A stretch of DNA of 64,000 nt from Mycoavidus sp. HKI (GTDB lineage Bacteria > Pseudomonadota > Gammaproteobacteria > Burkholderiales > Burkholderiaceae), in the NCBI RefSeq assembly GCF_020023735.2, contig NZ_CP076444.2, positions 1,627,501 through 1,691,500 on the forward strand. Direction: 5' to 3'. Position 1 is the stretch's first letter, and each line of letters starts with the position of its first letter. Made by a program: the position numbers and the translations under genes. The notes beneath the pieces are model-generated. The model saw only the letters and a list, made by a program, of their open reading frames with translations. It was not told the DNA's origin and did not search any database. This document shows, piece after piece, positions 1 through 64,000 of this stretch.

Positions 1-240
1 TGGGCAGGCCGCTATAAGAGCCTCGATCAGCGGCTGCGCCGCGCGCGTCTCACCAACCGACACTGCATGCACCCAGAGCAAAGGCGCACCATCATTTAAA
101 AAGCCAGGCAAATGCCCAAAACCAAAACGTTCCCCAATATGCCGGGCGTAACCCGGCTCGCAGCGAGAACGCCATAAAAGCCGCAGCACCGCAACGGGAG
201 CCACAAGCCACCATAAAGCACGATAAATTTGGCGTAGCAT
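1..240 (-). CDS. waaA: 3-deoxy-D-manno-octulosonic acid transferase, N-terminal 80 residues (runs off the window)
   Basis: The minus strand from an ATG at 240 to the window edge is open for 80 codons. It begins MLRQIYRALWWLVAPVAVLR, a hydrophobic N-terminal anchor, followed by EPGYARHIGERFGF and LLWVHAVSVGETRAAQPLI. These segments are characteristic of WaaA (KdtA), the inner-membrane-associated GT-B enzyme that transfers Kdo from CMP-Kdo to lipid IVA. The family is normally about 420 residues, so only the anchor and the start of the acceptor-side Rossmann domain are present. It lies about 100 bp downstream of waaC on the same strand, the usual Burkholderia order, so the two are probably co-transcribed. 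Confidence 0.85.
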   Translation of the reverse strand, partial: MLRQIYRALWWLVAPVAVLRLLWRSRCEPGYARHIGERFGFGHLPGFLNDGAPLLWVHAVSVGETRAAQPLIEALIAACP

Positions 241-341
241 CAGAGAGATTTAACCGAAAACCGTAGCAAGGGTTGCTAAGATTGCCCACCACTTAATCAT
301 GCACAGGCATCACAGACAAAAAATGGTTGAACATAGACGAA

Positions 342-1373
342 TTACAAGACACCGAAATCAACCAACGCACGCCGTACATCGGCAAGTCGCGCAGGCTGTT
401 GCGCCCCGCCCAAATTAATGATGTCTGGCGCCCAATAACCGCCCGTGCGCCAAGCCGTATCAAAATTGTAAAGCTCAATGGTTGGCCGCTTGAGGGCCGC
501 AGCTATATGCACCAGCCCGGTGTCAACGCCAACCGTTGCCGCAGCACCCAGCAGTAACCCAGTGACTGCTGGCAAGGTTAAAGCGGGCGGCACATAGGCT
601 GCAGCGCCTGCCCTCCCCACCGATGTGAGACGAGCATTGAGCCACCCGCTGATTTTTTCACTCACCGCCCGCTCAGTCGCCTGCCCCCACGGCAATACCA
701 GCGAGATACCCGCACGCAGTAATATTTGCCCCAGTTCGAGCCACCGTTCTTGCGGCCACTGCTTATCTGCGCGCGAAGTGGCATGCACTAAAACCACATA
801 GGATGACGGCAATTTAAAGCCCGTTTTCATCAATGCCGTCTCAGCCGCCTGCGTATCAAGACCAAAATCGATCTCTCCTGATAACACAGCAGAGTCTCCG
901 AGGGCCGCCGCAACCAGTTGACGCGAACGCTCTAGCACATGAGTGTGCGGCTCGATCGCAACACGCTGATCATAAAAAAAGCGTACCGGCCATTCATAAC
1001 TAGAACCCTCTGTGCGATTACCCAGACCACTCACCCGAGCACCCGTCGCGCGTGTCCAATGCGCCGCCCAGGCCGTTTTTATGAGGCCCTGACAATCAAT
1101 CACTTGATCATAAGCTTCACTCGCTAGCCGCTGCCGCAACTGACGGATTTCACTCCAGGTTGCCGGTGAGCATAATCGTTTGCGCCAGCGGCGTAGCGAA
1201 AATGGAATCACGCAGCGCACACCGGCAACAAGACGCACAAGATCAGCAAATCCCTCTTCAACCAGCCAATCAATCTGCGCCGCCGGATACTGACGCCGAA
1301 TATCGGCAATCACAGGCATCGTATGCACAACGTCGCCGAGTGATGACACTTTGACAATTAATATTTTTTGCAT
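342..1373 (-). CDS. waaC: ADP-heptose:LPS heptosyltransferase I
   Basis: Adds the first L-glycero-D-manno-heptose from ADP-heptose to Kdo2-lipid A on the cytoplasmic face of the inner membrane. The protein opens with MQKILIVKVSSLGDVVHTMP, the signature glycine/aspartate loop of GT9 heptosyltransferases. It continues with QVIDCQGLIKTAWAAHWTRA and has the C-terminal donor-binding stretch VGVDTGLVHIAAALKRPTIELY. The length of 343 residues is normal for the family. I place the start at the ATG at 1373; an in-frame TTG at 1382 would add three residues and has no better ribosome site. It sits between a phosphomannomutase gene upstream and waaA downstream, on one strand. Confidence 0.93.
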   Translation of the reverse strand: MQKILIVKVSSLGDVVHTMPVIADIRRQYPAAQIDWLVEEGFADLVRLVAGVRCVIPFSLRRWRKRLCSPATWSEIRQLRQRLASEAYDQVIDCQGLIKTAWAAHWTRATGARVSGLGNRTEGSSYEWPVRFFYDQRVAIEPHTHVLERSRQLVAAALGDSAVLSGEIDFGLDTQAAETALMKTGFKLPSSYVVLVHATSRADKQWPQERWLELGQILLRAGISLVLPWGQATERAVSEKISGWLNARLTSVGRAGAAAYVPPALTLPAVTGLLLGAAATVGVDTGLVHIAAALKRPTIELYNFDTAWRTGGYWAPDIINLGGAQQPARLADVRRALVDFGVL

Positions 1374-1388
1374 CTGAATCAAATAGCG

Positions 1389-1431
1389 AGCGCCCTAAAC
1401 TTAAACGTAATTATATTAGGGCGCTTTTTTT
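1389..1431 (+). terminator. 10-bp hairpin with T-tract on the plus strand
   Basis: Positions 1389-1398 and 1416-1425 form a perfect 10-bp inverted repeat with a 17-nt loop, and seven T follow on the plus strand at 1425-1431. As read this is an intrinsic terminator for plus-strand transcription, although both neighbouring genes are on the minus strand. On the minus strand the hairpin is preceded by A residues and has no T-tract after it, so it would instead lie in the leader of waaC. It may block antisense transcription coming from the waaC side. Confidence 0.6.
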
Positions 1432-1442
1432 GTTAACAGCAC

Positions 1443-2825
1443 TTAAAAAGGCAATTTAGCGTCAGGCTTTTGCGCCAGAATCACACGACGAAAATCTCGT
1501 TGAATCCTCTCCAGCGCCTCTTCATCATCTGCTTCAAAGCGCAGCACAACCATAGGCGTAGTATTAGACGCCCGTGCCAGACCAAAACCATCTGGATATT
1601 CAACCCGCAAACCGTCGATCATCACCACTTCATCGGCGCCACTAAAACGCGCAGATTTTTGCAATTGTTCAATCAGCTTGAAATTTTCTCCCTCGCTTAA
1701 TTTTATTTGCAATTCAGGCGTTGCAATCGAATCCGGTAGCCCATTGAGTAACGCACTCGGGTCATCCGTGCGAGACAGTAGTTCAAGTAGCCGCGCCCCC
1801 GTATAAAGACCATCATCAAAGCCGTACCAGCGATCTTTAAAAAAGATATGCCCGCTCATTTCACCGGCAAGCGGCGCACCGGTTTCACGCAGCTTGGCTT
1901 TAATCAGTGAATGACCTGTTTTCCACATCAGGGGCTCGCCGCCATGTGCCCGCACCCATGGCGCAAGTTTACGCGTGCATTTTACGTCGTAGATAATCTG
2001 CCCGCCTGCATGACGGGATAACACATCACGCACAAACAACATCAGCTGACGGTCCGGATAGATAATCTGGCCATCTTTGGTGACTACGCCTAGCCGGTCA
2101 CCGTCGCCGTCAAACGCAAAGCCAATTTCTGCATCGCCTGCCGCCAAGGCATCAATGACATCTTGCAGATTCTCAGGGCGAGCCGGATCTGGGTGATGAT
2201 TCGGAAAATGACCATCCACCTCACAAAAAAGCTCATGCACTTCGCACCCAAGCGCTCTAAAAAGACGCGGCGCAATCGCACCTGCGACTCCATTGCCACA
2301 GTCAACGACCACTTTTAATGGGCGGGCCAGCTTAATATCGCTGACAATCCGCTCGATATACGCGGCTACACAATCATGCGTCTGATAGCTACCCTGCCCT
2401 GCAGTAAACTCTTTCGCCACAATGCGTTGATACAGCGCTTGAATTTGCTCGCCATAGATCGCTGCGCCACGCAGCACCATCTTAAAACCATTGTAATTAG
2501 GCGGATTATGACTACCCGTTACCACAATGCAAGAATCGACTTGACGGCCATTCAGCGGCACATGGGTGGCAAAATAGCCAAGCGGTGTTGGCGCTAAGCC
2601 CAAATCGATGACATCGACCCCGGCCGCGCGCAAGCCATCGGCCAGCGCTTTGGACAACTCTGGGCCGGATAGACGGCCATCGCGGCCGATAGCAACTGCA
2701 TCGCCGCCATGAGCGCGCACTTCGCTACCAAACGCCAAGCCAATGCTATGCGCTACGCTCGTATCCAGCGTCTGACCAACAATGCCGCGAATATCGTACG
2801 CTTTGAAAATCGAGTTTGAAATCAT
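1443..2825 (-). CDS. manB: phosphomannomutase/phosphoglucomutase
   Basis: Alpha-D-phosphohexomutase of the AlgC/ManB type, which interconverts hexose 6-phosphates and 1-phosphates to feed nucleotide sugars for LPS. The catalytic phosphoserine loop VVTGSHNPPNYNGFKM is visible with the active serine at about residue 105. The metal-binding loop FAFDGDGDRLGV lies near residue 240, the sugar-recognition loop GEMSGHIFF near residue 330, and the phosphate-binding RASNTTPMVVLRFEA near the C terminus. The 460-residue length is that of the family. Whether it prefers mannose or glucose substrates cannot be told from these motifs. It is divergent from galE, and waaC follows it after a hairpin. Confidence 0.92.
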   Translation of the reverse strand: MISNSIFKAYDIRGIVGQTLDTSVAHSIGLAFGSEVRAHGGDAVAIGRDGRLSGPELSKALADGLRAAGVDVIDLGLAPTPLGYFATHVPLNGRQVDSCIVVTGSHNPPNYNGFKMVLRGAAIYGEQIQALYQRIVAKEFTAGQGSYQTHDCVAAYIERIVSDIKLARPLKVVVDCGNGVAGAIAPRLFRALGCEVHELFCEVDGHFPNHHPDPARPENLQDVIDALAAGDAEIGFAFDGDGDRLGVVTKDGQIIYPDRQLMLFVRDVLSRHAGGQIIYDVKCTRKLAPWVRAHGGEPLMWKTGHSLIKAKLRETGAPLAGEMSGHIFFKDRWYGFDDGLYTGARLLELLSRTDDPSALLNGLPDSIATPELQIKLSEGENFKLIEQLQKSARFSGADEVVMIDGLRVEYPDGFGLARASNTTPMVVLRFEADDEEALERIQRDFRRVILAQKPDAKLPF

Positions 2826-3003
2826 GGAATGAAAAAGCCTTAAAAAGCAAATAAAAAACTACATTTTCAGAAGCTAATGGGCATGCAATTTATAATACAG
2901 CCTCAACTCATATCTATCTCTCTGAAATAGAATTCATGCACTGTGCGAATCATAGCCTAATGTACTTTTATCTACCTCTTTTTAATTTAACTAACAAAGA
3001 AAT

Positions 3004-4035
3004 ATGCTAGCAAATCATAAAGGAACCATTTTAGTCACAGGTGGCGCAGGGTATATTGGCTCACACACGTGTGTTGCACTGCTGAATGCCGGTTACGAGG
3101 TAGTTGTGGTTGACAATCTGAGCAACAGCAAGCGTGGAGCGCTTAAAAATACTGAACATATCACTGGCAAAACTTTACCATTTTTTGCAGCCGATGTACG
3201 CGATCGGGATACCCTCACGCGCGTGTTCAAAACGTATTCAATTCAGGCCGTGATTCATTTTGCTGCACTAAAAGCCGTCGGTGAGTCGGTGGCGCAACCG
3301 CTCCAATATTACCGCAATAATATGGACAGCCTGCTCACCTTGCTTGAGACAATGAATGCATACAACGTCAAGCATTTTGTCTTTAGCTCGTCGGCGACGG
3401 TCTACGGTAATCCGCACGCTGTACCTATTGACGAATCCTTTCCATTGTCAGCAACCAATCCTTATGGACACACTAAAGTGATGGCCGAGCAGATATTGCG
3501 TGATTTGGCTGCAGCAGATACAACCTGGAAAATTGCTGCTTTGCGTTATTTCAATCCGGTAGGTGCGCATGAGAGTGGGTTAATGGGTGAAGATCCAAAC
3601 GATATCCCTAATAACCTGATGCCTTATATAGCGCAAGTTGCCATTGGCAAACTCAAGCAATTGAAAGTTTTTGGAGGGGATTGGCCAACGCCTGATGGCA
3701 CAGGTCTGCGTGATTATATTCATGTAGTTGATCTTGCACGCGGGCATCTTGCTGCGCTTGATACGCTCATCAAACGCGAGATAGGATTCACCGTCAATCT
3801 TGGCACTGGGCGTGGCTATAGCGTACTTGAAATCATCCGTGCATTTGAGGCGGCAAGCGGACGTAAGATCCCTTATGAAATTGTCGCGCGGCGAGCGGGT
3901 GATATTGCTGCATATTATGCCAACCCTGAGGCTGCGCAGCGCGTCATGGGCTGGCGCGCTGCGCATGGGATTGAAAGGATGTGTGTTGATCAGTGGCGCT
4001 GGCAGGTGAATAATCCTCAGGGGTATTTGGAATAA
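3004..4035 (+). CDS. galE: UDP-glucose 4-epimerase
   Basis: Extended short-chain dehydrogenase that interconverts UDP-glucose and UDP-galactose with tightly bound NAD. Near the N terminus is the nucleotide-binding GGAGYIGSHT, then the catalytic serine region FSSSATVYG and YGHTK, the YxxxK active-site pair. GALE hallmarks ALRYFNPVGAHESG and LRDYIHVVDLARGH are also present. Length 343 is typical. The product, UDP-galactose, is the substrate of the UDP-galactopyranose mutase encoded at 14273-15430, so the gene probably serves the same polysaccharide. It is transcribed away from manB. Confidence 0.95.
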   Translation: MLANHKGTILVTGGAGYIGSHTCVALLNAGYEVVVVDNLSNSKRGALKNTEHITGKTLPFFAADVRDRDTLTRVFKTYSIQAVIHFAALKAVGESVAQPLQYYRNNMDSLLTLLETMNAYNVKHFVFSSSATVYGNPHAVPIDESFPLSATNPYGHTKVMAEQILRDLAAADTTWKIAALRYFNPVGAHESGLMGEDPNDIPNNLMPYIAQVAIGKLKQLKVFGGDWPTPDGTGLRDYIHVVDLARGHLAALDTLIKREIGFTVNLGTGRGYSVLEIIRAFEAASGRKIPYEIVARRAGDIAAYYANPEAAQRVMGWRAAHGIERMCVDQWRWQVNNPQGYLE

Positions 4036-4044
4036 AAAGCCATC

Positions 4045-4913
4045 TTAATGTCCAATAGCTAACCAGTGGATATGCCATCCTCTATCAGTATCTCCACTAT
4101 GATTGAACGTGCGTAATGTAACTTCTGTTTTTGATCGACTTCCGCCCAGTTCCATAACGATTGCGGGCCCTCCTCCGCTATGAGTTCCATGAATACCTAG
4201 GCAGCTTGAAGGAAATTCGGTTGGAAATTTGATTTTCGTCTCGCCATTCATTTCAGTTATAGCAAACCCCCATTGCATAATCAGCCCGCTCGAGAACTCT
4301 TGGTAGCCATCTCGACCAATAAAACCTTTAAAATCAGTGATACCATACCCACTTATGGTAGTAGGTTTTCTAGTGATCTTATTCCAATCAACTTGCCCAT
4401 CTTTCGGATGAAAGCTGTCATTAAATATAGTGAGCCTGCTTTCAAAGTCTTGAATTTGCTTCGATTGGTTAGTAAGTTCACCTCGCAAAGTGTCGATGGT
4501 CCTAAATTTTTCATTCTCAAAAGAATGAAAGCGACTATCAAGCGCAGTAAATTTGTCTCGAAAATCCTCTTGAATTCGCTCAGATCGGTTATTCCACTCA
4601 TCCTGCAAAGTGCGAATCATCTTAGATTTTTCATCTTCAAAACCCTGGCTCATTCTTTCCAGCTTTATTTCAAGTTCGTTAAGTTTTTTTTGCAAACCTT
4701 CGTTCTGTAAATGCTGGTTATTGGACTTTCTCCATAAAATTCCCATTACATAGAGACACAGAAACAAAGAAAAAGAGAATAAAGAAAAAACTAGGTGATG
4801 ATTTTTCGACTCTGGCTGATTGAATTGTACAGAAATCCGATTAAGTTTTTCTTCTATCAAAGCTAAATGATTAACCATGCTACCTTCTATTTTATCAGAT
4901 AGCCAAGAAGGAG
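4045..4913 (-). pseudogene. 3' part of an IS-split membrane-anchored coiled-coil protein with a tail-fibre-like head
   Basis: The reading frame enters from the IS boundary without a stop and continues to 4045. It contains a membrane segment (HHLVFSLFSFSLFLCLYVMG), then a long charged heptad-rich coiled coil with repeats such as LQKKLNELEIKLERM. Next comes a short KPTTISGYGITDF motif, as found before the head of phage tail fibres, and a compact head ending GWHIHWLAIGH. The head segment SSGLIMQWGFA with FPTEFPSSCLGI resembles the C-terminal domain of gp53-like tail-fibre proteins. This family call is from memory. An internal ATG at 4878 could allow a 277-residue product. The intact gene would have encoded 451 residues together with 6337-6823. 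Confidence 0.75.
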
Positions 4914-4922
4914 AATTTAACT

Positions 4923-6336
4923 CATGTCCTTACACACAACTATAAACAGCCAAGTACAATAAACCTTTAAAAGAAAGAGATGACAGGCAGAGATGAGCTG
5001 GGCAGCGAAAGAATTTAAGACAGTAGATTTAGGTGACAAGCGGTTAAACAAGAGGCTGATGTTGCTTGCAGAGCGTCTTGGGGAAAAGCCGACGGCGAGT
5101 CTGCCTGGGGCATGTAAAGGGTGGGCGGAAACCCAGGGGGCGTATCGATTTTTATCTCAAGAGGATATAGGTTGGGAGTCTATTTTAGAGCCGCACTGGT
5201 CCTGTTCGCGTGCGCGCTTACAAGAGCAGCGTACCGTTTTGTGCATCCAAGACACCACGGAACTGAACTTCAACGGACAATCGATAGAAGGCTTGGGTCC
5301 CCTGTGTTACGAAGCGCAACGAGGTATGTACCTGCACCCGACGTATGCGGTATCGTTGGAGCGTGAACCGTTAGGCGTATTAGATGCGTGGATGTGGGCA
5401 CGTGCATCCAAAGAAGACGTAGAGAATCGGTCTGGGATCAAGGAAAGTATACGCTGGATCGAAGGGTATAGCCGACTGGCAGAACTCTCAGCCGAGTTAC
5501 CCGAGACACGTTTGGTGTATATGGCAGACCGTGAATCCGACATGCTAGAACTGATATGCAAAGCCTCCGAACTGGGGAATCCGGTGGATTGGTTAATTCG
5601 CTCGTGTCACAACCGGGTGCTACCAGATGGTGCTCGCCTGTGGGAGGCAGTCGGTGCGCAGGCAGCGGTAGGCGAATTGCATTTTATGATGCCCTCACGG
5701 CATGGCCAAAAGGCTCGAGCGGTACGTCAGCAAGTCAGAATGAAACGCGTTGTCCTTGATGATAGAAAGGGCTCCCCGTTAGAAGTGACCTGCGTAATAG
5801 CCCAAGAAGTGGAGGTACCGTCTGGCTGTAAGCCTGTGGAGTGGCGCTTGCTCACTAATCGCGTGGTACTTGATTTCGACGCAGCAGTGGAGTTGATTGA
5901 CTGGTATCGGGCTCGCTGGGAGATTGAGATGTTCTTCCACGTTCTCAAAAACGGCTGTCGCGTCGAGGCGCTGCAACTAGGGGCTATCGAAAAGTTAGAG
6001 AGGGCGCTGGCGGTCTATATGGTGGTGGCTTGGCGAATCGCTCGCTTGATGAGACTAGGCCGTACTTGCCCTGATCTGGAAGCAGAACTGCTGTTTGAGC
6101 CAGAGGAATGGCAAGCCGCGTATCTTCTCATGAAAAAACCTGTGCCAAAAAAGACGCCTCGACTCAATGAAGTAGTGCGGCTTATTGCGATGTTGGGTGG
6201 ATTCTTAGGCCGAAAAGGGGATGGCGAGCCCGGCGTAAAAACCATCTGGCAAGGATTACAGCAGGTTACTGCCTTTGCTCAGGGTCTACGCTGGGCGCGC
6301 CAAAACCAGATATTTTGAGTTGTGTATAAGGATATG
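4923..6336 (+). mobile_element. Insertion sequence of the IS4 family, IS50/Tn5-like group, copy 1
   Basis: A 1414-bp element bounded by 19-bp imperfect terminal inverted repeats, left CATGTCCTTACACACAACT and right (complement) CATATCCTTATACACAACT, two mismatches. It is flanked by a perfect 9-bp direct repeat AATTTAACT at 4914-4922 and 6337-6345, the duplication size known for IS50-like elements. An apparently identical element of the same length lies at 58719-60132. The matching ends and intact transposase indicate recent transposition. This copy interrupts the gene whose pieces lie at 4045-4913 and 6337-6823. Confidence 0.95.
4993..6318 (+). CDS. IS50/Tn5-like transposase
   Basis: A 441-residue DDE transposase filling the insertion sequence. 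The N-terminal region ELGDKRLNKR-like DLGDKRLNKRLMLLAERLGE and GWAETQGAYRFLSQED match the DNA-binding part of Tn5-type transposases. The three acidic residues lie in CIQDTTELNF (about residue 95), YMADRESDM (about residue 180) and WYRARWEIEMFFHVLKNG, the YREK-type motif with the catalytic glutamate (about residue 310). The C-terminal dimerisation segment follows. The frame is intact, so the element may be active. The same protein is encoded at 58789-60114. Confidence 0.93.
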   Translation: MSWAAKEFKTVDLGDKRLNKRLMLLAERLGEKPTASLPGACKGWAETQGAYRFLSQEDIGWESILEPHWSCSRARLQEQRTVLCIQDTTELNFNGQSIEGLGPLCYEAQRGMYLHPTYAVSLEREPLGVLDAWMWARASKEDVENRSGIKESIRWIEGYSRLAELSAELPETRLVYMADRESDMLELICKASELGNPVDWLIRSCHNRVLPDGARLWEAVGAQAAVGELHFMMPSRHGQKARAVRQQVRMKRVVLDDRKGSPLEVTCVIAQEVEVPSGCKPVEWRLLTNRVVLDFDAAVELIDWYRARWEIEMFFHVLKNGCRVEALQLGAIEKLERALAVYMVVAWRIARLMRLGRTCPDLEAELLFEPEEWQAAYLLMKKPVPKKTPRLNEVVRLIAMLGGFLGRKGDGEPGVKTIWQGLQQVTAFAQGLRWARQNQIF

Positions 6337-6823
6337 AATTTAACTGCCCCCAAAGGCTAGCTAAAATTTTCGTAGATTGATGATTAGACTTCCCCTGCAA
6401 AAAGCCATTTTCATAAATAGAAAAGGACAATGAAACAACACATGCAGAAAAAGCTAAGCAAAGAATCTTTGGATCTAACTGACTACACTGCCCATAAATA
6501 CGATTTATATTTGATCTTATCAAATCTAGATGATTAAGAACGTTGCTTTCTGTTTGCCTTAGTTGTTGCGATATTTGTTCTGCTCTTAATCCTTCGACAT
6601 CTTCCGTATTTTGCATCATCCTCATAGCTGAATCAATATTTTGCTGCGTTGAAGATTGGAAAGTTTCATTTTTAAGAATTTTTATTGACGGATCTGATAA
6701 TTGCCGCTCCTCTAGTCCTCTTTCAGCATCATTAGAATTAGAGAGTGGAAGAAATTCCAATTTTGTTGTTGAAGCAGCAGCAGCAGAAGAAGAAGAAGAA
6801 GAAGAAGAAGAAGAAATTTGCAT
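6337..6823 (-). pseudogene. 5' part of the IS-split coiled-coil stalk protein
   Basis: Starts at an ATG at 6823 and reads through the 9-bp target repeat into the IS, where it stops after adding IS-encoded residues (ORF end at 6266). The N terminus is a run of ten serines and four alanines, followed by a segment clearly paralogous to the protein at 7841-9178. Shared parts include HNIDSA-like QNIDSAMRM, QTESNVLNHLDLI and a membrane segment DPKILCLAFSACVVSLSFSIY. Deleting the IS and one repeat joins this frame to 4045-4913 with no stop, giving 451 residues against 445 for the paralogue. Confidence 0.85.
6773..6814 (-). repeat. Triplet microsatellite coding polyserine/polyalanine
   Basis: On the minus strand ten consecutive TCT codons (6785-6814) are followed by four GCT codons (6773-6784), right after the third codon of the stalk gene. 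Changes in copy number would lengthen or shorten the serine tract without shifting the frame. The intact paralogue at 7841 has a serine/proline-rich but non-repetitive N terminus in the same place. Confidence 0.85.
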
Positions 6824-7109
6824 TATGAGATCCTGTATAAGGTAGGAAATTTAGTACAAAGACAATGTATTAATAGAGCTGGCCCTGTGATTAATTAAAT
6901 GCAACCTAGATTCAGTGACCGAAGCCTAAGTTAATTTTTCTAGGCAGTGCAGTAACAATAAAATAAAAAACGCATCTAAATCCCCCAATAAAAACCGCTA
7001 TCAAACTATATATTTTTTCAAAAATTAGTACTGTATTCTCCTAACTAATCTATTTTTTTAGTTTTTAGCAGATTTTTTAAATTAAAAAATTTTTATTACG
7101 AATGCTCAC

Positions 7110-7193
7110 GTTAAATAGTTTTTCGCAAGAATTGGGGCGCTATTTATCTAGCACACTCACTCTTGCTAGATTCTAGTTGTAGCAGATTTTTTT
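7110..7193 (+). repeat. Left arm of imperfect inverted repeat upstream of the stalk genes
   Basis: The plus strand here begins TTAAATAGTTTTTCGCAAGA and ends in TAGCAGATTTTTT. It aligns with the reverse complement of 7571-7650, which begins TTTAATAGTTTTTTGCAAGA and ends in TAGCAGATG. The two ends of the arms match best and the middle is diverged. Each arm lies upstream of, and faces away from, one of the two paralogous genes. It therefore looks like part of an old inverted duplication of gene plus upstream region rather than a transposon end. Confidence 0.6.
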
Positions 7194-7570
7194 CAAGATT
7201 ACAAATTTTTCTAATTATTCAATGATTGATTTTTTTGATTTGTGATCTAGATATTCCATGACTATGGTGTGTGACCTGGCATACCTTCGCAGAACCACAC
7301 CAATATAAGTGAGATGGATGGCACTGTTAAGCAAGACAAGAGTTAGCGAACTGCTGAGTATAGTTTATCTGGTCAATGTAAATTTTACTGAGGAGTAGTA
7401 TGACGTAAATAGGCAACATAGTTGTCTAGCTTGGTGTTTCTACATTATTTTTCCACAAATAAAGCCAAAGCTTAGTGTTACGATTAGCTTACTAAACAGG
7501 AGTAAATTGAGTACATGGTGTAGCTAGGAAATAGAATAGTTCAATGATAAAAAATTGACAACTCAAAGAA

Positions 7571-7650
7571 CATCTGCTAAAAACCATAACTAGTAAGAAT
7601 GAGTACACGATTTATCTAGTTCGCTCATTCTTGCAAAAAACTATTAAATT
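7571..7650 (-). repeat. Right arm of imperfect inverted repeat upstream of the stalk genes
   Basis: Counterpart of 7110-7193 on the opposite strand, about 190 bp upstream of the intact stalk gene at 7841. The best-conserved blocks are AGTTTTTTGCAAGAAT and TAGCAGAT. Conservation in a non-coding position suggests a regulatory role, but that is inference only. Confidence 0.55.
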
Positions 7651-7696
7651 ATTTTCGAACTTTATAGCTTGATTATTATTTTACAAGGAGACTAAG

Positions 7697-7720
7697 ATGA
7701 GGGTTTCCCTTCTTTTTTAA
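7697..7720 (+). other. Seven-codon open frame with strong ribosome site (possible leader peptide)
   Basis: An ATG at 7697 is preceded by AAGGAGACTAAG, a near-ideal Shine-Dalgarno at correct spacing, and reads MRVSLLF followed by TAA at 7718-7720. It lies 120 bp before the stalk gene at 7841. It could be a leader peptide, or the decayed start of a lost gene. No terminator or codon bias is visible that would prove attenuation. Confidence 0.35.
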
Positions 7721-7840
7721 TTCGAGCAATGGAGTTCCAGCATTAATTACTGAATGGTAACGGATGCAATTATCCATAAAAGCTACCACCTTAATGCGTT
7801 GTTTTTACGTTGATTTTCTGATATTTTACCGGAGATTATA

Positions 7841-9178
7841 ATGCAGATTCTCTCTTCGCAATCCTCACCTCCAATATCCCGGTTACCATCTCCTCCACCA
7901 CTTAATTCTAAAGAGGTGGAAAGAAACACGGAAGAGACGCAATTATCGAATCAGCGGATAGAAGGCTTTATAGTTGAAACTGCCCAGTCTTCAGATCAAC
8001 ACAATATCGACTCTGCCATAAAGATGGGCCGCGACCCTCAAGTCGATCAAGCCTTCCCGTGGCTGGCACAAACAGAAAACAGCATTCTTAAATATCTAGA
8101 TTCAATAACAGCAAACCTCAACCGAGTGTATGGGGGGCTCGATCAGTTAGAACCGAAAATTCTATATCTAGTGCTTCCTGTATGTATGCTTTCGCTGTCC
8201 TTTTCTATTTATGCAATGAGTACTTTGCAGAGAAAGCCTAATCATCAATCTACGCAAATTTTAGGTAACCTTTTGGGGCAGATAAATCAACGTGAGCAAG
8301 CGTACAGCAATATACCTAATCGTCTAGATTTGATAGAGGCAGAGCTCAACCAGATGTCCAGATCGCTGCATCAGTCAGGATCGAAAGATCTGTATCCAGC
8401 TTTTTCTATCCATGCTTTTTTTCTGTTTCTTTCCGTCTGTGTCATTAGTGCTTTGTGGAAAAAATTGAATAACCAATCCGAATACATCCAAGCCTTGCAA
8501 AAAAAATTGATCGAATGTGAAACAAAGCTAAGAGAAATGGTTCAAGATTCCCAAGATGAGAAATCTAGAATGATCAATACCTTTGATAATAAACTTAGTA
8601 ACCAATCTGAATACGCCGAAGCCTTGCAAAATAAGCTGACTGAACTTGAAACAAATCTAAGAGAATTGATTATAAGTTCTGTTAGTAATTTGAATCAAGG
8701 GCTTAATAGCCAATCCGAACAAATTCAAACATTGAGAAGCGAATTTAATTTACTAGATAATCGCTTTCATCTAAAAAACCAGATGTTTAACTGGAAGAAT
8801 ATCGACGGAAAACCGACTACCTTAAGCGGATATAGCCTCGATATAGAGGTGCTTCATGCATCGATCGATGACAGTTTCTTTTTGACTGATATCAATTGGG
8901 TTCGTGGAATAGCTCGCAACCACGCTGGTTTTTTTATACCGCACAATGAAAAGCTTGTTCGTGAATATAAACCCGGAAGATTTGTGAAATTTTCCAATGG
9001 CGAGATGCGAAAGATTATTCGCACTGAGCCTTCAGGTAGCGTGTATTTAAATATATTCCTCGAGGGCAATCCGCTCGATCCAGAAAAAGTTGGACTGCCG
9101 AGTTCCTACTCTATTGTTAAGTTTGGTGAACCACCTACTTTAGAGGTAGGTAACCTGAGTTCGAGTTGTGCGACCTGA
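7841..9178 (+). CDS. Membrane-anchored coiled-coil stalk protein (intact paralogue)
   Basis: A 445-residue protein of unknown function. The N terminus is serine/proline-rich (MQILSSQSSPPISRLPSPPP) and there is no signal peptide. Two hydrophobic segments lie near residues 112-132 (ILYLVLPVCMLSLSFSIY) and 183-205 (AFSIHAFFLFLSVCVISALW). They are followed by about 130 residues of heptad-rich coiled coil with internally repeated NQSEYIQALQKKL-type units. The motif GKPTTLSGYSLD then leads into a head of about 110 residues. The stalk is paralogous to the IS-split gene at 4045-6823, but the head after KPTT(L/I)SGY is unrelated. Start is ATG at 7841 with GGAG about 8 nt upstream. A surface or secreted effector-like role is possible but unproven. 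Confidence 0.8.
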   Translation: MQILSSQSSPPISRLPSPPPLNSKEVERNTEETQLSNQRIEGFIVETAQSSDQHNIDSAIKMGRDPQVDQAFPWLAQTENSILKYLDSITANLNRVYGGLDQLEPKILYLVLPVCMLSLSFSIYAMSTLQRKPNHQSTQILGNLLGQINQREQAYSNIPNRLDLIEAELNQMSRSLHQSGSKDLYPAFSIHAFFLFLSVCVISALWKKLNNQSEYIQALQKKLIECETKLREMVQDSQDEKSRMINTFDNKLSNQSEYAEALQNKLTELETNLRELIISSVSNLNQGLNSQSEQIQTLRSEFNLLDNRFHLKNQMFNWKNIDGKPTTLSGYSLDIEVLHASIDDSFFLTDINWVRGIARNHAGFFIPHNEKLVREYKPGRFVKFSNGEMRKIIRTEPSGSVYLNIFLEGNPLDPEKVGLPSSYSIVKFGEPPTLEVGNLSSSCAT

Positions 9179-9297
9179 AATCGCCTGTATTTCTGTTTCA
9201 TAATAGAGTATAAACGATGAAACCAGTTGCTCCATCAACTGCTCCCTACTCGGACATGCGGGGCTGGTAACGGCCCTGTGTGAGTGCGACCTGAGGT

Positions 9298-9326
9298 CGT
9301 TTAAAAGTGTCCACGAAAAGTAGTCA
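9298..9326 (-). mobile_element. Solitary end of an IS3-like element
   Basis: Read on the minus strand from 9326 the sequence is TGACTACTTTTCGTGGACAC then TTTTAAAC. It differs at two positions from the element end at 62523-62550 (TGACTGCTTTTCGCGGACAC then TTTTAAAC). Only the terminus is present here and no transposase gene is adjacent. It directly abuts, and cuts, the hldE fragment, so the deletion of hldE was probably caused by this element. The 120 bp between 9179 and 9297 hold no gene I can identify. Confidence 0.65.
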
Positions 9327-9590
9327 ACTCCAACCGACTACGGCAAGCAGCGTTGCCTTTGCGCCCAGTGCCGCAACATTCCTTGCCACATTTGCCGCAC
9401 CGCCCAAGCGATCCTCTTTCTTCTGCACATGCACGACGGGGACCGGCGCCTCGGGCGAAATGCGATTTGCGTCACCGACCCAGTAGCGGTCAAGCATTAC
9501 GTCGCCCACGATGAGCACACGTGACGCGGCCAGTTCAGCTCGAGACACCATCGGTTGCTTTATGGTTTCAGCACTGAACGCCATCTTCAT
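9324..9590 (-). pseudogene. hldE: Truncated ADP-heptose synthase / heptose-7-phosphate kinase, N-terminal fragment
   Basis: From an ATG at 9590 (or 9584, better spaced from AGAGGACA) the frame reads a convincing HldE N terminus. It includes [31 protein letters not shown] and [21 protein letters not shown], the PfkB-type sugar-kinase start. After about 88 residues it runs into an IS3-like end and stops at 9324. The full enzyme is about 310 residues (kinase only) or 475 (bifunctional), so this piece lacks the ATP-binding half and any cytidylyltransferase domain and cannot work. Heptosyltransferase WaaC is intact, so another hldE should exist elsewhere in the genome. Confidence 0.85.
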
Positions 9591-9671
9591 TGTCCTCTGG
9601 CCAGTCACCATAGCCGAGCTTGCGTTCGACCATCGCACAGAAGTGTGCTGTCGTTATGTAAATGTAAGGCT

Positions 9672-11210
9672 TCACGGCAACTGTCGGCTCGTAGCGCCGA
9701 TACGAGCGTTCGCGCTGTTGAGTTCATCTTCGTAAATGCCGAGCATTTTCTGCATATGCTCGCGCATTGTCTGGATACGTGCGCCGTGCTGCCAGAATTC
9801 GTCGAGGATCGTCCGGTCATTAAAGATTGCCGTTATCTTGTTCGCGAGTTCTAGAGGCTTGTCATGATGGAAAACGAACGATTTTTCACCCCCTTCAATC
9901 AATTCCTGCGCTCCGCCAAGGTCGGAACAAATGAACGGGACGCCGTGACAATAGAACTCGAAAGCAACTTGCGGCAGATTGTCCTCCCACTGAGGTGGAA
10001 CAACGCCGAGATCGACATTCGCCAGAAAGTGATCCTGATCTTCCCGCGTATAGCCATTACAGACTTCGACCGACTGAAACCGCTTACCAATACGACTGAG
10101 TTCTCGAGTGTAACGGTCCGAGATCTTTCCAGCGATGACGATTGCGATGTTGTGCGTAACTTCGCGCGACAGTAAATTAAGGGCTGACAAAAACACCTCA
10201 AACCCTTTTAGCTTGCTAGGGTAACCCATGAAGCACAGCGTTAAAGGCCCATTCGGGTCGACTTGCTTGATGTTCGGGTGTCCGTCGCGGAGCAACTCGG
10301 CCGCGTTGGTGCCAATATACTCAAGCCGGAAGCGTGACACGTCGTAACCATGGTGTTGATACACTTCCATTGTGCGCCGAGATACCGGAATAAAAAGATC
10401 GATATTCTTTTCCAACACATCGCGGATATGCTCCCGCCTCATCTTGAAGCTCTTCACGAGCCTTGGATCGAATACGAAGAAATGGTCGACCGTCGACTGT
10501 CGGATTGACGTGCGAAGCTTGCGCAAATAGAGTCTCAAGCGGCGCAGACCAGTGGTCAGGCGCCATATAGCCTTGGCGAGCGAGACCAGGCGTGCGTACG
10601 AAATCTTGGAGCGCACGCCGATTCGTCGTGCGATATAGTCCATATAGTATTTCTTTCGCAGGCTACTGTAGTCAAACTGGTAGCACCCAACGCAATTGCG
10701 TCCCGCGTCGTAGTTGTTGCAGTTCAGTCCTTCGTGTTCCCGGTACAGATCAACCTTGGGGCACAAGTCGTGATAGTGATGCAACGAGTAGATGATACGT
10801 GTGGATGGCCAATATTCCTTGATCAAACCAAGTATCGAATAGGGCATGCCTTCCATCGATTGTATGTGAACGATGTCAAACGGCCCCTGCTCGCGCATGA
10901 ATTTCATGAATACGCGCTCAGTCGGTTCGTGGCTGAAAACATCGGTGAAATTGTTTTTAATGAACATTGCAGGCGCAATTACACCTGCGTTGACAATGGC
11001 ATAGCTCGAGATTGCAGGGTCTTCCGATCGATTTTTCTCAATCCACGTACGGGACGTAAAAGGCGAGTACAGGTGGCCGGACGACAGGCATGTCACTTTA
11101 TGGCCTAGTTTGGCGACCTCTTTGACAAGATCGTGCATATACACGCGTATCCCGCCCATGCGCTGCTCCAGGTCATCATAGGGAGCCCATGCCAGATAAA
11201 GGACGTTCAT
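9672..11210 (-). CDS. Glycosyltransferase family 4 (GT-B fold)
   Basis: A 512-residue protein opening MNVLYLAWAPYDDLEQRMGG with GGIRVYMHDLVKEVAKLGH, the acceptor-side start of GT4 enzymes. The C-terminal donor domain has PLTLCFMGYPSKLKGFEVFL and the nucleotide-sugar segment FEFYCHGVPFICSDLGGAQELI, containing the EX7E-like pattern. A cysteine-rich insert (NCNNYDAGRNCVGCYQFDY) lies near residue 165. It probably adds a sugar to the O-antigen repeat unit. It overlaps the preceding gene by four bases (ATGA), so translation is likely coupled. This and the upstream gene look more GC-rich than the other transferases, which suggests separate acquisition. Donor and linkage are unknown. Confidence 0.8.
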   Translation of the reverse strand: MNVLYLAWAPYDDLEQRMGGIRVYMHDLVKEVAKLGHKVTCLSSGHLYSPFTSRTWIEKNRSEDPAISSYAIVNAGVIAPAMFIKNNFTDVFSHEPTERVFMKFMREQGPFDIVHIQSMEGMPYSILGLIKEYWPSTRIIYSLHHYHDLCPKVDLYREHEGLNCNNYDAGRNCVGCYQFDYSSLRKKYYMDYIARRIGVRSKISYARLVSLAKAIWRLTTGLRRLRLYLRKLRTSIRQSTVDHFFVFDPRLVKSFKMRREHIRDVLEKNIDLFIPVSRRTMEVYQHHGYDVSRFRLEYIGTNAAELLRDGHPNIKQVDPNGPLTLCFMGYPSKLKGFEVFLSALNLLSREVTHNIAIVIAGKISDRYTRELSRIGKRFQSVEVCNGYTREDQDHFLANVDLGVVPPQWEDNLPQVAFEFYCHGVPFICSDLGGAQELIEGGEKSFVFHHDKPLELANKITAIFNDRTILDEFWQHGARIQTMREHMQKMLGIYEDELNSANARIGATSRQLP

Positions 11211-12310
11211 CGCTGCGTGTTCCTTGCAAGCAAGGTTCTTAGTTCATCGATGCAGCCATCCAGGACTGCAGATTCATCGAACGCAATACAATGGGGGGAG
11301 CCCGCTGGACACTTTTCGTGAAACTCGCGCGAATGATATTCGCACAGCGCGCAATCAGGGTGTTTTGCTACGATCCTCGGGTAGGCGCCGGGATGAACCA
11401 CATTCTCGCGAAAATCGCGGCTCAGGATCAGCAGAAAATCATCACGCAAAAATTGCGCAACGTGAGAGACGAAGCTGTCTGCAGTCACGATAACTTTAGT
11501 CTGCAAGACTGATGCCAGGATTTCATCAACCGATTCCAGCGCACCAATCTCGAGCCCCTGTGCAACATACTTTTCCATCCAGGCGTCACCTAGTGGCAAG
11601 ATGTACGTGAGTGCGGTATCCGGTACGGAGTCCTTGATCTGCCGGCAAAAAAAAGGTGGTAAGGTCTGGTACGACTTGCCTGCCGGGAACACGATACATT
11701 CTGCCTTCTGAGTGAACTGCACGTTGCCTGCATAGGCCCGAACATGTTGCCTCAAAGGCTCTAGCGTGTTCTTAAGCATCACCAGGAACTTTGCCTGAGG
11801 AATATCGTGCCGCCGCGCGATGGGCGACCAGATACGGGATCCGATATAGTCGGGATAGGCCGAACGCCAATCGATCCGACCGTGCAATATGGTTTCGGAA
11901 ACCTGCAAACGCACTTTCTGCCGAAACGACATTGGTTTTTGATGATAATAGGAGCCCGTCTTAACCCTATCAATCGCTTCCGCCCAGTTCAGCCACCAGT
12001 CATTGCCCATATAGACGCTCTTGAATTGTTGCACGGTCGTTGGCGCCTGTGGCGTCAGTACAGGGCTCCGGTATTCAACAGCGTCATTAAACGACGCGCC
12101 TTCGACTTGCAGATCCCACTCTCGGAATATTTCCGAGGCGAGCGGCGCGATTGCCTTGGGCACGTACATTGTACAATCCGGTGCGCACACCGAGTATCCA
12201 TATTTGAGCAGCGCGTAGAGACCGGCCCAGGCCATCAAGTTGTCGCCAAGACCGATCTTTACGAAGTCAATGGTCTTGAGGGGAGAGAATTTTCTATATG
12301 GAATTTTCAT
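11207..12310 (-). CDS. Putative heptosyltransferase-like (GT9-type) glycosyltransferase
   Basis: I place the start at the ATG at 12310 (MKIPYRKFSPLKTIDFVKIG). Longer starts to 12460 would overlap the next gene by over 100 bp and add an unlike N terminus. The segment VKIGLGDNLMAWAGLYALL corresponds to the N-terminal loop of GT9 proteins. VIVTADSFVSHVAQFLRDDF resembles their donor-binding region (xDSxxxHxA). The C terminus carries a cysteine cluster HPDCALCEYHSREFHEKC and PHC, as in some polysaccharide GT9-like proteins. Gene order and the ATGA overlap with the GT4 gene place it in the O-antigen operon. The sugar transferred cannot be told. Confidence 0.65.
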   Translation of the reverse strand: MKIPYRKFSPLKTIDFVKIGLGDNLMAWAGLYALLKYGYSVCAPDCTMYVPKAIAPLASEIFREWDLQVEGASFNDAVEYRSPVLTPQAPTTVQQFKSVYMGNDWWLNWAEAIDRVKTGSYYHQKPMSFRQKVRLQVSETILHGRIDWRSAYPDYIGSRIWSPIARRHDIPQAKFLVMLKNTLEPLRQHVRAYAGNVQFTQKAECIVFPAGKSYQTLPPFFCRQIKDSVPDTALTYILPLGDAWMEKYVAQGLEIGALESVDEILASVLQTKVIVTADSFVSHVAQFLRDDFLLILSRDFRENVVHPGAYPRIVAKHPDCALCEYHSREFHEKCPAGSPHCIAFDESAVLDGCIDELRTLLARNTQR

Positions 12311-12353
12311 GCAATTTGTTTGACCTTGCCTCGTTTTAAGGTACAGTGAAGTA

Positions 12354-13295
12354 TCACAGCCAACGCCACCCGAAACGGTTAAAAAACCGATATGTCGACA
12401 TAGCAAACATACAAATATGACACCAACCTTTTTTCGACGCACCACCGCCAAAATGGACAACGCGCACGGCAGGCACGTATGCGATGTTGGCTACTGCACT
12501 CGCACGCAAGCTTAAATCATAGTCTTCAAAATACAGAAAATAGCGCGGATCAAAACCACCTATTGTTTTGAGCACGCCCATCCTAAACATCATGTAGCAA
12601 CCGCTAATGATCGGCGGTGAAATGAATGTATCCATGGTTTGGCCAACTCGCTCATGCACGGTTGGTTTAGATCCAATCAATTCGCGCAATTCATAACGTG
12701 CGAGCCGGCGAGCAAATAGAGCTTGCGCTTTACCTCGCAAAAAACCACGTGCAAATAAATCTAACACTGTTGGATAACGTCGGCACAGATATTGAGTCAT
12801 ACCATCCTCACCTGACACATGAGGAGCAATCGCTGCAACAGCAGAATGTTTATCAAAAAAATTCAACGCTTGAGCCAGCGCGTCCTCGGCCATCTCAACA
12901 TCCGGATTCAAAATAAGATGGTAATCACTCGTTAAATATTCGATCGCAAGGTTATGGCCTCGGCCATAGCCGATATTGCCGTGACCAACCATTAAATGAT
13001 ATTCAATTGCATCCTGCTTAAAAGCGCTAGCCCATGTATCAGAAATAAAGTCAGCGCCGTTATCGATTAGCACAACGGAAACTGACAGCGCATGGCCGCG
13101 CTGCGCGCGTAAATTAGCAACTGAACAGCGTAAGCTATCGAGTGTACGCTGCAACAAAGCGAGATTAGGCTTAAAGATTACTACCGATACAGATAAATAA
13201 ACATGCCCCGACTCGGGCCTGTCGAGTAGTGATTCATTAATCAGCATCGTTTGTGAAATTCCGCATGCCATATCACCAGACGATGAATAAATCAT
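12354..13295 (-). CDS. Glycosyltransferase family 2
   Basis: GT-A fold transferase. Visible features are YLSVSVVIFKPNLALLQRTL near the N terminus, VVLIDNGAD, GNIGYGRGHNLAI, the DxD-like LILNPDVEM and the late FDPRYFLYFEDYDLSLRA. The last is the ED-type motif of rhamnosyl-/WbbL-like GT2 proteins. An ATG at 13295 starts one base after the stop codon of the preceding gene and agrees with translational coupling. The alternative upstream start at 13331 would overlap that gene. It belongs to the O-antigen operon. The C terminus ending RFFNRFGWRWL is usual for the group. Acceptor and donor are unknown. Confidence 0.8.
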   Translation of the reverse strand: MIYSSSGDMACGISQTMLINESLLDRPESGHVYLSVSVVIFKPNLALLQRTLDSLRCSVANLRAQRGHALSVSVVLIDNGADFISDTWASAFKQDAIEYHLMVGHGNIGYGRGHNLAIEYLTSDYHLILNPDVEMAEDALAQALNFFDKHSAVAAIAPHVSGEDGMTQYLCRRYPTVLDLFARGFLRGKAQALFARRLARYELRELIGSKPTVHERVGQTMDTFISPPIISGCYMMFRMGVLKTIGGFDPRYFLYFEDYDLSLRASAVANIAYVPAVRVVHFGGGASKKGWCHICMFAMSTYRFFNRFGWRWL

Positions 13296-14104
13296 TTTAT
13301 ATAGTAACCCTATGGCTATCGCGCCAAGCACGTTTCCAAAGCCTCAATGAGGCAACCCGTGCATCAAGCAAAGCTAAAATACCGTGTTTTATAATCGGAG
13401 CAGAGATGCGCCAAGCTGATGCTTCACCATAATGCCGATAAACTACAAGTTGATTGCGCAAATTGTAATAATGCTTAGTGCCATAGGGACCGTCCCGCAA
13501 ACGGCCCTTAACGCTCCGCTTATGATCGACAACACTTGCTGGCGCGAGCCAGAGTGGCCAACCCGCTCGGTGTAGCCGAAGTGAATATTCAGTGTCGTCA
13601 TAAGCAATAAAGAAGCTAGCATTAGGCTTGCCGACTTCGGCTGCTGCCTTACAGTTAAGCAGGAACCCAACAAACGACGCCGTGTGAATAGGGACAACCA
13701 CGCCGCTGTATGCATCCAACGGCACCACTGGTTCGTGTAACGTTTTCGGTTCAAAAAAACGACGGTGCATCAAAGCAACCTCACCATGCTCTACCACCGA
13801 TGTACAAATCGCACCTACAGGTTCCGGTAATTCGGATAATGCCTCGATGAGCTTTTCTAACGCATCCGCACGAGGTACGGCATCATCGTCAAGTAACCAA
13901 ACCCAATCTGCATCGGAAGCCAAAGCGCATTCAACTCCCTTAGCAAAACCACCAGCTCCCCCCGTATTTTGCTCAAAACGTATGACTTCTAAGTCATTAC
14001 ATTGATTCAAGAGCGTCTGCGTTTCAATTCCGCTTACATTATCGACAACCATCAAACGTGTTAATGGGTAAGTTTGATTGCGTAGAGCATCTAGTACCTC
14101 CTGC

Positions 14105-15439
<1,335 letters not shown>

Positions 15440-15558
15440 TCAAAAAAGATTAGAACACTCAGTTGCAGCCCTTAATGAACCTCTGCTGACTCTGACTATA
15501 GAAAATGATTCCTCAGCCAAAAAGGCTGCCGCCGAGCAAAATAACAAAATATCAATAA

Positions 15559-16284
15559 CTACTTCGGCAACTCGGCTGTACTAATCTCCATCACACTACC
15601 ATGCTCAAGTCTAAAAAACCGGTTGCAATAACTACGAATTAAATCCGTGTCATGAGAAGCAAAAACAAAGATACCGACAGATGAAATCAGCGCCTCCATC
15701 CGTTCTTTAGCCTTAACTTGAAATTCAGCGTCACCCGTTCCAAACACCTCATCAACCAGTAAGATATCCGGCTGGGTCGAAGTCGCGACAGCAAACATTA
15801 AACGCGTCGCCATACCTGCCGAATACGTTCTAACGGGTAAATTTAAAAAACTCCCTAACTGAGTAAATTGCTCAATTTCCTGGGTTTTCTTTTGAATTTG
15901 CGCAATCGACATGCCCATTAATACCGCGATGCGAATGATGTTTTCATAGCCGGTAAGCTCAGGATCCATGCCTGCGCCCATCTCAAGCACAGTCGCCACG
16001 GAACCTTGTCGTATAATTTCGCCAGCAACCGGTGTATAAATTCCTGCCATGGTGCGCAGCATTGTGCTTTTACCCGCACCGTTATGGCCAACAAGCCCAA
16101 CTGCATCACCTTTTTTAAGCTCAAAGCTAACGTCTTTGAGCGCGGTCACAATTTGAATGTGTCCGGCCTCGCTCTCAATCCGCCCACCTGTACTCACCCG
16201 CACCAGTTGATTGCGTAGCGATTGGCTGCGGCTGTTATAGATCGGATATTGAACCGTAACGTTTTTAAATACTAAGCTGGCCAT
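15559..16284 (-). CDS. wzt: O-antigen ABC transporter, ATP-binding protein
   Basis: Nucleotide-binding subunit of the two-component exporter that moves undecaprenyl-linked O-polysaccharide across the inner membrane. Walker A is GHNGAGKST at about residue 55. The Q-loop/signature region includes YSAGMATRLMFAVATSTQPD and Walker B is ILLVDEVFGTGD. It has 241 residues from the ATG at 16284, so it lacks the C-terminal carbohydrate-recognition domain of long Wzt proteins. It resembles the short Wzt/TagH/RfbE type that does not read a terminal modification. The partner permease lies 24 bp upstream. The 128 bp between it and glf hold no gene. Confidence 0.9.
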   Translation of the reverse strand: MASLVFKNVTVQYPIYNSRSQSLRNQLVRVSTGGRIESEAGHIQIVTALKDVSFELKKGDAVGLVGHNGAGKSTMLRTMAGIYTPVAGEIIRQGSVATVLEMGAGMDPELTGYENIIRIAVLMGMSIAQIQKKTQEIEQFTQLGSFLNLPVRTYSAGMATRLMFAVATSTQPDILLVDEVFGTGDAEFQVKAKERMEALISSVGIFVFASHDTDLIRSYCNRFFRLEHGSVMEISTAELPK

Positions 16285-16308
16285 AAACAACTGTCATGTA
16301 TTAAGCTG

Positions 16309-17112
16309 TTATACCCAAAGCGCCACGCGCGTTTTTTTCTTATTAAAGAATATGAGCGTCATTGACCAGCCCAATACACACATAGCAAGATTGATATATA
16401 CAACAAATAAAGAGGGCGGCATACCCAATAAAGGGGCGCGCACTATTTCAATCAAATGAGAAAACGGATTAAGCCACATCAATTTCTGACTAAAAGGTAA
16501 ATAATTAGGCCGATACATCACGGGACTTAAAAACATCAAGATCGGCATAACCGCCGCCACTAAATATTCAAGGTCCCGCAATCTAGCGCCTAATAAGCCA
16601 AGCATTAAAGTAATCCAAAGTAAATTGGCTACGACCAACAACAAGCAAGGCACTACCAGTAATGAATAATAAGTGAATTTAACGTGAAATACTATAGCTA
16701 CCACAAAAAAAACTGGTAAATTATGCGCCAAGTTAATTAAATGCTTCATCACCAACTGAATCGGATGAATCGAAAGCGGCAAAACTAAATTGCGAATAAT
16801 CGCTGCTTGACGGCTAAATGTAGTGGGAGACTCGGTAATACAGCCCGTAATAAACTGCCAAATGATCAAGCCAGAAGTTAACGTAGGAATAAAGGTATTG
16901 CGATCAATTTTAAATAGTTCGCTCCAAATAAAGCCAAGCCCTACGGTGCCGACTGCTGTGCCTAACGTTAACCAGAATGGACCCAGCACACTACGCTTAT
17001 AGCGGGCGCGGACATCACTCCATGCCATAAAAGCAATAAGCGTTGCTTTTTGCATCGCTTCGCTGATATCCTGCAGTGCAGGAAAATGTTTTATATTTGA
17101 GAAGATTGCCAT
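16309..17112 (-). CDS. wzm: O-antigen ABC transporter, permease
   Basis: A 267-residue ABC-2 type permease with about six hydrophobic segments, for example TLGTAVGTVGLGFIWSEL, LPVFFVVAIVFHVKF and LLVVPCLLLVVANLLWITL. Typical of the family are RARYKRSVLGPFWLTLGTA near the N terminus and VMPILMFLSPVMYRP in the second half. With Wzt it forms the channel for completed polysaccharide, so chain growth here should follow the ABC-dependent route rather than Wzx/Wzy. No wzx or wzy gene is seen in the operon. Confidence 0.9.
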   Translation of the reverse strand: MAIFSNIKHFPALQDISEAMQKATLIAFMAWSDVRARYKRSVLGPFWLTLGTAVGTVGLGFIWSELFKIDRNTFIPTLTSGLIIWQFITGCITESPTTFSRQAAIIRNLVLPLSIHPIQLVMKHLINLAHNLPVFFVVAIVFHVKFTYYSLLVVPCLLLVVANLLWITLMLGLLGARLRDLEYLVAAVMPILMFLSPVMYRPNYLPFSQKLMWLNPFSHLIEIVRAPLLGMPPSLFVVYINLAMCVLGWSMTLIFFNKKKTRVALWV

Positions 17113-17174
17113 ACAAAGTAATAAGTTGATTTATACGGAATTATTCGTTTACAACCGGAATATATGCACTAGGT

Positions 17175-19034
17175 TCAGGCACGTTTGGCCAGTGTAGGCC
17201 CTACTTGCGGCGAATATTCTGGGACCCAACGCCGCAAATCGCGCCGCACTTCAGCGTCAGTTAAAATCCGGCGCTGCATCAGCCACGGCAACACTTCATC
17301 AAGTAACGCGCTAGGGACCTCCCGGGCACGCGCGATACGTAGTTTTATATGAGGCGTTGGCAGGGTTGTCTCATCACATGCGAGCAGTTCTTCATATAAT
17401 TTTTCACCAGGACGCAAGCCCGTGTATATGAGTTTAACTTGCTCATCGGCAAACCCATAAAGCCGAATTAGGTCACGCGCCAAATCAACAATCCGTACCG
17501 GTTGCCCCATATCGAGAATAAAAATCTCGCCGCCCTGCCCCATGCTTGACGCTTGCAATACCAATTGCGACGCTTCGGGAATCGTCATAAAAAAGCGCGT
17601 AATTTCTGGATGCGTAACGGTAACGGGGCCGCCTGTAGCAATTTGCTTTTCAAATTTTTGCACAACACTGCCAGCGCTGCCCAGTACATTGCCAAAACGC
17701 ACCGTCTCAAACTGCGTAAACTGAGTAGTCTGTTGTAATGCCTGACACGCCATTTCAGCCAAACGCTTACTCGCGCCCATGACATTCGTCGGATTGACCG
17801 CTTTATCAGTTGAAATCAGCACAAAATGCTTGATGCCCCAACGAATCGCTGCCCGCCCAACCCGATAGGTACCCAGCACATTATTGCGTACTGCTTGCCA
17901 GGCATTTAATTCTTCCATGAGGGGTACATGTTTATACGCCGCTGCATGAAAAACAATATACGGGGCATAGCGCTGCATGACCTGATCAAGCAATAAGGAG
18001 TCTTTTGCGTCGCCAACGATTGGCACCACGGATAGCCCAGGAAACTTGTCGCGCAACTCCTCGGTCAACGTATACATCGCATATTCGGAGAACTCAAACG
18101 CAATCAATTGCGCGGGGGCAAAACGCAAGATTTGCCGGCATAGCTCGGAACCAATCGAGCCACCCGCACCGCTCACCATCACGACTCGATCTTTGAGCAG
18201 CATTTCAACATGGGCAGTATCAATTGTAATCGGCTCTCTGCCCAACAGATCCTCTAGATTAATCTGCCGGATCCGCGACAAAAAAGCTTGCCCTTGCGTC
18301 AGCGGCGTCAAGGCTGGCAACACCAGCGCACGGACCCCCGCCCGCACGCACAGAGTAGCAACCTGCCGGTGGATCTCAAGCGGCGCCGATGGCATCGCAA
18401 TAATCACGTGCTCGGCCTTAAGTTCAGCTGTCCAGCGCTGCAACTCACTAATCGGCCCAAGGATTTTATAACCCTGAATCTCACGACCGCGCTTAGCCGG
18501 GTCATCATCGAGCAAGCCAACTAGCCGCCACTCGCTTGAACGCGTTAACTCACGCACTAGGCTCGCACCTGCGTTCCCCGCGCCCAACAGAAGCACCGGT
18601 TTACCCTGGGCAATCAGGCCACCATAACGATAAAACTCCCTTGTCGTACGATAGAGCGCCCGTGCCCCGCCCATAATCAGAAACAGAAAAACGGGGGCCA
18701 CGATAAACACCGAGCGCGGTATGATCGGGTTTGGCTGCAGCATCGCCGCGCCGATCATCACAGCCAGGGTACTGGCGCCAACCGCGCGCACGATGCGCAG
18801 TAAATCCGGCAAGCTCGCAAAAACCCAGATACCACGGTATAAGCCAAATATACGAAAAGCCAAGCCATGAATAGGCAGCGACCAGACCAATGCCCACAGC
18901 GCACTTTCTTTAAAATCTGGCGGTACTTCGCCATTAAAGCGAATCAGATAAGCTGCTAGCCAAGCGACGACAACCGCACTCAGATCAAAGAAGAAGACAA
19001 TCAAAGCAAGCCAAGTGGTCTTAAGTCGAAACAT
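17175..19034 (-). CDS. wbpM: Membrane-bound nucleotide-sugar 4,6-dehydratase, WbpM/CapD-like
   Basis: Large membrane SDR probably making UDP-4-keto-6-deoxy-GlcNAc from UDP-GlcNAc. The start is the ATG at 19034, which overlaps the TGA of the preceding gene (TGATG). It gives MFRLKTTWLALIVFFFDLSA, the first of about four membrane segments. A first Rossmann motif, VLLLGAGNAGASLV, is followed by the catalytic SDR domain with VVMVSGAGGSIGSELCRQIL, AAYKHVPLMEELNAWQAV and FVLISTDKAVNPTNVMGASKR. The serine-threonine-lysine pattern of this group replaces the usual SYK. Length 619 fits. Together with the next two genes it matches the wbpV-wbpL-wbpM end of O-antigen loci. Confidence 0.88.
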   Translation of the reverse strand: MFRLKTTWLALIVFFFDLSAVVVAWLAAYLIRFNGEVPPDFKESALWALVWSLPIHGLAFRIFGLYRGIWVFASLPDLLRIVRAVGASTLAVMIGAAMLQPNPIIPRSVFIVAPVFLFLIMGGARALYRTTREFYRYGGLIAQGKPVLLLGAGNAGASLVRELTRSSEWRLVGLLDDDPAKRGREIQGYKILGPISELQRWTAELKAEHVIIAMPSAPLEIHRQVATLCVRAGVRALVLPALTPLTQGQAFLSRIRQINLEDLLGREPITIDTAHVEMLLKDRVVMVSGAGGSIGSELCRQILRFAPAQLIAFEFSEYAMYTLTEELRDKFPGLSVVPIVGDAKDSLLLDQVMQRYAPYIVFHAAAYKHVPLMEELNAWQAVRNNVLGTYRVGRAAIRWGIKHFVLISTDKAVNPTNVMGASKRLAEMACQALQQTTQFTQFETVRFGNVLGSAGSVVQKFEKQIATGGPVTVTHPEITRFFMTIPEASQLVLQASSMGQGGEIFILDMGQPVRIVDLARDLIRLYGFADEQVKLIYTGLRPGEKLYEELLACDETTLPTPHIKLRIARAREVPSALLDEVLPWLMQRRILTDAEVRRDLRRWVPEYSPQVGPTLAKRA

Positions 19035-20050
19035 CAGCGAGTTCCTTCCCGAATATATTGAAGCCAGCGATAATCGATGCGCGCCCCCAATAAAATTAAT
19101 ATCAGCGCCCACACGGCAAGCCCTGTCCACTGCATGTCTACTGACACGTGCAAGCCAATCAGCGCTAAGCCCGCACTAGCCGCCATTAAGCCACACGCAA
19201 CTCGGACTGGAGCCAGATGGTTGCCATTCATTTGGATCATCCGCTGATAATAATGTGTGCGATGCGCTTGCCAAAATTTCTCGCCACGCAACAAACGCTT
19301 ACATAATGTCACCGACGCATCCGCAATAAATGGCGAAAACACGAGCGCTGGAAACCAAAACGGCCAAACTTCACGCAGCCAACCTAAAAAACCTAGCGCG
19401 CCAGCTAAAAAACCCAATGGCACAGATCCTGCATCTCCTAAAAATACACGTGCCGGCGACCAATTAAACACCAAAAAACCGACGGCGGCGCCCGCAACTA
19501 AGGCAGCAGCGCCCGCCAAATCAGGAGCAGCTGCTGCGGCGGCCATGGCATACGCACCAAACCCAAAGAGCGCCATGCCGCCTGCTAGGCCATCAGCACC
19601 GTCCATAAAGTTGTACAAATTGATCAGCCATAGTAGTAAAAACGAGATCAATACAAACTGCCAACCCGCCAGCGATAGAGAAAATCCTAGCATCACCGTC
19701 AGCACTGCCAGTCCATGGGCCGCAAATCGCACACGCGCAGAAAGACCACGCCGGTCATCAAATTGCGACACGAAAGCCAGAAATAATGCAGCAAAGGCTA
19801 TTGGCCACAAGGTCCGCGTCCAAAATATCATGCCTATCACGATAGTAGGCACCATCGCCCACCCGCCAATACGGGGCGTAATCTGGGTATGCAATGAACG
19901 ATGATTCGGCACATCAGGAGCAAACTGCCGGCTCTTGTCCAGCGCCAGCAAACACCGCAAAATGACCGCAACCGTCGCCGCCGCAACTAACGCCAAACCC
20001 GGCAATTGAAACCAAATCGAGGATACGTCGAGCATATTAGATAAGGTCAT
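19034..20050 (-). CDS. Undecaprenyl-phosphate sugar-1-phosphate transferase, WecA/WbpL-like
   Basis: Polytopic membrane enzyme that starts O-antigen assembly by transferring a HexNAc-1-phosphate to undecaprenyl phosphate. Many hydrophobic helices are visible. The diagnostic aspartate motif is WLINLYNFMDGADGLAGG, and the second is RVFLGDAGSVPLGFLAG. The C-terminal cytoplasmic loop has the HRTHYYQRM histidines. Start at 20050; a second ATG five codons later is possible. Its stop overlaps the dehydratase start. Whether the donor is UDP-GlcNAc, UDP-FucNAc or UDP-QuiNAc cannot be read from the sequence. Confidence 0.88.
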   Translation of the reverse strand: MTLSNMLDVSSIWFQLPGLALVAAATVAVILRCLLALDKSRQFAPDVPNHRSLHTQITPRIGGWAMVPTIVIGMIFWTRTLWPIAFAALFLAFVSQFDDRRGLSARVRFAAHGLAVLTVMLGFSLSLAGWQFVLISFLLLWLINLYNFMDGADGLAGGMALFGFGAYAMAAAAAAPDLAGAAALVAGAAVGFLVFNWSPARVFLGDAGSVPLGFLAGALGFLGWLREVWPFWFPALVFSPFIADASVTLCKRLLRGEKFWQAHRTHYYQRMIQMNGNHLAPVRVACGLMAASAGLALIGLHVSVDMQWTGLAVWALILILLGARIDYRWLQYIREGTR

Positions 20051-20117
20051 ATAAAATCACGCAAAATTGGCTAGGCATCCGTTCACTCTTTTTATTTTTG
20101 TCGGCGCCAACTCTGAT

Positions 20118-21086
20118 TCATTTTACTACGGTCTCCGCAGACTCTTGATGCCAAGTTGCGGTGCGCAACAATCCTGCCTCAATGGCATACGGCGGCGACC
20201 AATTTAAGGCCGTACGCACTTGCGTGATATCAAGTCGTAATGGCTGAAGCAAGCGATTGATCTGCATCGTGCGGCCCGTCAAACGGCCAAGCCAAGCAAG
20301 CCAGGGCAACGGCACGCACCATAACCGAGCAGGCGTGCCCAGTGCACGGCCAAGCGCCGCCGCCAGTTGTGCGGTGGACAAGTCAACGCCATCGCTGACA
20401 TGAAAAACCCGGTCGGCCGCGGCTGGGTGTGTGACACACTGAGCAATAACATCGGCCAGGTTTTCTACATAGATAAAACTGCGCTGGGCTTGCGCCTTAC
20501 CTAACGGTAGTGGAAAACCACGGTGAATCGCACGCATAAGCTGCAGAAAATTAGCGCGTACACCCGGACCATAGACCAGCGGTGGGCGCACAATCACGAT
20601 TTCCATCCCCGTCTCACGACCCAGTACAATCAATGCCGTTTCAGCTTCGTATTTTGAAATGCCATAAGGATCCGTTGGCGCGGGCGTATCTTCTTCACGC
20701 CATGGCCTGCCAGGTTCCGCCTCACCCAGTGCTTTGACACTGCTCACAAAAATAAAGCGTCGAGCCCCAGCACGCACCGCAGCGTGTGCAACCCGCAATG
20801 TGCCGATAACGTTAGTTGCACGAAATGCCTCTAGCGGCGCTGACGATGAATCGCGCAATAAATGTACGCGAGCGGCCAGGTGAATCACTACCTGCGGCGG
20901 TGCAGCGCCAGCCAAAGTATTTTCTATACCGGCAAAATCCGCTGCCTCATGCACCAGCTCCGGCAAAACGCTACCGCCAATACTGGCGCGCCGCACCAGC
21001 ATACTGACTGAATGCCCTTCAGTTGTAAGCCTGCGGCACACCGCACGACCAATAAAACCGTTAGCGCCAGTGACAAGAACATTCAT
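20118..21086 (-). CDS. NAD-dependent sugar epimerase/reductase, extended SDR (WbpV/WbpK-like)
   Basis: A 322-residue SDR with the nucleotide loop MNVLVTGANGFIGRAVCRRL, the catalytic FVSSVKALGE and DPYGISKYEAE (YxxxK), and IVRPPLVYGPGVRANF. Immediately followed by a WecA-like initiator and a WbpM-like dehydratase, it most probably reduces or epimerises the 4-keto-6-deoxy-HexNAc made by the dehydratase. The result would be UDP-QuiNAc or UDP-FucNAc for the first sugar. The exact activity is inferred from context only. It is the first gene of the minus-strand O-antigen operon. The 107 bp upstream to nrdR would hold the promoter. Confidence 0.78.
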   Translation of the reverse strand: MNVLVTGANGFIGRAVCRRLTTEGHSVSMLVRRASIGGSVLPELVHEAADFAGIENTLAGAAPPQVVIHLAARVHLLRDSSSAPLEAFRATNVIGTLRVAHAAVRAGARRFIFVSSVKALGEAEPGRPWREEDTPAPTDPYGISKYEAETALIVLGRETGMEIVIVRPPLVYGPGVRANFLQLMRAIHRGFPLPLGKAQAQRSFIYVENLADVIAQCVTHPAAADRVFHVSDGVDLSTAQLAAALGRALGTPARLWCVPLPWLAWLGRLTGRTMQINRLLQPLRLDITQVRTALNWSPPYAIEAGLLRTATWHQESAETVVK

Positions 21087-21193
21087 TTATTAATTGCGCA
21101 TTAAGGCGGGGAAATTATGGAGTATAAGCCCAAATTATGTTAAAACGCCTCATGTAATAGAGACATATAAATCAACACTTAGAGGCATATAAG

Positions 21194-21676
21194 TCAACGC
21201 TTGCGGGGCAGCGTCTCAGTTGTTGGCAATTGCTTAATTTCTGTAATAACCTGTTGAAACTCAGCAATATCTTCAAAGCTCCGATACACTGATGCAAAAC
21301 GCACATAGGCTATTTTATCGAGCTGGCGCAGTTCATTCATGACCAGTTCACCCAGCTTATCGCTATAGATTTCTCGCTCTCCTGTACTCAACAATTGATA
21401 TTCGATCCGTGCAATGGCATCGTCTACCGCCTCTGCGCTGACCGGGCGTTTACGCAGCGCCAGTTGCATACTCGCAGCCACCTTATGGCGATCAAATTCG
21501 ACCCGGCTACCCTCTTTTTTAACCACCGTGGGCAACGTGAGCTCGACTCGCTCATAAGTTGTAAAGCGTTTATCGCACTCAGGACAGCGCCGGCGGCGAC
21601 GAATGACAGCGCCATCCTCCGCCACACGGGAATCAGCCACTTGGGTATCTTCATGCTGGCAGAAAGGACAGCGCAT
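21194..21676 (-). CDS. nrdR: Transcriptional repressor NrdR
   Basis: A 160-residue zinc-ribbon/ATP-cone regulator that represses ribonucleotide reductase genes when dATP is bound. The N-terminal zinc ribbon [17 protein letters not shown] with [16 protein letters not shown] holds the four cysteines. The ATP-cone follows with [20 protein letters not shown]. Length and domain order are standard. It lies 6 bp after the glyA stop codon on the same strand, an arrangement common in this family. Confidence 0.95.
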
Positions 21677-21682
21677 AGCGGC

Positions 21683-22930
21683 TTAAAGATAAACTGGAAA
21701 GCGCTTGGTCAACGCGGCGACCTGGCTCCGCACCCGTTCAAGCGTGGCACTATCATGAGGCGCATCCAACACATCGGCCACCAAATGACCCACTTGCTCA
21801 GCTTCGGCAGTTTTGAAACCACGCGTTGTCATGGCCGGAGAACCTAGGCGGATACCACTTGTCACAAAGGGCTTTTCAGGGTCATTAGGAATCGCATTTT
21901 TATTCACCGTGATATGCGCCTCACCTAATGCAGCTTCGGCCACCTTACCCGTAATGTGCTTAGCACGCAGGTCAACCAGCATCACGTGACTTTCAGTACG
22001 CCCCGAAACAATCCGCAAGCCTCGTTTCACGAGGGTTTCCGCCAGCACGCGTGCATTGTCTAGCACTTGCTGCTGATATTGCTTGAATTCTGGCAACAGT
22101 GCTTCCTGAAACGCGACCGCTTTAGCACCAATCACATGCATCAACGGGCCACCTTGAATGCCCGGAAAAATGGCCGAATTAATGGCTTTCTCGTGTTCGG
22201 CTTTCATCAAGATGACACCACCGCGCGGACCACGCAAGCTCTTATGCGTAGTCGTCGTCACAAAATCGGCATGCGGCACTGGATTGGGGTAAAGACCTGC
22301 GGCAATCAAGCCGGCGTAATGAGCCATGTCCACCATAAAATAAGCGCCGACCGACTTCGCGATACTCGCCAGCCGGGCAAAATCAATCTGCAATGAAAAT
22401 GCTGAGGCGCCGGCAATGATTAATTTTGGAGAATGTTTTTTAGCCAGTTGGGCCGCTGCTTCATAGTCGATATCTTCAGCATCATTTAACCCATAACTCA
22501 CCACATTGAACCATTTACCCGACATATTGACAGGCGAACCATGCGTTAAGTGTCCACCATGCGCCAAACTCATCCCCATAATGGTGTCGCCCGGCTTTAA
22601 CATGGCAAAAAACACCCCCTGATTGGCCTGCGAGCCAGAATTAGGTTGCACATTTGCCGCCTCAGCGCCAAATAGCATTTTGACCCGATCAAGCGCCAGT
22701 TGCTCAACCTTATCGACATATTCACAGCCGCCGTAATAACGCTTGCCCGGATAACCTTCCGCATATTTATTCGTCAATTGCGACCCTTGCGCTGCCATCA
22801 CCGCCGGGCTGGTATAGTTTTCCGATGCAATCAGCTCAATATGCGCCTCTTGCCGCTGGTCTTCTTGTTGGATTGCCTGCCATAATTCAGGATCGATACT
22901 TGCAATGGTGTACTTCGTTTTGTCAAACAT
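21683..22930 (-). CDS. glyA: Serine hydroxymethyltransferase
   Basis: PLP enzyme converting serine and tetrahydrofolate to glycine and methylene-tetrahydrofolate in the cytoplasm. Hallmarks are [40 protein letters not shown], the PLP-lysine region [19 protein letters not shown] and [15 protein letters not shown]. The 415-residue length is standard. The gene starts at 22930; the following 280 bp to the divergent SDR gene should hold both promoters. Confidence 0.97.
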
Positions 22931-23214
22931 GGAAATGTCTTTAATGAGTCAAGATAACTGGATCGAAAAAACCGCTTTGAAGTACAAGCGGGCAAACGTT
23001 TTGAGAGGATTAATTGATCATCTTACACAAAATTTTTGATAGTCTTTAATTATGCAGGGCTTTTCCTTTAGTAGCAAAAACCTGCCCTAAGCAAACTCAA
23101 CGCTATACTATGCTCGCTATATAAAGCACTCCCCGCCTTTGCTCTACCCATCTAGAGAGCAATCTGCATAGCAAGCGGAGAAAACCTCAATCATACAATA
23201 AGGTGCACAATAAG

Positions 23215-23961
23215 ATGATCGTACTCATTACTGGCGCTTCCGCCGGCTTTGGTCAGGCCATTGCGAAAACCTTTGCGCGTGCAGGCCATCGCATCATAGC
23301 AACCGCCCGCCGGGCTGACCGCTTACAAGCGCTAGCCGATGAAGTTGGCGAGCACTTACTGCCGATCACGCTTGATGTACGTGACCATGACGCCATCGCC
23401 GCCCTACCTAGCTCACTGCCCCCGGCCTTTGCCGAGGTCGATGTCCTCGTCAACAATGCCGGCCTAGCGCTCGGCTTGGCGCCGGCGCAACAGGCTGACC
23501 TGAATGACTGGCAGACCGTCATAGACACGAATATCAATGGCCTGGTACGAATGACCCATGCCTTTTTGCCTGGGATGGTTGAACGTAACCGAGGCCATAT
23601 CATTAATGTGAGTTCAATTGCCGCCAATTACGCCTATCCAGGCAGTAATATCTACGGCGCCAGCAAAGCTTTTGTGCGGCACTTCAGCCTCAATTTACGC
23701 GCTGACCTAGCCGGCACCGCATTACGCGTGACAGATATTCAACCCGGCTTATGCGGCGGTACCGAGTTTTCAAATGTGCGTTTTAGGGGCGATGATGAAA
23801 AAGCCACCGCGCTCTATCAAAATGCACAGCCGTTAACGGCAGAAGATATTGCCGAAACAATCTATTGGATCGCCAACCGTCCCGCGCATGTTAACGTTAA
23901 CACCATCGAACTGATGCCCGTTACGCAATCATTTAGCGCCTTAACGGTGCACCGGGAATAG
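23215..23961 (+). CDS. Short-chain dehydrogenase, YdfG-like (NADP-dependent 3-hydroxy acid dehydrogenase)
   Basis: Classical SDR of 248 residues from the ATG at 23215, which has AAGG about 11 nt upstream; a GTG at 23203 is less likely. Seen are the cofactor loop ITGASAGFGQAIAKTF, VLVNNAGLALGLAP, the catalytic serine in INVSSIAANYAYPGS and IYGASKAF (YxxxK), then the PGLCGGTEFSNVRF loop. These loops match E. coli YdfG, which oxidises serine/allo-threonine and reduces 3-oxo acids. It stands just before tolQ, where related genomes usually carry ybgC. Confidence 0.85.
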   Translation: MIVLITGASAGFGQAIAKTFARAGHRIIATARRADRLQALADEVGEHLLPITLDVRDHDAIAALPSSLPPAFAEVDVLVNNAGLALGLAPAQQADLNDWQTVIDTNINGLVRMTHAFLPGMVERNRGHIINVSSIAANYAYPGSNIYGASKAFVRHFSLNLRADLAGTALRVTDIQPGLCGGTEFSNVRFRGDDEKATALYQNAQPLTAEDIAETIYWIANRPAHVNVNTIELMPVTQSFSALTVHRE

Positions 23962-24011
23962 CCCTCCCCCAATTCGTACGCTTACCTCACCTGCTCTTTG
24001 CGCTTTATATT

Positions 24012-24692
24012 ATGTCTGCCACCCAAGATTTATCAATCTTTTCTCTCGTTCTGCATGCTAGCGTATTGGCGCAAGCCGTTATGGCATTACTGCTCGCGCT
24101 ATCGTTAACGTCATGGACATTTATTTTCAGAAAATGGTTTGCTTTACGCAACGCGCGCGCGCAAACCGAGCGTTTTGAACATAATTTTTGGGCCGGAGGG
24201 GATTTGCAGGCGCTCTATCATAGTACCGTTGAGCACCGTCATAGCACCGGCGCGCTGGCCCGGATTTTTGAAACCGGCATGCGCGAATTCTTAAAAGCAA
24301 AAGAAAAAAATATGACTGACGCCAGCGCCATTCTAGACAATGCCCGGCGTGCAATGCGGGCGGCTTTTCAGCGCGAAATGGATGCGCTTGAAGCCAATCT
24401 CTCTTTTTTAGCTTCAGTAGGTTCTGTCAGTCCGTATATCGGCCTGCTTGGCACGGTGTGGGGCATTATGAATTCATTTCGCGGCTTAGCCAACGTCCAG
24501 CAGGCCAGCCTCGCCAACGTTGCGCCCGGCATTGCCGAAGCACTGGTCGCTACTGCGATTGGTTTATTTGCGGCCATTCCAGCAGTCGTTGCCTACAATC
24601 GCTACGCGCATGATATAGACCGGCTATCGATGCGCTTTGAAACTTTTATTGAAGAATTTTCAAATATTTTGCAACGACACACTCACGCCTAG
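24012..24692 (+). CDS. tolQ: Tol-Pal system proton channel subunit TolQ
   Basis: Inner-membrane MotA/ExbB-type protein of 226 residues with three hydrophobic segments (near residues 15-38, 135-155 and 170-190). The conserved second-half motifs are LASVGSVSPYIGLLGTVWGIM and PGIAEALVATAIGLFAAIPAVVAYN, which contain the channel-lining threonines. With TolR it uses the proton gradient to energise TolA for outer-membrane constriction at division. First gene of the complete tol-pal operon here. Confidence 0.96.
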   Translation: MSATQDLSIFSLVLHASVLAQAVMALLLALSLTSWTFIFRKWFALRNARAQTERFEHNFWAGGDLQALYHSTVEHRHSTGALARIFETGMREFLKAKEKNMTDASAILDNARRAMRAAFQREMDALEANLSFLASVGSVSPYIGLLGTVWGIMNSFRGLANVQQASLANVAPGIAEALVATAIGLFAAIPAVVAYNRYAHDIDRLSMRFETFIEEFSNILQRHTHA

Positions 24693-24734
24693 CCTTAGGT
24701 TTGCAAATACCCTTGTTTTTAAGAGAACGTCCCA

Positions 24735-25175
24735 ATGCCCGCCACTTCTATCCGATCTACGAGGCGTAGCCGCCGCGCCATGGCTGAGATTAATGTCGTG
24801 CCTTATATTGATGTGATGCTCGTATTGCTTGTCATCTTTATGGTGACAGCACCACTTGTCGCCCCTTCAATCATCCATTTGCCAAGCGTTAACAACGCTA
24901 CACCCGCACCCCATGCGCCACCTATTATCGTCAATATCCGCGCTAACGGAGAACTATCCGTACGCTATAAAAGTGGCGGTAAGATGCGCGAAGACACTCT
25001 GTCCAAGACTGAGTTGGATACCTTCCTACAAAAACAGCAGCACTTAGTGCCCGAACAACCCGTGGTGATTGCAGCCGATAAAAATACCCAATATCAGACC
25101 GTGATGACCGTCATGTCCGATCTAAAAACTCGGGGTATCAAACGCGTCGGCTTATACGTTCAAGCTTCCAAATGA
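24735..25175 (+). CDS. tolR: Tol-Pal system protein TolR
   Basis: ExbD/TolR-type protein of 146 residues with one N-terminal transmembrane helix. The helix contains the conserved proton-carrying aspartate in INVVPYIDVMLVLLVIFMV. A periplasmic domain follows with VVIAADKNTQYQTVMTVMSDL, the family's dimer segment. It pairs with TolQ to form the stator. The stop overlaps the tolA start (ATGA). Confidence 0.96.
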   Translation: MPATSIRSTRRSRRAMAEINVVPYIDVMLVLLVIFMVTAPLVAPSIIHLPSVNNATPAPHAPPIIVNIRANGELSVRYKSGGKMREDTLSKTELDTFLQKQQHLVPEQPVVIAADKNTQYQTVMTVMSDLKTRGIKRVGLYVQASK

Positions 25176-26026
25176 AACACGACACTCTATCTCCATTTCA
25201 CCCACCGCGCGAGCGCGGCACCCGGCGCGCCCTGGTGTTTGCAGTGCTGACGCACGCTTTATTATTTGCCCTTTTATTCTACGGCATCAGTTGGCAAAGT
25301 AACCCGCCCGCGGGCGTCGAGGCTGAGCTATGGAGTTCAATGCCAGAAACAACGCCTGACGCTGCGCCGCCCCCCGAAGTTGCAGATAAAGCGGAGTCGG
25401 CTCTGCCTAGCCCCTCTCCCAGCCAATCTGAGCAAGCCGAGATCGCCCTCCAACAAGCCAAACGTAAGCTAGAAACGCAGCAGCAGCAATTAACCCAGCT
25501 TCAGCAACAACAAGAAGCCCAAAAGATAAAAGAACGCCAACAACAGGCCGCTCAAGAAAAAAAAGCCCGAGAAGCAGAACGTAAGCAGCAGCTAGCCGAA
25601 CAACAAAAAATGCTACGTGCTCAGCAACAGGCTCAAGAATTAGCCAAGCAACAACGCCAAGCACGCCTGTCAGCACTCCAAGGCATTGCGGGCCACAGCC
25701 CGTCTACCGATGGGCTAACCAGTGCCGGTAAAGACGCCGGCAGTGGCGGCCACAGCTCGCCTGGCTATGTCGATAAAGTACGACGGCATGTTAAATCGAA
25801 TATGGCCTTCAACGCAGACGCAACCGATGGCAACCCACAAGCGGTGGTAGCCGTTCAATGCGCCCCCGATGGGTCGATCCTAAACGCACAAATCATACAT
25901 GCAAGCGGTAACCCCGCATGGGACGATGCGGTCTTGCGCGCAGTCCAAAAATCAGACCCTATGCCACGCGACAGCAATGGCAAAGCACCGTCTAATTTTA
26001 CTTTTACGTATCGCCTGAATGATTAA
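25172..26026 (+). CDS. tolA: Tol-Pal system protein TolA
   Basis: Bitopic protein of 284 residues that spans the periplasm. Domain I is a membrane anchor (ALVFAVLTHALLFALLFYG) followed by AELWSSMPE. Domain II, about residues 85-170, is a very polar Gln/Lys/Glu/Ala-rich helix. Domain III, about residues 190-284, is a TonB-like globular domain with VRRHVKSNMAFNADATDGNP and AVVAVQCAPDGSIL, whose cysteine is a family feature. Four-base overlap with tolR indicates coupled translation. Confidence 0.95.
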   Translation: MKHDTLSPFHPPRERGTRRALVFAVLTHALLFALLFYGISWQSNPPAGVEAELWSSMPETTPDAAPPPEVADKAESALPSPSPSQSEQAEIALQQAKRKLETQQQQLTQLQQQQEAQKIKERQQQAAQEKKAREAERKQQLAEQQKMLRAQQQAQELAKQQRQARLSALQGIAGHSPSTDGLTSAGKDAGSGGHSSPGYVDKVRRHVKSNMAFNADATDGNPQAVVAVQCAPDGSILNAQIIHASGNPAWDDAVLRAVQKSDPMPRDSNGKAPSNFTFTYRLND

Positions 26027-26164
26027 GCTAAGTTTTGTCCCTCTAACCGAACTCAGAGCCCTATATGCAAACATGCAACGCTTTCGCAAAGCTAACTGCC
26101 ATGCTATTTTGCTACCTGTTACCATAGACCTGTAGTTGAGACGAAATACAAACCTAAATTCATT

Positions 26165-27460
26165 ATGAACTCAATCATCCAGCGTATTCTCAGAGCAGTG
26201 ATAGCAGGCTGCTTGCTTGTCACGACCGCTACCGCCCACGCGCAACTTAAGATTGATATTACTGGCGTCGGCTCAAACTTTTTACCTATTGCCGTCGCAG
26301 CTTTTCGCGATGAAAGCGCAGCGTCTCAGCAAGTTAGCGAAATTATTCGCGCCGATTTAGCGCGCAGCGGTCGGTTTTCAAACATCCATGCAGGCCTGGC
26401 GCCGATTGCCGAAACCAACATAGTTGACTTAGGCAGCTGGCGAGCAAAAGGGGCGGATGCCCTGGTGACTGGCAGCGTCGCTCATTTGGCAAATGGTCAT
26501 TATGAAGTGCGCTTTCGACTCTACGATACAGTCAAACAGCAGGATCTCAGCGGGCTTGCGCTCATCAGTCCAGCCAGTGAGCTACGCCTGAGCGCCCACA
26601 AAATCGCCGACTATATTTATCAGAAATTACTTGGCGAGCGCGGTATTTTTGCAACCCACCTCTCCTATGTGGCACACACTGGCGGCCAGTATCAACTACA
26701 ACGCGCCGACTCCGACGGGCAAAACGCACGTACCGTTCTGACCAGCTCCGAGCCCATCATTTCGCCTGCTTGGTCGCCCAATGGCACTAAAGTGGCTTAT
26801 GTCTCATTTGAGCACAAAAAACCCGTTATCTATGTACAGGATTTGCTCTCAGAGCAACGTACCGCGGTTTCAAATCAAAAAGGAAGTAATAGCGCGCCCG
26901 CCTGGTCCCCCGATGGCAATCAGCTTGCCGTTGCCCTTTCACTAACTGGCAACACACAAATTTATAGTATCAACGCCAATGGCACCGGTTTACGGCGCCT
27001 CTCAAACAGCAGCAGTATTGATACCGAGCCACGCTTTTCTCCCGACGGACACTCTATTTATTTCACCAGTGATCGCGGCGGCGCGCCGCAAATCTACAGA
27101 ATGTCAGTTCAAGGCGAAGCCACTGCCGGCGCTGCCCAGCGCATTACTTTCAAAGGTAGTGAAAACACCAGCCCGCGCCTGAGTCCAGATGGCAAGCTAC
27201 TCGCGTATATTTCGCGCGTAAACGGTGCCCTCAAGCTTCATGTACAAGAAATCAGCACGGGTGAGGCGATTGCGCTAACCGACACCGACTTCGATGAATC
27301 CCCTAGCTTCTCGGCTAACGGTAAATATATTCTATATGCAACTCGCGTAGAGCAGCGTGGCGTACTCGCCGCAGTCTCTACCGATGGCCGTACACGTCAA
27401 ATCCTGTCGATTAAAGATGGAAATATACGCGAGCCCTCTTGGGGACCTTTTACGGAATAA
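26165..27460 (+). CDS. tolB: Tol-Pal system periplasmic protein TolB
   Basis: A 431-residue periplasmic protein with a cleavable signal peptide ([20 protein letters not shown], cleavage after AHA). It has an N-terminal domain beginning [20 protein letters not shown] and a C-terminal six-bladed propeller. The blades show repeated [41 protein letters not shown] and [13 protein letters not shown] units. TolB binds Pal and is displaced by TolA. Same operon, 138 bp after tolA. Confidence 0.97.
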
Positions 27461-27535
27461 AGGACACTACACCCATCCAGGCCAACTAAAACATAGCACG
27501 AAATATTTTTTGCTAGACCTTCAGGAGTTGAAAAA

Positions 27536-28054
27536 ATGACGTCAAAGTTTCGCTTAGTTTTTGCCACCCTTCTCATCGGTACACTCGCTGCCTGCCAATC
27601 AGGCATAAAGCTCGCCCCCAATACGGGGAGTGAGAATAGCGCCAACGCACTTGGCACACCAGCAAATCCGGCGGACACTACGCTGACTGCGGTTGATCCG
27701 CTTAATGATCCAAACAACCCGCTTACAAAGCGTAGTGTTTATTTTGAATTTAATAGCTACATCGTGAATGGCGAATACCAATCATTCCTGCAGCAACAGG
27801 CACACTATCTTAAAAGCCACCCACAGCAATGTATTTTGATCCAAGGCAATACCGACGAACGCGGCACCAGCGAATATAACCTTGCCCTTGGCCAAAAACG
27901 CGCAGAAGCCGTACGTCGTACCTTATCTTTGATGGGCGTGGCAGAGACTCAAATGGAAGCCGTCAGCCTAGGCAAAGAAAAACCCCAAGCCACTGAACAT
28001 AATGAAAGCTCCTGGGCACAAAATCGTCGCGCAGATCTCGTCTACCAACCCTAA
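27536..28054 (+). CDS. pal: Peptidoglycan-associated lipoprotein Pal
   Basis: A 172-residue outer-membrane lipoprotein. The lipobox is LAAC (in LLIGTLAACQSG), after which a flexible linker leads to an OmpA-like peptidoglycan-binding domain. That domain carries RSVYFEFNSYIV, IQGNTDERGTSEYNLALGQKRAEAV and SLGKEKPQATEHNESSWAQNRRADL, with the aspartate and arginine that bind meso-diaminopimelate. The next gene starts at the base following the stop. Confidence 0.97.
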   Translation: MTSKFRLVFATLLIGTLAACQSGIKLAPNTGSENSANALGTPANPADTTLTAVDPLNDPNNPLTKRSVYFEFNSYIVNGEYQSFLQQQAHYLKSHPQQCILIQGNTDERGTSEYNLALGQKRAEAVRRTLSLMGVAETQMEAVSLGKEKPQATEHNESSWAQNRRADLVYQP

Positions 28055-28840
28055 ATGTCAATCATGACCCGCCTATCTTCTTACTTTAATTGCACTAGGC
28101 TACGCAGCGTACTCATTACTATAGGAGTGAGTACGTTACTCCTAAGCGCAGTCGCACCCGCCCAGGCTGGTCTATTTGACGACGACGAAGCGCGCCGGGC
28201 TGTGCTCGATTTACGTACGCGCGCAGATAACCTGACTGACCAGTTAGCTGCCGCACAACGTACCCTCTTCAACCAAGCAAACCAACTCGAACAGCTGCAA
28301 CAAGAAGTCGCCGCTCTGCGCGGCCAGAACGAAACGCTAGCCAACCAGTTGATTGATATACAAAGATCCAACAAAGACTTTTACACTGATCTCGACGGGC
28401 GTTTAAAAAAACTTGAGCCGCAGCAACAGCGACAAACTGCCAATAGCATGCCAGGCACCGTGCAACTCAGCGAGGCGGACGCCTTCAAAGCAGCGTTGGC
28501 GCAATTCCAAAAAGGTGACTTCGCTCGTGCTGCCAACGCCTTCAAAGGGTTCATCTGGAAATATCCAAAAAGCGCCTATCAACCTACTGCCCGCTACTGG
28601 CTCGGCAATACCTTTTATGCACTCCGTGATTACAAACGCTCAACTGAGATGCTGCAAAGCGTAGTGAAAGAGTATCCAACCCATCCGCGGGCGCCCGATG
28701 CTTTATTTTCAATTGCACAAAATCAACTCGAACAGGGACAAAAAAACATATCGCGCAAAACTCTAAGGCAAGTGATCGCACAATACGGCAGGAGCGAGGC
28801 CGCTAAGAATGCGCAAACCAAACTAGCGCAAATACATTAA
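28055..28840 (+). CDS. cpoB: Cell division coordinator CpoB (YbgF)
   Basis: A 261-residue periplasmic protein with a signal peptide ending AQA before GLFDDDEARRAVLDLRTRA. An N-terminal trimerising coiled coil (about residues 45-115) precedes a C-terminal TPR domain with AFKAALAQFQKGDFARAANAF, YPKSAYQPTARYWLGNTFYA and YPTHPRAPDALFSIA. It links PBP1B activity with Tol-driven constriction. It begins directly after the pal stop codon and closes the operon; tRNA-Lys follows. Confidence 0.95.
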   Translation: MSIMTRLSSYFNCTRLRSVLITIGVSTLLLSAVAPAQAGLFDDDEARRAVLDLRTRADNLTDQLAAAQRTLFNQANQLEQLQQEVAALRGQNETLANQLIDIQRSNKDFYTDLDGRLKKLEPQQQRQTANSMPGTVQLSEADAFKAALAQFQKGDFARAANAFKGFIWKYPKSAYQPTARYWLGNTFYALRDYKRSTEMLQSVVKEYPTHPRAPDALFSIAQNQLEQGQKNISRKTLRQVIAQYGRSEAAKNAQTKLAQIH

Positions 28841-28852
28841 ATTAAATTTTGA

Positions 28853-28882
28853 TTGACAGACTTTAGCATTCATCAATATAAT
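28853..28882 (+). promoter_or_regulatory. Sigma-70 promoter of tRNA-Lys
   Basis: A perfect TTGACA at 28853-28858 and a perfect TATAAT at 28877-28882 are separated by 18 bp. They lie 13 bp upstream of the mature tRNA 5' end. This is the clearest promoter in the window. Confidence 0.88.
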
Positions 28883-28895
28883 CACGTCCTTCTTT

Positions 28896-28971
28896 GGGTC
28901 GTTAGCTCAGCTGGTAGAGCAGCGGACTTTTAATCCGTTGGTCGCAGGTTCGAACCCCGCACGGCCTACCA
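28896..28971 (+). tRNA. tRNA-Lys (anticodon UUU)
   Basis: A 76-nt cloverleaf including encoded CCA. D-arm GCTC-GAGC, anticodon stem GCGGA/TCCGT with loop CTTTTAA (anticodon TTT), five-nt variable loop, and T-loop TTCGAAC. The acceptor stem GGGTCGT/ACGGCCT has two G-U-type pairs, at 1-72 and 4-69. The T-stem GCAGG/CCCGC has an A-C mismatch at 51-63. A second 3' half with a fully paired T-stem lies at 31891-31938. The 3' half of the gene has therefore probably been exchanged by site-specific integration. Confidence 0.95.
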
Positions 28972-29017
28972 AGTACCATAAGGCTTACAGCAATGTAAGC
29001 CTTATCTATTTTGTTCC
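28924..29017 (+). repeat. Attachment-site repeat, copy 1 (inside tRNA-Lys)
   Basis: From GGACTTTTAATCCGTTGGTC in the anticodon arm to CTATTTTGTT behind the hairpin this segment matches 31891-31983 with only a few differences. The repeat starts in a tRNA, ends in a hairpin, and has an integrase 3' end next to it in both places. This is the structure of an att site of a tRNA-integrating element. Confidence 0.8.
28978..29017 (+). terminator. Hairpin after tRNA-Lys
   Basis: A perfect 12-bp stem (ATAAGGCTTACA and TGTAAGCCTTAT) with a GCAA tetraloop at 28978-29005, followed by CTATTTTGTT. It probably ends tRNA transcription. The same hairpin recurs after the tRNA 3' half at 31946-31971. It therefore belongs to the integrated segment or att region rather than to the original chromosome. 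Confidence 0.75.
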
Positions 29018-29047
29018 GCAATTTGGGGGTTGTTCCGCAATTCCTAA

Positions 29048-29581
29048 TTATTTGGTCGGAGTAACCAACTTACTTCTGCGGTGCCGAACATACCGTTGAG
29101 TCATCTTTTCGTCGGCATGTCCGAGTTGATCTTTAGCCGCCGCCATACCCTCTTTTTCCTCTTTATCTGTCCCTGCTTTGGCTCGTAAATCGCGGAATTG
29201 GAAAGCCTCAATAGTAGAAACTAAATCATGCTGCCCTCGTTCTCGTGCAGCTTGCGCAGCTTTTTCACGTGCTTTGTCAAACCGAGAGCGCAACGCTAGA
29301 GCAGTCAATGCTTCCCCCTTTTCGTTGCATATCAGTGCCAGTGACCGTACTTTGCCCGGCTTTGCCGTTCTCTTAGTCAGCAGCCGACCAATCAATTGAG
29401 CCAATTGGCCTTCAATTGCAATACGCAGCCGCTTATTCGTTTTGTTTTGTTGTAACCTAATCGCTCCATCGCAAATATCAGTCCGTGCCAGTTTGAGCAC
29501 ATCTGCCCTTATTTCATGAGGCCGAAGGCCGACTTGTCTAGGCTCAAATTCCTTGATTTTGCTAGCCCTATCACCTAGCAT
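29048..29581 (-). pseudogene. Tyrosine recombinase (integrase), N-terminally truncated
   Basis: A 177-residue frame whose second half reads as a phage integrase catalytic domain. It includes DVLKLARTDICDGAIRLQQN, the box-II region FQFRDLRAKAGTD and the C-terminal LGHADEKMTQRYVRHRR with the nucleophilic tyrosine. The first third of a normal integrase of about 330 residues is missing. The stretch QVGLRPHEIRADVLKL looks scrambled compared with the usual TGxRxxDVLxL. It points towards tRNA-Lys, the standard layout for an element integrated there. It is most likely inactive. Confidence 0.8.
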
Positions 29582-29740
29582 AAATTTATGACCATCTTGG
29601 AAAGGAAAGTAATTATCTTATGTTGTTTATATTTTATTTTTTAGCGTTATAAATAATTAATGGTAATTAGCTAATAGCCATTCGTTAAAAACTCAGATTT
29701 TGGATTTGTTTTTCTAGTCTTTTAGTTTAAGGAGACAGTG

Positions 29741-30562
29741 ATGGGTGCAGTGGAAAGCGTTCTTCGTGAAGTAGAGAAAGCGACGATAAGACCTCTAGGA
29801 GAAGTTGCACGTGGCGTTGAGAAAGTGACGATAAGGCCCTTAGGTGAAGTTGCACGTGGCGTAGAGAAGGTGACGATAAGGCCCTTAGGCGAGATCGCAC
29901 GTGAATTAGAGAAATTGACAATAAGACCTCTGGGCGAGGTTGCGCGTAGCTTAGAGAAAGCAACGATAAGACCCCTAGGCGAGATTGCCCGTGATTTGGA
30001 GAGGCTGTTAATAAGGCCCGTAGGAGGTTTCGCAAGTAGAACCTTATTACTAATGGGGCGCTTGATAGATGTCGTTGATCAAGAATCGTCGGTAGTGTCC
30101 ATCAAAGATATACAGGCTAAGAAAGAAAAGCTAGACAAAATGTCAGAAGACGCTTTGGAATTAGAAAGAGATATAAATGAAACAATAGCAGAAACGCCAG
30201 TAACTAAAGAAGATGATTTAAGGTGTTTAGGTGAGATGCACAAGGTAGTTATCGAGCTTCGACGCGGCATAACAGAGGCGCAAGATAATACAGAGCTTAT
30301 GATGCAAAATGCTGAGCTTATGGGAGATAACTCAGAGCTTATTCAATATAACACCGAACTTGTCCAAAATAATGAAGAGCTTATCCAAGGCATGGAGGAA
30401 ATGGAAGGACTTAGGCGTGAAAATCAAGAGCTAAGAGATCGCCTAAATTCTTTAGAGGCTGGATTTCGGAGTGCTATAGAAAATAATGGTAATGAATCAG
30501 ATTATGTTCGTATTGATAGCAGTAGTGATGACGGCAGAAGTATTCCAAGAGGCTTTGCCTAA
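29741..30562 (+). CDS. Hypothetical protein with six 15-residue repeats and coiled coil
   Basis: The start is the ATG at 29741, preceded by AAGGAGACAGTG; a GTG one codon earlier is possible. Residues 11-100 are six tandem copies of a 15-residue unit of the form (V/L)EKxTIRPLGE(V/I)ARx, the last one degenerate (LLIRPVGGFASR). A segment SRTLLLMGRLIDVVDQESS follows and then a coiled coil with AELMGDNSELIQYNTELVQN repeats. I know no family for it. It has no signal peptide. The lipoprotein encoded 30 bp downstream shares the P-x-GG-x-x-SRT-x-LL segment, and a relic of its C terminus lies at 52143-52250. Confidence 0.75.
   Translation: MGAVESVLREVEKATIRPLGEVARGVEKVTIRPLGEVARGVEKVTIRPLGEIARELEKLTIRPLGEVARSLEKATIRPLGEIARDLERLLIRPVGGFASRTLLLMGRLIDVVDQESSVVSIKDIQAKKEKLDKMSEDALELERDINETIAETPVTKEDDLRCLGEMHKVVIELRRGITEAQDNTELMMQNAELMGDNSELIQYNTELVQNNEELIQGMEEMEGLRRENQELRDRLNSLEAGFRSAIENNGNESDYVRIDSSSDDGRSIPRGFA
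29771..30040 (+). repeat. Six tandem 45-bp in-frame repeats
   Basis: Six units of exactly 45 bp encode the 15-residue repeats of the preceding entry. Units 1-5 are close copies; unit 6 has diverged. The exact unit length and similarity indicate expansion by unequal recombination or slippage. Confidence 0.9.
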
Positions 30563-30592
30563 AAATATTTACCATTTTCTTTTAAAATAGCG

Positions 30593-31336
30593 ATGCGACC
30601 AATTTCTGTTTTAATGTTATTATTTATTTCCACTTTCATTGGATGCGGTGGAGATAATCATGATAACAATATCACCACCATAAAACATCCCCTCAAACAA
30701 GAAACGAATAAAAGGGCTATAAAATCCATAAAAGAAATTATAAGAGATTTGGAAAAAGTTAATATGGATTCTTGGGGAGCTGCGAACGGTGGGAAAGACC
30801 ATTTAGAAGAAATTGCGCTTGATGTAGAAAGATCATTTCCCCAACCTATTGGGGGGCTCATGAGTAGAACCATACTACTGGAAAGAAGTCTAATGATTAT
30901 AGTTAAGTATGGTTTGGATATGGATGGCGGGCAAAATATTCTAAATAAAATTTCAAGCGATATATTTGAATTAAAATTGGAAGCAAATGATTTGTTGTTG
31001 GCAACTACGGAAACCGAGGAAGATAGGTTATTGGCTGTATACAAACTGAATGAAATAATCGATCTTCTTAAAGAGAGCGCGGAAGAAATTGATAGAAATA
31101 AAACAATATTTACTAGAAAAGAATCTGGCATTATTGAAAATAATACAGAGCTTTTCAAAAGAAAAGCGGAGCTTGCTATAAAAAATAGGGAGTTAAATTC
31201 TATTAATATATCACTTTGCAATAGCAATGCGGCACTTAAACAAGAACAAATAGAATTAAAAAGAAGAATTAAATATAAAGAGGAGTTATTAAGGGCGAAA
31301 AGATTATTGCATGAACTTATAACAAAATTTAGTTAA
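30593..31336 (+). CDS. Putative lipoprotein with coiled coil, paralogue of its upstream neighbour
   Basis: A 247-residue protein starting MRPISVLMLLFISTFIGCGG: a short signal peptide with a lipobox ending in cysteine 18, so lipid-anchored. Residues about 75-100 (FPQPIGGLMSRTILLERSLM) match the SRT-type segment of the upstream protein. The remainder is predicted coiled coil with ENNTELFKRKAELAIKNREL units like those of the neighbour. A single-stop relic of a closely related lipoprotein lies at 52319-52735. No function is known to me. It lies 30 bp after the previous gene, probably one operon, closed by the hairpin at 31407-31480. I see no good ribosome site, so translation may be coupled. Confidence 0.72.
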   Translation: MRPISVLMLLFISTFIGCGGDNHDNNITTIKHPLKQETNKRAIKSIKEIIRDLEKVNMDSWGAANGGKDHLEEIALDVERSFPQPIGGLMSRTILLERSLMIIVKYGLDMDGGQNILNKISSDIFELKLEANDLLLATTETEEDRLLAVYKLNEIIDLLKESAEEIDRNKTIFTRKESGIIENNTELFKRKAELAIKNRELNSINISLCNSNAALKQEQIELKRRIKYKEELLRAKRLLHELITKFS

Positions 31337-31406
31337 TTATTTTTTGATGGGGTAACAGCAAGCCGAGCCATACACAGCTATATGCCCGCAATACGCGAGA
31401 AAAATT

Positions 31407-31480
31407 AAAAAGCCCTTCATGAGTTCCCCGAGAAGTTTGAATGCTATTCAACCTGCAGGGGTACTCCAAAGGGCTTTTTT
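31407..31480 (+). terminator. Long interrupted hairpin with T-tract
   Basis: AAAAAGCCCTT at 31407-31417 pairs with AAGGGCTTTTT at 31469-31479. Inside it GAGTTCCCC pairs with GGGGTACTC, with TTGAAT/ATTCAA at the tip. The result is a nearly continuous stem over about 74 nt ending in six T. It would terminate the two-gene operon upstream, or could be a small structured RNA. Confidence 0.65.
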
Positions 31481-31890
31481 AGCTTGAACCGAAAAGATGG
31501 ATTTAGCTTGTTTTTTGCTGTTGCGCAGCTAAAAGCATCCTAAGCAAATCATTTACAAACTCCGCACGCTCCAAGCTACGTGTGCACAGTACTACCAGAA
31601 ACTGCTGGTTATCAGTGAGCATGATCAAGCGTCATCACTTGGGACAAATGAGGGAAAATTCAGCTCGCCTATCGAGAGGCAGCAGTTTGCGATGTCGCCA
31701 GACAACGTGACGATACCCGGTGACATTTCACCCATCCACAAAGTGAGACTAACATGCTATGACCAAAACATGACCAAAGTACACGCGAAATGTTCAAAAT
31801 AGATAAGAAAGTGCAGCGGTTTAAAGGAGGGCTATTGCTGCAAGTCATTGAATTTACTACACTTTCTTTTTCATCCATCTACAGAAAACA
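31481..31890. other. Region without recognised gene
   Basis: No convincing coding frame. Around 31651-31704 the string GAGAGGCAGCAGTTTGCGAT and its surroundings recur near 52750-52799, so this strip belongs to the segment duplicated on both sides of the large NRPS gene. Confidence 0.5.
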
Positions 31891-31983
31891 GGACTTTTAA
31901 TCCGTTGGTCGCTGGTTCGAACCCAGCACGGCCTACCAAGTATCGTAAGGCTTACAGCAATGTAAGCCTTATCTATTTTGTTC
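31891..31983 (+). repeat. Attachment-site repeat, copy 2, with tRNA-Lys 3' half
   Basis: Positions 31891-31938 are the 3' half of a tRNA-Lys from the anticodon arm to CCA, followed by the same hairpin as behind the complete tRNA. There is no 5' half, so no tRNA can be made. The T-stem here is GCTGG/CCAGC and fully paired, unlike the complete gene. It marks the junction of an integrated element. Confidence 0.85.
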
Positions 31984-32011
31984 TACAAAAGGTGGTTTGT
32001 TCTACAAAAAT

Positions 32012-32091
32012 TTATTTTGTAGGCTTAACGAGCCCTCCTCGTTTTCGCACATAGTGCTCTGTCATCGCTACGCCACTATGCCCTAAGACAA
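32012..32091 (-). pseudogene. Integrase C-terminal remnant
   Basis: The minus strand reads LVLGHSGVAMTEHYVRKRGG then LVKPTK and stop, the end of a tyrosine recombinase including the active-site tyrosine. It closely parallels the end of the integrase at 29048. The gene is cut at about 32091, where a segment shared with 52894 begins. It represents a second element once integrated at the same att site. Confidence 0.75.
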
Positions 32092-32121
32092 GGGCAAACT
32101 AACCTCAAATACACGCCCTAG

Positions 32122-33901
32122 CCGACATTCCGCCACCTCCCCTTCAAAAAAACTTGAATTTCACTTTACATCATGTTGAGATAGCCATTTGATTTTTCAG
32201 AGGGCGGAATATGGGTCAAAGTGCACCAGCAATCATCACACATGTACTAGATCATCATGGCTTGGTTGCATCGAAATGCCAGGACTTGCAACTTGCTCAG
32301 CGGATAGATAAGCATTTGACTAGCCACCCTGGGCGAATTGTCAGCTATGGCACAGCCTGCGTTGCGATGATTCTGAATGGACTGGGATTTACGAACCGTC
32401 GACTGTATCTGACGCCACAGTTTTTTGAAAGCAAACCATTAGAAGCTTTATTAGGGTCTGGGATTGAGGCCAGGCATTTGAATGATGATGCGTTGGGAGA
32501 CGCATTGGACGCGATAGCGCAGTATGGGCCGAGCAAGCTATTCGGGGAAGTGGCCTTTGAGATTGCACTGGAACATGACCTTCTTGATGAGTTGGTGCAT
32601 GTGGATACGACGAGTTTTTCTGTGCATGGCAAATATGCAAGCGATGAGGGAGTTAGCGAACAAAGAGAGGACGCAGGCGAGGCGGTTGAAATTACTGTGA
32701 CTCATGGGTACTCCAAAGACCATCGCCCTGATTTGAAACAAGTCGTGCTGTCATTGGCGGTGGCAGGCGGTTCAGGCATTCCGTTATGGATGATGCCTTG
32801 CGATGGCAACGCCTCAGACAAGACGGTGTTGCCAGAAACAATAGAACGCATCAATGCATTTCGCCAAGAAATTGATTGCACCCGTACGCTGCGTTGGGTG
32901 GCCGATTCGGCGCTTTACACAGCTGAAAACCTCAAAAAGATGGAGCACACCATTTGGGTATCACGTGTACCAGAAACAATCCTGGAAGCTCGGGAGTTAG
33001 TGAGCAAATCAACGCAAGAAATAGCTTGGAGTGAACAGGAAGACGGCTATCGACATGCATCATTCGATATGGATTATGCCGGCATCCAACAACGCTGGTT
33101 ACTCGTCTTCTCAGAACAGGCATACCAACGCGAAGCACAGTCTCTCCAAAAGCGCCTGACCAAACAAGAACAAGCGCTGCAAAAACAAATGAAACAATTC
33201 AGCACCGAGCTGTTTGCGTGTGAAGCCGACGCGCATAAAACATTCAGGCGAGAACAGAAGTCGCACCCGCTATTCATCTTGGCCCCGACTGTTGCGCCAG
33301 TAGAAAAGTATGAGAAAGCAGGTCGTCCCAAGAAGGGAGAAACAAAACAATGTATGGGGTATCAAATCCAGGTTCAGATCCAGCGCAATGACGAAGCGAT
33401 CCAGAAGCTACTGCAAACTAAAGGGCGTTTCATCCTGGCCACCAACGAGGGTGACAAGCAGGGTTACCCCGACAAGCGCATTCTCGCCGACTACAAAGCT
33501 CAGCAAACGGTTGAGAATGGCTTTCGGTTTTTGAAAAATCCTGACTTCCTAGCGGATACGCTCTTTTTAAAATCGCCACAGCGTATCGCTGCATTGATGA
33601 TGGTGATGACCTTATGCCTCATGGTCTACAACCTCGCACAATTTCAAGTGCGTGCAAAGCTCGAGGCCTATGCTGACACCTTACCCAATCAACTGGGCAA
33701 ACCCACCAGTACACCTACCTTGCGATGGATATTCCAGTTAATGGAAGGCGTTGCGTTGGTGCGTATCTTCGATCATCAACGCGCGTTAATCCATGAAGCC
33801 GTTTCCAACCTTAATGACGTCAGAATCAAGATTATCCGGTTGTTTGGCGATACCGCTTGTAAAATCTATCAGATTGAGGAAAGGGAGTAGCGGAATGTCG
33901 G
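32122..33901 (+). mobile_element. IS1634-type insertion sequence
   Basis: A 1780-bp element with inverted ends CCGACATTCCGCCACCTCCC and, on the other strand, CCGACATTCCGCTACTCCCT. It is flanked by a 6-bp direct repeat CCCTAG at 32116-32121 and 33902-33907. Comparison with the uninterrupted sequence at 52897-52930 confirms the insertion point exactly, since the flanks there are contiguous across a single CCCTAG. The transposase frame is intact. Confidence 0.92.
32211..33890 (+). CDS. IS1634-family transposase
   Basis: A 559-residue DDE transposase with the N-terminal region IITHVLDHHGLVASKCQDLQ (DUF4277-like). The acidic triad lies in LVHVDTTSFSVHG (about residue 140), LRWVADSALYTAENL (about residue 230) and QQTVENGFRFLKNP (about residue 430). 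A long Gln/Lys-rich insert lies between the second and third acidic residue, as usual for the family. Complete and probably functional. Confidence 0.9.
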   Translation: MGQSAPAIITHVLDHHGLVASKCQDLQLAQRIDKHLTSHPGRIVSYGTACVAMILNGLGFTNRRLYLTPQFFESKPLEALLGSGIEARHLNDDALGDALDAIAQYGPSKLFGEVAFEIALEHDLLDELVHVDTTSFSVHGKYASDEGVSEQREDAGEAVEITVTHGYSKDHRPDLKQVVLSLAVAGGSGIPLWMMPCDGNASDKTVLPETIERINAFRQEIDCTRTLRWVADSALYTAENLKKMEHTIWVSRVPETILEARELVSKSTQEIAWSEQEDGYRHASFDMDYAGIQQRWLLVFSEQAYQREAQSLQKRLTKQEQALQKQMKQFSTELFACEADAHKTFRREQKSHPLFILAPTVAPVEKYEKAGRPKKGETKQCMGYQIQVQIQRNDEAIQKLLQTKGRFILATNEGDKQGYPDKRILADYKAQQTVENGFRFLKNPDFLADTLFLKSPQRIAALMMVMTLCLMVYNLAQFQVRAKLEAYADTLPNQLGKPTSTPTLRWIFQLMEGVALVRIFDHQRALIHEAVSNLNDVRIKIIRLFGDTACKIYQIEERE

Positions 33902-34113
33902 CCCTAGCAATTGCGTTTAGAAAAATCAAGTTGATCGTAGGGAGTGAGTTGTGCGGCTTCTGCAAGTTGCTTTGTCGCGGCAACGTTAGAACCTTTGATA
34001 ATGATGGCACAGTAGGAGTCAGAATCCGTTTCAAAATGCAGAAGTGCAAGTTCTCTTGCTGTCAGCCACTCCGACAATGCCAGAAATGCAGCAGGAACTG
34101 ATTCGAATTCCAT
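33902..34113 (-). pseudogene. C-terminal fragment duplicated from the hypothetical protein at 52923
   Basis: The minus strand encodes MEFESVPAAFLALSEWLTAR and the remaining 49 residues of the C terminus, nearly identical to the protein at 52923-53537. Similarity ends abruptly at 34113. On the other side, before the IS1634 element, 32089-32121 continues the same similarity. The whole (about 240 bp without the IS) is therefore a direct repeat of 52894-53131. Confidence 0.85.
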
Positions 34114-34123
34114 GCCTCATCCA

Positions 34124-34166
34124 ACAGGCCATTTAACTTAGCTGATGCTTGTGCTAAATGGCCTGT
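34124..34166. terminator. Perfect 12-bp hairpin downstream of the large NRPS gene
   Basis: ACAGGCCATTTA at 34124-34135 pairs with TAAATGGCCTGT at 34155-34166, loop 19 nt. Together with the next hairpin it lies just past the NRPS stop codon on the minus strand. No clear T-tract follows in either direction, so it may be an mRNA 3' stabiliser rather than a classical terminator. Confidence 0.5.
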
Positions 34167-34200
34167 AGCCCAGTACCTAGCCTTGAGTCAGTCCAGCCAG

Positions 34201-34221
34201 CGAAGAGCCTGAAGCTCTTCG
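34201..34221. terminator. Perfect 8-bp hairpin at the NRPS 3' end
   Basis: CGAAGAGC, five-nt loop, GCTCTTCG, ending 5 bp from the NRPS stop codon. It is probably the transcript end of the NRPS gene, but a T-tract is lacking on the minus strand. Confidence 0.5.
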
Positions 34222-34226
34222 TGCCC

Positions 34227-37200
34227 TCACTCTATATCTAAAATCTCTTCTTTATTTTGAGGCAACTGACTTTTCTGTAGTTGATTGAGTTTATCAGCCA
34301 AAGGACGACTAATTTCAGCAATGGCTTTAGGCTCACCCATTTCAGAGTGGTTACAGTTGATATTGTGAACTTTTATTTCTCCGCAAATGTAAGGTTTCCA
34401 CATATCGGGGTGTAACGGAGCATACAAGCTATCCTTTATGGTTGCGTGGAAAAAGAGCATATCGCCGCTATAAATGCGCGGGGAAAAATTCTTGACAATT
34501 TTATTAGCGTTCACCGTGCAACGTTGAATTTTCTCCCATAAATACTCACTGGCGTTTGGTATCTTTTTATCGTCGTAGATCTCAAAAGTCTCCATATATG
34601 CCGCGCGCGAAGCTGTTAAATCTTGAGGCTTCTCCCATTCCTCACCAGAGAGTGATGGATAAGCATCCCATATAGCAAGCAATGCTACTCTTTCACCTTG
34701 TTGCTCAAGTTGAGTCGCCATAGAATGCGCCACCATTCCACCTAAAGACCATCCTAATAGAGAGTAAGGCCCACTCGGCTGAATCTGGCGAATTTGCTTA
34801 ATATAGTCTGCCGCCATCTCATCTATTGTTTCCGCGAACCGTGACATGCCATCAAGACCGCGAGCTTGCAAACCGTAAATAGGTTGCTCCTCACCCAAAT
34901 ATTGGGATAAGCCGATATATTCCCAGCTTACTCCTACGCCAGAGTGGATGCAGAAAAGAGGAGAACGGCTACCCTTAGGTTGAAGAGGGAGCAAAACATC
35001 AAATGAGTTATTCAAGATTCCATCTTTATTATCCAAGACTCCGTCTGATCCAAGTAAACGTTGCGCTAGCCCTGCGATGGTAGGTGCCTCAAACGTAGTA
35101 CGCAGAGTAATTTCAACGCCCAGCTTAGAGCGAATACGACCGGCCATCTGCATCGCAAGTAGCGAATGGCCGCCGAGCGCGAAGAAATTGTCGTGACGGC
35201 CGATGCGCTCGACGCCAAGCAGCTCAGACCAAATGGTGGCAAGCGTATATTCAAATTCACCTTGCGGCACCTCATACACTTGACGAGCTAAGGCCTCGGC
35301 ATCTGGAGCAGGTAATGCTTTACGGTCGAGCTTGCCATTAGATGTAAGCGGGAATGCATCAAGACGCACGAAGGCAGCAGGCACCATATACTCAGGTAAG
35401 TTCGCCGCAAGGTGTGCGCGTAAAGACTGCACAGATTGTTCGTCCGGCTCCGCCACAACATAGGCAACAAGACGTTTGTCGTTCCCTTCACCCATTGCAA
35501 GCACCACCGCTTCCTGCACCAACGGATGTTCGGCCAAACACGCTTCGATCTCGCCTGGTTCAATCCGAAAGCCACGAATCTTAATTTGATGATCATTGCG
35601 GCCCAGGAACACTAAATTGCCATCAGGTAGGTAACGAACCAAATCGCCTGTTTTATACATCCTGGCATCCTCATACTCGCTGAACGGATCACGCAGAAAG
35701 CGCTCAGCAGTCAACTCAAGCTGATCCAGATAGCCACGCGCAACCCCCACGCCACCAATATAGAGCTCACCCACTGCCCCTAAAGGCACCGGCTGGCCGC
35801 GCGCATCCAGTACATAGAGCCGGGTATTCGCAATCGGCCGGCCAATTGACAGCACACCGTGGTCGAGAGCACTCGATGCGGCTGGCCAAACAGTGACCGC
35901 ATGAGTCTCTGTGGGACCATAGGCATTAAAGACGGTACCTTGTCGGCTCAAGTTCTGAAGCAAAGTTGCGCTGGGCGCTTCCCCTGTCAGAACCATTGTC
36001 AGAGGCGTACTCAAGCTAGGCAAGATTTCCCCCCCCTGAAGTAGCGCAGGCGGTAAGATAACGTGAGTAATCGCCTGTCCCGCCAAATAATCCCACAACT
36101 TATCCCGGTCATGACGGATAGTCTCTGGTGGCAAATATAAGCTTGCGCCACAACTTAAAGCTACCAACATTTCCCAGATACTCACATCGAAACTAATCGA
36201 AGCAAACTGCAAAACCCGACTGGATGGATGAACACCAAAACTGGCAACCGACGCTTGAGCAAGATTCACGATGCTCCGATGCTCCATCGTCACACCTTTA
36301 GGCTTGCCAGTAGAACCAGAAGTGTAAAGTACATAGATCAAATGACGTGAGGTCAGTTCTGGAATATGAGGATTCGCCGTACTCAGCTTTGGCAACTCAT
36401 TCGGATCGAGTACGATCAAGGGGGCAAGCGCTTCTTCACCTAGTGCAGTCCGACCAACCCTATCGGCGAGTAATATCTTCGGCGCAGCATGAGCAAGAAT
36501 ATGCGCGAGGCGTTCGCTCGGATACACCGGATCGAGTGGCACATAGACGCCACCGGCTTTGAGGGTTGCTAGCAAGCCAACCACGATCGCCGGTGAGCGT
36601 TCCGCACAGAGTGCGACGCGTGTATCAGGTTGCACTCCGCATTCGATGAGTTGATAAGCAAGACGATTAGCCTGCGCGTTGAGTTCGGCATAACTAAATT
36701 GCTGATCTCCGTACACGAGCGCTACGGATTCTGGTGTGCGCTCAACCTGCTCCTCAAATAATTGGTGAATGCACTGGTGTGCTGGATAAGACGTTTCTGT
36801 TGCATTCCATGTTTGCAGTAAAAGCTTTCGCTCTTCGACAGGAAGCACTTCCAGCTGGTGAACGGGTATCTTGGGCGTATACTCCAGCGCATTAACTAAA
36901 CTCAACAGCGCCTCTTGCATGTAGCCGCATACCTGAGCTGGATCAAACGGCTGAGCCACCTGAGCAGTCAAACCAAGCTTCGTACTGAAATCTTCTATCG
37001 ATAGCAAAAATGGATAGTTGGTGCGCTCTTCCCCATATAACCGTTCAACACCGGACATGGTCTGGTTCTCGTCCACCGACATCATATTGTGCCGATAGTT
37101 CAGCATTGCACTAAAAAGCGGCGTACCCGCTGGCACATTACTGCAGCGTTGCGCTAAAGCCAGTGACGCATGCTCATGCTCAAGCAAAGCAGCTAGCCGG

Positions 37201-40200
37201 GCGTGGACATGGCGCACACTTTCCTCAACACCTGTCTCATCCAAATCAATGCGCAACGGCAGTGTGTTGATGAACAGTCCCATTGCTTGATCCGCACCTT
37301 CCCCTCCCCGCATGCGGCCAAATAATACCGTACTGAACACGACCCGCTGCTGTCCGCTAGTCCGCGCCAACACTTGCGCCCACGCCAAATGACATAAACT
37401 CGCCAAGCTTACGTTTAGCCGCTTGGCTTGCATACGCAGGCGATTATTCAACTCTTGCGGCAACATGCGATGCGATTCTGTGACTTGGGAGCCATCGCGA
37501 TGAACCTCGGTTAAGCCAAAGGGTAACGTCGGTTCATCCACCTCACCCAGCATTTCCCTAAAAAAGCGCTCATGCGCTTCCTGACTCACCCCTAAGCGCG
37601 CTTGCGCGACCAAATTACGGAATGGCTGAGCGGCAGGCAATGCATCGCTTTGATTTTCAACAAAAGCCCGCACTTCAGCATCCATCACGTCGCCAGTTGA
37701 ATGATCGCTAATCAGATGGTGCGACGATTCGACCAGCAACCAGCGTCCATCGTCATCCTGGGCAATCGCAAAACGCAATAATGGCGCTTGCGTCAAATCC
37801 ATCCGATATCGACGAGGATCAAAATGCTGCAGCAACTGCTGTGCAATGGGTCCATTCGCTGAATCCAAAGAAAGTGTTTCAATTGACAGCGGGGCATCAC
37901 GCCAGACAACCTGAGCTGGTGTAGACAGCTGCTCCCAAACAAAAGCTGTGCGCAAAATATCATGGCGCTTCACTACCTGTTGCACCGCATCCAGGTAACG
38001 ATCAAGCAAGGCTCGACTGGCAAACGCCAGCTGATCGAGGAGCAAGTAAGGGTCCCCTTCTGTTGCCATTAAATGGTGGAATAAAATCCCATCCTGCAAG
38101 GGAGACAGCGCATAAATATCTTGAATGTTGGACACGCCCCCTGGGGTTTGTTCAACAATACCGTCAATATCCGTTTGCGTCAGTTGAATCAATGGCAGTA
38201 GCTCTGGTTTAAGCGCTATCGTATCGCGAGTAATAAGATTAGGCGGGACGACAATTTCCTGATGCTGCCCTAAAGATTGAGCCAGTATACTTAGCGTAGG
38301 CTTATCAAATAAAGTGCGTACCGAAAGCGTTAAGCCGGCACGCCGCAAGCGCTCAATCATCTGCACCGCCAACAGCGAATGGCCACCGAGCGCGAAGAAG
38401 TTATCGTGGCGACTAATACGCTCGACATCGAGCAATTTAGTCCAGATTGCAGCAAGCATTTGCTCGACTTCTCCTTGCGGCACTTCGTACGTCTGGCGGG
38501 CTAGGGCCTCTACATCCGGGGCAGGCAATGCCTTGCGATCGAGTTTACCGTTGGGCATAAGCGGGAACGTCTCCAAGCGCACAAAAGCAGCCGGTACCAT
38601 ATACTCAGGTAAGGCAACTGCAATGTGTGTACGCAAAGACTGCACAAGGTGCTCATCCGGTTTGGCTACAACATAAGCCACGAGACGTTTGTTGCTTCCT
38701 TCGCCCAGCGCGGCTACTACCGCTTCACGCACCTGCGGATGCTCAGTTAGACGCGCTTCAATTTCGCCTAACTCAATACGAAACCCTCGAATCTTCACTT
38801 GATAGTCATTGCGACCCAAGAATTCCAAGTTGCCGTCCGGTAAATAACGAACCAAATCGCCTGTCCTATACATCCAGGCATCCGTTTGATCACTAAATGG
38901 ATCAGATAAAAAACGTTCAGCCGTCAAATCAGGTCGGTTCAAGTAGCCGCGCGCGACCCCAGCACCACCGATATATAACTCTCCAGCGACACCTAATGGC
39001 GTAGGCTGCATCGATGAATCCAACACATACACGCGCGTATTCGTAATAGGTCGACCAATCGCGCGCCAGTCATTCCCATCCGCACTGACTTCACGGATCG
39101 TCGCGTTCACCGTTGTCTCAGTCGGGCCGTAGGTATTTAATAAGCGCGGTCGATGACCTGTATTGACAAACCACGCCTGATGCGCTGATGCGCTCAACGC
39201 GTCCCCACCAATCATCATTAAACGTATTTTCTGCGGGACAGGCGCCTTTTCCTGAGCCAGTTGCGCCCAGAATTGGGTAGGTAGCTCCATCACGCTAATC
39301 TGGTTGGCTTCGCACAGCCGCCAGAATTCTTGGGTATCCGCCAACCAGGCATCCGTGCGCAATACCAGCGTTGCGCCGCAAGTCAACGTAGCAAAGATAT
39401 CTGAGACTGAAGTATCAAAGGAAAGCGAAGAGAATTGCAGTACTCGGTCTTGCGGGCTTAGGTCAGTTTGCTGAATCATCGTTATCGCTAAACTCACCAC
39501 GCCCTGGTGTTGAATCATCACCCCTTTAGGTTTACCGGTAGACCCCGACGTATACATCACATAGGCTAAATGCTCCGCATTCAAACCCAATTTATGCGGG
39601 CTAGGATTATGGCTGCTCTTGTCTTTCCAGTGCGCCATATCCGCTCTTAAGTCCAGCACTGGAGCTTTCTCACCTAGACCTTGCGCAACTACAGTGTGCG
39701 GCGCACCAATGCTTAGCAAAGCCACTGGTACACTATCGTTCACCATATCTGCTAAACGTTCAGCAGGATACTTTGTGTCCAACGGTACATAAGCCCCGCC
39801 CGCTTTAAGGACAGCCAGCAGACCCATCACCATGTCTATGCTGGGCTGGATATACAGCGCTACGCGACTATCAGGTCGGACGCCAATATCTATTAAATGG
39901 TGAGCGAGGCGATTCGCTTGCGCATTCAACTCTGCATAGCTGATGGTCAAATTTTCATGAGCTAATGCAATAGCGTTGGGTGTACGCTCCACTTGCGCTT
40001 CAAACAACTGATGCAAACACTGATCTTTCGGATACGGTGCAGCCGTCGCATTCCACGTTTGAAGCAGTAATGCCTGCTCAGCATTAGGCACAATCTCCAA
40101 TTGCCGTACCGGCATTTTCGGCGCGCGTTCCAATGTCTCGGCCAGGCTTTCCAACGCTTTTTGCATATAGCCACATAGCCGCTCAGGATTGAATGGCTGC

Positions 40201-43200
40201 GCAATCTGCGCCGTGAGTCCCAACGACTGACCATAGTCATCCACCGACAGCGACAACGAATAGCTGTCCCAGTCTTCTGCATGTAGTTCCTCAATACCAG
40301 GCATTAATTGCGTCGTGTCTGAGGGTACCGCGTTATACCGGTAATTGAGTAACGCGCTAAAGAGTGGCGTACCTGCTGGCACGCTACTGCAGCGTTGCGC
40401 TAAGGCGAGCGACGCATGCTCATGTTCGAGCAACGCAGCTAGCCGAGCATGGACATGGCGTACGCTCTCCTCTACTTCCGTCTCATCCAGGTCAATACGC
40501 ATTGGCAGCGTATTGATGAACAGCCCCATTGCTTGGTCAACTCCCATTCCGCCTTGCATGCGACCAAAGAGTACCGTACCAAATACCACCTGCTGTTGCC
40601 CACTGGTTCGCGCCAGCACCTGCGCCCATGCCAAATGACATAAGCTCGCCAAGCTCACGTTCAGCCGCTTCGCTTGCATACGCAGACGATCATTCAGCTC
40701 CTGCGGCAACATGCGATACGACTCCGTAACCTGGGAGCCTTCGCGATGAACCTCGGCTAAGCCAAAGGGTAACGTCGGTTCATCCACCTCGCCCAGCATT
40801 TCCCTAAAAAAGCGCTCATGCGCTTCCTGGCTCACCCCTAAACGCACCTGCGCGATCAAATTGCGGAATGACTGAGCAGGAGGCAATGTGCTACCTTGAC
40901 CTTTGAGCAAAGCCTGCACTTCAGCATTCAATATCCTCATAGATGAGTTATCATCGATCAGATGGTGGAGCAACTGGACAAGCAGCCAGCGCCCATCGTC
41001 ATCTTGGGCAATCGCAAAACGTAGTAATGGCGCTTGCGTCAAATCCATCCGATACCGACGAGGATCAAAATACTGCAGTTGCTGCTGCGGAATAGGTCCA
41101 TTCGCTGAATCCAAAGAAAGTTCTTCAATTGACAGCGGAGCATCGCGCCAAACAACCTGAGCGGGTGTAGATAACTGTTCCCAGATAAAAGCGGTGCGCA
41201 AAATATCATGGCGCTTCACTACCTGTTGAACTGCATCCAGATAACGATCAAGCAAGGCTCGACTGTCAAACGCCATTTGGGTAATAAGCAAGTAAGGGTC
41301 GCCTTCTGTTGCCATTAAATGGTGGAGTAAAATCCCATCCTGTAAGGGAGACAGCGCATAAATATCTTGGATGTTTGCAACTCCGCCTGGCGTCTGCTCA
41401 ACAATATGATCAATGTCAGTTTGAGTTAGTTGAATCAATGCTAGCAGGTCTGGTGTGAGCTCCGTGGTATCAGGTGTAATCAAATTAGGCGGTACTGCGA
41501 CTTCCTGATGTTGTCTCAAAGATCGTGCCAGAAAACTCAGCGTAGGTGTATCAAACAAAGCACGTACTGAGAGCGTTAAACCAACACGCCGCAAACGCTC
41601 AATCATTTGCACCGCCAACAGCGAATGGCCACCAAGCGCGAAGAAGTTGTCGTGGCGACTAATACGCTCGACACCGAGCAATTCAGTCCAGATTGCAGCA
41701 AGCATTTGCTCGATTTCTCCTTGCGGCACTTCGTACGTCTGGCGGGCTAGGGCTTCTACATCCGGTGCAGGCAATGCTTTGCGATCGAGTTTACCGTTGG
41801 GTGTAAGCGGGAACGCCTCCAGACGCACAAAAGCAGCCGGTACCATATACTCAGGTAATCTCGCTGCGAGATGGGTGCGCAACGCTTGCGCGAGATGCTC
41901 ATCCGGCTTGGCCACCACATACGCGACAAGACGCTTATCGTTCCCTTCTTCCAGTGCAAGCACTGCTGCTTCGCGCACCTGCGGATGGTCAGCCAGGCGT
42001 GCTTCGATCTCACCAAGCTCAATACGAAAACCGCGGATTTTGACTTGGAAGTCGTTACGACCAAGAAATTCCAGATTGCCATCAGGCAAGTAGCGAGCTA
42101 AGTCACCCGTTCTATACAGACGTGCATTTTTATCTTTGCTAAATGGATCAGCAACAAAACGTTGAGCCGTAAGCTCAGGTCGATTCAGATATCCCCGCGC
42201 CACCCCCGCGCCACCAATATACAACTCCCCTACTGCGCCCAATGGCGCCAGCTGACGATTGGCATCGAGCAAATAAATTTTAAGATCTGGAATCCGCTTC
42301 CCAACCGGACTACCCACTTGATCACTATCTTTTTGCTGTAAGGGTCGGTAGGTTACATGCACGGTCGTTTCTGTAATGCCATACATATTCACCAACTGCG
42401 GGGAATGTTCAGCACGCGTGGCGTACCACATTTGCAAAACAGTAGGCTCAAGCGCCTCGCCTCCAAATATGACGTAACGTAAGCTGTCACTTAATTTACT
42501 TTGTGCTTGACAATCAATCAATGGTTTAAATGCACTAGGGGTCTGATTCAAGACCGTTACACCTTGTTCACATAGCAAGTGATAAAAATCCTGCGGTGAA
42601 CGAGCGATGTGATGCGGCACGATAACGAGCTTGCCGCCATGACGCAAAGCGCCCCAAAGCTCCCAGACAGAAAAATCGAAAGCAAACGAATGGAATAAGC
42701 ACCAGACATCGTGCTGGTTAAATTGATACCAGTCTGCAGTAGCATCGAATAGACGCGTAATTTGCGCGTGCTCCACCATCACCCCTTTAGGCAAACCTGT
42801 GGAGCCGGAGGTGTAAATAATATACGCAAGATGATGTGGGCTCAGCGTAGAGATCTTTGGATTCGTACTTGGCAATGGCGGTAAGCTATTGGGGTCAAGC
42901 ACGGTAAGCGAAGCCAACTCTGATTCGCCTAAGGCAGCACGTCCTACCGTATCGGCTAGTAAAATAGCGGGGGCAGCATCTGTCAGAATATGTGTCAGGC
43001 GCTCGCTCGAATACGCCGGATCGAGCGGCACATAAGCACCACCGGCCTTCAAAATCGCCAACAGTCCCACCACCAATGCCGGTGAGCGGTCCATACAGAT
43101 GGCTACACGTGTATCAGGCTGCACGCCCAATTTGATGAGCTGATGGGCAACGCGATTCGCCTGTGCGTTGAGTTCTGCGTAACTGAATTCTTGCTCTTCG

Positions 43201-46200
43201 TACACCAGCGCTATAGCCTCTGGCGTACGCTCAACTTGCGCTTCAAACAATTGGTGCATGCATTGATGTGCGGGATAAGGCGTTACTACCGAATTCCATG
43301 TCTGCAACAGAAGCTCCCGTTCGTCAACAGGGAGCACTTCTAGTTGGTGAACTGGCACCTTAGGCATACGTTCTAGCGCTTCAACTAGGCTTTGCAACGT
43401 CTGCTGCATATAGCCGCATATCTGAACCGGATCAAAGGGGTGCACCACTTGAGCAGTTAAACCAAGGTCGGCGATGGAATCATCCACCGACAGCACAAAT
43501 GGATAGTTGGTGCGCTCTTCTTCATGCAGCCATTCAATGCCTGGAAAAATTTGATTCTTGTCCCTCTCTGCCGCATTGTGTCGATAGTTTAATAACGCAC
43601 TAAAAAGGGGCGTACCTGCTGGCACACTACTGCAGCGTTGCGCTAAGGCAAGCGACGCATGTTCATGCTCGAGCAATGCAGCCAGCCGAGCGTGGACATG
43701 GCCTACGCTCTCCTCTACTTCCGTCTCATCCAAGTCAATACGCAGTGGCAGCGTATTGATGAACAGCCCCATTGCTTGGTCAGCCCCCATTCCACCTTGC
43801 ATGCGACCAAAGAGTACCGTACCAAATACCACCTGCTGTTGCCCACTGGTTCGCGCCAGCACCTGCGCCCATGCCAAATGACATAAGCTCGCCAAGCTCA
43901 CGTTCAGCCGCTTCGCTTGCGTACGCAGACGATCATTCAGATCCTGCGGCAACATGCGATACGATTCTGTGATTTGAGAGCCATCGCGATGAACCTCGGT
44001 TAAGCCAAAGGGTAACGTCGGTTCATCCACCTCGCTCAGCATTTCCCTAAAAAAGCGCTCATGCGCTTCCTGGCTCACCCCTAAACGCACCTGCGCAATC
44101 AGATTGCGGAATGACTGAGCAGGAGACAATGTGCTGCCTTGACCTTTGAGCCAAGCCTGCACTTCAGAACCCATTACTTCGAGAGTTGAATGATCGCCAA
44201 TCAGATGGTGCATTAGTTGGACGAGTAACCAGCGCCCATCGTCATCCTGGGCAATCGCAAAACGCAATAATGGCGCTTGCGTCAAATCCATCCGATATCG
44301 ACGAGGATCAAAATGCTGCAGCAACTGCTGTGCAATCGGTCCATTCGCTGAATCCAAAGAAAGTGTTTCAATTGACAGCGGGGCATCACGCCAGACAACC
44401 TGAGCTGGTGTAGACAGCTGCTCCCAAACAAAAGCTGTGCGCAAAATATCATGGCGCTTCACTACCTGTTGCACCGCATCCAGGTAACGATCAAGCAAGG
44501 CTCGACTGGCAAACGCCAGCTGATCGAGGAGTAAGTAAGGGTCCCCTTCTGTTGCCATTAAATGGTGGAATAAAATCCCATCTTGTAAGGGAGACAGCGC
44601 ATAAATATCTTGAATGTTGGACACGCCCCCCGGGGTTTGTTCAACAATACCGTCAATATCCGTTTGCGTCAGTTGAATCAATGGCAGTAGCTCTGGTTTA
44701 AGCGCTATCGTATCGCGAGTAATAAGATTAGGCGGTACGACAATTTCCTGGTGCTGCCCTAAAGATTGAGCCAGTATACTTAGCGTAGGCTTATCAAATA
44801 AAGTGCGTACCGAAAGCGTTAAGCCGGCACGCCGCAAGCGCTCAATCATCTGCACCGCCAACAGCGAATGGCCACCGAGCGCGAAGAAGTTGTCGTGGCG
44901 ACTAATACGCTCGACACCGAGCAATTCAGTCCAGATTGCAGCAAGTATTTGCTCGATTTCTCCTTGCGGCACTTCGTACGTCTGGCGGGCTAGGGCTTCT
45001 ACATCCGGTGCAGGCAATGCTTTGCGATCGAGTTTACCGTTGGGCGTAAGCGGGAATGCCTCCAAACGCACAAAAGCAGCCGGTACCATATACTCAGGTA
45101 ATCTCGCTGCGAGATGGGTGCGCAACGCTTGCGCGAGATGCTCATTCGGCTTGGCCACCACATATGCGACAAGACGCTTATCACTCCCTTCCCCCAGTGC
45201 AAGCACCGCTGCTTCGCGCACCTGCGGATGGTCAGCCAGGCGTGCTTCGATCTCACCAAGCTCAATACGAAAACCGCGGATTTTGACTTGGAAGTCGTTG
45301 CGACCAAGAAATTCCAGCTCGCCATCGGGCAAGTAGCGAGCTAAGTCGCCCGTTCTATACAGACGTGCATTTTTATCTTTGCTGAATGGATCAGCAACAA
45401 AACGTTCGGCCGAAAGCTTAGGTCGATTCAAATAACCTCGCGCCACACCCGCGCCACCAATGTATATCTCCCCTATTGCGCCCAATGGCACCGGCTGACG
45501 ATTGGCATCGAGCAAATAAATTTTAAGATCTGGAATCCGCTTCCCAACTGGGCTACCTATTTGGTGGCTATCTTTTTGCTGCATCAGCCGGTAAGTCGCA
45601 TGCACGGTCGTTTCTGTGGTGCCATACATATTCACCAATTGAGGAGAATGTTCAGCATGCACGGCATACCATGTTTGTAAAACAGCAGGCTCAAGCGCCT
45701 CCCCAGCAAATATGACATACCGTAAACGGTCACTTAATTTACTTTGTGCGTGACAATCAATCAATGGTTTAAATGCACTAGGGGTCTGATTCAAGACCGT
45801 TACACCTTGTTTACACAGCAAGTGATAAAAATCCTGCGGTGAACGAGCAATGTGATGCGGCACAATAACGAGCTTGCCGCCATGGCGCAACGCGCCCCAA
45901 AGCTCCCAGACAGAAACATCAAAAGCGAACGAATGGAATAAGCACCAGACATCGTGCTGGTTAAATTGATACCAGTCTGCAGTAGCATCGAATAGACGCG
46001 TAATTTGCGCGTGCTCCACCATCACCCCTTTAGGCAAACCTGTGGAGCCGGAGGTGTAAATAATGTACGCAAGATGATGTGGGCTCAGCGTAGAAATCTT
46101 TGGATTCGTGCTTGGCAATGGCGGCAAGCTATTGGGGTCAAGCACGGTAAGCGAAGTCAACTCCGATTCGCCTAAGGCAGCACGTCCTGCCGTATCGGCT

Positions 46201-49200
46201 AGTAAAATAGCGGGTGCAGCATCTGTCAGAATATGTGTCAGGCGCTCGCTCGAATACGCCGGATCGAGCGGCACATAAGCACCACCTGCCTTCAAGATCG
46301 CCAACAGTCCCACCACCAATGCCGGTGAGCGATCCATACAGATGGCTACACGTGTATCAGGCTGCACGCCCAATTTGATGAGCTGATGGGCAACGCGATT
46401 TGCCTGTGCGTTGAGTTCTGCGTAACTGAATTCTTGCTCTTCGTACACCAGCGCTATAGCCTCTGGCGTACGCTCAACTTGCTCTTCAAACAATTGGTGC
46501 ATGCATTGATGTGCTGGATAAGGCGTTACTACCGAATTCCATGTCTGCAACAGAAGCTCCCGTTCGTCAACAGGGAGCACTTCCAGTTGGTGAACTGGCA
46601 TCTTAGGCATACGTTCTAGCGCTTCAACTAGGCTTTGCAATGTCTGCTGCATATAGCCGCATATCTGCACCGGATCAAATGGGTGCACCACTTGAGCAGT
46701 TAAACCAAGGTCTGCGATGGAATCATCCACCGACAGCACAAATGGATAGTTGGTGCGCTCTTCTTCATGCAGCCATTCAATGCCTGGGAAAATTCGATTC
46801 TTGTCCCTCTCTGCCGTATTGTGTCGATAGTTTAATAACGCACTAAAAAGGGGCGTACCTGCTGGCACACTACTGCAGCGTTGTGCTAAGGCGAGCGACG
46901 CATGTTCATGTTCGAGTAAAGCGGCAAGCTGTGCGTGGGTATCACGTACACTGCTCTCAACATCCATTTGATCCAGGTCAATGCGCAACGGCAGCGTATT
47001 CATAAATAGCCCCAGTGCCCGATCCGCGCCACCTTGCATGCGGCCTAATAACACCGTACCGAATACCACCCGCTGTTGCCCACTGGTTCGCGCAAGCACC
47101 TGCGCCCAGGCTAAATGACATAAACTTGCCAAACCCACACTCAGTCGTTTAGCTTGGACACGCAGTCGATTATTCAGCTCCTGCGGCAGCATACGGCGGG
47201 ATTCGGTAACTTGAGAACCATCACGATGAACGCCGCTCAGGCCAAAAGGCAATGTAGGCTCATCCACCTCAGCCAGCATCTCTGTAAAAAAGTGCTCATG
47301 CGCCTCTTGGCTCGCTCCTAAGCGCGCCTGCGCCACCAAGTCGCGGAATGGCTGGGGAGGAGACAAGGCATCTTTTTGCTCCTTCATCAAAGTCCGCACT
47401 TCAGCATTCATTATCTCGGTGGCAGTATGATCTCCAATCAGATGGTGCATTAGCTGAACCAGCAACCAGCGCCCGTCATCATTTTGGGCAATCGCAAAGC
47501 GCAATAATGGCGCTTGCGTCAAATCCATCCGATACCGACGAGGATCAAAATGCTGCAGCAACTGCTGCGCAATGGGCCCATTCGCTGAATCCAAAGAAAG
47601 TGTTTCAATTGATAGCGGTGCATCACGCCGGACAATCTGAGCGGGTGTAGACAGCTGCTCCCAAACAAAAGCTGTGCGCAAAACATCATGGCGCTCCACT
47701 ACCTGTCGCACCGCATCCAGATAGCCATCAAGCAAGGTTCGACTATCAAACGCCAGTTGGTCAATGAGCAAATAAGGGTCGCCTTCTGTCACCGCTAAAT
47801 GATGGAATAAAATCCCCTCCTGTAAGGGAGACAGTGCATAAATATCTTGGATGTTGGACACGCCACCTGGTGTCTTTTCAACAATCCGATCAATATCAGT
47901 CTGACTGAGATCAATCAGTGGCAGCATCTCTGGCGTGATTTTGATGGCATCAGCTGTAATTAGGTTCGGCGGCACCATGACTTCCTGGTGTTGCCCTAAA
48001 GATCGAGCTAGCGTGCTCAATGTATGAGTACCAAATAAAGCATGTGCTGAGAGCGTTGAGCCAAGATGCCGCAAGCGTTCGATCATTTGCACCGCCAACA
48101 GCGAATGGCCACCGAGTGCGAAGAAGTTGTCGTGGCGGCCGATACGTTCGACTCTAAGCAACTCACTCCAAATTGCAGCGAGTGTATGCTCGGTTTCACC
48201 TTGTGGCGCTTCGTACGCCTGATGAGCAAAGGCTTTTTCATCTGGAGCAGGCAACGCTTTGCGATTGAGCTTACCGTTGGGCGTAAGCGGGAACGCCTCC
48301 AAATGCACAAAAGCAGCCGGTACCATATACTCAGGTAATCTCGCTGCGAGATGGGTGCGCAACGCTTGCGCTAGATGCTCATCTGGCTCGGCCACCACAT
48401 ACGCGACAAGACGCTTATCGTTCCCTTCCCCCAGTGCAAGCACCGCTGCTTCGCGTACCTGCGGATGTTCAACCAGGCGCACTTCGATTTCACCAAGCTC
48501 AATACGAAAACCGCGGATTTTGACTTGGAAGTCGTTACGACCCAGAAATTCCAGATTGCCATCGGGCAAGTAGCGAGCTAAGTCGCCCGTTTTATACAAA
48601 CGGGCATTTTTATCTTTGCTGAATGGATCTGCAATAAAACGTCTATCCGTAAGCTCAGGCTGATTTAAGTAACCCCGCGTAACACCCGCGCCACCAATGC
48701 ATATTTCCCCTACTGCGCCCAATGGCACAGGCTGGCCGTACTTATTCAGCAGATAAAACTGGATGTTCGCAAGTGGCCGACCAATCGAGACAGCTTCGCC
48801 ATTGAAATCACGTGGACAATGCCAAACGGTAGACCAGACCGTAGTCTCGGTTGGGCCATACACATTAAAAAGCATGCATTGGGGCGTAAGATTTTGCAAT
48901 AACCTTGGGCTGGGCGCTTCGCCACCTAAAAGCAATTTCAGCGGTAAGCTTAAGTGAGGCAGACCATGTCCATCCTGCAACAAGGCAGGTGGCAAGCTGG
49001 CATGTGTGATCGCATTTTTTTCCAAATATTCCCATAATTTGTAGCGATCAAGCCTCACGTTATCAGGTGGTAGATATAGACTTGCGCCATAAGCTAAAGT
49101 CATAATTTCTGAAACGCTGACATCAAAACTAATCGAGACAAACTGTAATACTCGACTGGTTGGCTGAATGTCTAAATAAGCCTGCTGTGCCTGCATAAAA

Positions 49201-51518
49201 TGGCTTACGCTCCGATGTTCGACCATCACTCCTTTAGGCGCACCAGTGGAACCGGAGGTATAGATCACATAGGCCAGATGACACGAGGTTAAGCCAGCAA
49301 CGTAGGGGTTAGTGGCCGGGAACAGTGGTTCTTGACTTGGATCAAGTACAGTCTGCCCAGCCAGTGCAGCTTCCCCCAAGGCGGCGCGTCCAGTCGCATC
49401 GGCAAGAAACAGCGTAGGCGCCACATCGGCCAAGATATACGTGAGGCGTTCACTCGGATATGTCGGGTCCAGTGGTACATAGACACCGCCTGCCTTGAGG
49501 ATAGCGAGTAAACCAATCAGTAATGCCGGTGAACGCTTCACACAGAGAGCAACCCGCACATCTGGTTGAACACCTAATTCGATGAGTTGATGGGCAAGGC
49601 GATTGGCCCGTGCATTCAGTTCTGCATAGCTAAATTTTTGATCTTCGTAAACAAGCACTATGGCTTCTGGCGTACGCGCAACTTGCGCTTCAAACAATTG
49701 GTGCATGCATTGGTGTGCTGGATAAGGCGTTGCTACCGAATTCCATGTCTGCAACAGAAGCTCTCGTTCGTCAACGGGGAGCACTTCCAGTTGGTGAACT
49801 GGCAGCTTAGGCTTATGCTCTAACGCTTCAACCAAACTTTGCAGCGCCTCTTGCATATAGCCACATACCCGAACCGACTCGATTGGTAGCGCCACCTGAG
49901 TAGTCAGACCAAGCCTCGTGCCAGAATCCTCTACTGATAGTGCAAATGGATAGTTGGTGCGCTCTTCTTTATGCAGCCATTCAATGCCTGGGAAAATTTG
50001 ATTCTGGTCACTCTCTACCGCCTTGTGTCGATAGTTTAATAACGCACTAAAAAGGGGCGTACCTGCTGGCACACTGCTGCAGCGTTGCGCTAAGGCAAGC
50101 GGCGCATGTTCATGTTCGAGTAAAGCGGCAAGCTGTGCGTGGGTATCACGTACACTGCTCTCAACATCCATTTGATCCAGGTCAATGCGCAACGGCAGCG
50201 TATTCATAAACAGCCCCAGCGCCCGATCTGCGCCACCTTGCATGCGGCCTAATAACACCGTACCGAATACCACCTGCTGTTGCCCACTGGTTCGCGCAAG
50301 CACCTGCGCCCAGGCTAAATGACATAAACTTGCCAAACTCACACTCAGTCGTTTAGCTTGGACACGCAGTCGATTATTCAGCTCCTGCGGCAGCATACGG
50401 CGGGATTCGGTAACTTGAGAACCATCACGATGAACGCCGCTCAGGCCAAAAGGCAATGTAGGCTCATCCACCTCAGCCAGCATCTCTGTAAAAAAGCGCT
50501 CATGCGCCTCTTGGCTCGCTCCTAAGCGCGCCTGCGCCACCAAGTCGCGGAATGGCTGGGGAGGAGACAAGGCATCTTTTTGTTCCTTCATCAAAGTCCG
50601 CACTTCAGCATTCATTATCTCGATGGCAGTATGATCTCCAATCAGATGGTGCATTAGCTGAACCAGCAACCAGCGCCCGTCATCATTTTGGGCAATCGCA
50701 AAGCGCAATAATGGCGCTTGCGTCAAATCTATCCGATACTGACGAGGATCAAAATGCTGCAGCAACTGCTGTGCAATCGGTCCATTCGCTGAATTCAAAG
50801 AAAGGGTTTCAATTGACAGCGGTGCATCACGCCAGACAACCTGAGCGGGTGTAGACAGCTGCTCCCAAACAAAAGCTGTGCGCAAAATATCATGTCGCTT
50901 CACTACCTGTTGCACCGCATCCAGATAACCATCAAGCAAGGCTCGACTGTCAAACGCCAGTTGGTCAATGAGCAAATAAGGGTCGCCTTCTGTCACCGCT
51001 AAATGATGGAATAAAATCCCCTCCTGTAATGGAGACAGCGCATAAATATCTTGGATGTTGGACACGCCACTTGGTGTCTTTTCAATAATCCGATCAATAT
51101 CAGTCTGACTGAGATCAATCAGTGGCAGCATCTCTGGCGTCAAAGTCGTGGTATCGGCCGTAATTAGATTTGGTGGAGTAGCGACTTCTCGATGCTGGCT
51201 TAGTGAGTGCGCTAAAGCTTTGAGCGTAGGGCTATCGGATTGGTAGGCTAGCAGCCGGTTTCGCCAGAACGTTTCGTGCAACGCCACCATCTCAAGTATT
51301 TCTCTGCTTTTAGGAGCTTGGCTGGTCATCTGCTCGGGTAGACATTTTCCGGGCTGAAGCTTAGCTTGAGAAGCTGGCGCCTTAGGATCTACTAAAGAGT
51401 TATCAAGAATCTCCAGTTCTTTGCATGAAGCTTCATTCGCATCATCCTGCTGCGCTTGAGTTTTATCCAGAGTTTGCTGATTTATAGGCAACTGACCAGT
51501 TACATTTCTAATGAACAT
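34227..51518 (-). CDS. Five-module nonribosomal peptide synthetase with terminal thioesterase
   Basis: 5763 residues organised as (C-A-T) x5 then TE, each module about 1080 residues. Module boundaries on the DNA are roughly 51518-48030, 48030-44790, 44790-41550, 41550-38310 and 38310-35060, with TE in 35000-34227. Every C domain has LSPLQ(E/D)GIL(F/L)HHL followed by four residues and GD, and the catalytic HHLIxD. Every A domain has YTSGSTGxPKGV, YGxTET, YxTGDL and NGKL(D/N)RKAL. Every T domain has DNFFALGGHSLLA with the phosphopantetheine serine. TE has GWSLGG near residue 5586. Hand-aligned ten-residue codes: A2 DVWNIAMVHK and A3 DFWNIGMVHK (threonine), A1 DVSSLGVVWK, A4 DTSEMGTVNK, A5 DVWIVTAAVK (not recognised). 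The first about 110 residues look like a remnant of a lost upstream domain. A strong ribosome site precedes the start. The product is unknown. Confidence 0.93.
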   Translation of the reverse strand: MFIRNVTGQLPINQQTLDKTQAQQDDANEASCKELEILDNSLVDPKAPASQAKLQPGKCLPEQMTSQAPKSREILEMVALHETFWRNRLLAYQSDSPTLKALAHSLSQHREVATPPNLITADTTTLTPEMLPLIDLSQTDIDRIIEKTPSGVSNIQDIYALSPLQEGILFHHLAVTEGDPYLLIDQLAFDSRALLDGYLDAVQQVVKRHDILRTAFVWEQLSTPAQVVWRDAPLSIETLSLNSANGPIAQQLLQHFDPRQYRIDLTQAPLLRFAIAQNDDGRWLLVQLMHHLIGDHTAIEIMNAEVRTLMKEQKDALSPPQPFRDLVAQARLGASQEAHERFFTEMLAEVDEPTLPFGLSGVHRDGSQVTESRRMLPQELNNRLRVQAKRLSVSLASLCHLAWAQVLARTSGQQQVVFGTVLLGRMQGGADRALGLFMNTLPLRIDLDQMDVESSVRDTHAQLAALLEHEHAPLALAQRCSSVPAGTPLFSALLNYRHKAVESDQNQIFPGIEWLHKEERTNYPFALSVEDSGTRLGLTTQVALPIESVRVCGYMQEALQSLVEALEHKPKLPVHQLEVLPVDERELLLQTWNSVATPYPAHQCMHQLFEAQVARTPEAIVLVYEDQKFSYAELNARANRLAHQLIELGVQPDVRVALCVKRSPALLIGLLAILKAGGVYVPLDPTYPSERLTYILADVAPTLFLADATGRAALGEAALAGQTVLDPSQEPLFPATNPYVAGLTSCHLAYVIYTSGSTGAPKGVMVEHRSVSHFMQAQQAYLDIQPTSRVLQFVSISFDVSVSEIMTLAYGASLYLPPDNVRLDRYKLWEYLEKNAITHASLPPALLQDGHGLPHLSLPLKLLLGGEAPSPRLLQNLTPQCMLFNVYGPTETTVWSTVWHCPRDFNGEAVSIGRPLANIQFYLLNKYGQPVPLGAVGEICIGGAGVTRGYLNQPELTDRRFIADPFSKDKNARLYKTGDLARYLPDGNLEFLGRNDFQVKIRGFRIELGEIEVRLVEHPQVREAAVLALGEGNDKRLVAYVVAEPDEHLAQALRTHLAARLPEYMVPAAFVHLEAFPLTPNGKLNRKALPAPDEKAFAHQAYEAPQGETEHTLAAIWSELLRVERIGRHDNFFALGGHSLLAVQMIERLRHLGSTLSAHALFGTHTLSTLARSLGQHQEVMVPPNLITADAIKITPEMLPLIDLSQTDIDRIVEKTPGGVSNIQDIYALSPLQEGILFHHLAVTEGDPYLLIDQLAFDSRTLLDGYLDAVRQVVERHDVLRTAFVWEQLSTPAQIVRRDAPLSIETLSLDSANGPIAQQLLQHFDPRRYRMDLTQAPLLRFAIAQNDDGRWLLVQLMHHLIGDHTATEIMNAEVRTLMKEQKDALSPPQPFRDLVAQARLGASQEAHEHFFTEMLAEVDEPTLPFGLSGVHRDGSQVTESRRMLPQELNNRLRVQAKRLSVGLASLCHLAWAQVLARTSGQQRVVFGTVLLGRMQGGADRALGLFMNTLPLRIDLDQMDVESSVRDTHAQLAALLEHEHASLALAQRCSSVPAGTPLFSALLNYRHNTAERDKNRIFPGIEWLHEEERTNYPFVLSVDDSIADLGLTAQVVHPFDPVQICGYMQQTLQSLVEALERMPKMPVHQLEVLPVDERELLLQTWNSVVTPYPAHQCMHQLFEEQVERTPEAIALVYEEQEFSYAELNAQANRVAHQLIKLGVQPDTRVAICMDRSPALVVGLLAILKAGGAYVPLDPAYSSERLTHILTDAAPAILLADTAGRAALGESELTSLTVLDPNSLPPLPSTNPKISTLSPHHLAYIIYTSGSTGLPKGVMVEHAQITRLFDATADWYQFNQHDVWCLFHSFAFDVSVWELWGALRHGGKLVIVPHHIARSPQDFYHLLCKQGVTVLNQTPSAFKPLIDCHAQSKLSDRLRYVIFAGEALEPAVLQTWYAVHAEHSPQLVNMYGTTETTVHATYRLMQQKDSHQIGSPVGKRIPDLKIYLLDANRQPVPLGAIGEIYIGGAGVARGYLNRPKLSAERFVADPFSKDKNARLYRTGDLARYLPDGELEFLGRNDFQVKIRGFRIELGEIEARLADHPQVREAAVLALGEGSDKRLVAYVVAKPNEHLAQALRTHLAARLPEYMVPAAFVRLEAFPLTPNGKLDRKALPAPDVEALARQTYEVPQGEIEQILAAIWTELLGVERISRHDNFFALGGHSLLAVQMIERLRRAGLTLSVRTLFDKPTLSILAQSLGQHQEIVVPPNLITRDTIALKPELLPLIQLTQTDIDGIVEQTPGGVSNIQDIYALSPLQDGILFHHLMATEGDPYLLLDQLAFASRALLDRYLDAVQQVVKRHDILRTAFVWEQLSTPAQVVWRDAPLSIETLSLDSANGPIAQQLLQHFDPRRYRMDLTQAPLLRFAIAQDDDGRWLLVQLMHHLIGDHSTLEVMGSEVQAWLKGQGSTLSPAQSFRNLIAQVRLGVSQEAHERFFREMLSEVDEPTLPFGLTEVHRDGSQITESYRMLPQDLNDRLRTQAKRLNVSLASLCHLAWAQVLARTSGQQQVVFGTVLFGRMQGGMGADQAMGLFINTLPLRIDLDETEVEESVGHVHARLAALLEHEHASLALAQRCSSVPAGTPLFSALLNYRHNAAERDKNQIFPGIEWLHEEERTNYPFVLSVDDSIADLGLTAQVVHPFDPVQICGYMQQTLQSLVEALERMPKVPVHQLEVLPVDERELLLQTWNSVVTPYPAHQCMHQLFEAQVERTPEAIALVYEEQEFSYAELNAQANRVAHQLIKLGVQPDTRVAICMDRSPALVVGLLAILKAGGAYVPLDPAYSSERLTHILTDAAPAILLADTVGRAALGESELASLTVLDPNSLPPLPSTNPKISTLSPHHLAYIIYTSGSTGLPKGVMVEHAQITRLFDATADWYQFNQHDVWCLFHSFAFDFSVWELWGALRHGGKLVIVPHHIARSPQDFYHLLCEQGVTVLNQTPSAFKPLIDCQAQSKLSDSLRYVIFGGEALEPTVLQMWYATRAEHSPQLVNMYGITETTVHVTYRPLQQKDSDQVGSPVGKRIPDLKIYLLDANRQLAPLGAVGELYIGGAGVARGYLNRPELTAQRFVADPFSKDKNARLYRTGDLARYLPDGNLEFLGRNDFQVKIRGFRIELGEIEARLADHPQVREAAVLALEEGNDKRLVAYVVAKPDEHLAQALRTHLAARLPEYMVPAAFVRLEAFPLTPNGKLDRKALPAPDVEALARQTYEVPQGEIEQMLAAIWTELLGVERISRHDNFFALGGHSLLAVQMIERLRRVGLTLSVRALFDTPTLSFLARSLRQHQEVAVPPNLITPDTTELTPDLLALIQLTQTDIDHIVEQTPGGVANIQDIYALSPLQDGILLHHLMATEGDPYLLITQMAFDSRALLDRYLDAVQQVVKRHDILRTAFIWEQLSTPAQVVWRDAPLSIEELSLDSANGPIPQQQLQYFDPRRYRMDLTQAPLLRFAIAQDDDGRWLLVQLLHHLIDDNSSMRILNAEVQALLKGQGSTLPPAQSFRNLIAQVRLGVSQEAHERFFREMLGEVDEPTLPFGLAEVHREGSQVTESYRMLPQELNDRLRMQAKRLNVSLASLCHLAWAQVLARTSGQQQVVFGTVLFGRMQGGMGVDQAMGLFINTLPMRIDLDETEVEESVRHVHARLAALLEHEHASLALAQRCSSVPAGTPLFSALLNYRYNAVPSDTTQLMPGIEELHAEDWDSYSLSLSVDDYGQSLGLTAQIAQPFNPERLCGYMQKALESLAETLERAPKMPVRQLEIVPNAEQALLLQTWNATAAPYPKDQCLHQLFEAQVERTPNAIALAHENLTISYAELNAQANRLAHHLIDIGVRPDSRVALYIQPSIDMVMGLLAVLKAGGAYVPLDTKYPAERLADMVNDSVPVALLSIGAPHTVVAQGLGEKAPVLDLRADMAHWKDKSSHNPSPHKLGLNAEHLAYVMYTSGSTGKPKGVMIQHQGVVSLAITMIQQTDLSPQDRVLQFSSLSFDTSVSDIFATLTCGATLVLRTDAWLADTQEFWRLCEANQISVMELPTQFWAQLAQEKAPVPQKIRLMMIGGDALSASAHQAWFVNTGHRPRLLNTYGPTETTVNATIREVSADGNDWRAIGRPITNTRVYVLDSSMQPTPLGVAGELYIGGAGVARGYLNRPDLTAERFLSDPFSDQTDAWMYRTGDLVRYLPDGNLEFLGRNDYQVKIRGFRIELGEIEARLTEHPQVREAVVAALGEGSNKRLVAYVVAKPDEHLVQSLRTHIAVALPEYMVPAAFVRLETFPLMPNGKLDRKALPAPDVEALARQTYEVPQGEVEQMLAAIWTKLLDVERISRHDNFFALGGHSLLAVQMIERLRRAGLTLSVRTLFDKPTLSILAQSLGQHQEIVVPPNLITRDTIALKPELLPLIQLTQTDIDGIVEQTPGGVSNIQDIYALSPLQDGILFHHLMATEGDPYLLLDQLAFASRALLDRYLDAVQQVVKRHDILRTAFVWEQLSTPAQVVWRDAPLSIETLSLDSANGPIAQQLLQHFDPRRYRMDLTQAPLLRFAIAQDDDGRWLLVESSHHLISDHSTGDVMDAEVRAFVENQSDALPAAQPFRNLVAQARLGVSQEAHERFFREMLGEVDEPTLPFGLTEVHRDGSQVTESHRMLPQELNNRLRMQAKRLNVSLASLCHLAWAQVLARTSGQQRVVFSTVLFGRMRGGEGADQAMGLFINTLPLRIDLDETGVEESVRHVHARLAALLEHEHASLALAQRCSNVPAGTPLFSAMLNYRHNMMSVDENQTMSGVERLYGEERTNYPFLLSIEDFSTKLGLTAQVAQPFDPAQVCGYMQEALLSLVNALEYTPKIPVHQLEVLPVEERKLLLQTWNATETSYPAHQCIHQLFEEQVERTPESVALVYGDQQFSYAELNAQANRLAYQLIECGVQPDTRVALCAERSPAIVVGLLATLKAGGVYVPLDPVYPSERLAHILAHAAPKILLADRVGRTALGEEALAPLIVLDPNELPKLSTANPHIPELTSRHLIYVLYTSGSTGKPKGVTMEHRSIVNLAQASVASFGVHPSSRVLQFASISFDVSIWEMLVALSCGASLYLPPETIRHDRDKLWDYLAGQAITHVILPPALLQGGEILPSLSTPLTMVLTGEAPSATLLQNLSRQGTVFNAYGPTETHAVTVWPAASSALDHGVLSIGRPIANTRLYVLDARGQPVPLGAVGELYIGGVGVARGYLDQLELTAERFLRDPFSEYEDARMYKTGDLVRYLPDGNLVFLGRNDHQIKIRGFRIEPGEIEACLAEHPLVQEAVVLAMGEGNDKRLVAYVVAEPDEQSVQSLRAHLAANLPEYMVPAAFVRLDAFPLTSNGKLDRKALPAPDAEALARQVYEVPQGEFEYTLATIWSELLGVERIGRHDNFFALGGHSLLAMQMAGRIRSKLGVEITLRTTFEAPTIAGLAQRLLGSDGVLDNKDGILNNSFDVLLPLQPKGSRSPLFCIHSGVGVSWEYIGLSQYLGEEQPIYGLQARGLDGMSRFAETIDEMAADYIKQIRQIQPSGPYSLLGWSLGGMVAHSMATQLEQQGERVALLAIWDAYPSLSGEEWEKPQDLTASRAAYMETFEIYDDKKIPNASEYLWEKIQRCTVNANKIVKNFSPRIYSGDMLFFHATIKDSLYAPLHPDMWKPYICGEIKVHNINCNHSEMGEPKAIAEISRPLADKLNQLQKSQLPQNKEEILDIE
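37745..38400 (-). repeat. Near-identical module segment (T4/C5), partner of 44230-44884
   Basis: About 655 bp covering the end of carrier domain 4 and the first part of condensation domain 5 match 44230-44884 (T2/C3) almost base for base. The protein is identical over more than 200 residues. Outside this tract the two modules diverge normally, which indicates recent intragenic recombination. Confidence 0.85.
44230..44884 (-). repeat. Near-identical module segment (T2/C3), partner of 37745-38400
   Basis: See the preceding entry. The right-hand end of the tract lies in the conserved DNFFALGGHS coding region. The left-hand end falls just before the HHLI(G/S)DH catalytic motif, where C3 and C5 become different. 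Confidence 0.85.
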
Positions 51519-51522
51519 TCTG

Positions 51523-51530
51523 ACCTCCTT
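51523..51530 (-). promoter_or_regulatory. Strong ribosome binding site of the NRPS gene
   Basis: AAGGAGGT on the minus strand, ending four bases before the ATG at 51518. It is the full anti-16S complement and fixes the start codon. Confidence 0.85.
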
Positions 51531-51796
51531 TTAAATAAGTTATTCTTCTAAAGCTCTTAACCCCTTACGCAGAGACTTTCGTTTCTTAAATATTCCTCCT
51601 GGGTAACGTCAATGCGATTGAGGATGCTGAGTAATCAGCGATCCTATTTAAAAAATTGAGCATAATGACGTCCCCGAACCTGTGCAGGATTCTGCGATTT
51701 ATGATAGGGCAGAAAATAATCCCGTACAAGCATGTGTGTGAAGAATTGTGGGGAGCAAATGAATTGTAAGCATTTATCCACGCCACCGTTGACAAG
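51531..51796. other. Upstream region of the NRPS gene, no gene seen
   Basis: About 270 bp between the NRPS ribosome site and an IS66 remnant. It should carry the NRPS promoter, but I cannot identify convincing hexamers or operator symmetry. One minus-strand frame across it continues from the IS66 remnant and is not a gene in its own right. Confidence 0.4.
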
Positions 51797-51994
51797 TTAT
51801 AAAAGAGGTTGTAGCGAGAGCAATTCGTCAATTCGACGGTGAGGCCAAGCGGGTAATTTTTCCAAAATGTCTTTGAGCTACACAGCGGGGTCAAGCCCAT
51901 TGAGTTTTGCCATGGCAAACAAACTTTGAATCGTAGCAGCGCGCCGGCCAGCCCATTCAGAGCCTGTAAAAGGCCAATTCTTTCGGTTATGCTG
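51797..51994 (-). pseudogene. IS66-family transposase (TnpC) C-terminal remnant
   Basis: Reads NRKNWPFTGSEWAGRRAATI, then QSLFAMAKLNGLDPAV, a stop (51878-51880), then LKDILEKLPAWPHRRIDELL and a final stop at 51797. This is the conserved end of IS66 TnpC proteins (RKNWxFxGS, AKLNGLDP, LxDxLxxLP, RIDELLP). Only the 3' end remains, and it contains an in-frame stop. Confidence 0.8.
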
Positions 51995-52086
51995 ATGTCA
52001 AGGGTTGGCCTGCATGGGTCCGCGAGGGGACGTGTGTATTACGACGGTTACCCCGGCAAATTCGCCGGATCATCGCACAAATAGGG

Positions 52087-52142
52087 TGGAAACTTTTGAA
52101 CGCTGTTTCCTCTCCTAAACTGGAAAGTTTTGCACGCTGTTT
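52087..52142 (+). repeat. Two direct copies of a 21-bp sequence, probably IS-end repeats
   Basis: GGAAACTTTTGAACGCTGTT and GGAAAGTTTTGCACGCTGTT occur in the same orientation 34 bp apart. Multiple short terminal repeats of this kind occur at ends of IS21-type elements, but no associated transposase is present. The second copy touches the relic at 52143. Confidence 0.4.
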
Positions 52143-52250
52143 AACAACCAAGGGCTAGTAACTGAAAATCAATCTCTTAGAGTTCAGTTGGATCATATGG
52201 AAGCTAGATTTATGGCTGCTTTGTTACGTGAAAATAATAATGACTGTTAG
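52143..52250 (+). pseudogene. C-terminal relic of a repeat/coiled-coil protein
   Basis: 36 codons read NNQGLVTENQSLRVQLDHME then ARFMAALLRENNNDC and stop. They parallel the end of the protein at 29741-30562 (GLRRENQELRDRLNSLEAGF). The lipoprotein relic follows directly, in the same order as at 29741-31336, so a whole two-gene unit was once present here. Confidence 0.65.
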
Positions 52251-52318
52251 ATTTAATTAATAATTGCAGCCATGTTTTTATAGAGATTTTTTATAATTTA
52301 ATTTTTATATAAGTAGCG

Positions 52319-52735
52319 ATGCGATCTATTATTCTTTCCACACCATTATGTATTTTTCCTTTTATGGGCTGTGGCGGAGATAATCCTATCCACGAAGAAC
52401 AGGCGCTCATATCTTGAAAAAATAAAAATGCAACAAAGTCCTTAGCGGAGCTTGCAGATGAATTAAGCAAAGTGAAAGTAGAAGATTATGGCCGTGCTGT
52501 GCATGATAGAGCAGTAGAATTAAGAGAGATCGCATGTAATTTAGAAAAAATTATGCCAAAACCTACTGGGGAGCTAGCAAGTAGAACCTTATTGCTGATG
52601 GAACGTTTAACAAAAGTAATCCATTCTGAGTCAAGTGTAAAAAATAAGAGTTATATTTTAAATGATATTTCAAAAGAGACGAAGGAATTGAAAGAAGAAA
52701 TGAGTGAGGATATAGAAGAAATTATAGAAAATTAG
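52319..52735 (+). pseudogene. Lipoprotein paralogue with a single in-frame stop
   Basis: From ATG at 52319 the frame gives MRSIILSTPLCIFPFMGCGG-like sequence with a lipobox, reaches TGA at 52415-52417 (codon 33), and continues in the same frame to 52735. The continuation includes KPTGELASRTLLLMERLTKV, the family segment shared with 30593-31336. The remaining downstream part from an ATG at 52472 could be read as an 87-residue peptide without the lipid anchor. The last third of the paralogue is missing. Otherwise the frame is undamaged, so the loss is recent or the stop is a sequencing error. Confidence 0.75.
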
Positions 52736-52836
52736 AAAGCAGCGAGGGGAAATTCAATTCGCCAACCGAGAGGCAGCAGTTTGCGATGTCGCCAGACAAC
52801 TACGGTCACAGCCTTTTTATTCTTAACTAGTTTACC

Positions 52837-52860
52837 GTCCAACTTTCGGGGGTCAGTTCA
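52837..52860 (-). mobile_element. Solitary IS3-type terminal repeat
   Basis: The minus strand from 52860 reads TGAACTGACCCCCGAAAGTT then GGAC, the familiar end of many IS3-family elements. No transposase gene remains next to it. It lies between the lipoprotein relic and the direct repeat that bounds the NRPS segment. Confidence 0.65.
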
Positions 52861-52893
52861 AAAATGAGTCAACTTCAGGGTACCTTATCGAAG

Positions 52894-53131
52894 CAAGGTC
52901 AAACTAACCTCAAATACACGCCCTAGCAATTGCGTTTAGAAAAATCAAGTTGATCGTAGGGAGTGAGCTGTGCGGCTTCTGCAAGTTGCTTTGTCGCGGC
53001 AACGTCAGAACCTTTGATAATGATGGCACAATAGGAGTCAGAATCCGTTTCAAAATGCAGAAGTGCAAGTTCTCTTGCGGCCAGCCACTCCGACAATGCC
53101 TGAAATGCAGCAGGAACTGATTCGAATTCCA
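52894..53131 (+). repeat. Direct repeat flanking the NRPS segment, intact copy
   Basis: Starts at CAAGGTCAAACTAACCTCAA, runs through CCCTAG and into the 3' third of the hypothetical gene at 52923. The other copy is 32089-32121 plus 33902-34113, interrupted by the IS1634-type element. Both are in the same orientation, so recombination between them would remove about 19-20 kb including the five-module NRPS gene. Confidence 0.8.
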
Positions 53132-53537
53132 TTTCGCAATCATGATCCCACTGCTCTTGGGCATTGAGGGTTGCCAGAATCTCAGAAACCTGCCATCCAA
53201 TTTCTTCACTTGCCTTCCAGTCTAGTTGAATGATCAGCCACTGACCTCGTCGTTGGCCGTCGTCCCCTGACATAACTTCCTGTAGCGCCTCAAACGAGCT
53301 TTCTGTTTCGTATAGGGCGGTGCGGGCTACTTGCCATAGACGCCGAGCTTCCGTCTGGGATAAGGAAGCGGTCAAGAACTGGATGAACTTCTGAAGATTT
53401 TTTTCCAATTGTTCCAAATCAGGCCCACTTTCATTATCCAATAGTTCGGCAACATTTTCTTCAGGCACATCTGTATCAACAGGATCTGCATCCTTAGATT
53501 GGCTACCACTAAATATTTTTTTCAGAAATTTCAACAT
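52923..53537 (-). CDS. Hypothetical cytosolic protein (possibly DUF6630-like)
   Basis: About 204 residues from the ATG at 53537 (MLKFLKKIFSGSQSKDADPV); starts at 53546 or 53585 are possible, and GGAG lies near 53550. The N terminus is lysine-rich, then an acidic linker, then an alpha/beta domain with GQWLIIQLDWKASEEIGWQV, EQWDHDCEMEFESVPAAFQA and RELALLHFETDSDSYCAIII. The layout reminds me of DUF6630 proteins, from memory and with low certainty. There are no catalytic motifs and no membrane segments. Its 3' third is duplicated at 33902-34113. Confidence 0.6.
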   Translation of the reverse strand: MLKFLKKIFSGSQSKDADPVDTDVPEENVAELLDNESGPDLEQLEKNLQKFIQFLTASLSQTEARRLWQVARTALYETESSFEALQEVMSGDDGQRRGQWLIIQLDWKASEEIGWQVSEILATLNAQEQWDHDCEMEFESVPAAFQALSEWLAARELALLHFETDSDSYCAIIIKGSDVAATKQLAEAAQLTPYDQLDFSKRNC

Positions 53538-53737
53538 TTTGATCATTCTCCAGAATTTCCTAGTATTATTTTTATAAACATGCAAGGTGTCCCTATAATG
53601 CTAAAGAAATTTTCTATTTGTTCTTACACTAAAAATTGTCAGTGCATTTTTGCGCATCTGACCAAACCCTGATCGGCTTTAATCCATTCTGGCTATTTTC
53701 ATCAAACGTTTCATTATGCTACCGCAGGAGCATTCTA

Positions 53738-54973
53738 ATGAATAACACGATCAATCAAATCGACGAGCCGACATTACCTATCCAATACCCTTTCCCTTTG
53801 GGTAAAAATGGAACACCACCACTGGTTATCCATTGGGCACGCGAACATCGCCCTGTTTGTCCAATTCGTTTACCCAGCGGCAGGGACGCATGGATGCTCA
53901 CCCGCAAAGATGATATAGAAAGAGTATTAAGTGATTCCAGCTTTTCACGAGACCTTACTTTTGCGGGAGCGCCACGCATGGCCGGTGAAGATATCACCAA
54001 AATCCCTGGCGGGCTTTTTAACCTTGATCCCCCTGATCATAGCCGAGTTCGCCAGGTACTCAAACGCTTTTATACACCAGCTGGTACTGAGCGGCATCGC
54101 CCTTTAGTGGAGCAACACGCCAAACGATTGCTCGATGCGATGGAGCAGGGACCCAAGCCGACTGATTTAGTGGAAGCTTATTTGGGGGCGCTACCATTGC
54201 AGGCAAGTGTGGACATCCTTCACATACCCGTTGAACACCAAAAAACTTACTTGCAATACTTCCAAGCTCAGACAGGTTTATCCACTGATCTTATGGCGAC
54301 TCCAGAAGATATCAGCATTGCTACTGACAAAATTAAAGAATTTGCTGAGGCCATCATCGAAACTAGGCGCTTAACCGACAATTCTAACGTTGATGATTCG
54401 ACTGGCGCTCTCATTAGTGCTCGAAAAGAGGGCGTGATTAGTGAAGCAGAATTAGTCGGCACCATCTGCTATCTGCTTATTACGGGCTCTGACTCACTGG
54501 TTGCTCCAATGAGCACCGGCACTTTGACTTTAATGCTAAACCGCGAGCAAGTACTTGAATGCCTCAAGAACCCTGCGCTGTGGCCCAAGGCAGTGGAAGA
54601 GGTGATACGCTATCACCACAATAGTGTGCTGGGTCTGCCTAGAGTTGCTTTAGAAGACATCACTATGCACGATGTAGTTATTCGTAAAAACGATGCTGTT
54701 TGTCTACCAATGCTCGGAGCCACATGGGACCCCAAACATTATCCGGAACCCCATAAATTTGACATTCACCGCACCACAAATGCTTCGATTACCTTCGGTC
54801 ACGGCGTCCATTTCTGTTTAGGTGCTTCGTTAGCGCGGATGTTCTTGCAGGTTGCTTTTTCTGCGTTGTTTACGCGTTTTCCAGATTTGTCTCTTGCTAT
54901 TCCAGAGCGAGAGATCCCGTGGGACGATGCGACGATGTTTATCAAGCCACGTAGTCTACCGGTCTCCTGGTAA
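53738..54973 (+). CDS. Cytochrome P450 (soluble bacterial class I)
   Basis: A 411-residue haem monooxygenase from the ATG at 53738, preceded by GCAGGAG; the longer frame to 53636 is unlikely. The I-helix oxygen-activation segment is LLITGSDSLVAPM, with serine in place of the usual threonine. The K-helix ExxR is EEVIRYHHN. The haem loop is FGHGVHFCLGASLARM with the cysteine ligand near residue 360. No membrane anchor. It resembles actinobacterial-type P450s of biosynthetic clusters. It ends 190 bp before the FkbH-type NRPS gene on the same strand and probably hydroxylates that peptide or its building block. A redox partner is not encoded nearby. Confidence 0.92.
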   Translation: MNNTINQIDEPTLPIQYPFPLGKNGTPPLVIHWAREHRPVCPIRLPSGRDAWMLTRKDDIERVLSDSSFSRDLTFAGAPRMAGEDITKIPGGLFNLDPPDHSRVRQVLKRFYTPAGTERHRPLVEQHAKRLLDAMEQGPKPTDLVEAYLGALPLQASVDILHIPVEHQKTYLQYFQAQTGLSTDLMATPEDISIATDKIKEFAEAIIETRRLTDNSNVDDSTGALISARKEGVISEAELVGTICYLLITGSDSLVAPMSTGTLTLMLNREQVLECLKNPALWPKAVEEVIRYHHNSVLGLPRVALEDITMHDVVIRKNDAVCLPMLGATWDPKHYPEPHKFDIHRTTNASITFGHGVHFCLGASLARMFLQVAFSALFTRFPDLSLAIPEREIPWDDATMFIKPRSLPVSW

Positions 54974-55165
54974 ATCAATGAAGAGCTAACAGGCAGCATT
55001 CCGCGAACAAGTGGGATGCAAATAATTTTGTTCAAGCCTGTAAAACAATAAAGAGAATCAAGATTTAGAGCAAACTTGGTTCCTGTTCGATTAACAGCTT
55101 TTCCCCGGTCGTTATCTAAACTAGCAAGCGACCTGCGTGCAAGGCTATCCTAAATAGGTTTTTTT

Positions 55166-58100
55166 ATGTTGGTGACGTCTATGTTTACAGCTGATTATTT
55201 GCGCGCTCCGCTGCGACATCTGCTAGATATATTTTCACCAGATACGCCTTTAGAAATCAGCTATGGCGATGTTATACCTAAACTGGCCGCTTTAAAAACG
55301 GGTTTGCAAGCACTGCCAGATACCTTGATCGTCCTCGTTAGAATCAAAGATTTGGTTGCATCTATAGAAGAAGGGGCCGTATTACAAGTTAACCTTGATG
55401 CGTTTGCCAATATTCTCTATGAGGTTAAAAGCAATACTTTGCCCATCATCGTTGCGCTATGTCCTAGCTACTATGAAAGTCCTCTGCAACAAAGCAAAGC
55501 ACTGCAAGCCGAGCAGAAGCTCGCCGATCAACTTAAAGAGCACTGTAGCGCATTCATCACTTTGGAGGATATTCAGCAGCATTACTTTACGCTAACAGAT
55601 ATCCAAGATCCCATTAACGAAATCCCTTATCACATACCGTATCAGCCACAATTTTATGTAGGACTGGCTTGCCTGCTGGCGAGACGCTATCATTTCATTA
55701 AAACCAAACCTCATAAAGTCATCGCGGTGGATTGCGACGATACCCTATGGACGGGTACGGCTGCTTCTGTCGGGATAGAGGGTATACGCTTTGAGTCTCA
55801 TAACTTAGCCTTACAATCCCACCTAGTTGAACAATACAAGGCCGGTGTGCTCATCTGCTTGGTTAGTCAAAATGACCCTGAAATCATCTTTCAGGTGTTT
55901 GAAAATCGCCAAAAAGAAATGGTGCTCAACCGCTCCCACATTGCAGCGTACAAAATTAACTATGGGCTTAAATCCGATAATTTAGAGATGCTTGCTCAGG
56001 AATTTGAGAACATGGAGCTGGGCCGGTTTATCTTTATTGATGATTCTGCCCAAGAATGTGCGCAAATCAAATATGCACTGCCCATGGTTTCAGTTATCCA
56101 AATGCCGCAGCAGTTACCGGAATTCGAAAAATTATTCCAACATGTTTGGGCGCTGGACCGTGGCAAGGCGACTGAAGCAGATCAACAACGTACTCAGTTT
56201 TATCAAAATAATGCTATCAGAGATCAGTTACTGACTCAATCTAAGAGCCACCATCAAAGCTATTCGCAATTTATTCAAACACTTAACTTAAGCAGCGTCA
56301 TTGAACCTGCAACGACGTCCAAACACTATGACAGAATTGCCCAATTAACGGAGAACTGCACCCAATTCAACTTGACGGGGCACGTCAAGATATCCGCAAG
56401 CAGCATTAAAACCTATTTGTCAAAACCTCTGGCTCGAGGTTGGATGATGGAGGTTGAAGATAAATTTGGCAAATATGGCCTCGTTTGCGCAGCGATAGGC
56501 CAGTTCGCCCAAAATATATTTATCTGTGAAGAATTTTTTGTAAGCTGTCGTGGTTTTAAGAAGGAGCTTGAATATAAATTTATCCAACATATTGCTCATG
56601 AGGTTTCATCTCGAGCGAATATTTTTCAGTTACCTTTCCAAGCCACAGAAAGGAATATTCCTGCAAAAAAATTTCTGGATATATTATTTGAAGCAGCAGG
56701 TATAGAGACAGATGAACAGAATTTCATTTTCAATGTACTCGCATTAACCAAAATTAATCCTGCCGCATTAACAGAGCAGGCGATTGCACAAACACACTCT
56801 GCTAAGGTAAATCATTCTATCAATGGATATAAGAAAGCAGACTATGCACAGCTGGCTGATTGGACATCTACGCTTGAACCTCTCTTAGACCAATATTTTA
56901 TTGGCAAAGAAGTGCTGTCTGATATTTCAAAAATAGACCTCGAAGAAGGTATTCATTACCTCTGTAAAAAATTATTGTCATTGGATCAGATGAAACCTGA
57001 GGCGGCTTTGATTTTTCAGGGATTAAACTCCCTGAAAGCAACACAACTCGCTTACTTTTTATATCAGCAATACAAAATAAAGCTTGCTATATCCTTTTTG
57101 TTGAGCGAGCAGCTGACTGTGCAATCACTGGTTCAGACACTTAGGCGGCAAGCTAACATTAACTTATCAGATGTGGCTACAGTACCTGAAATAAGCGGGG
57201 CTATTATTCCTGCTTCTTTTCAGCAAAGAAGACTGTGGCTGAATGAGCAAAATCATGCAGAGCGCTCCTTTGATAACCACATGGTGATTCCTTTTGTAAG
57301 TTCACCTTTTAACATTGAACCTTTACAACAAGCCTGTCAAATTTTGCTCAATCGGCATGAAGTGTTTAGAACGGGGTTGAGTGCCTCTAGCCAACATATT
57401 GTATCGCAACATATCTTCCCCTCCGACCAGGTTAAATTGGATTTTGAGATATTGACTTTGGAAAAATCTGCTGATCTTGGCACGATTATTCGCAAAGTTG
57501 CACGCGAACCTTTCGCTCTTGAAATACCGCCTTTGATTCGTTTTAAAGTGCTTAAAACAGATTCGCATTATTACTTTGCAATCTGTGCTCACCATATTAT
57601 TTTTGATGCGCTGTCCTTAAATATCATCGTTAATGAATTATCTGAATTTTTGCGTCCGTTTGCATGCCAGTCATCAGCAGCACTCGATCCCTCCCCTACC
57701 CAATACAGTCATTTGGTTGCTGAGCAGCAGCAAAAATATGGTGAAAGGTACCAAACAGAAGCATTAGACTACTGGCTCAAACAATTAGAGAACACAGAAG
57801 TTGCTCAATTTCCCCCTGATAACGCGCTGGAAACATCTCTCACCTCTTTAAGCGCGCGTCATGAATTTACTATACCGAAAGATCTGCATATCAAATTAGT
57901 TCATGCAGCCTGTACTATGGGAGTGACGGTCAACAGTTTGATGTTTTCTGCCTATAGCTTCTTAGTAGGAACGTACGCCAATCAAAATCATTTTGTTATT
58001 CTGACAGCCGCATCTGGCAGAGAAGAAGACCCTTCTTTTCAAAATACGGTAGGATTTTTTATTAATTTAATGCCTTTAGCCGTGCATCTGAAAGAAGACA

Positions 58101-58718
58101 TGAGTTTCATTGAGTATGTTAAAACCAACCAAACTGCTCTTTTGAGAAGCTTGAAATATCAACAAATTCTCTTTGAGAAATTGCAGCAGCAGCTTCAGCA
58201 AAACGGCATCTCGTCTCCTCTGAAAAATCCTGCATTTATTTATCAAAACTACCCCATGGCCACTCTGACGCTGGGTGACGAGGTAGCAAGTTTAGTCCCG
58301 CCAATATCTTCTACTCTATATGACTTACGAGAAACCACTCGCTTTGGAGACTTCACCTTGTTTGTTCGGGAGACCCCCGACAGCCTTTTAGGCATGATTG
58401 AATATGCAAAGGCGAGTTACTCCACAAAACTGATTTCTCAAATTACACGGAATTTTCTCTATCTCTTGGAAGGGATTTGCCAAGAGCCCATGAAAAAAAT
58501 CCACCATATGACTTGTATTTGCGAAAAACAAAAAAAATATTTATTTAACTTAAGGCAAATACCAAGTTCCAGTGACGATAATCGAGGCTTGATCGCCCTT
58601 TTTCGGGAACGGGTTATCAAACAAGGTGATCAGCCAGCAGTTTGTCATGGTGAACGTACATTGAGCTACTACGAGCTTAACCAACAATCTGACTCCTTGG
58701 CGCTCACTCTGCTAGAGC
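55166..58718 (+). pseudogene. IS-split NRPS, 5' part: FkbH-like loader, carrier, condensation, start of adenylation
   Basis: Domain order by residue: N-terminal FkbH region 1-170; HAD phosphatase-like domain from about 180 with VIAVDCDDTLWTG and FIFIDDSAQECAQI; acyltransferase-like domain about 380-530 with QLTENCTQFNLTG. Carrier domain near 617 (FQGLNSLKATQ); C domain about 690-1115 with HHIIFDALS at about 808; start of the A domain to 1184. FkbH-type proteins make a glyceryl thioester from 1,3-bisphosphoglycerate on a carrier protein, so the first unit is probably glycerate-derived. The frame is cut by the IS at 58719 and ends in it at 58741. With 60141-62519 it forms one 1976-residue gene. 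Confidence 0.9.
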
Positions 58719-60132
58719 CATGTCCTTACACACAACTATAAACAGCCAAGTACAATAAACCTTTAAAAGAAAGAGATGACAGGCAGAGATGAGCTGGGCA
58801 GCGAAAGAATTTAAGACAGTAGATTTAGGTGACAAGCGGTTAAACAAGAGGCTGATGTTGCTTGCAGAGCGTCTTGGGGAAAAGCCGACGGCGAGTCTGC
58901 CTGGGGCATGTAAAGGGTGGGCGGAAACCCAGGGGGCGTATCGATTTTTATCTCAAGAGGATATAGGTTGGGAGTCTATTTTAGAGCCGCACTGGTCCTG
59001 TTCGCGTGCGCGCTTACAAGAGCAGCGTACCGTTTTGTGCATCCAAGACACCACGGAACTGAACTTCAACGGACAATCGATAGAAGGCTTGGGTCCCCTG
59101 TGTTACGAAGCGCAACGAGGTATGTACCTGCACCCGACGTATGCGGTATCGTTGGAGCGTGAACCGTTAGGCGTATTAGATGCGTGGATGTGGGCACGTG
59201 CATCCAAAGAAGACGTAGAGAATCGGTCTGGGATCAAGGAAAGTATACGCTGGATCGAAGGGTATAGCCGACTGGCAGAACTCTCAGCCGAGTTACCCGA
59301 GACACGTTTGGTGTATATGGCAGACCGTGAATCCGACATGCTAGAACTGATATGCAAAGCCTCCGAACTGGGGAATCCGGTGGATTGGTTAATTCGCTCG
59401 TGTCACAACCGGGTGCTACCAGATGGTGCTCGCCTGTGGGAGGCAGTCGGTGCGCAGGCAGCGGTAGGCGAATTGCATTTTATGATGCCCTCACGGCATG
59501 GCCAAAAGGCTCGAGCGGTACGTCAGCAAGTCAGAATGAAACGCGTTGTCCTTGATGATAGAAAGGGCTCCCCGTTAGAAGTGACCTGCGTAATAGCCCA
59601 AGAAGTGGAGGTACCGTCTGGCTGTAAGCCTGTGGAGTGGCGCTTGCTCACTAATCGCGTGGTACTTGATTTCGACGCAGCAGTGGAGTTGATTGACTGG
59701 TATCGGGCTCGCTGGGAGATTGAGATGTTCTTCCACGTTCTCAAAAACGGCTGTCGCGTCGAGGCGCTGCAACTAGGGGCTATCGAAAAGTTAGAGAGGG
59801 CGCTGGCGGTCTATATGGTGGTGGCTTGGCGAATCGCTCGCTTGATGAGACTAGGCCGTACTTGCCCTGATCTGGAAGCAGAACTGCTGTTTGAGCCAGA
59901 GGAATGGCAAGCCGCGTATCTTCTCATGAAAAAACCTGTGCCAAAAAAGACGCCTCGACTCAATGAAGTAGTGCGGCTTATTGCGATGTTGGGTGGATTC
60001 TTAGGCCGAAAAGGGGATGGCGAGCCCGGCGTAAAAACCATCTGGCAAGGATTACAGCAGGTTACTGCCTTTGCTCAGGGTCTACGCTGGGCGCGCCAAA
60101 ACCAGATATTTTGAGTTGTGTATAAGGATATG
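58719..60132 (+). mobile_element. IS50/Tn5-like insertion sequence, copy 2
   Basis: 1414 bp, same ends, orientation, length and encoded transposase as the copy at 4923-6336. It is flanked by a perfect 9-bp duplication TGCTAGAGC at 58710-58718 and 60133-60141. Each copy has its own target repeat, so they are independent insertions, not the arms of a composite transposon. Confidence 0.95.
58789..60114 (+). CDS. IS50/Tn5-like transposase, second copy
   Basis: Residue-for-residue the same 441-residue protein as at 4993-6318, with the DDE residues in CIQDTTELNF, YMADRESDM and WYRARWEIEMFF. The identity argues that the two insertions are recent and that the element is active in this genome. Confidence 0.93.
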   Translation: MSWAAKEFKTVDLGDKRLNKRLMLLAERLGEKPTASLPGACKGWAETQGAYRFLSQEDIGWESILEPHWSCSRARLQEQRTVLCIQDTTELNFNGQSIEGLGPLCYEAQRGMYLHPTYAVSLEREPLGVLDAWMWARASKEDVENRSGIKESIRWIEGYSRLAELSAELPETRLVYMADRESDMLELICKASELGNPVDWLIRSCHNRVLPDGARLWEAVGAQAAVGELHFMMPSRHGQKARAVRQQVRMKRVVLDDRKGSPLEVTCVIAQEVEVPSGCKPVEWRLLTNRVVLDFDAAVELIDWYRARWEIEMFFHVLKNGCRVEALQLGAIEKLERALAVYMVVAWRIARLMRLGRTCPDLEAELLFEPEEWQAAYLLMKKPVPKKTPRLNEVVRLIAMLGGFLGRKGDGEPGVKTIWQGLQQVTAFAQGLRWARQNQIF

Positions 60133-62519
60133 TGCTAGAGCAAGGGATTCAAGAAAATGATTTGGTCGGCATCTATGCCGGCAGAAGTCTGGAATTTGTG
60201 GTTGCAATTCTGGCTATTCTTAAAGCGGGCGCAGCCTATGTGCCCATTCCATCGGATTATCCAACTGAACGTCAAAAATATATTATTGAGGATGCTAGGC
60301 TGCGCGTTTTACTCCACGACAAACCTGACCTAATCGCACCTGATTCTTTTAGAGTTACTTTGCTCAATATCCAGAAGGCTATTCACTTCCCTTCTTTGGA
60401 CTGCACTTTTCCTGAAACAACAGCCAGTCACCTAGCCTACCTGATGTATACCTCTGGTTCGACTGGAGCGCCCAAAGGGATAGAAATTAGACAGCAAGGG
60501 ATTATGCGTTTAGTTGTGGCGCCCAATTACATTGAATTTGGTCCTAAAGATAGCATCGCTTTTGCCTCCAACCCGGCGTTTGATGCAGCCACCTTTGAGA
60601 TTTTTGGCGCACTTTTAAACGGGGCGCGTTTAGTCGTTTTCGACAAAAACGAAATATCGGATATGGATCGGTTGGAACAGAAGCTTATTGAGGAACGTAT
60701 CACCATTCTATGGTTAACGGCTGGTTTATTTCACCATTACGCCAACAATCGACCTTCATTGTTTAGACAACTAAACTACTTATTAGCAGGCGGTGATGTA
60801 CTCAATCCGAGAGCGATTGAAAGAATCTTTGATTGTTCGCAAGGCCGTCCAAAACATATCCTCAACGGCTATGGACCTACAGAAAATACGACCTTTACTA
60901 CCGTGTACGAGATTACCGATAAACAAGCTCTTCAGAATAAATCATGGGTGCCGATAGGCAAACCCATTAACAATACAAGCTGCTATATCCTAGGTAAGTG
61001 GGGGCAACAGGTTCCTTTAGGGGCGAAAGGAGAATTGTATATCGGCGGTAAAGGTTTAGGCTGTTATCGTCATCCGGCGTTGCAAGTACAACGTTTTGTC
61101 ACGGTCTCATCAGTGACCCCCGATCTGCTTTATAAAACGGAAGATATAGTCAGATATGATTTGGACGGTAATATAGTTTATTTAGGTCGTGCAGATGACC
61201 AAATCAAGATCTCGGGCAATCTTGTTGTTTTAAGCGAAATTGAACACCATCTTATCTCTCATGAAATGGTAAAAGAGGCCGTCGTATTGGCCAAACCTCA
61301 AGCAGATAATAATAAACAACTGATTGTTTTTTATCAGGCTAAAAAATCTGGAAAGCTACCTACTGCGGAGAGTTTGCGCTTTTATTTAAGTCAACGGCTA
61401 CCTGCTTTTATGGTGCCAGCGTTTTACATTCTGCTTGATGCATTTCCTCTTAACCATAATGGAAAAGTAGACAAAAAGGCATTGCTGAAAAAAGAAATTT
61501 CCTCCCCAGCTGAAAATAAAGAAGTGGAAGTTCCTCTTACTTCTATGCAGAATCAAATTATTGCTGCCTGCCGTAGCGTTCATTCTAACATTCACTCTAT
61601 TGAACTAAATCGTACTCTCGATTTTCAAGGCTTTCACTCTCTCGACCGTATGTCTCTACGAGCTATCATTCAGCAACAATTTCCGCAGTTTAATTTTCCG
61701 CCAGCTGCATTTAACGCCAGCGTAACACCACAAGATATAGTTGATTTGATATCCGAGAGCGCGCTTGGCTGTCCCCCACCCTACTCCCCACTCCGCAAAC
61801 TAAAATCAGGGGATGAGGCTCATCCTCCGTTTGTGTTTATCCACCCAGCTAGTGGTTTTTTATTTCCTTATGAAAAATTAATCCAAGCATTGATCTCAAA
61901 TCGTACCTGCTTTGGCATTGAAGACCCAGCCCTTTCAAATCATGGGAAAATTCAAAATAGCATTCAAAATATAGCGCGCACATATCTTGAATATATTCAA
62001 AAACAGATTAAAGATCCGATTATTTTAATAGGTTATTCATTTGGCGGTATGTTATCGCTGGAGATAGCATATCAAGCAGAAATGCAAGACACTAACAACA
62101 TACGAGGCGTTTTGCTGCTAGATACTTGGATTGTTTCAAATCTAAAAAATGATGGTGTGCGAGAACAGATCAAGCAAGGTGTATTTGAACTTTATAAAGA
62201 GATTGAGCAAGAATTCCTGAAGCAGGAGCAGGTGAGTACAGACATATTGAAGCGCCTTGCACCTCGCTATAAGCAGTTACAAGAACTTGGCTTTGCCTTT
62301 AAGCCCAAGCCTTTGTCTAGAACCCCTGTGGTTTTATTCAAAGCTAGCGAATCAAAGAAGCTGTTTTCTGGCATGCACGATGAAAATAATTATTTATCCA
62401 CGGTTGTACCCAAAACCTTATTAACCAAATACAGCGTACCCGGCGAGCATATGACATTGCTGGAGAATGAAGAAAGCATAGCCGCTATTGTGCGACTTAT
62501 AGAAACATTAGAGATTTGA
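60133..62519 (+). pseudogene. IS-split NRPS, 3' part: adenylation (valine type), carrier, thioesterase
   Basis: Continues the reading frame of 55166-58718 with QGIQENDLVGIYAGRSLEFV. The A domain has LMYTSGSTGAPKGIEI, YGPTENTTF and NGKVDKKAL. The hand-aligned specificity code is DAFWLGGTFK, the known valine code. The carrier domain near restored residue 1679 has the serine in FQGFHSLDRM. A TE follows with HPASGFLFPYEKL and GYSFGGMLSLE. The last bases of the IS supply AAGG and a GTG at 60132, giving a possible separate 795-residue frame that lacks the first part of the A domain. That product would probably not activate its amino acid, although the carrier and TE domains are whole. Confidence 0.9.
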
Positions 62520-62522
62520 AGC

Positions 62523-62616
62523 TGACTGCTTTTCGCGGACACTTTTAAACTACCGAAAAGGAGTTCGTAATGCGTCAATCCAAAGCGCCGTATCCAGCGG
62601 CATTTCGTCAACAAAT
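62523..62616 (+). mobile_element. Left end of an IS3-like element
   Basis: Begins TGACTGCTTTTCGCGGACAC and continues through a ribosome site (AAAAGGAG) to an ATG at 62570 followed by MRQSKAPYPAAFRQQI. That peptide is the start of an IS3-type OrfA. After 16 codons the sequence changes to an IS5-type transposase. The same terminus, inverted, stands alone at 9298-9326. Confidence 0.65.
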
Positions 62617-63117
62617 CAAGGATAAAGACAAACTCTATGCTCTGCATGCCCCGGAAGTGGAATGCAGAGCCAAGGGCAAGGCACGTAAGCCCTACGAATT
62701 CGGTGTAAAAGTGTCGATCACGACGACTCACCAGGAAGGGCTAGTGGTTGGTGCGCGCTCGATGCCAGGCAATCCTTACGACAGTCATACGCTGGCCGAA
62801 GCGCTAGAACAGGCAGCGATCCTGAGTGATGTGACTCCAGAGGTTGCCATCGTTGATCGCGGTTACAAAGGGATCGCAATCGAGGGTGTAAAATCTATCA
62901 CTCTGGCATACGTCGGGGTATTACCCGTACGCTAAGCGCGATAATCAAGCGACGCAGTGCCATTGAGCCCACTATTGGTCATATGAAAGCGGATGGGAAA
63001 CTTGATCGAAATTGGCTCAAAGGGGCGTTAGGTCATGTTATACACGCCTTAGATCAAATAGTACGCAAAACGATTTATTCAGGACCGACTTTTAAAATTC
63101 GGAAATTTTATTTTTAA
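62570..63117 (+). pseudogene. Chimeric, frameshifted IS5-family transposase remnant
   Basis: After the IS3-type start the frame reads KDKLYALHAPEVECRAKGKA, KPYEFGVKVS and GNPYDSHTLAEALEQA, the DDE domain of IS5-family transposases with VAIVDRGYKG. Near 62888 one base appears to be missing: the expected continuation IYHSGIRRGITRTLSAIIKR then RSAIEPTIGHMKADGKLDRN lies in the next frame and runs to 63117. Both ends of the original transposase are gone. It is a junction of two element remnants and is non-functional. Confidence 0.8.
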
Positions 63118-63130
63118 TGAAACAAGATTT

Positions 63131-64000
63131 ATGTTTAGCCCAATTTCAAGTTCGATCAATGCGCATTATCCGGCAGCACAAAAATCCACCGAATCTGGTT
63201 TTCTCTCGCTTCCGCTGGAGGTTCGAGAACAAATAGAAAACCATCTGGTTTTTTCGAACCGGCAGAATTTGTTTAAAGCCTTAACGACAGTGACTCGTGA
63301 TGGTGAACTGATAGATTCCCCCGCACTGAAATTACACTTAATCAAAGAGAGGATTCAAACTGAATATCAACGCTCTTTAATCCGCCCAGACGAAGAATTA
63401 AAACAATTTGCATTAGTTCAATTGCAAAAGCTTTCTGACTCAGCGCAACTCGATAAGGTAGTAGAGAAATTTAGACTTTTTGAGCTGGTATGCGTTGTTA
63501 ACAACCCAAAAATATTTGCGCTTTTACGAGACAGCGTTCAGCAAGATGTCCAGCTAAAAGAAAAGTTATTGCACTGGGTAGAGCGATCTAAAGCAGAAGA
63601 GGTGCAGGCGATAGCGGCTAATGCACTGACGTTGCTGGTTAAAGCAGGCGTGCAATTCAATCATAAAGACCTCAAAGGAATCCGCGTGCCTGGCGCAGAT
63701 TTAAGTTATGGGGTATTCGATTCAGCCCAATTACAGGAATCGGATTTGAGCGGAGTCAATTTTAGTGGAAGCTGGCTGCGTCAGGCGAATTTAAGCGCAG
63801 CCAAAATGGCAGGGGTACGGTTTGGCGAATGGCCTTATCTCCAAGAAAAGAGTTCAGTCAATTCCTGCGTGTATTCGCCGGATGGGAAGGCATGTGCAGT
63901 AGGCCTCGGAGACGGCACGATCAGCATCTACGACACTTCGAGCTGGGAGAAAATTTGCACCTTACACGGGCATACCGGCGACGTTAAGAGCGTGACGTAT
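63131..64000 (+). CDS. Pentapeptide-repeat and WD40-repeat protein, 5' part (runs off the window)
   Basis: Open for 290 codons from an ATG at 63131 to the window edge. The N terminus is serine-rich (MFSPISSSINAHYPAAQKST) and is followed by LSLPLEVREQIENHLVFSNR, which resembles an F-box-like start (LPxEVxxxIxxHL). A helical region runs to about residue 170. Pentapeptide repeats then follow at about 178-228 (VPGADLSYGVF, LQESDLSGVNFSGSWLRQAN). From about 240 come WD40 units (VNSCVYSPDGKACAVGLGDG, TISIYD, LHGHTGDVKSVTY). There is no signal peptide. Such combinations are protein-interaction scaffolds. In a fungus-associated bacterium an effector is conceivable, but that is speculation. Confidence 0.8.
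   Translation, partial: MFSPISSSINAHYPAAQKSTESGFLSLPLEVREQIENHLVFSNRQNLFKALTTVTRDGELIDSPALKLHLIKERIQTEYQRSLIRPDEELKQFALVQLQKLSDSAQLDKVVEKFRLFELVCVVNNPKIFALLRDSVQQDVQLKEKLLHWVERSKAEEVQAIAANALTLLVKAGVQFNHKDLKGIRVPGADLSYGVFDSAQLQESDLSGVNFSGSWLRQANLSAAKMAGVRFGEWPYLQEKSSVNSCVYSPDGKACAVGLGDGTISIYDTSSWEKICTLHGHTGDVKSVTY

What the first reader, a model, noticed from the sequence alone, without database searches (positions are those of the whole stretch)
55166..62519. FkbH-T-C-A-T-TE synthetase disrupted by an IS inside its adenylation domain
The two parts join in one frame of 1976 residues when the 1414-bp element and one copy of TGCTAGAGC are removed. The architecture predicts a glycerate-derived starter joined to valine and released by a TE, with a P450 upstream. 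I know no characterised product from this exact layout. Because the break is so clean, the ancestral gene can be reconstructed exactly, and sister strains may still carry it intact.
Basis: partly seen in the sequence, partly recalled or inferred. Interest (0 to 1): 0.78.

Follow-up and report, generated by a model that had tools for sequence, protein, structure and literature searches.

The report
Transposon-broken glycerate-loading peptide synthetase
A gene for a small peptide-making enzyme, in a bacterium that is probably a fungal endosymbiont, has been cut in two by a jumping gene; intact relatives in Rickettsiella- and Legionella-like bacteria sit beside a sensor gene, which hints that this family may make chemical signals.

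Summary
ORF1 (55166-58741) and ORF2 (60132-62519) are halves of one FkbH-T-C-A-T-TE synthetase, split by a 1414-bp IS50-like element with a perfect 9-bp target duplication. I did not rejoin the gene. Aligned separately to 14 intact homologues, the pieces meet at one family residue with a 3-residue overlap in 14 of 14. The catalytic residues checked are kept; the break lies in the adenylation domain. Its code reads DAFWLGGTFK, valine-like (reference code recalled).

The layout is not unique. It is intact in 9 of 16 genomes of the order of Ca. Aquirickettsiella and in at least 5 of 143 of the order of an uncultured Legionella. In four domain trees the window gene is sister to the Rickettsiella-side rows, which suggests horizontal acquisition. 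The two congeners held lack it.

In those relatives a hybrid histidine kinase follows: 30-37 bp downstream in 9 of 9 measured loci, adjacent in 5 of 5 on the Legionella side. A related formyl-type synthetase reads in one frame with such a kinase. This suggests synthase/sensor pairs. The window has no such kinase. Product and function are untested.

The parts
53636..54973 (+). cytochrome P450, 445 aa (TTG start as listed; an ATG lies inside)
   Evidence: PF00067 97 bits; PDB P450s at E about 1e-61; same strand, 192 bp upstream of ORF1. A phmmer probe with it matched nothing in the related loci scanned.
55166..58718 (+). 5' piece of the synthetase: FkbH (with its N-terminal part), T1, C, start of the A domain
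   Evidence: TIGR01686 above cut-off, PF00668; 33/31/31 % identity to L037/L094/L114; catalytic residues checked are kept
58710..58718 (.). left copy of the 9-bp target duplication TGCTAGAGC
58719..60132 (+). IS50-like IS4-family insertion element, 1414 bp
   Evidence: Dimer_Tnp_Tn5 and Tnp_DNA_bind; NF033590 IS4 transposase 381 bits; 9 full copies in own genome; 8 of 8 copies looked at have a 9-bp duplication
58789..60114 (+). transposase gene of the element, 441 aa
60133..60141 (.). right copy of the target duplication
60132..62519 (+). 3' piece of the synthetase: rest of the A domain, T2, TE
   Evidence: PF00501 from profile position 38, PF13193, PF00550, PF00975; 38/35/36 % identity to L037/L094/L114; code DAFWLGGTFK
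62570..62935 (+). fragment of another transposase (IS5/IS1182-like) directly downstream, where relatives have a kinase gene
   Evidence: parts of the stretch recur elsewhere in the own genome

Best explanation
This is a recently inactivated member of a family of one-module synthetases, FkbH-T-C-A-T-TE, whose other members found here lie in Rickettsiella- and Legionella-like bacteria. In the intact enzyme the FkbH part should load a glyceryl unit from 1,3-bisphosphoglycerate onto T1, A should load valine or a similar branched amino acid onto T2, C should join them by an amide bond, and TE should release N-glyceroyl-valine or its six-membered lactone (a morpholinedione). The upstream P450 may oxidise the product. 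An IS50-like element then jumped into the A domain, leaving ORF1 without a working A domain and ORF2 without the start of one, so no product is expected from this copy. Shown: the break, the layout, family membership by four domain trees, kept catalytic residues, and adjacency of family members elsewhere to a hybrid kinase. Inferred: substrates, product, loss of function, horizontal acquisition, and a role of the family in signalling.
For: Break and duplication. Domains. The two pieces together span 14 intact homologues with a 3-residue overlap, the length of the duplication, in 14 of 14. HAD residues D189/D191/S234/K269/D292, T1 Ser622, C HHxxxD, T2 Ser503 and TE Ser636/Asp664/His773 are the same in the window and in 14 of 14 (residue roles recalled). 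Trees: the window groups with 10-11 Rickettsiella-side rows at SH-aLRT 99 (FkbH), 100 (C), 95 (A), 99 (TE); the five Legionella-side rows come in next in the FkbH, C and A trees (97-99; in FkbH and C together with one further row). Code DAFWLGGTFK against DAFWIGGTFK for Val (recalled). FkbH domains load glyceryl units in cystomanamide and vioprolide NRPSs (PMC8949500, passages).
Against: The GVCGE stretch after the HAD nucleophile in most FkbH rows compared reads GTAAS in the window and GVAGD, GVAAE, GIAGD in three Rickettsiella-side homologues, so the loaded acid may not be glycerate. T1 is not recognised by Pfam. For the core of FkbH and for A, the best phmmer scores include rows outside the family; membership there rests on the trees. 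The identical A code also occurs in a cyanobacterial row (L070). The Legionella-side codes differ (F in place of W at the fourth position), so one common product is not assured. Identity is low: 31-38 % over the pieces to three members, at most 45 % for a single domain. ORF2 has a GTG with an AGGA-like site at the element's edge, so a split protein may be made. Only one assembly of the strain was seen.
Confidence: 0.7

Rival explanations
1. The family's product is a signal sensed by the adjacent PAS hybrid kinase (as in synthase/sensor pairs such as RpfF-RpfC or CqsA-CqsS, recalled); the window carries a captured synthase that has lost, or never had, its sensor.
For: Kinase downstream of the synthetase, 30-37 bp apart, in 9 of 9 intact loci of one order, and adjacent in 5 of 5 intact loci of the other. 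At the same kinase/dnaE-like neighbourhood of G441 the NRPS is of another type (its start is cut by the contig end) while a kinase stays. A formyl-type NRPS and its kinase overlap in Legionella lytica and a similar pair reads as one 2188-aa frame in G439.
Against: No such kinase was found in the window (phmmer); the only own-genome match at E <= 1e-10 is a distant 836-aa kinase elsewhere (28 %). Neighbouring kinases may regulate the NRPS without sensing its product. G443 keeps an intact kinase frame beside a broken synthetase. Adjacency was not scored against random gene pairs.
Confidence: 0.35
2. The gene still works as two proteins: ORF1 (FkbH-T-C) and ORF2 (truncated A-T-TE, started by the GTG at the element's right end).
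For: ORF2's GTG starts at the last base of the element, with AAGGA 3 bp before it; both frames are open; no terminator-like site was found in 58650-60250.
Against: The A domain is cut inside its N-terminal subdomain: Pfam AMP-binding begins at profile position 38 in ORF2, and about 40 residues of its start lie in ORF1. The one promoter-like site found on the + strand lies at the element's left end (58727-58756), none near its right end.
Confidence: 0.1
3. The split is an assembly or single-cell artefact and most of the population has the gene intact.
For: The element is present in 9 full copies in the genome, and repeats can mislead assembly.
Against: Perfect duplication, matching frames and a one-contig assembly; 8 of 8 copies looked at have distinct, clean duplications.
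Confidence: 0.07

Closest known systems
FkbH-containing NRPSs (vioprolide, cystomanamide; PMC8949500, passages seen)
   Same: An FkbH domain stands in place of an A domain and feeds a T domain.
   Different: In vioprolide the FkbH module is the second and follows a fatty-acyl-loading module. Here FkbH is at the N-terminus of a self-contained one-module enzyme with its own TE.
FkbH-T-C-A-T-TE synthetases of Aquirickettsiella, Rickettsiella and Legionella-like genomes (found here; no name seen in print)
   Same: Same domain order; lengths of 1970-2127 aa; sister to the Rickettsiella side in four domain trees; C motif HHxxxDA as in 9 of 9 Rickettsiella-side members, where the Legionella side has HHxxxDG.
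   Different: There the gene is intact and next to a PAS hybrid kinase. In the window it is IS-broken, has a P450 upstream, and no such kinase was found.
IS50/Tn5-type elements of the IS4 family
   Same: Tn5 DNA-binding and dimerisation domains, 9-bp duplication, about 19-bp ends.
   Different: A single-transposase element of 1414 bp. No element name was sought.
Synthase/hybrid-kinase pairs RpfF-RpfC, CqsA-CqsS (recalled)
   Same: A small-molecule synthase beside a hybrid kinase.
   Different: The synthase here is an NRPS. Sensing is not shown.

Membership tests
FkbH-T-C-A-T-TE family of Rickettsiella/Legionella relatives | same domain order over about 2000 residues | tested here: met
   The pieces together span 14 of 14 intact members with a 3-residue overlap
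FkbH-T-C-A-T-TE family of Rickettsiella/Legionella relatives | common descent of each domain | tested here: met
   Trees of FkbH, C, A and TE, SH-aLRT 95-100 (quick trees without bootstrap, unrooted, outgroups picked by similarity to the window; T domains not tested)
FkbH-T-C-A-T-TE family of Rickettsiella/Legionella relatives | adjacent PAS hybrid histidine kinase | tested here: not met
   None found in the window; one distant kinase elsewhere in the genome. A trait of context, not of the enzyme.
FkbH glyceryltransferase/phosphatase domain | TIGR01686 above its cut-off; HAD aspartates; SCR cysteine | tested here: met
   181.2 against 146.65 bits; D189, D191, D292, C461
FkbH glyceryltransferase/phosphatase domain | loads glyceryl from 1,3-bisphosphoglycerate | not testable with these tools
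   biochemistry needed
FkbH glyceryltransferase/phosphatase domain | GVCGE-like stretch after the HAD nucleophile (3 of the 4 other rows; the fourth reads GICAE). Whether it defines the family is not known to me. | tested here: not met
   GTAAS in the window; GVAGD, GVAAE, GIAGD in three homologues
Valine-activating A domain | 10-residue code close to DAFWIGGTFK (recalled) | tested here: met
   DAFWLGGTFK by motif register; GrsA numbering recalled
IS4 family, IS50 group | Tn5-type transposase domains, 9-bp duplication, terminal repeats | tested here: met

The most novel reading that the evidence does not exclude
One-module NRPSs with varied starters (glyceryl, formyl) and their neighbouring PAS hybrid kinases form an undescribed class of synthase/sensor signalling pairs in Legionella- and Rickettsiella-like intracellular bacteria. 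The probable fungal endosymbiont of the window captured a synthase without its sensor and has just lost it to an IS.
Probability: 0.3. Interest if true: 0.8.

Novelty: new variant of a known kind. Interest (0 to 1): 0.55.

Why it matters
The window gene itself is most likely a dead copy. It led to a conserved enzyme family, for which I saw no name in print, kept in small genomes of host-bound bacteria, each of the 14 intact copies examined lying next to a sensor kinase. That makes a concrete question testable: does a minimal NRPS make the ligand of the kinase beside it? It also suggests gene traffic between Rickettsiella-like bacteria and a probable fungal endosymbiont.

Tried and rejected
Unique layout: rejected, since intact homologues exist. 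Cyanobacterial origin: summed multi-domain scores first favoured Planktothrix, but the trees do not. Intact copies in congeners: none of 2. Viral contigs: 8 stretches matched a pattern, none was confirmed. Plasmids: 641 records match ORF1 and 2434 match ORF2, every best place under 60 % identity; I looked into three of them (Niallia, Streptomyces, Legionella lytica) and none has this layout; the rest were not inspected. Own order: 16 of 399 genomes have an FkbH match, the own one included. Of the 15 others I inspected three (G011, G181, G309), which have other layouts, and the 12 not inspected have frames of 575-862 aa, too short for this layout. Kinase in the window: none by phmmer at E 1e-6. 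In one search a TE clade test that included the G442 variant was rejected (p-AU 0.0146); G442 also falls outside in the C tree and was left out of the Rickettsiella-side group. The first FkbH tree held only 4 Rickettsiella-side rows, because others fell below the coverage or rank cut; one search held 11. The rows include two broken relatives (G443, G438) and one cut by a contig end (G433).

Limits. In one search at most 4 candidates per genome were scored, so 5 of 143 is a lower bound; G814, with an FkbH match in a 2152-aa frame, was not inspected. Literature (open-licence PMC only): no listed title, and no passage that I saw, described this family or NRPS-kinase pairs in the searches. Passages were read in PMC6016236, PMC9997750 and PMC13220807, and named no such gene. 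Searches looked for the host genus. One of ten searches was not used. No structure prediction was run.
Full report
WHERE IT LIES. The window is bases 1627501-1691500 of a one-contig genome of 2,254,889 bp. The genus held has three genomes, of about 1.9, 2.25 and 2.8 Mb. No call names the organism. A review says that 12 % of the Ca. Mycoavidus necroximicus genome is biosynthetic clusters and that only necroximes and symbiosin are known products (PMC12306442, passages).

THE BREAK. ORF1 (55166-58741) runs into the element; the GTG of ORF2 (60132-62519) starts at its last base. The element, 58719-60132, has Tn5-type transposase domains, about 19-bp ends matching at 17 of 19 positions, and TGCTAGAGC on both sides. 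Nine full-length copies sit in the genome, seven of them identical. Eight of the nine were at hand, and 8 of 8 have a perfect 9-bp duplication, so the element has probably moved recently. The two frames are compatible: (60132-55166) and 1423 both leave 1 modulo 3. I did not rejoin the gene. Instead each piece was aligned alone to 14 intact homologues. In 14 of 14, the end of the ORF1 piece and the start of the ORF2 piece fall on the same place with a 3-residue overlap, the length of the duplication.

WHAT THE PIECES ARE. ORF1: FkbH (TIGR01686, 181.2 bits against a cut-off of 146.65) and Condensation. ORF2: AMP-binding from profile position 38, AMP-binding_C, PP-binding (21.4 against 20.8) and Thioesterase. 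T1 is not called by Pfam; its serine (S622) aligns in 14 of 14. The HAD residues checked, C HHxxxD, both T serines and the TE triad are the same in the window and in 14 of 14 (roles recalled). The A code is DAFWLGGTFK. It was read by motif register, and the GrsA numbering and the valine reference code are recalled. Intact relatives read mostly DALW[MIL]GGIFK on the Rickettsiella side (three of nine differ at one or two more places) and DA[FL]F[VLA]GGTFK on the Legionella side. A broken relative (G438) and a cyanobacterial row outside the family (L070) have the window's code exactly. A P450 lies 192 bp upstream on the same strand. ORF1 and ORF2 have GC3 of 0.40 and 0.38 against 0.49 for the large NRPS at 34227-51518; three Rickettsiella-side homologues have 0.20-0.26. 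This is weak support for foreign origin.

THE FAMILY. Within the stretches held, three of the 80 have the full layout in one frame: Ca. Aquirickettsiella gammari (L037), an uncultured gammaproteobacterium (L094) and an uncultured Rickettsiella (L114). A fourth, an uncultured Legionella MAG (L043), has it in pieces. In the order of L037's genome (Diplorickettsiales, name recalled; 'Rickettsiella side' here), 14 of 16 genomes match the FkbH-T-C profile at E <= 1e-30, and 9 of 16 carry a single frame of 2067-2127 aa over the profile. The other five are cut by a contig end (G433), broken (G438, G443), variant (G442, with a methyltransferase inside the A domain) or matched by another NRPS whose start is cut by the contig end (G441); two of 16 have no match. 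In the order of the Legionella MAG ('Legionella side'), 39 of 143 genomes match at 1e-60, mostly through condensation domains. Five of 143 show FkbH and C matches in one frame of 1970-1999 aa, and phmmer finds FkbH, C, A and TE in each of the five. This is a lower bound, since at most four candidates per genome were scored. The two congeners of the window's genome have no match to ORF1 at 1e-20.

DESCENT. Separate quick trees of FkbH, C, A and TE put the window sister to the 10-11 Rickettsiella-side rows (SH-aLRT 99, 100, 95, 99). The five Legionella-side rows come in next in the FkbH, C and A trees (97-99), in FkbH and C together with one further row. The trees are unrooted, without bootstrap, outgroups were chosen by similarity to the window, and the window branch is long, so exact placement is less sure than membership. 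For the FkbH core and for A, some of the best pairwise scores lie outside the family. The variant G442 falls outside in the C and TE trees. A place between two gammaproteobacterial groups points to horizontal transfer into the window's lineage; the donor is not known.

THE KINASE NEXT DOOR. In nine intact loci on the Rickettsiella side, the gene 30-37 bp downstream matches one kinase along its length. Pfam, run on two of these nine (L037, L146), gives PAS-HisKA-HATPase-REC-Hpt. In six of the nine the order upstream gene, synthetase, kinase, downstream gene is seen complete (L143-L148; I read the outer genes as an NAD-glutamate dehydrogenase and dnaE by recall). In L094 the upstream gene is cut, and in L037 and L114 the contig ends on that side. 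The kinase also adjoins the broken or variant synthetases of G443, G438 and G442 and, in G433, follows the rest of the synthetase on the next contig. Beside the same downstream gene in G441 the NRPS is another type but a kinase remains. All five Legionella-side loci have an adjacent kinase by phmmer; in one (L192) that frame is short, 443 aa, with a weak core match. A Legionella lytica plasmid carries a formyltransferase-C-A-T-TE NRPS overlapping such a kinase by 8 bp, and in G439 a similar pair reads as one 2188-aa frame, in which Pfam called no C domain. One indel could make that fusion. In G429 and G442 a second NRPS stands head-to-head with a kinase. These facts suggest synthase/sensor pairs but do not show sensing; a kinase that only regulates the NRPS fits too, and adjacency was not scored against chance. 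In the window no such kinase was found, and the one own-genome match is distant (28 %). A transposase fragment starts 50 bp after ORF2, where a lost neighbour could have been.

HOW IT LIKELY WORKED. FkbH domains in NRPSs take over loading by placing a dephosphorylated glyceryl unit on T (PMC8949500, passages). Here FkbH is first, so glyceryl would be the starter; C joins it to valine on T2; TE releases N-glyceroyl-valine or cyclises it through the 2-hydroxyl. Substrate and release are inference. The changed stretch after the HAD nucleophile is the best reason to doubt glycerate.

VERDICT. The gene itself is most likely a recent pseudogene. The family, with its kinase neighbours, is the part of interest.

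Noticed in passing
L177:3557-10120 (G439): One 2188-aa frame joins formyltransferase, A, T and TE domains of an NRPS to PAS-PAS-HisKA-HATPase-REC-Hpt: possibly a natural synthase-sensor fusion, or an indel at an overlap.
   Followed up: partly
L178 (G442), L179 (G429): A second NRPS (2504 and 2531 aa) stands head-to-head with a PAS hybrid kinase (822 and 815 aa) in both genomes.
   Followed up: partly
L175:7156-13738 (Legionella lytica plasmid): A formyltransferase-C-A-T-TE NRPS overlaps a PAS hybrid kinase gene by 8 bp.
   Followed up: partly
L151 and L180 (G438), L149 (G443): Decay of family members: synthetase frames broken in several places, in G438 at two loci.
   Followed up: partly
window 4923-6336: A second full copy of the same IS, with target duplication AATTTAACT.
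   Followed up: partly
window 62520-63130: A transposase fragment and flanking sequence whose parts recur at several places in the own genome.
   Followed up: no
window 34227-51518 (-): A 5763-aa NRPS with five A domains and a terminal TE match; product not sought.
   Followed up: no
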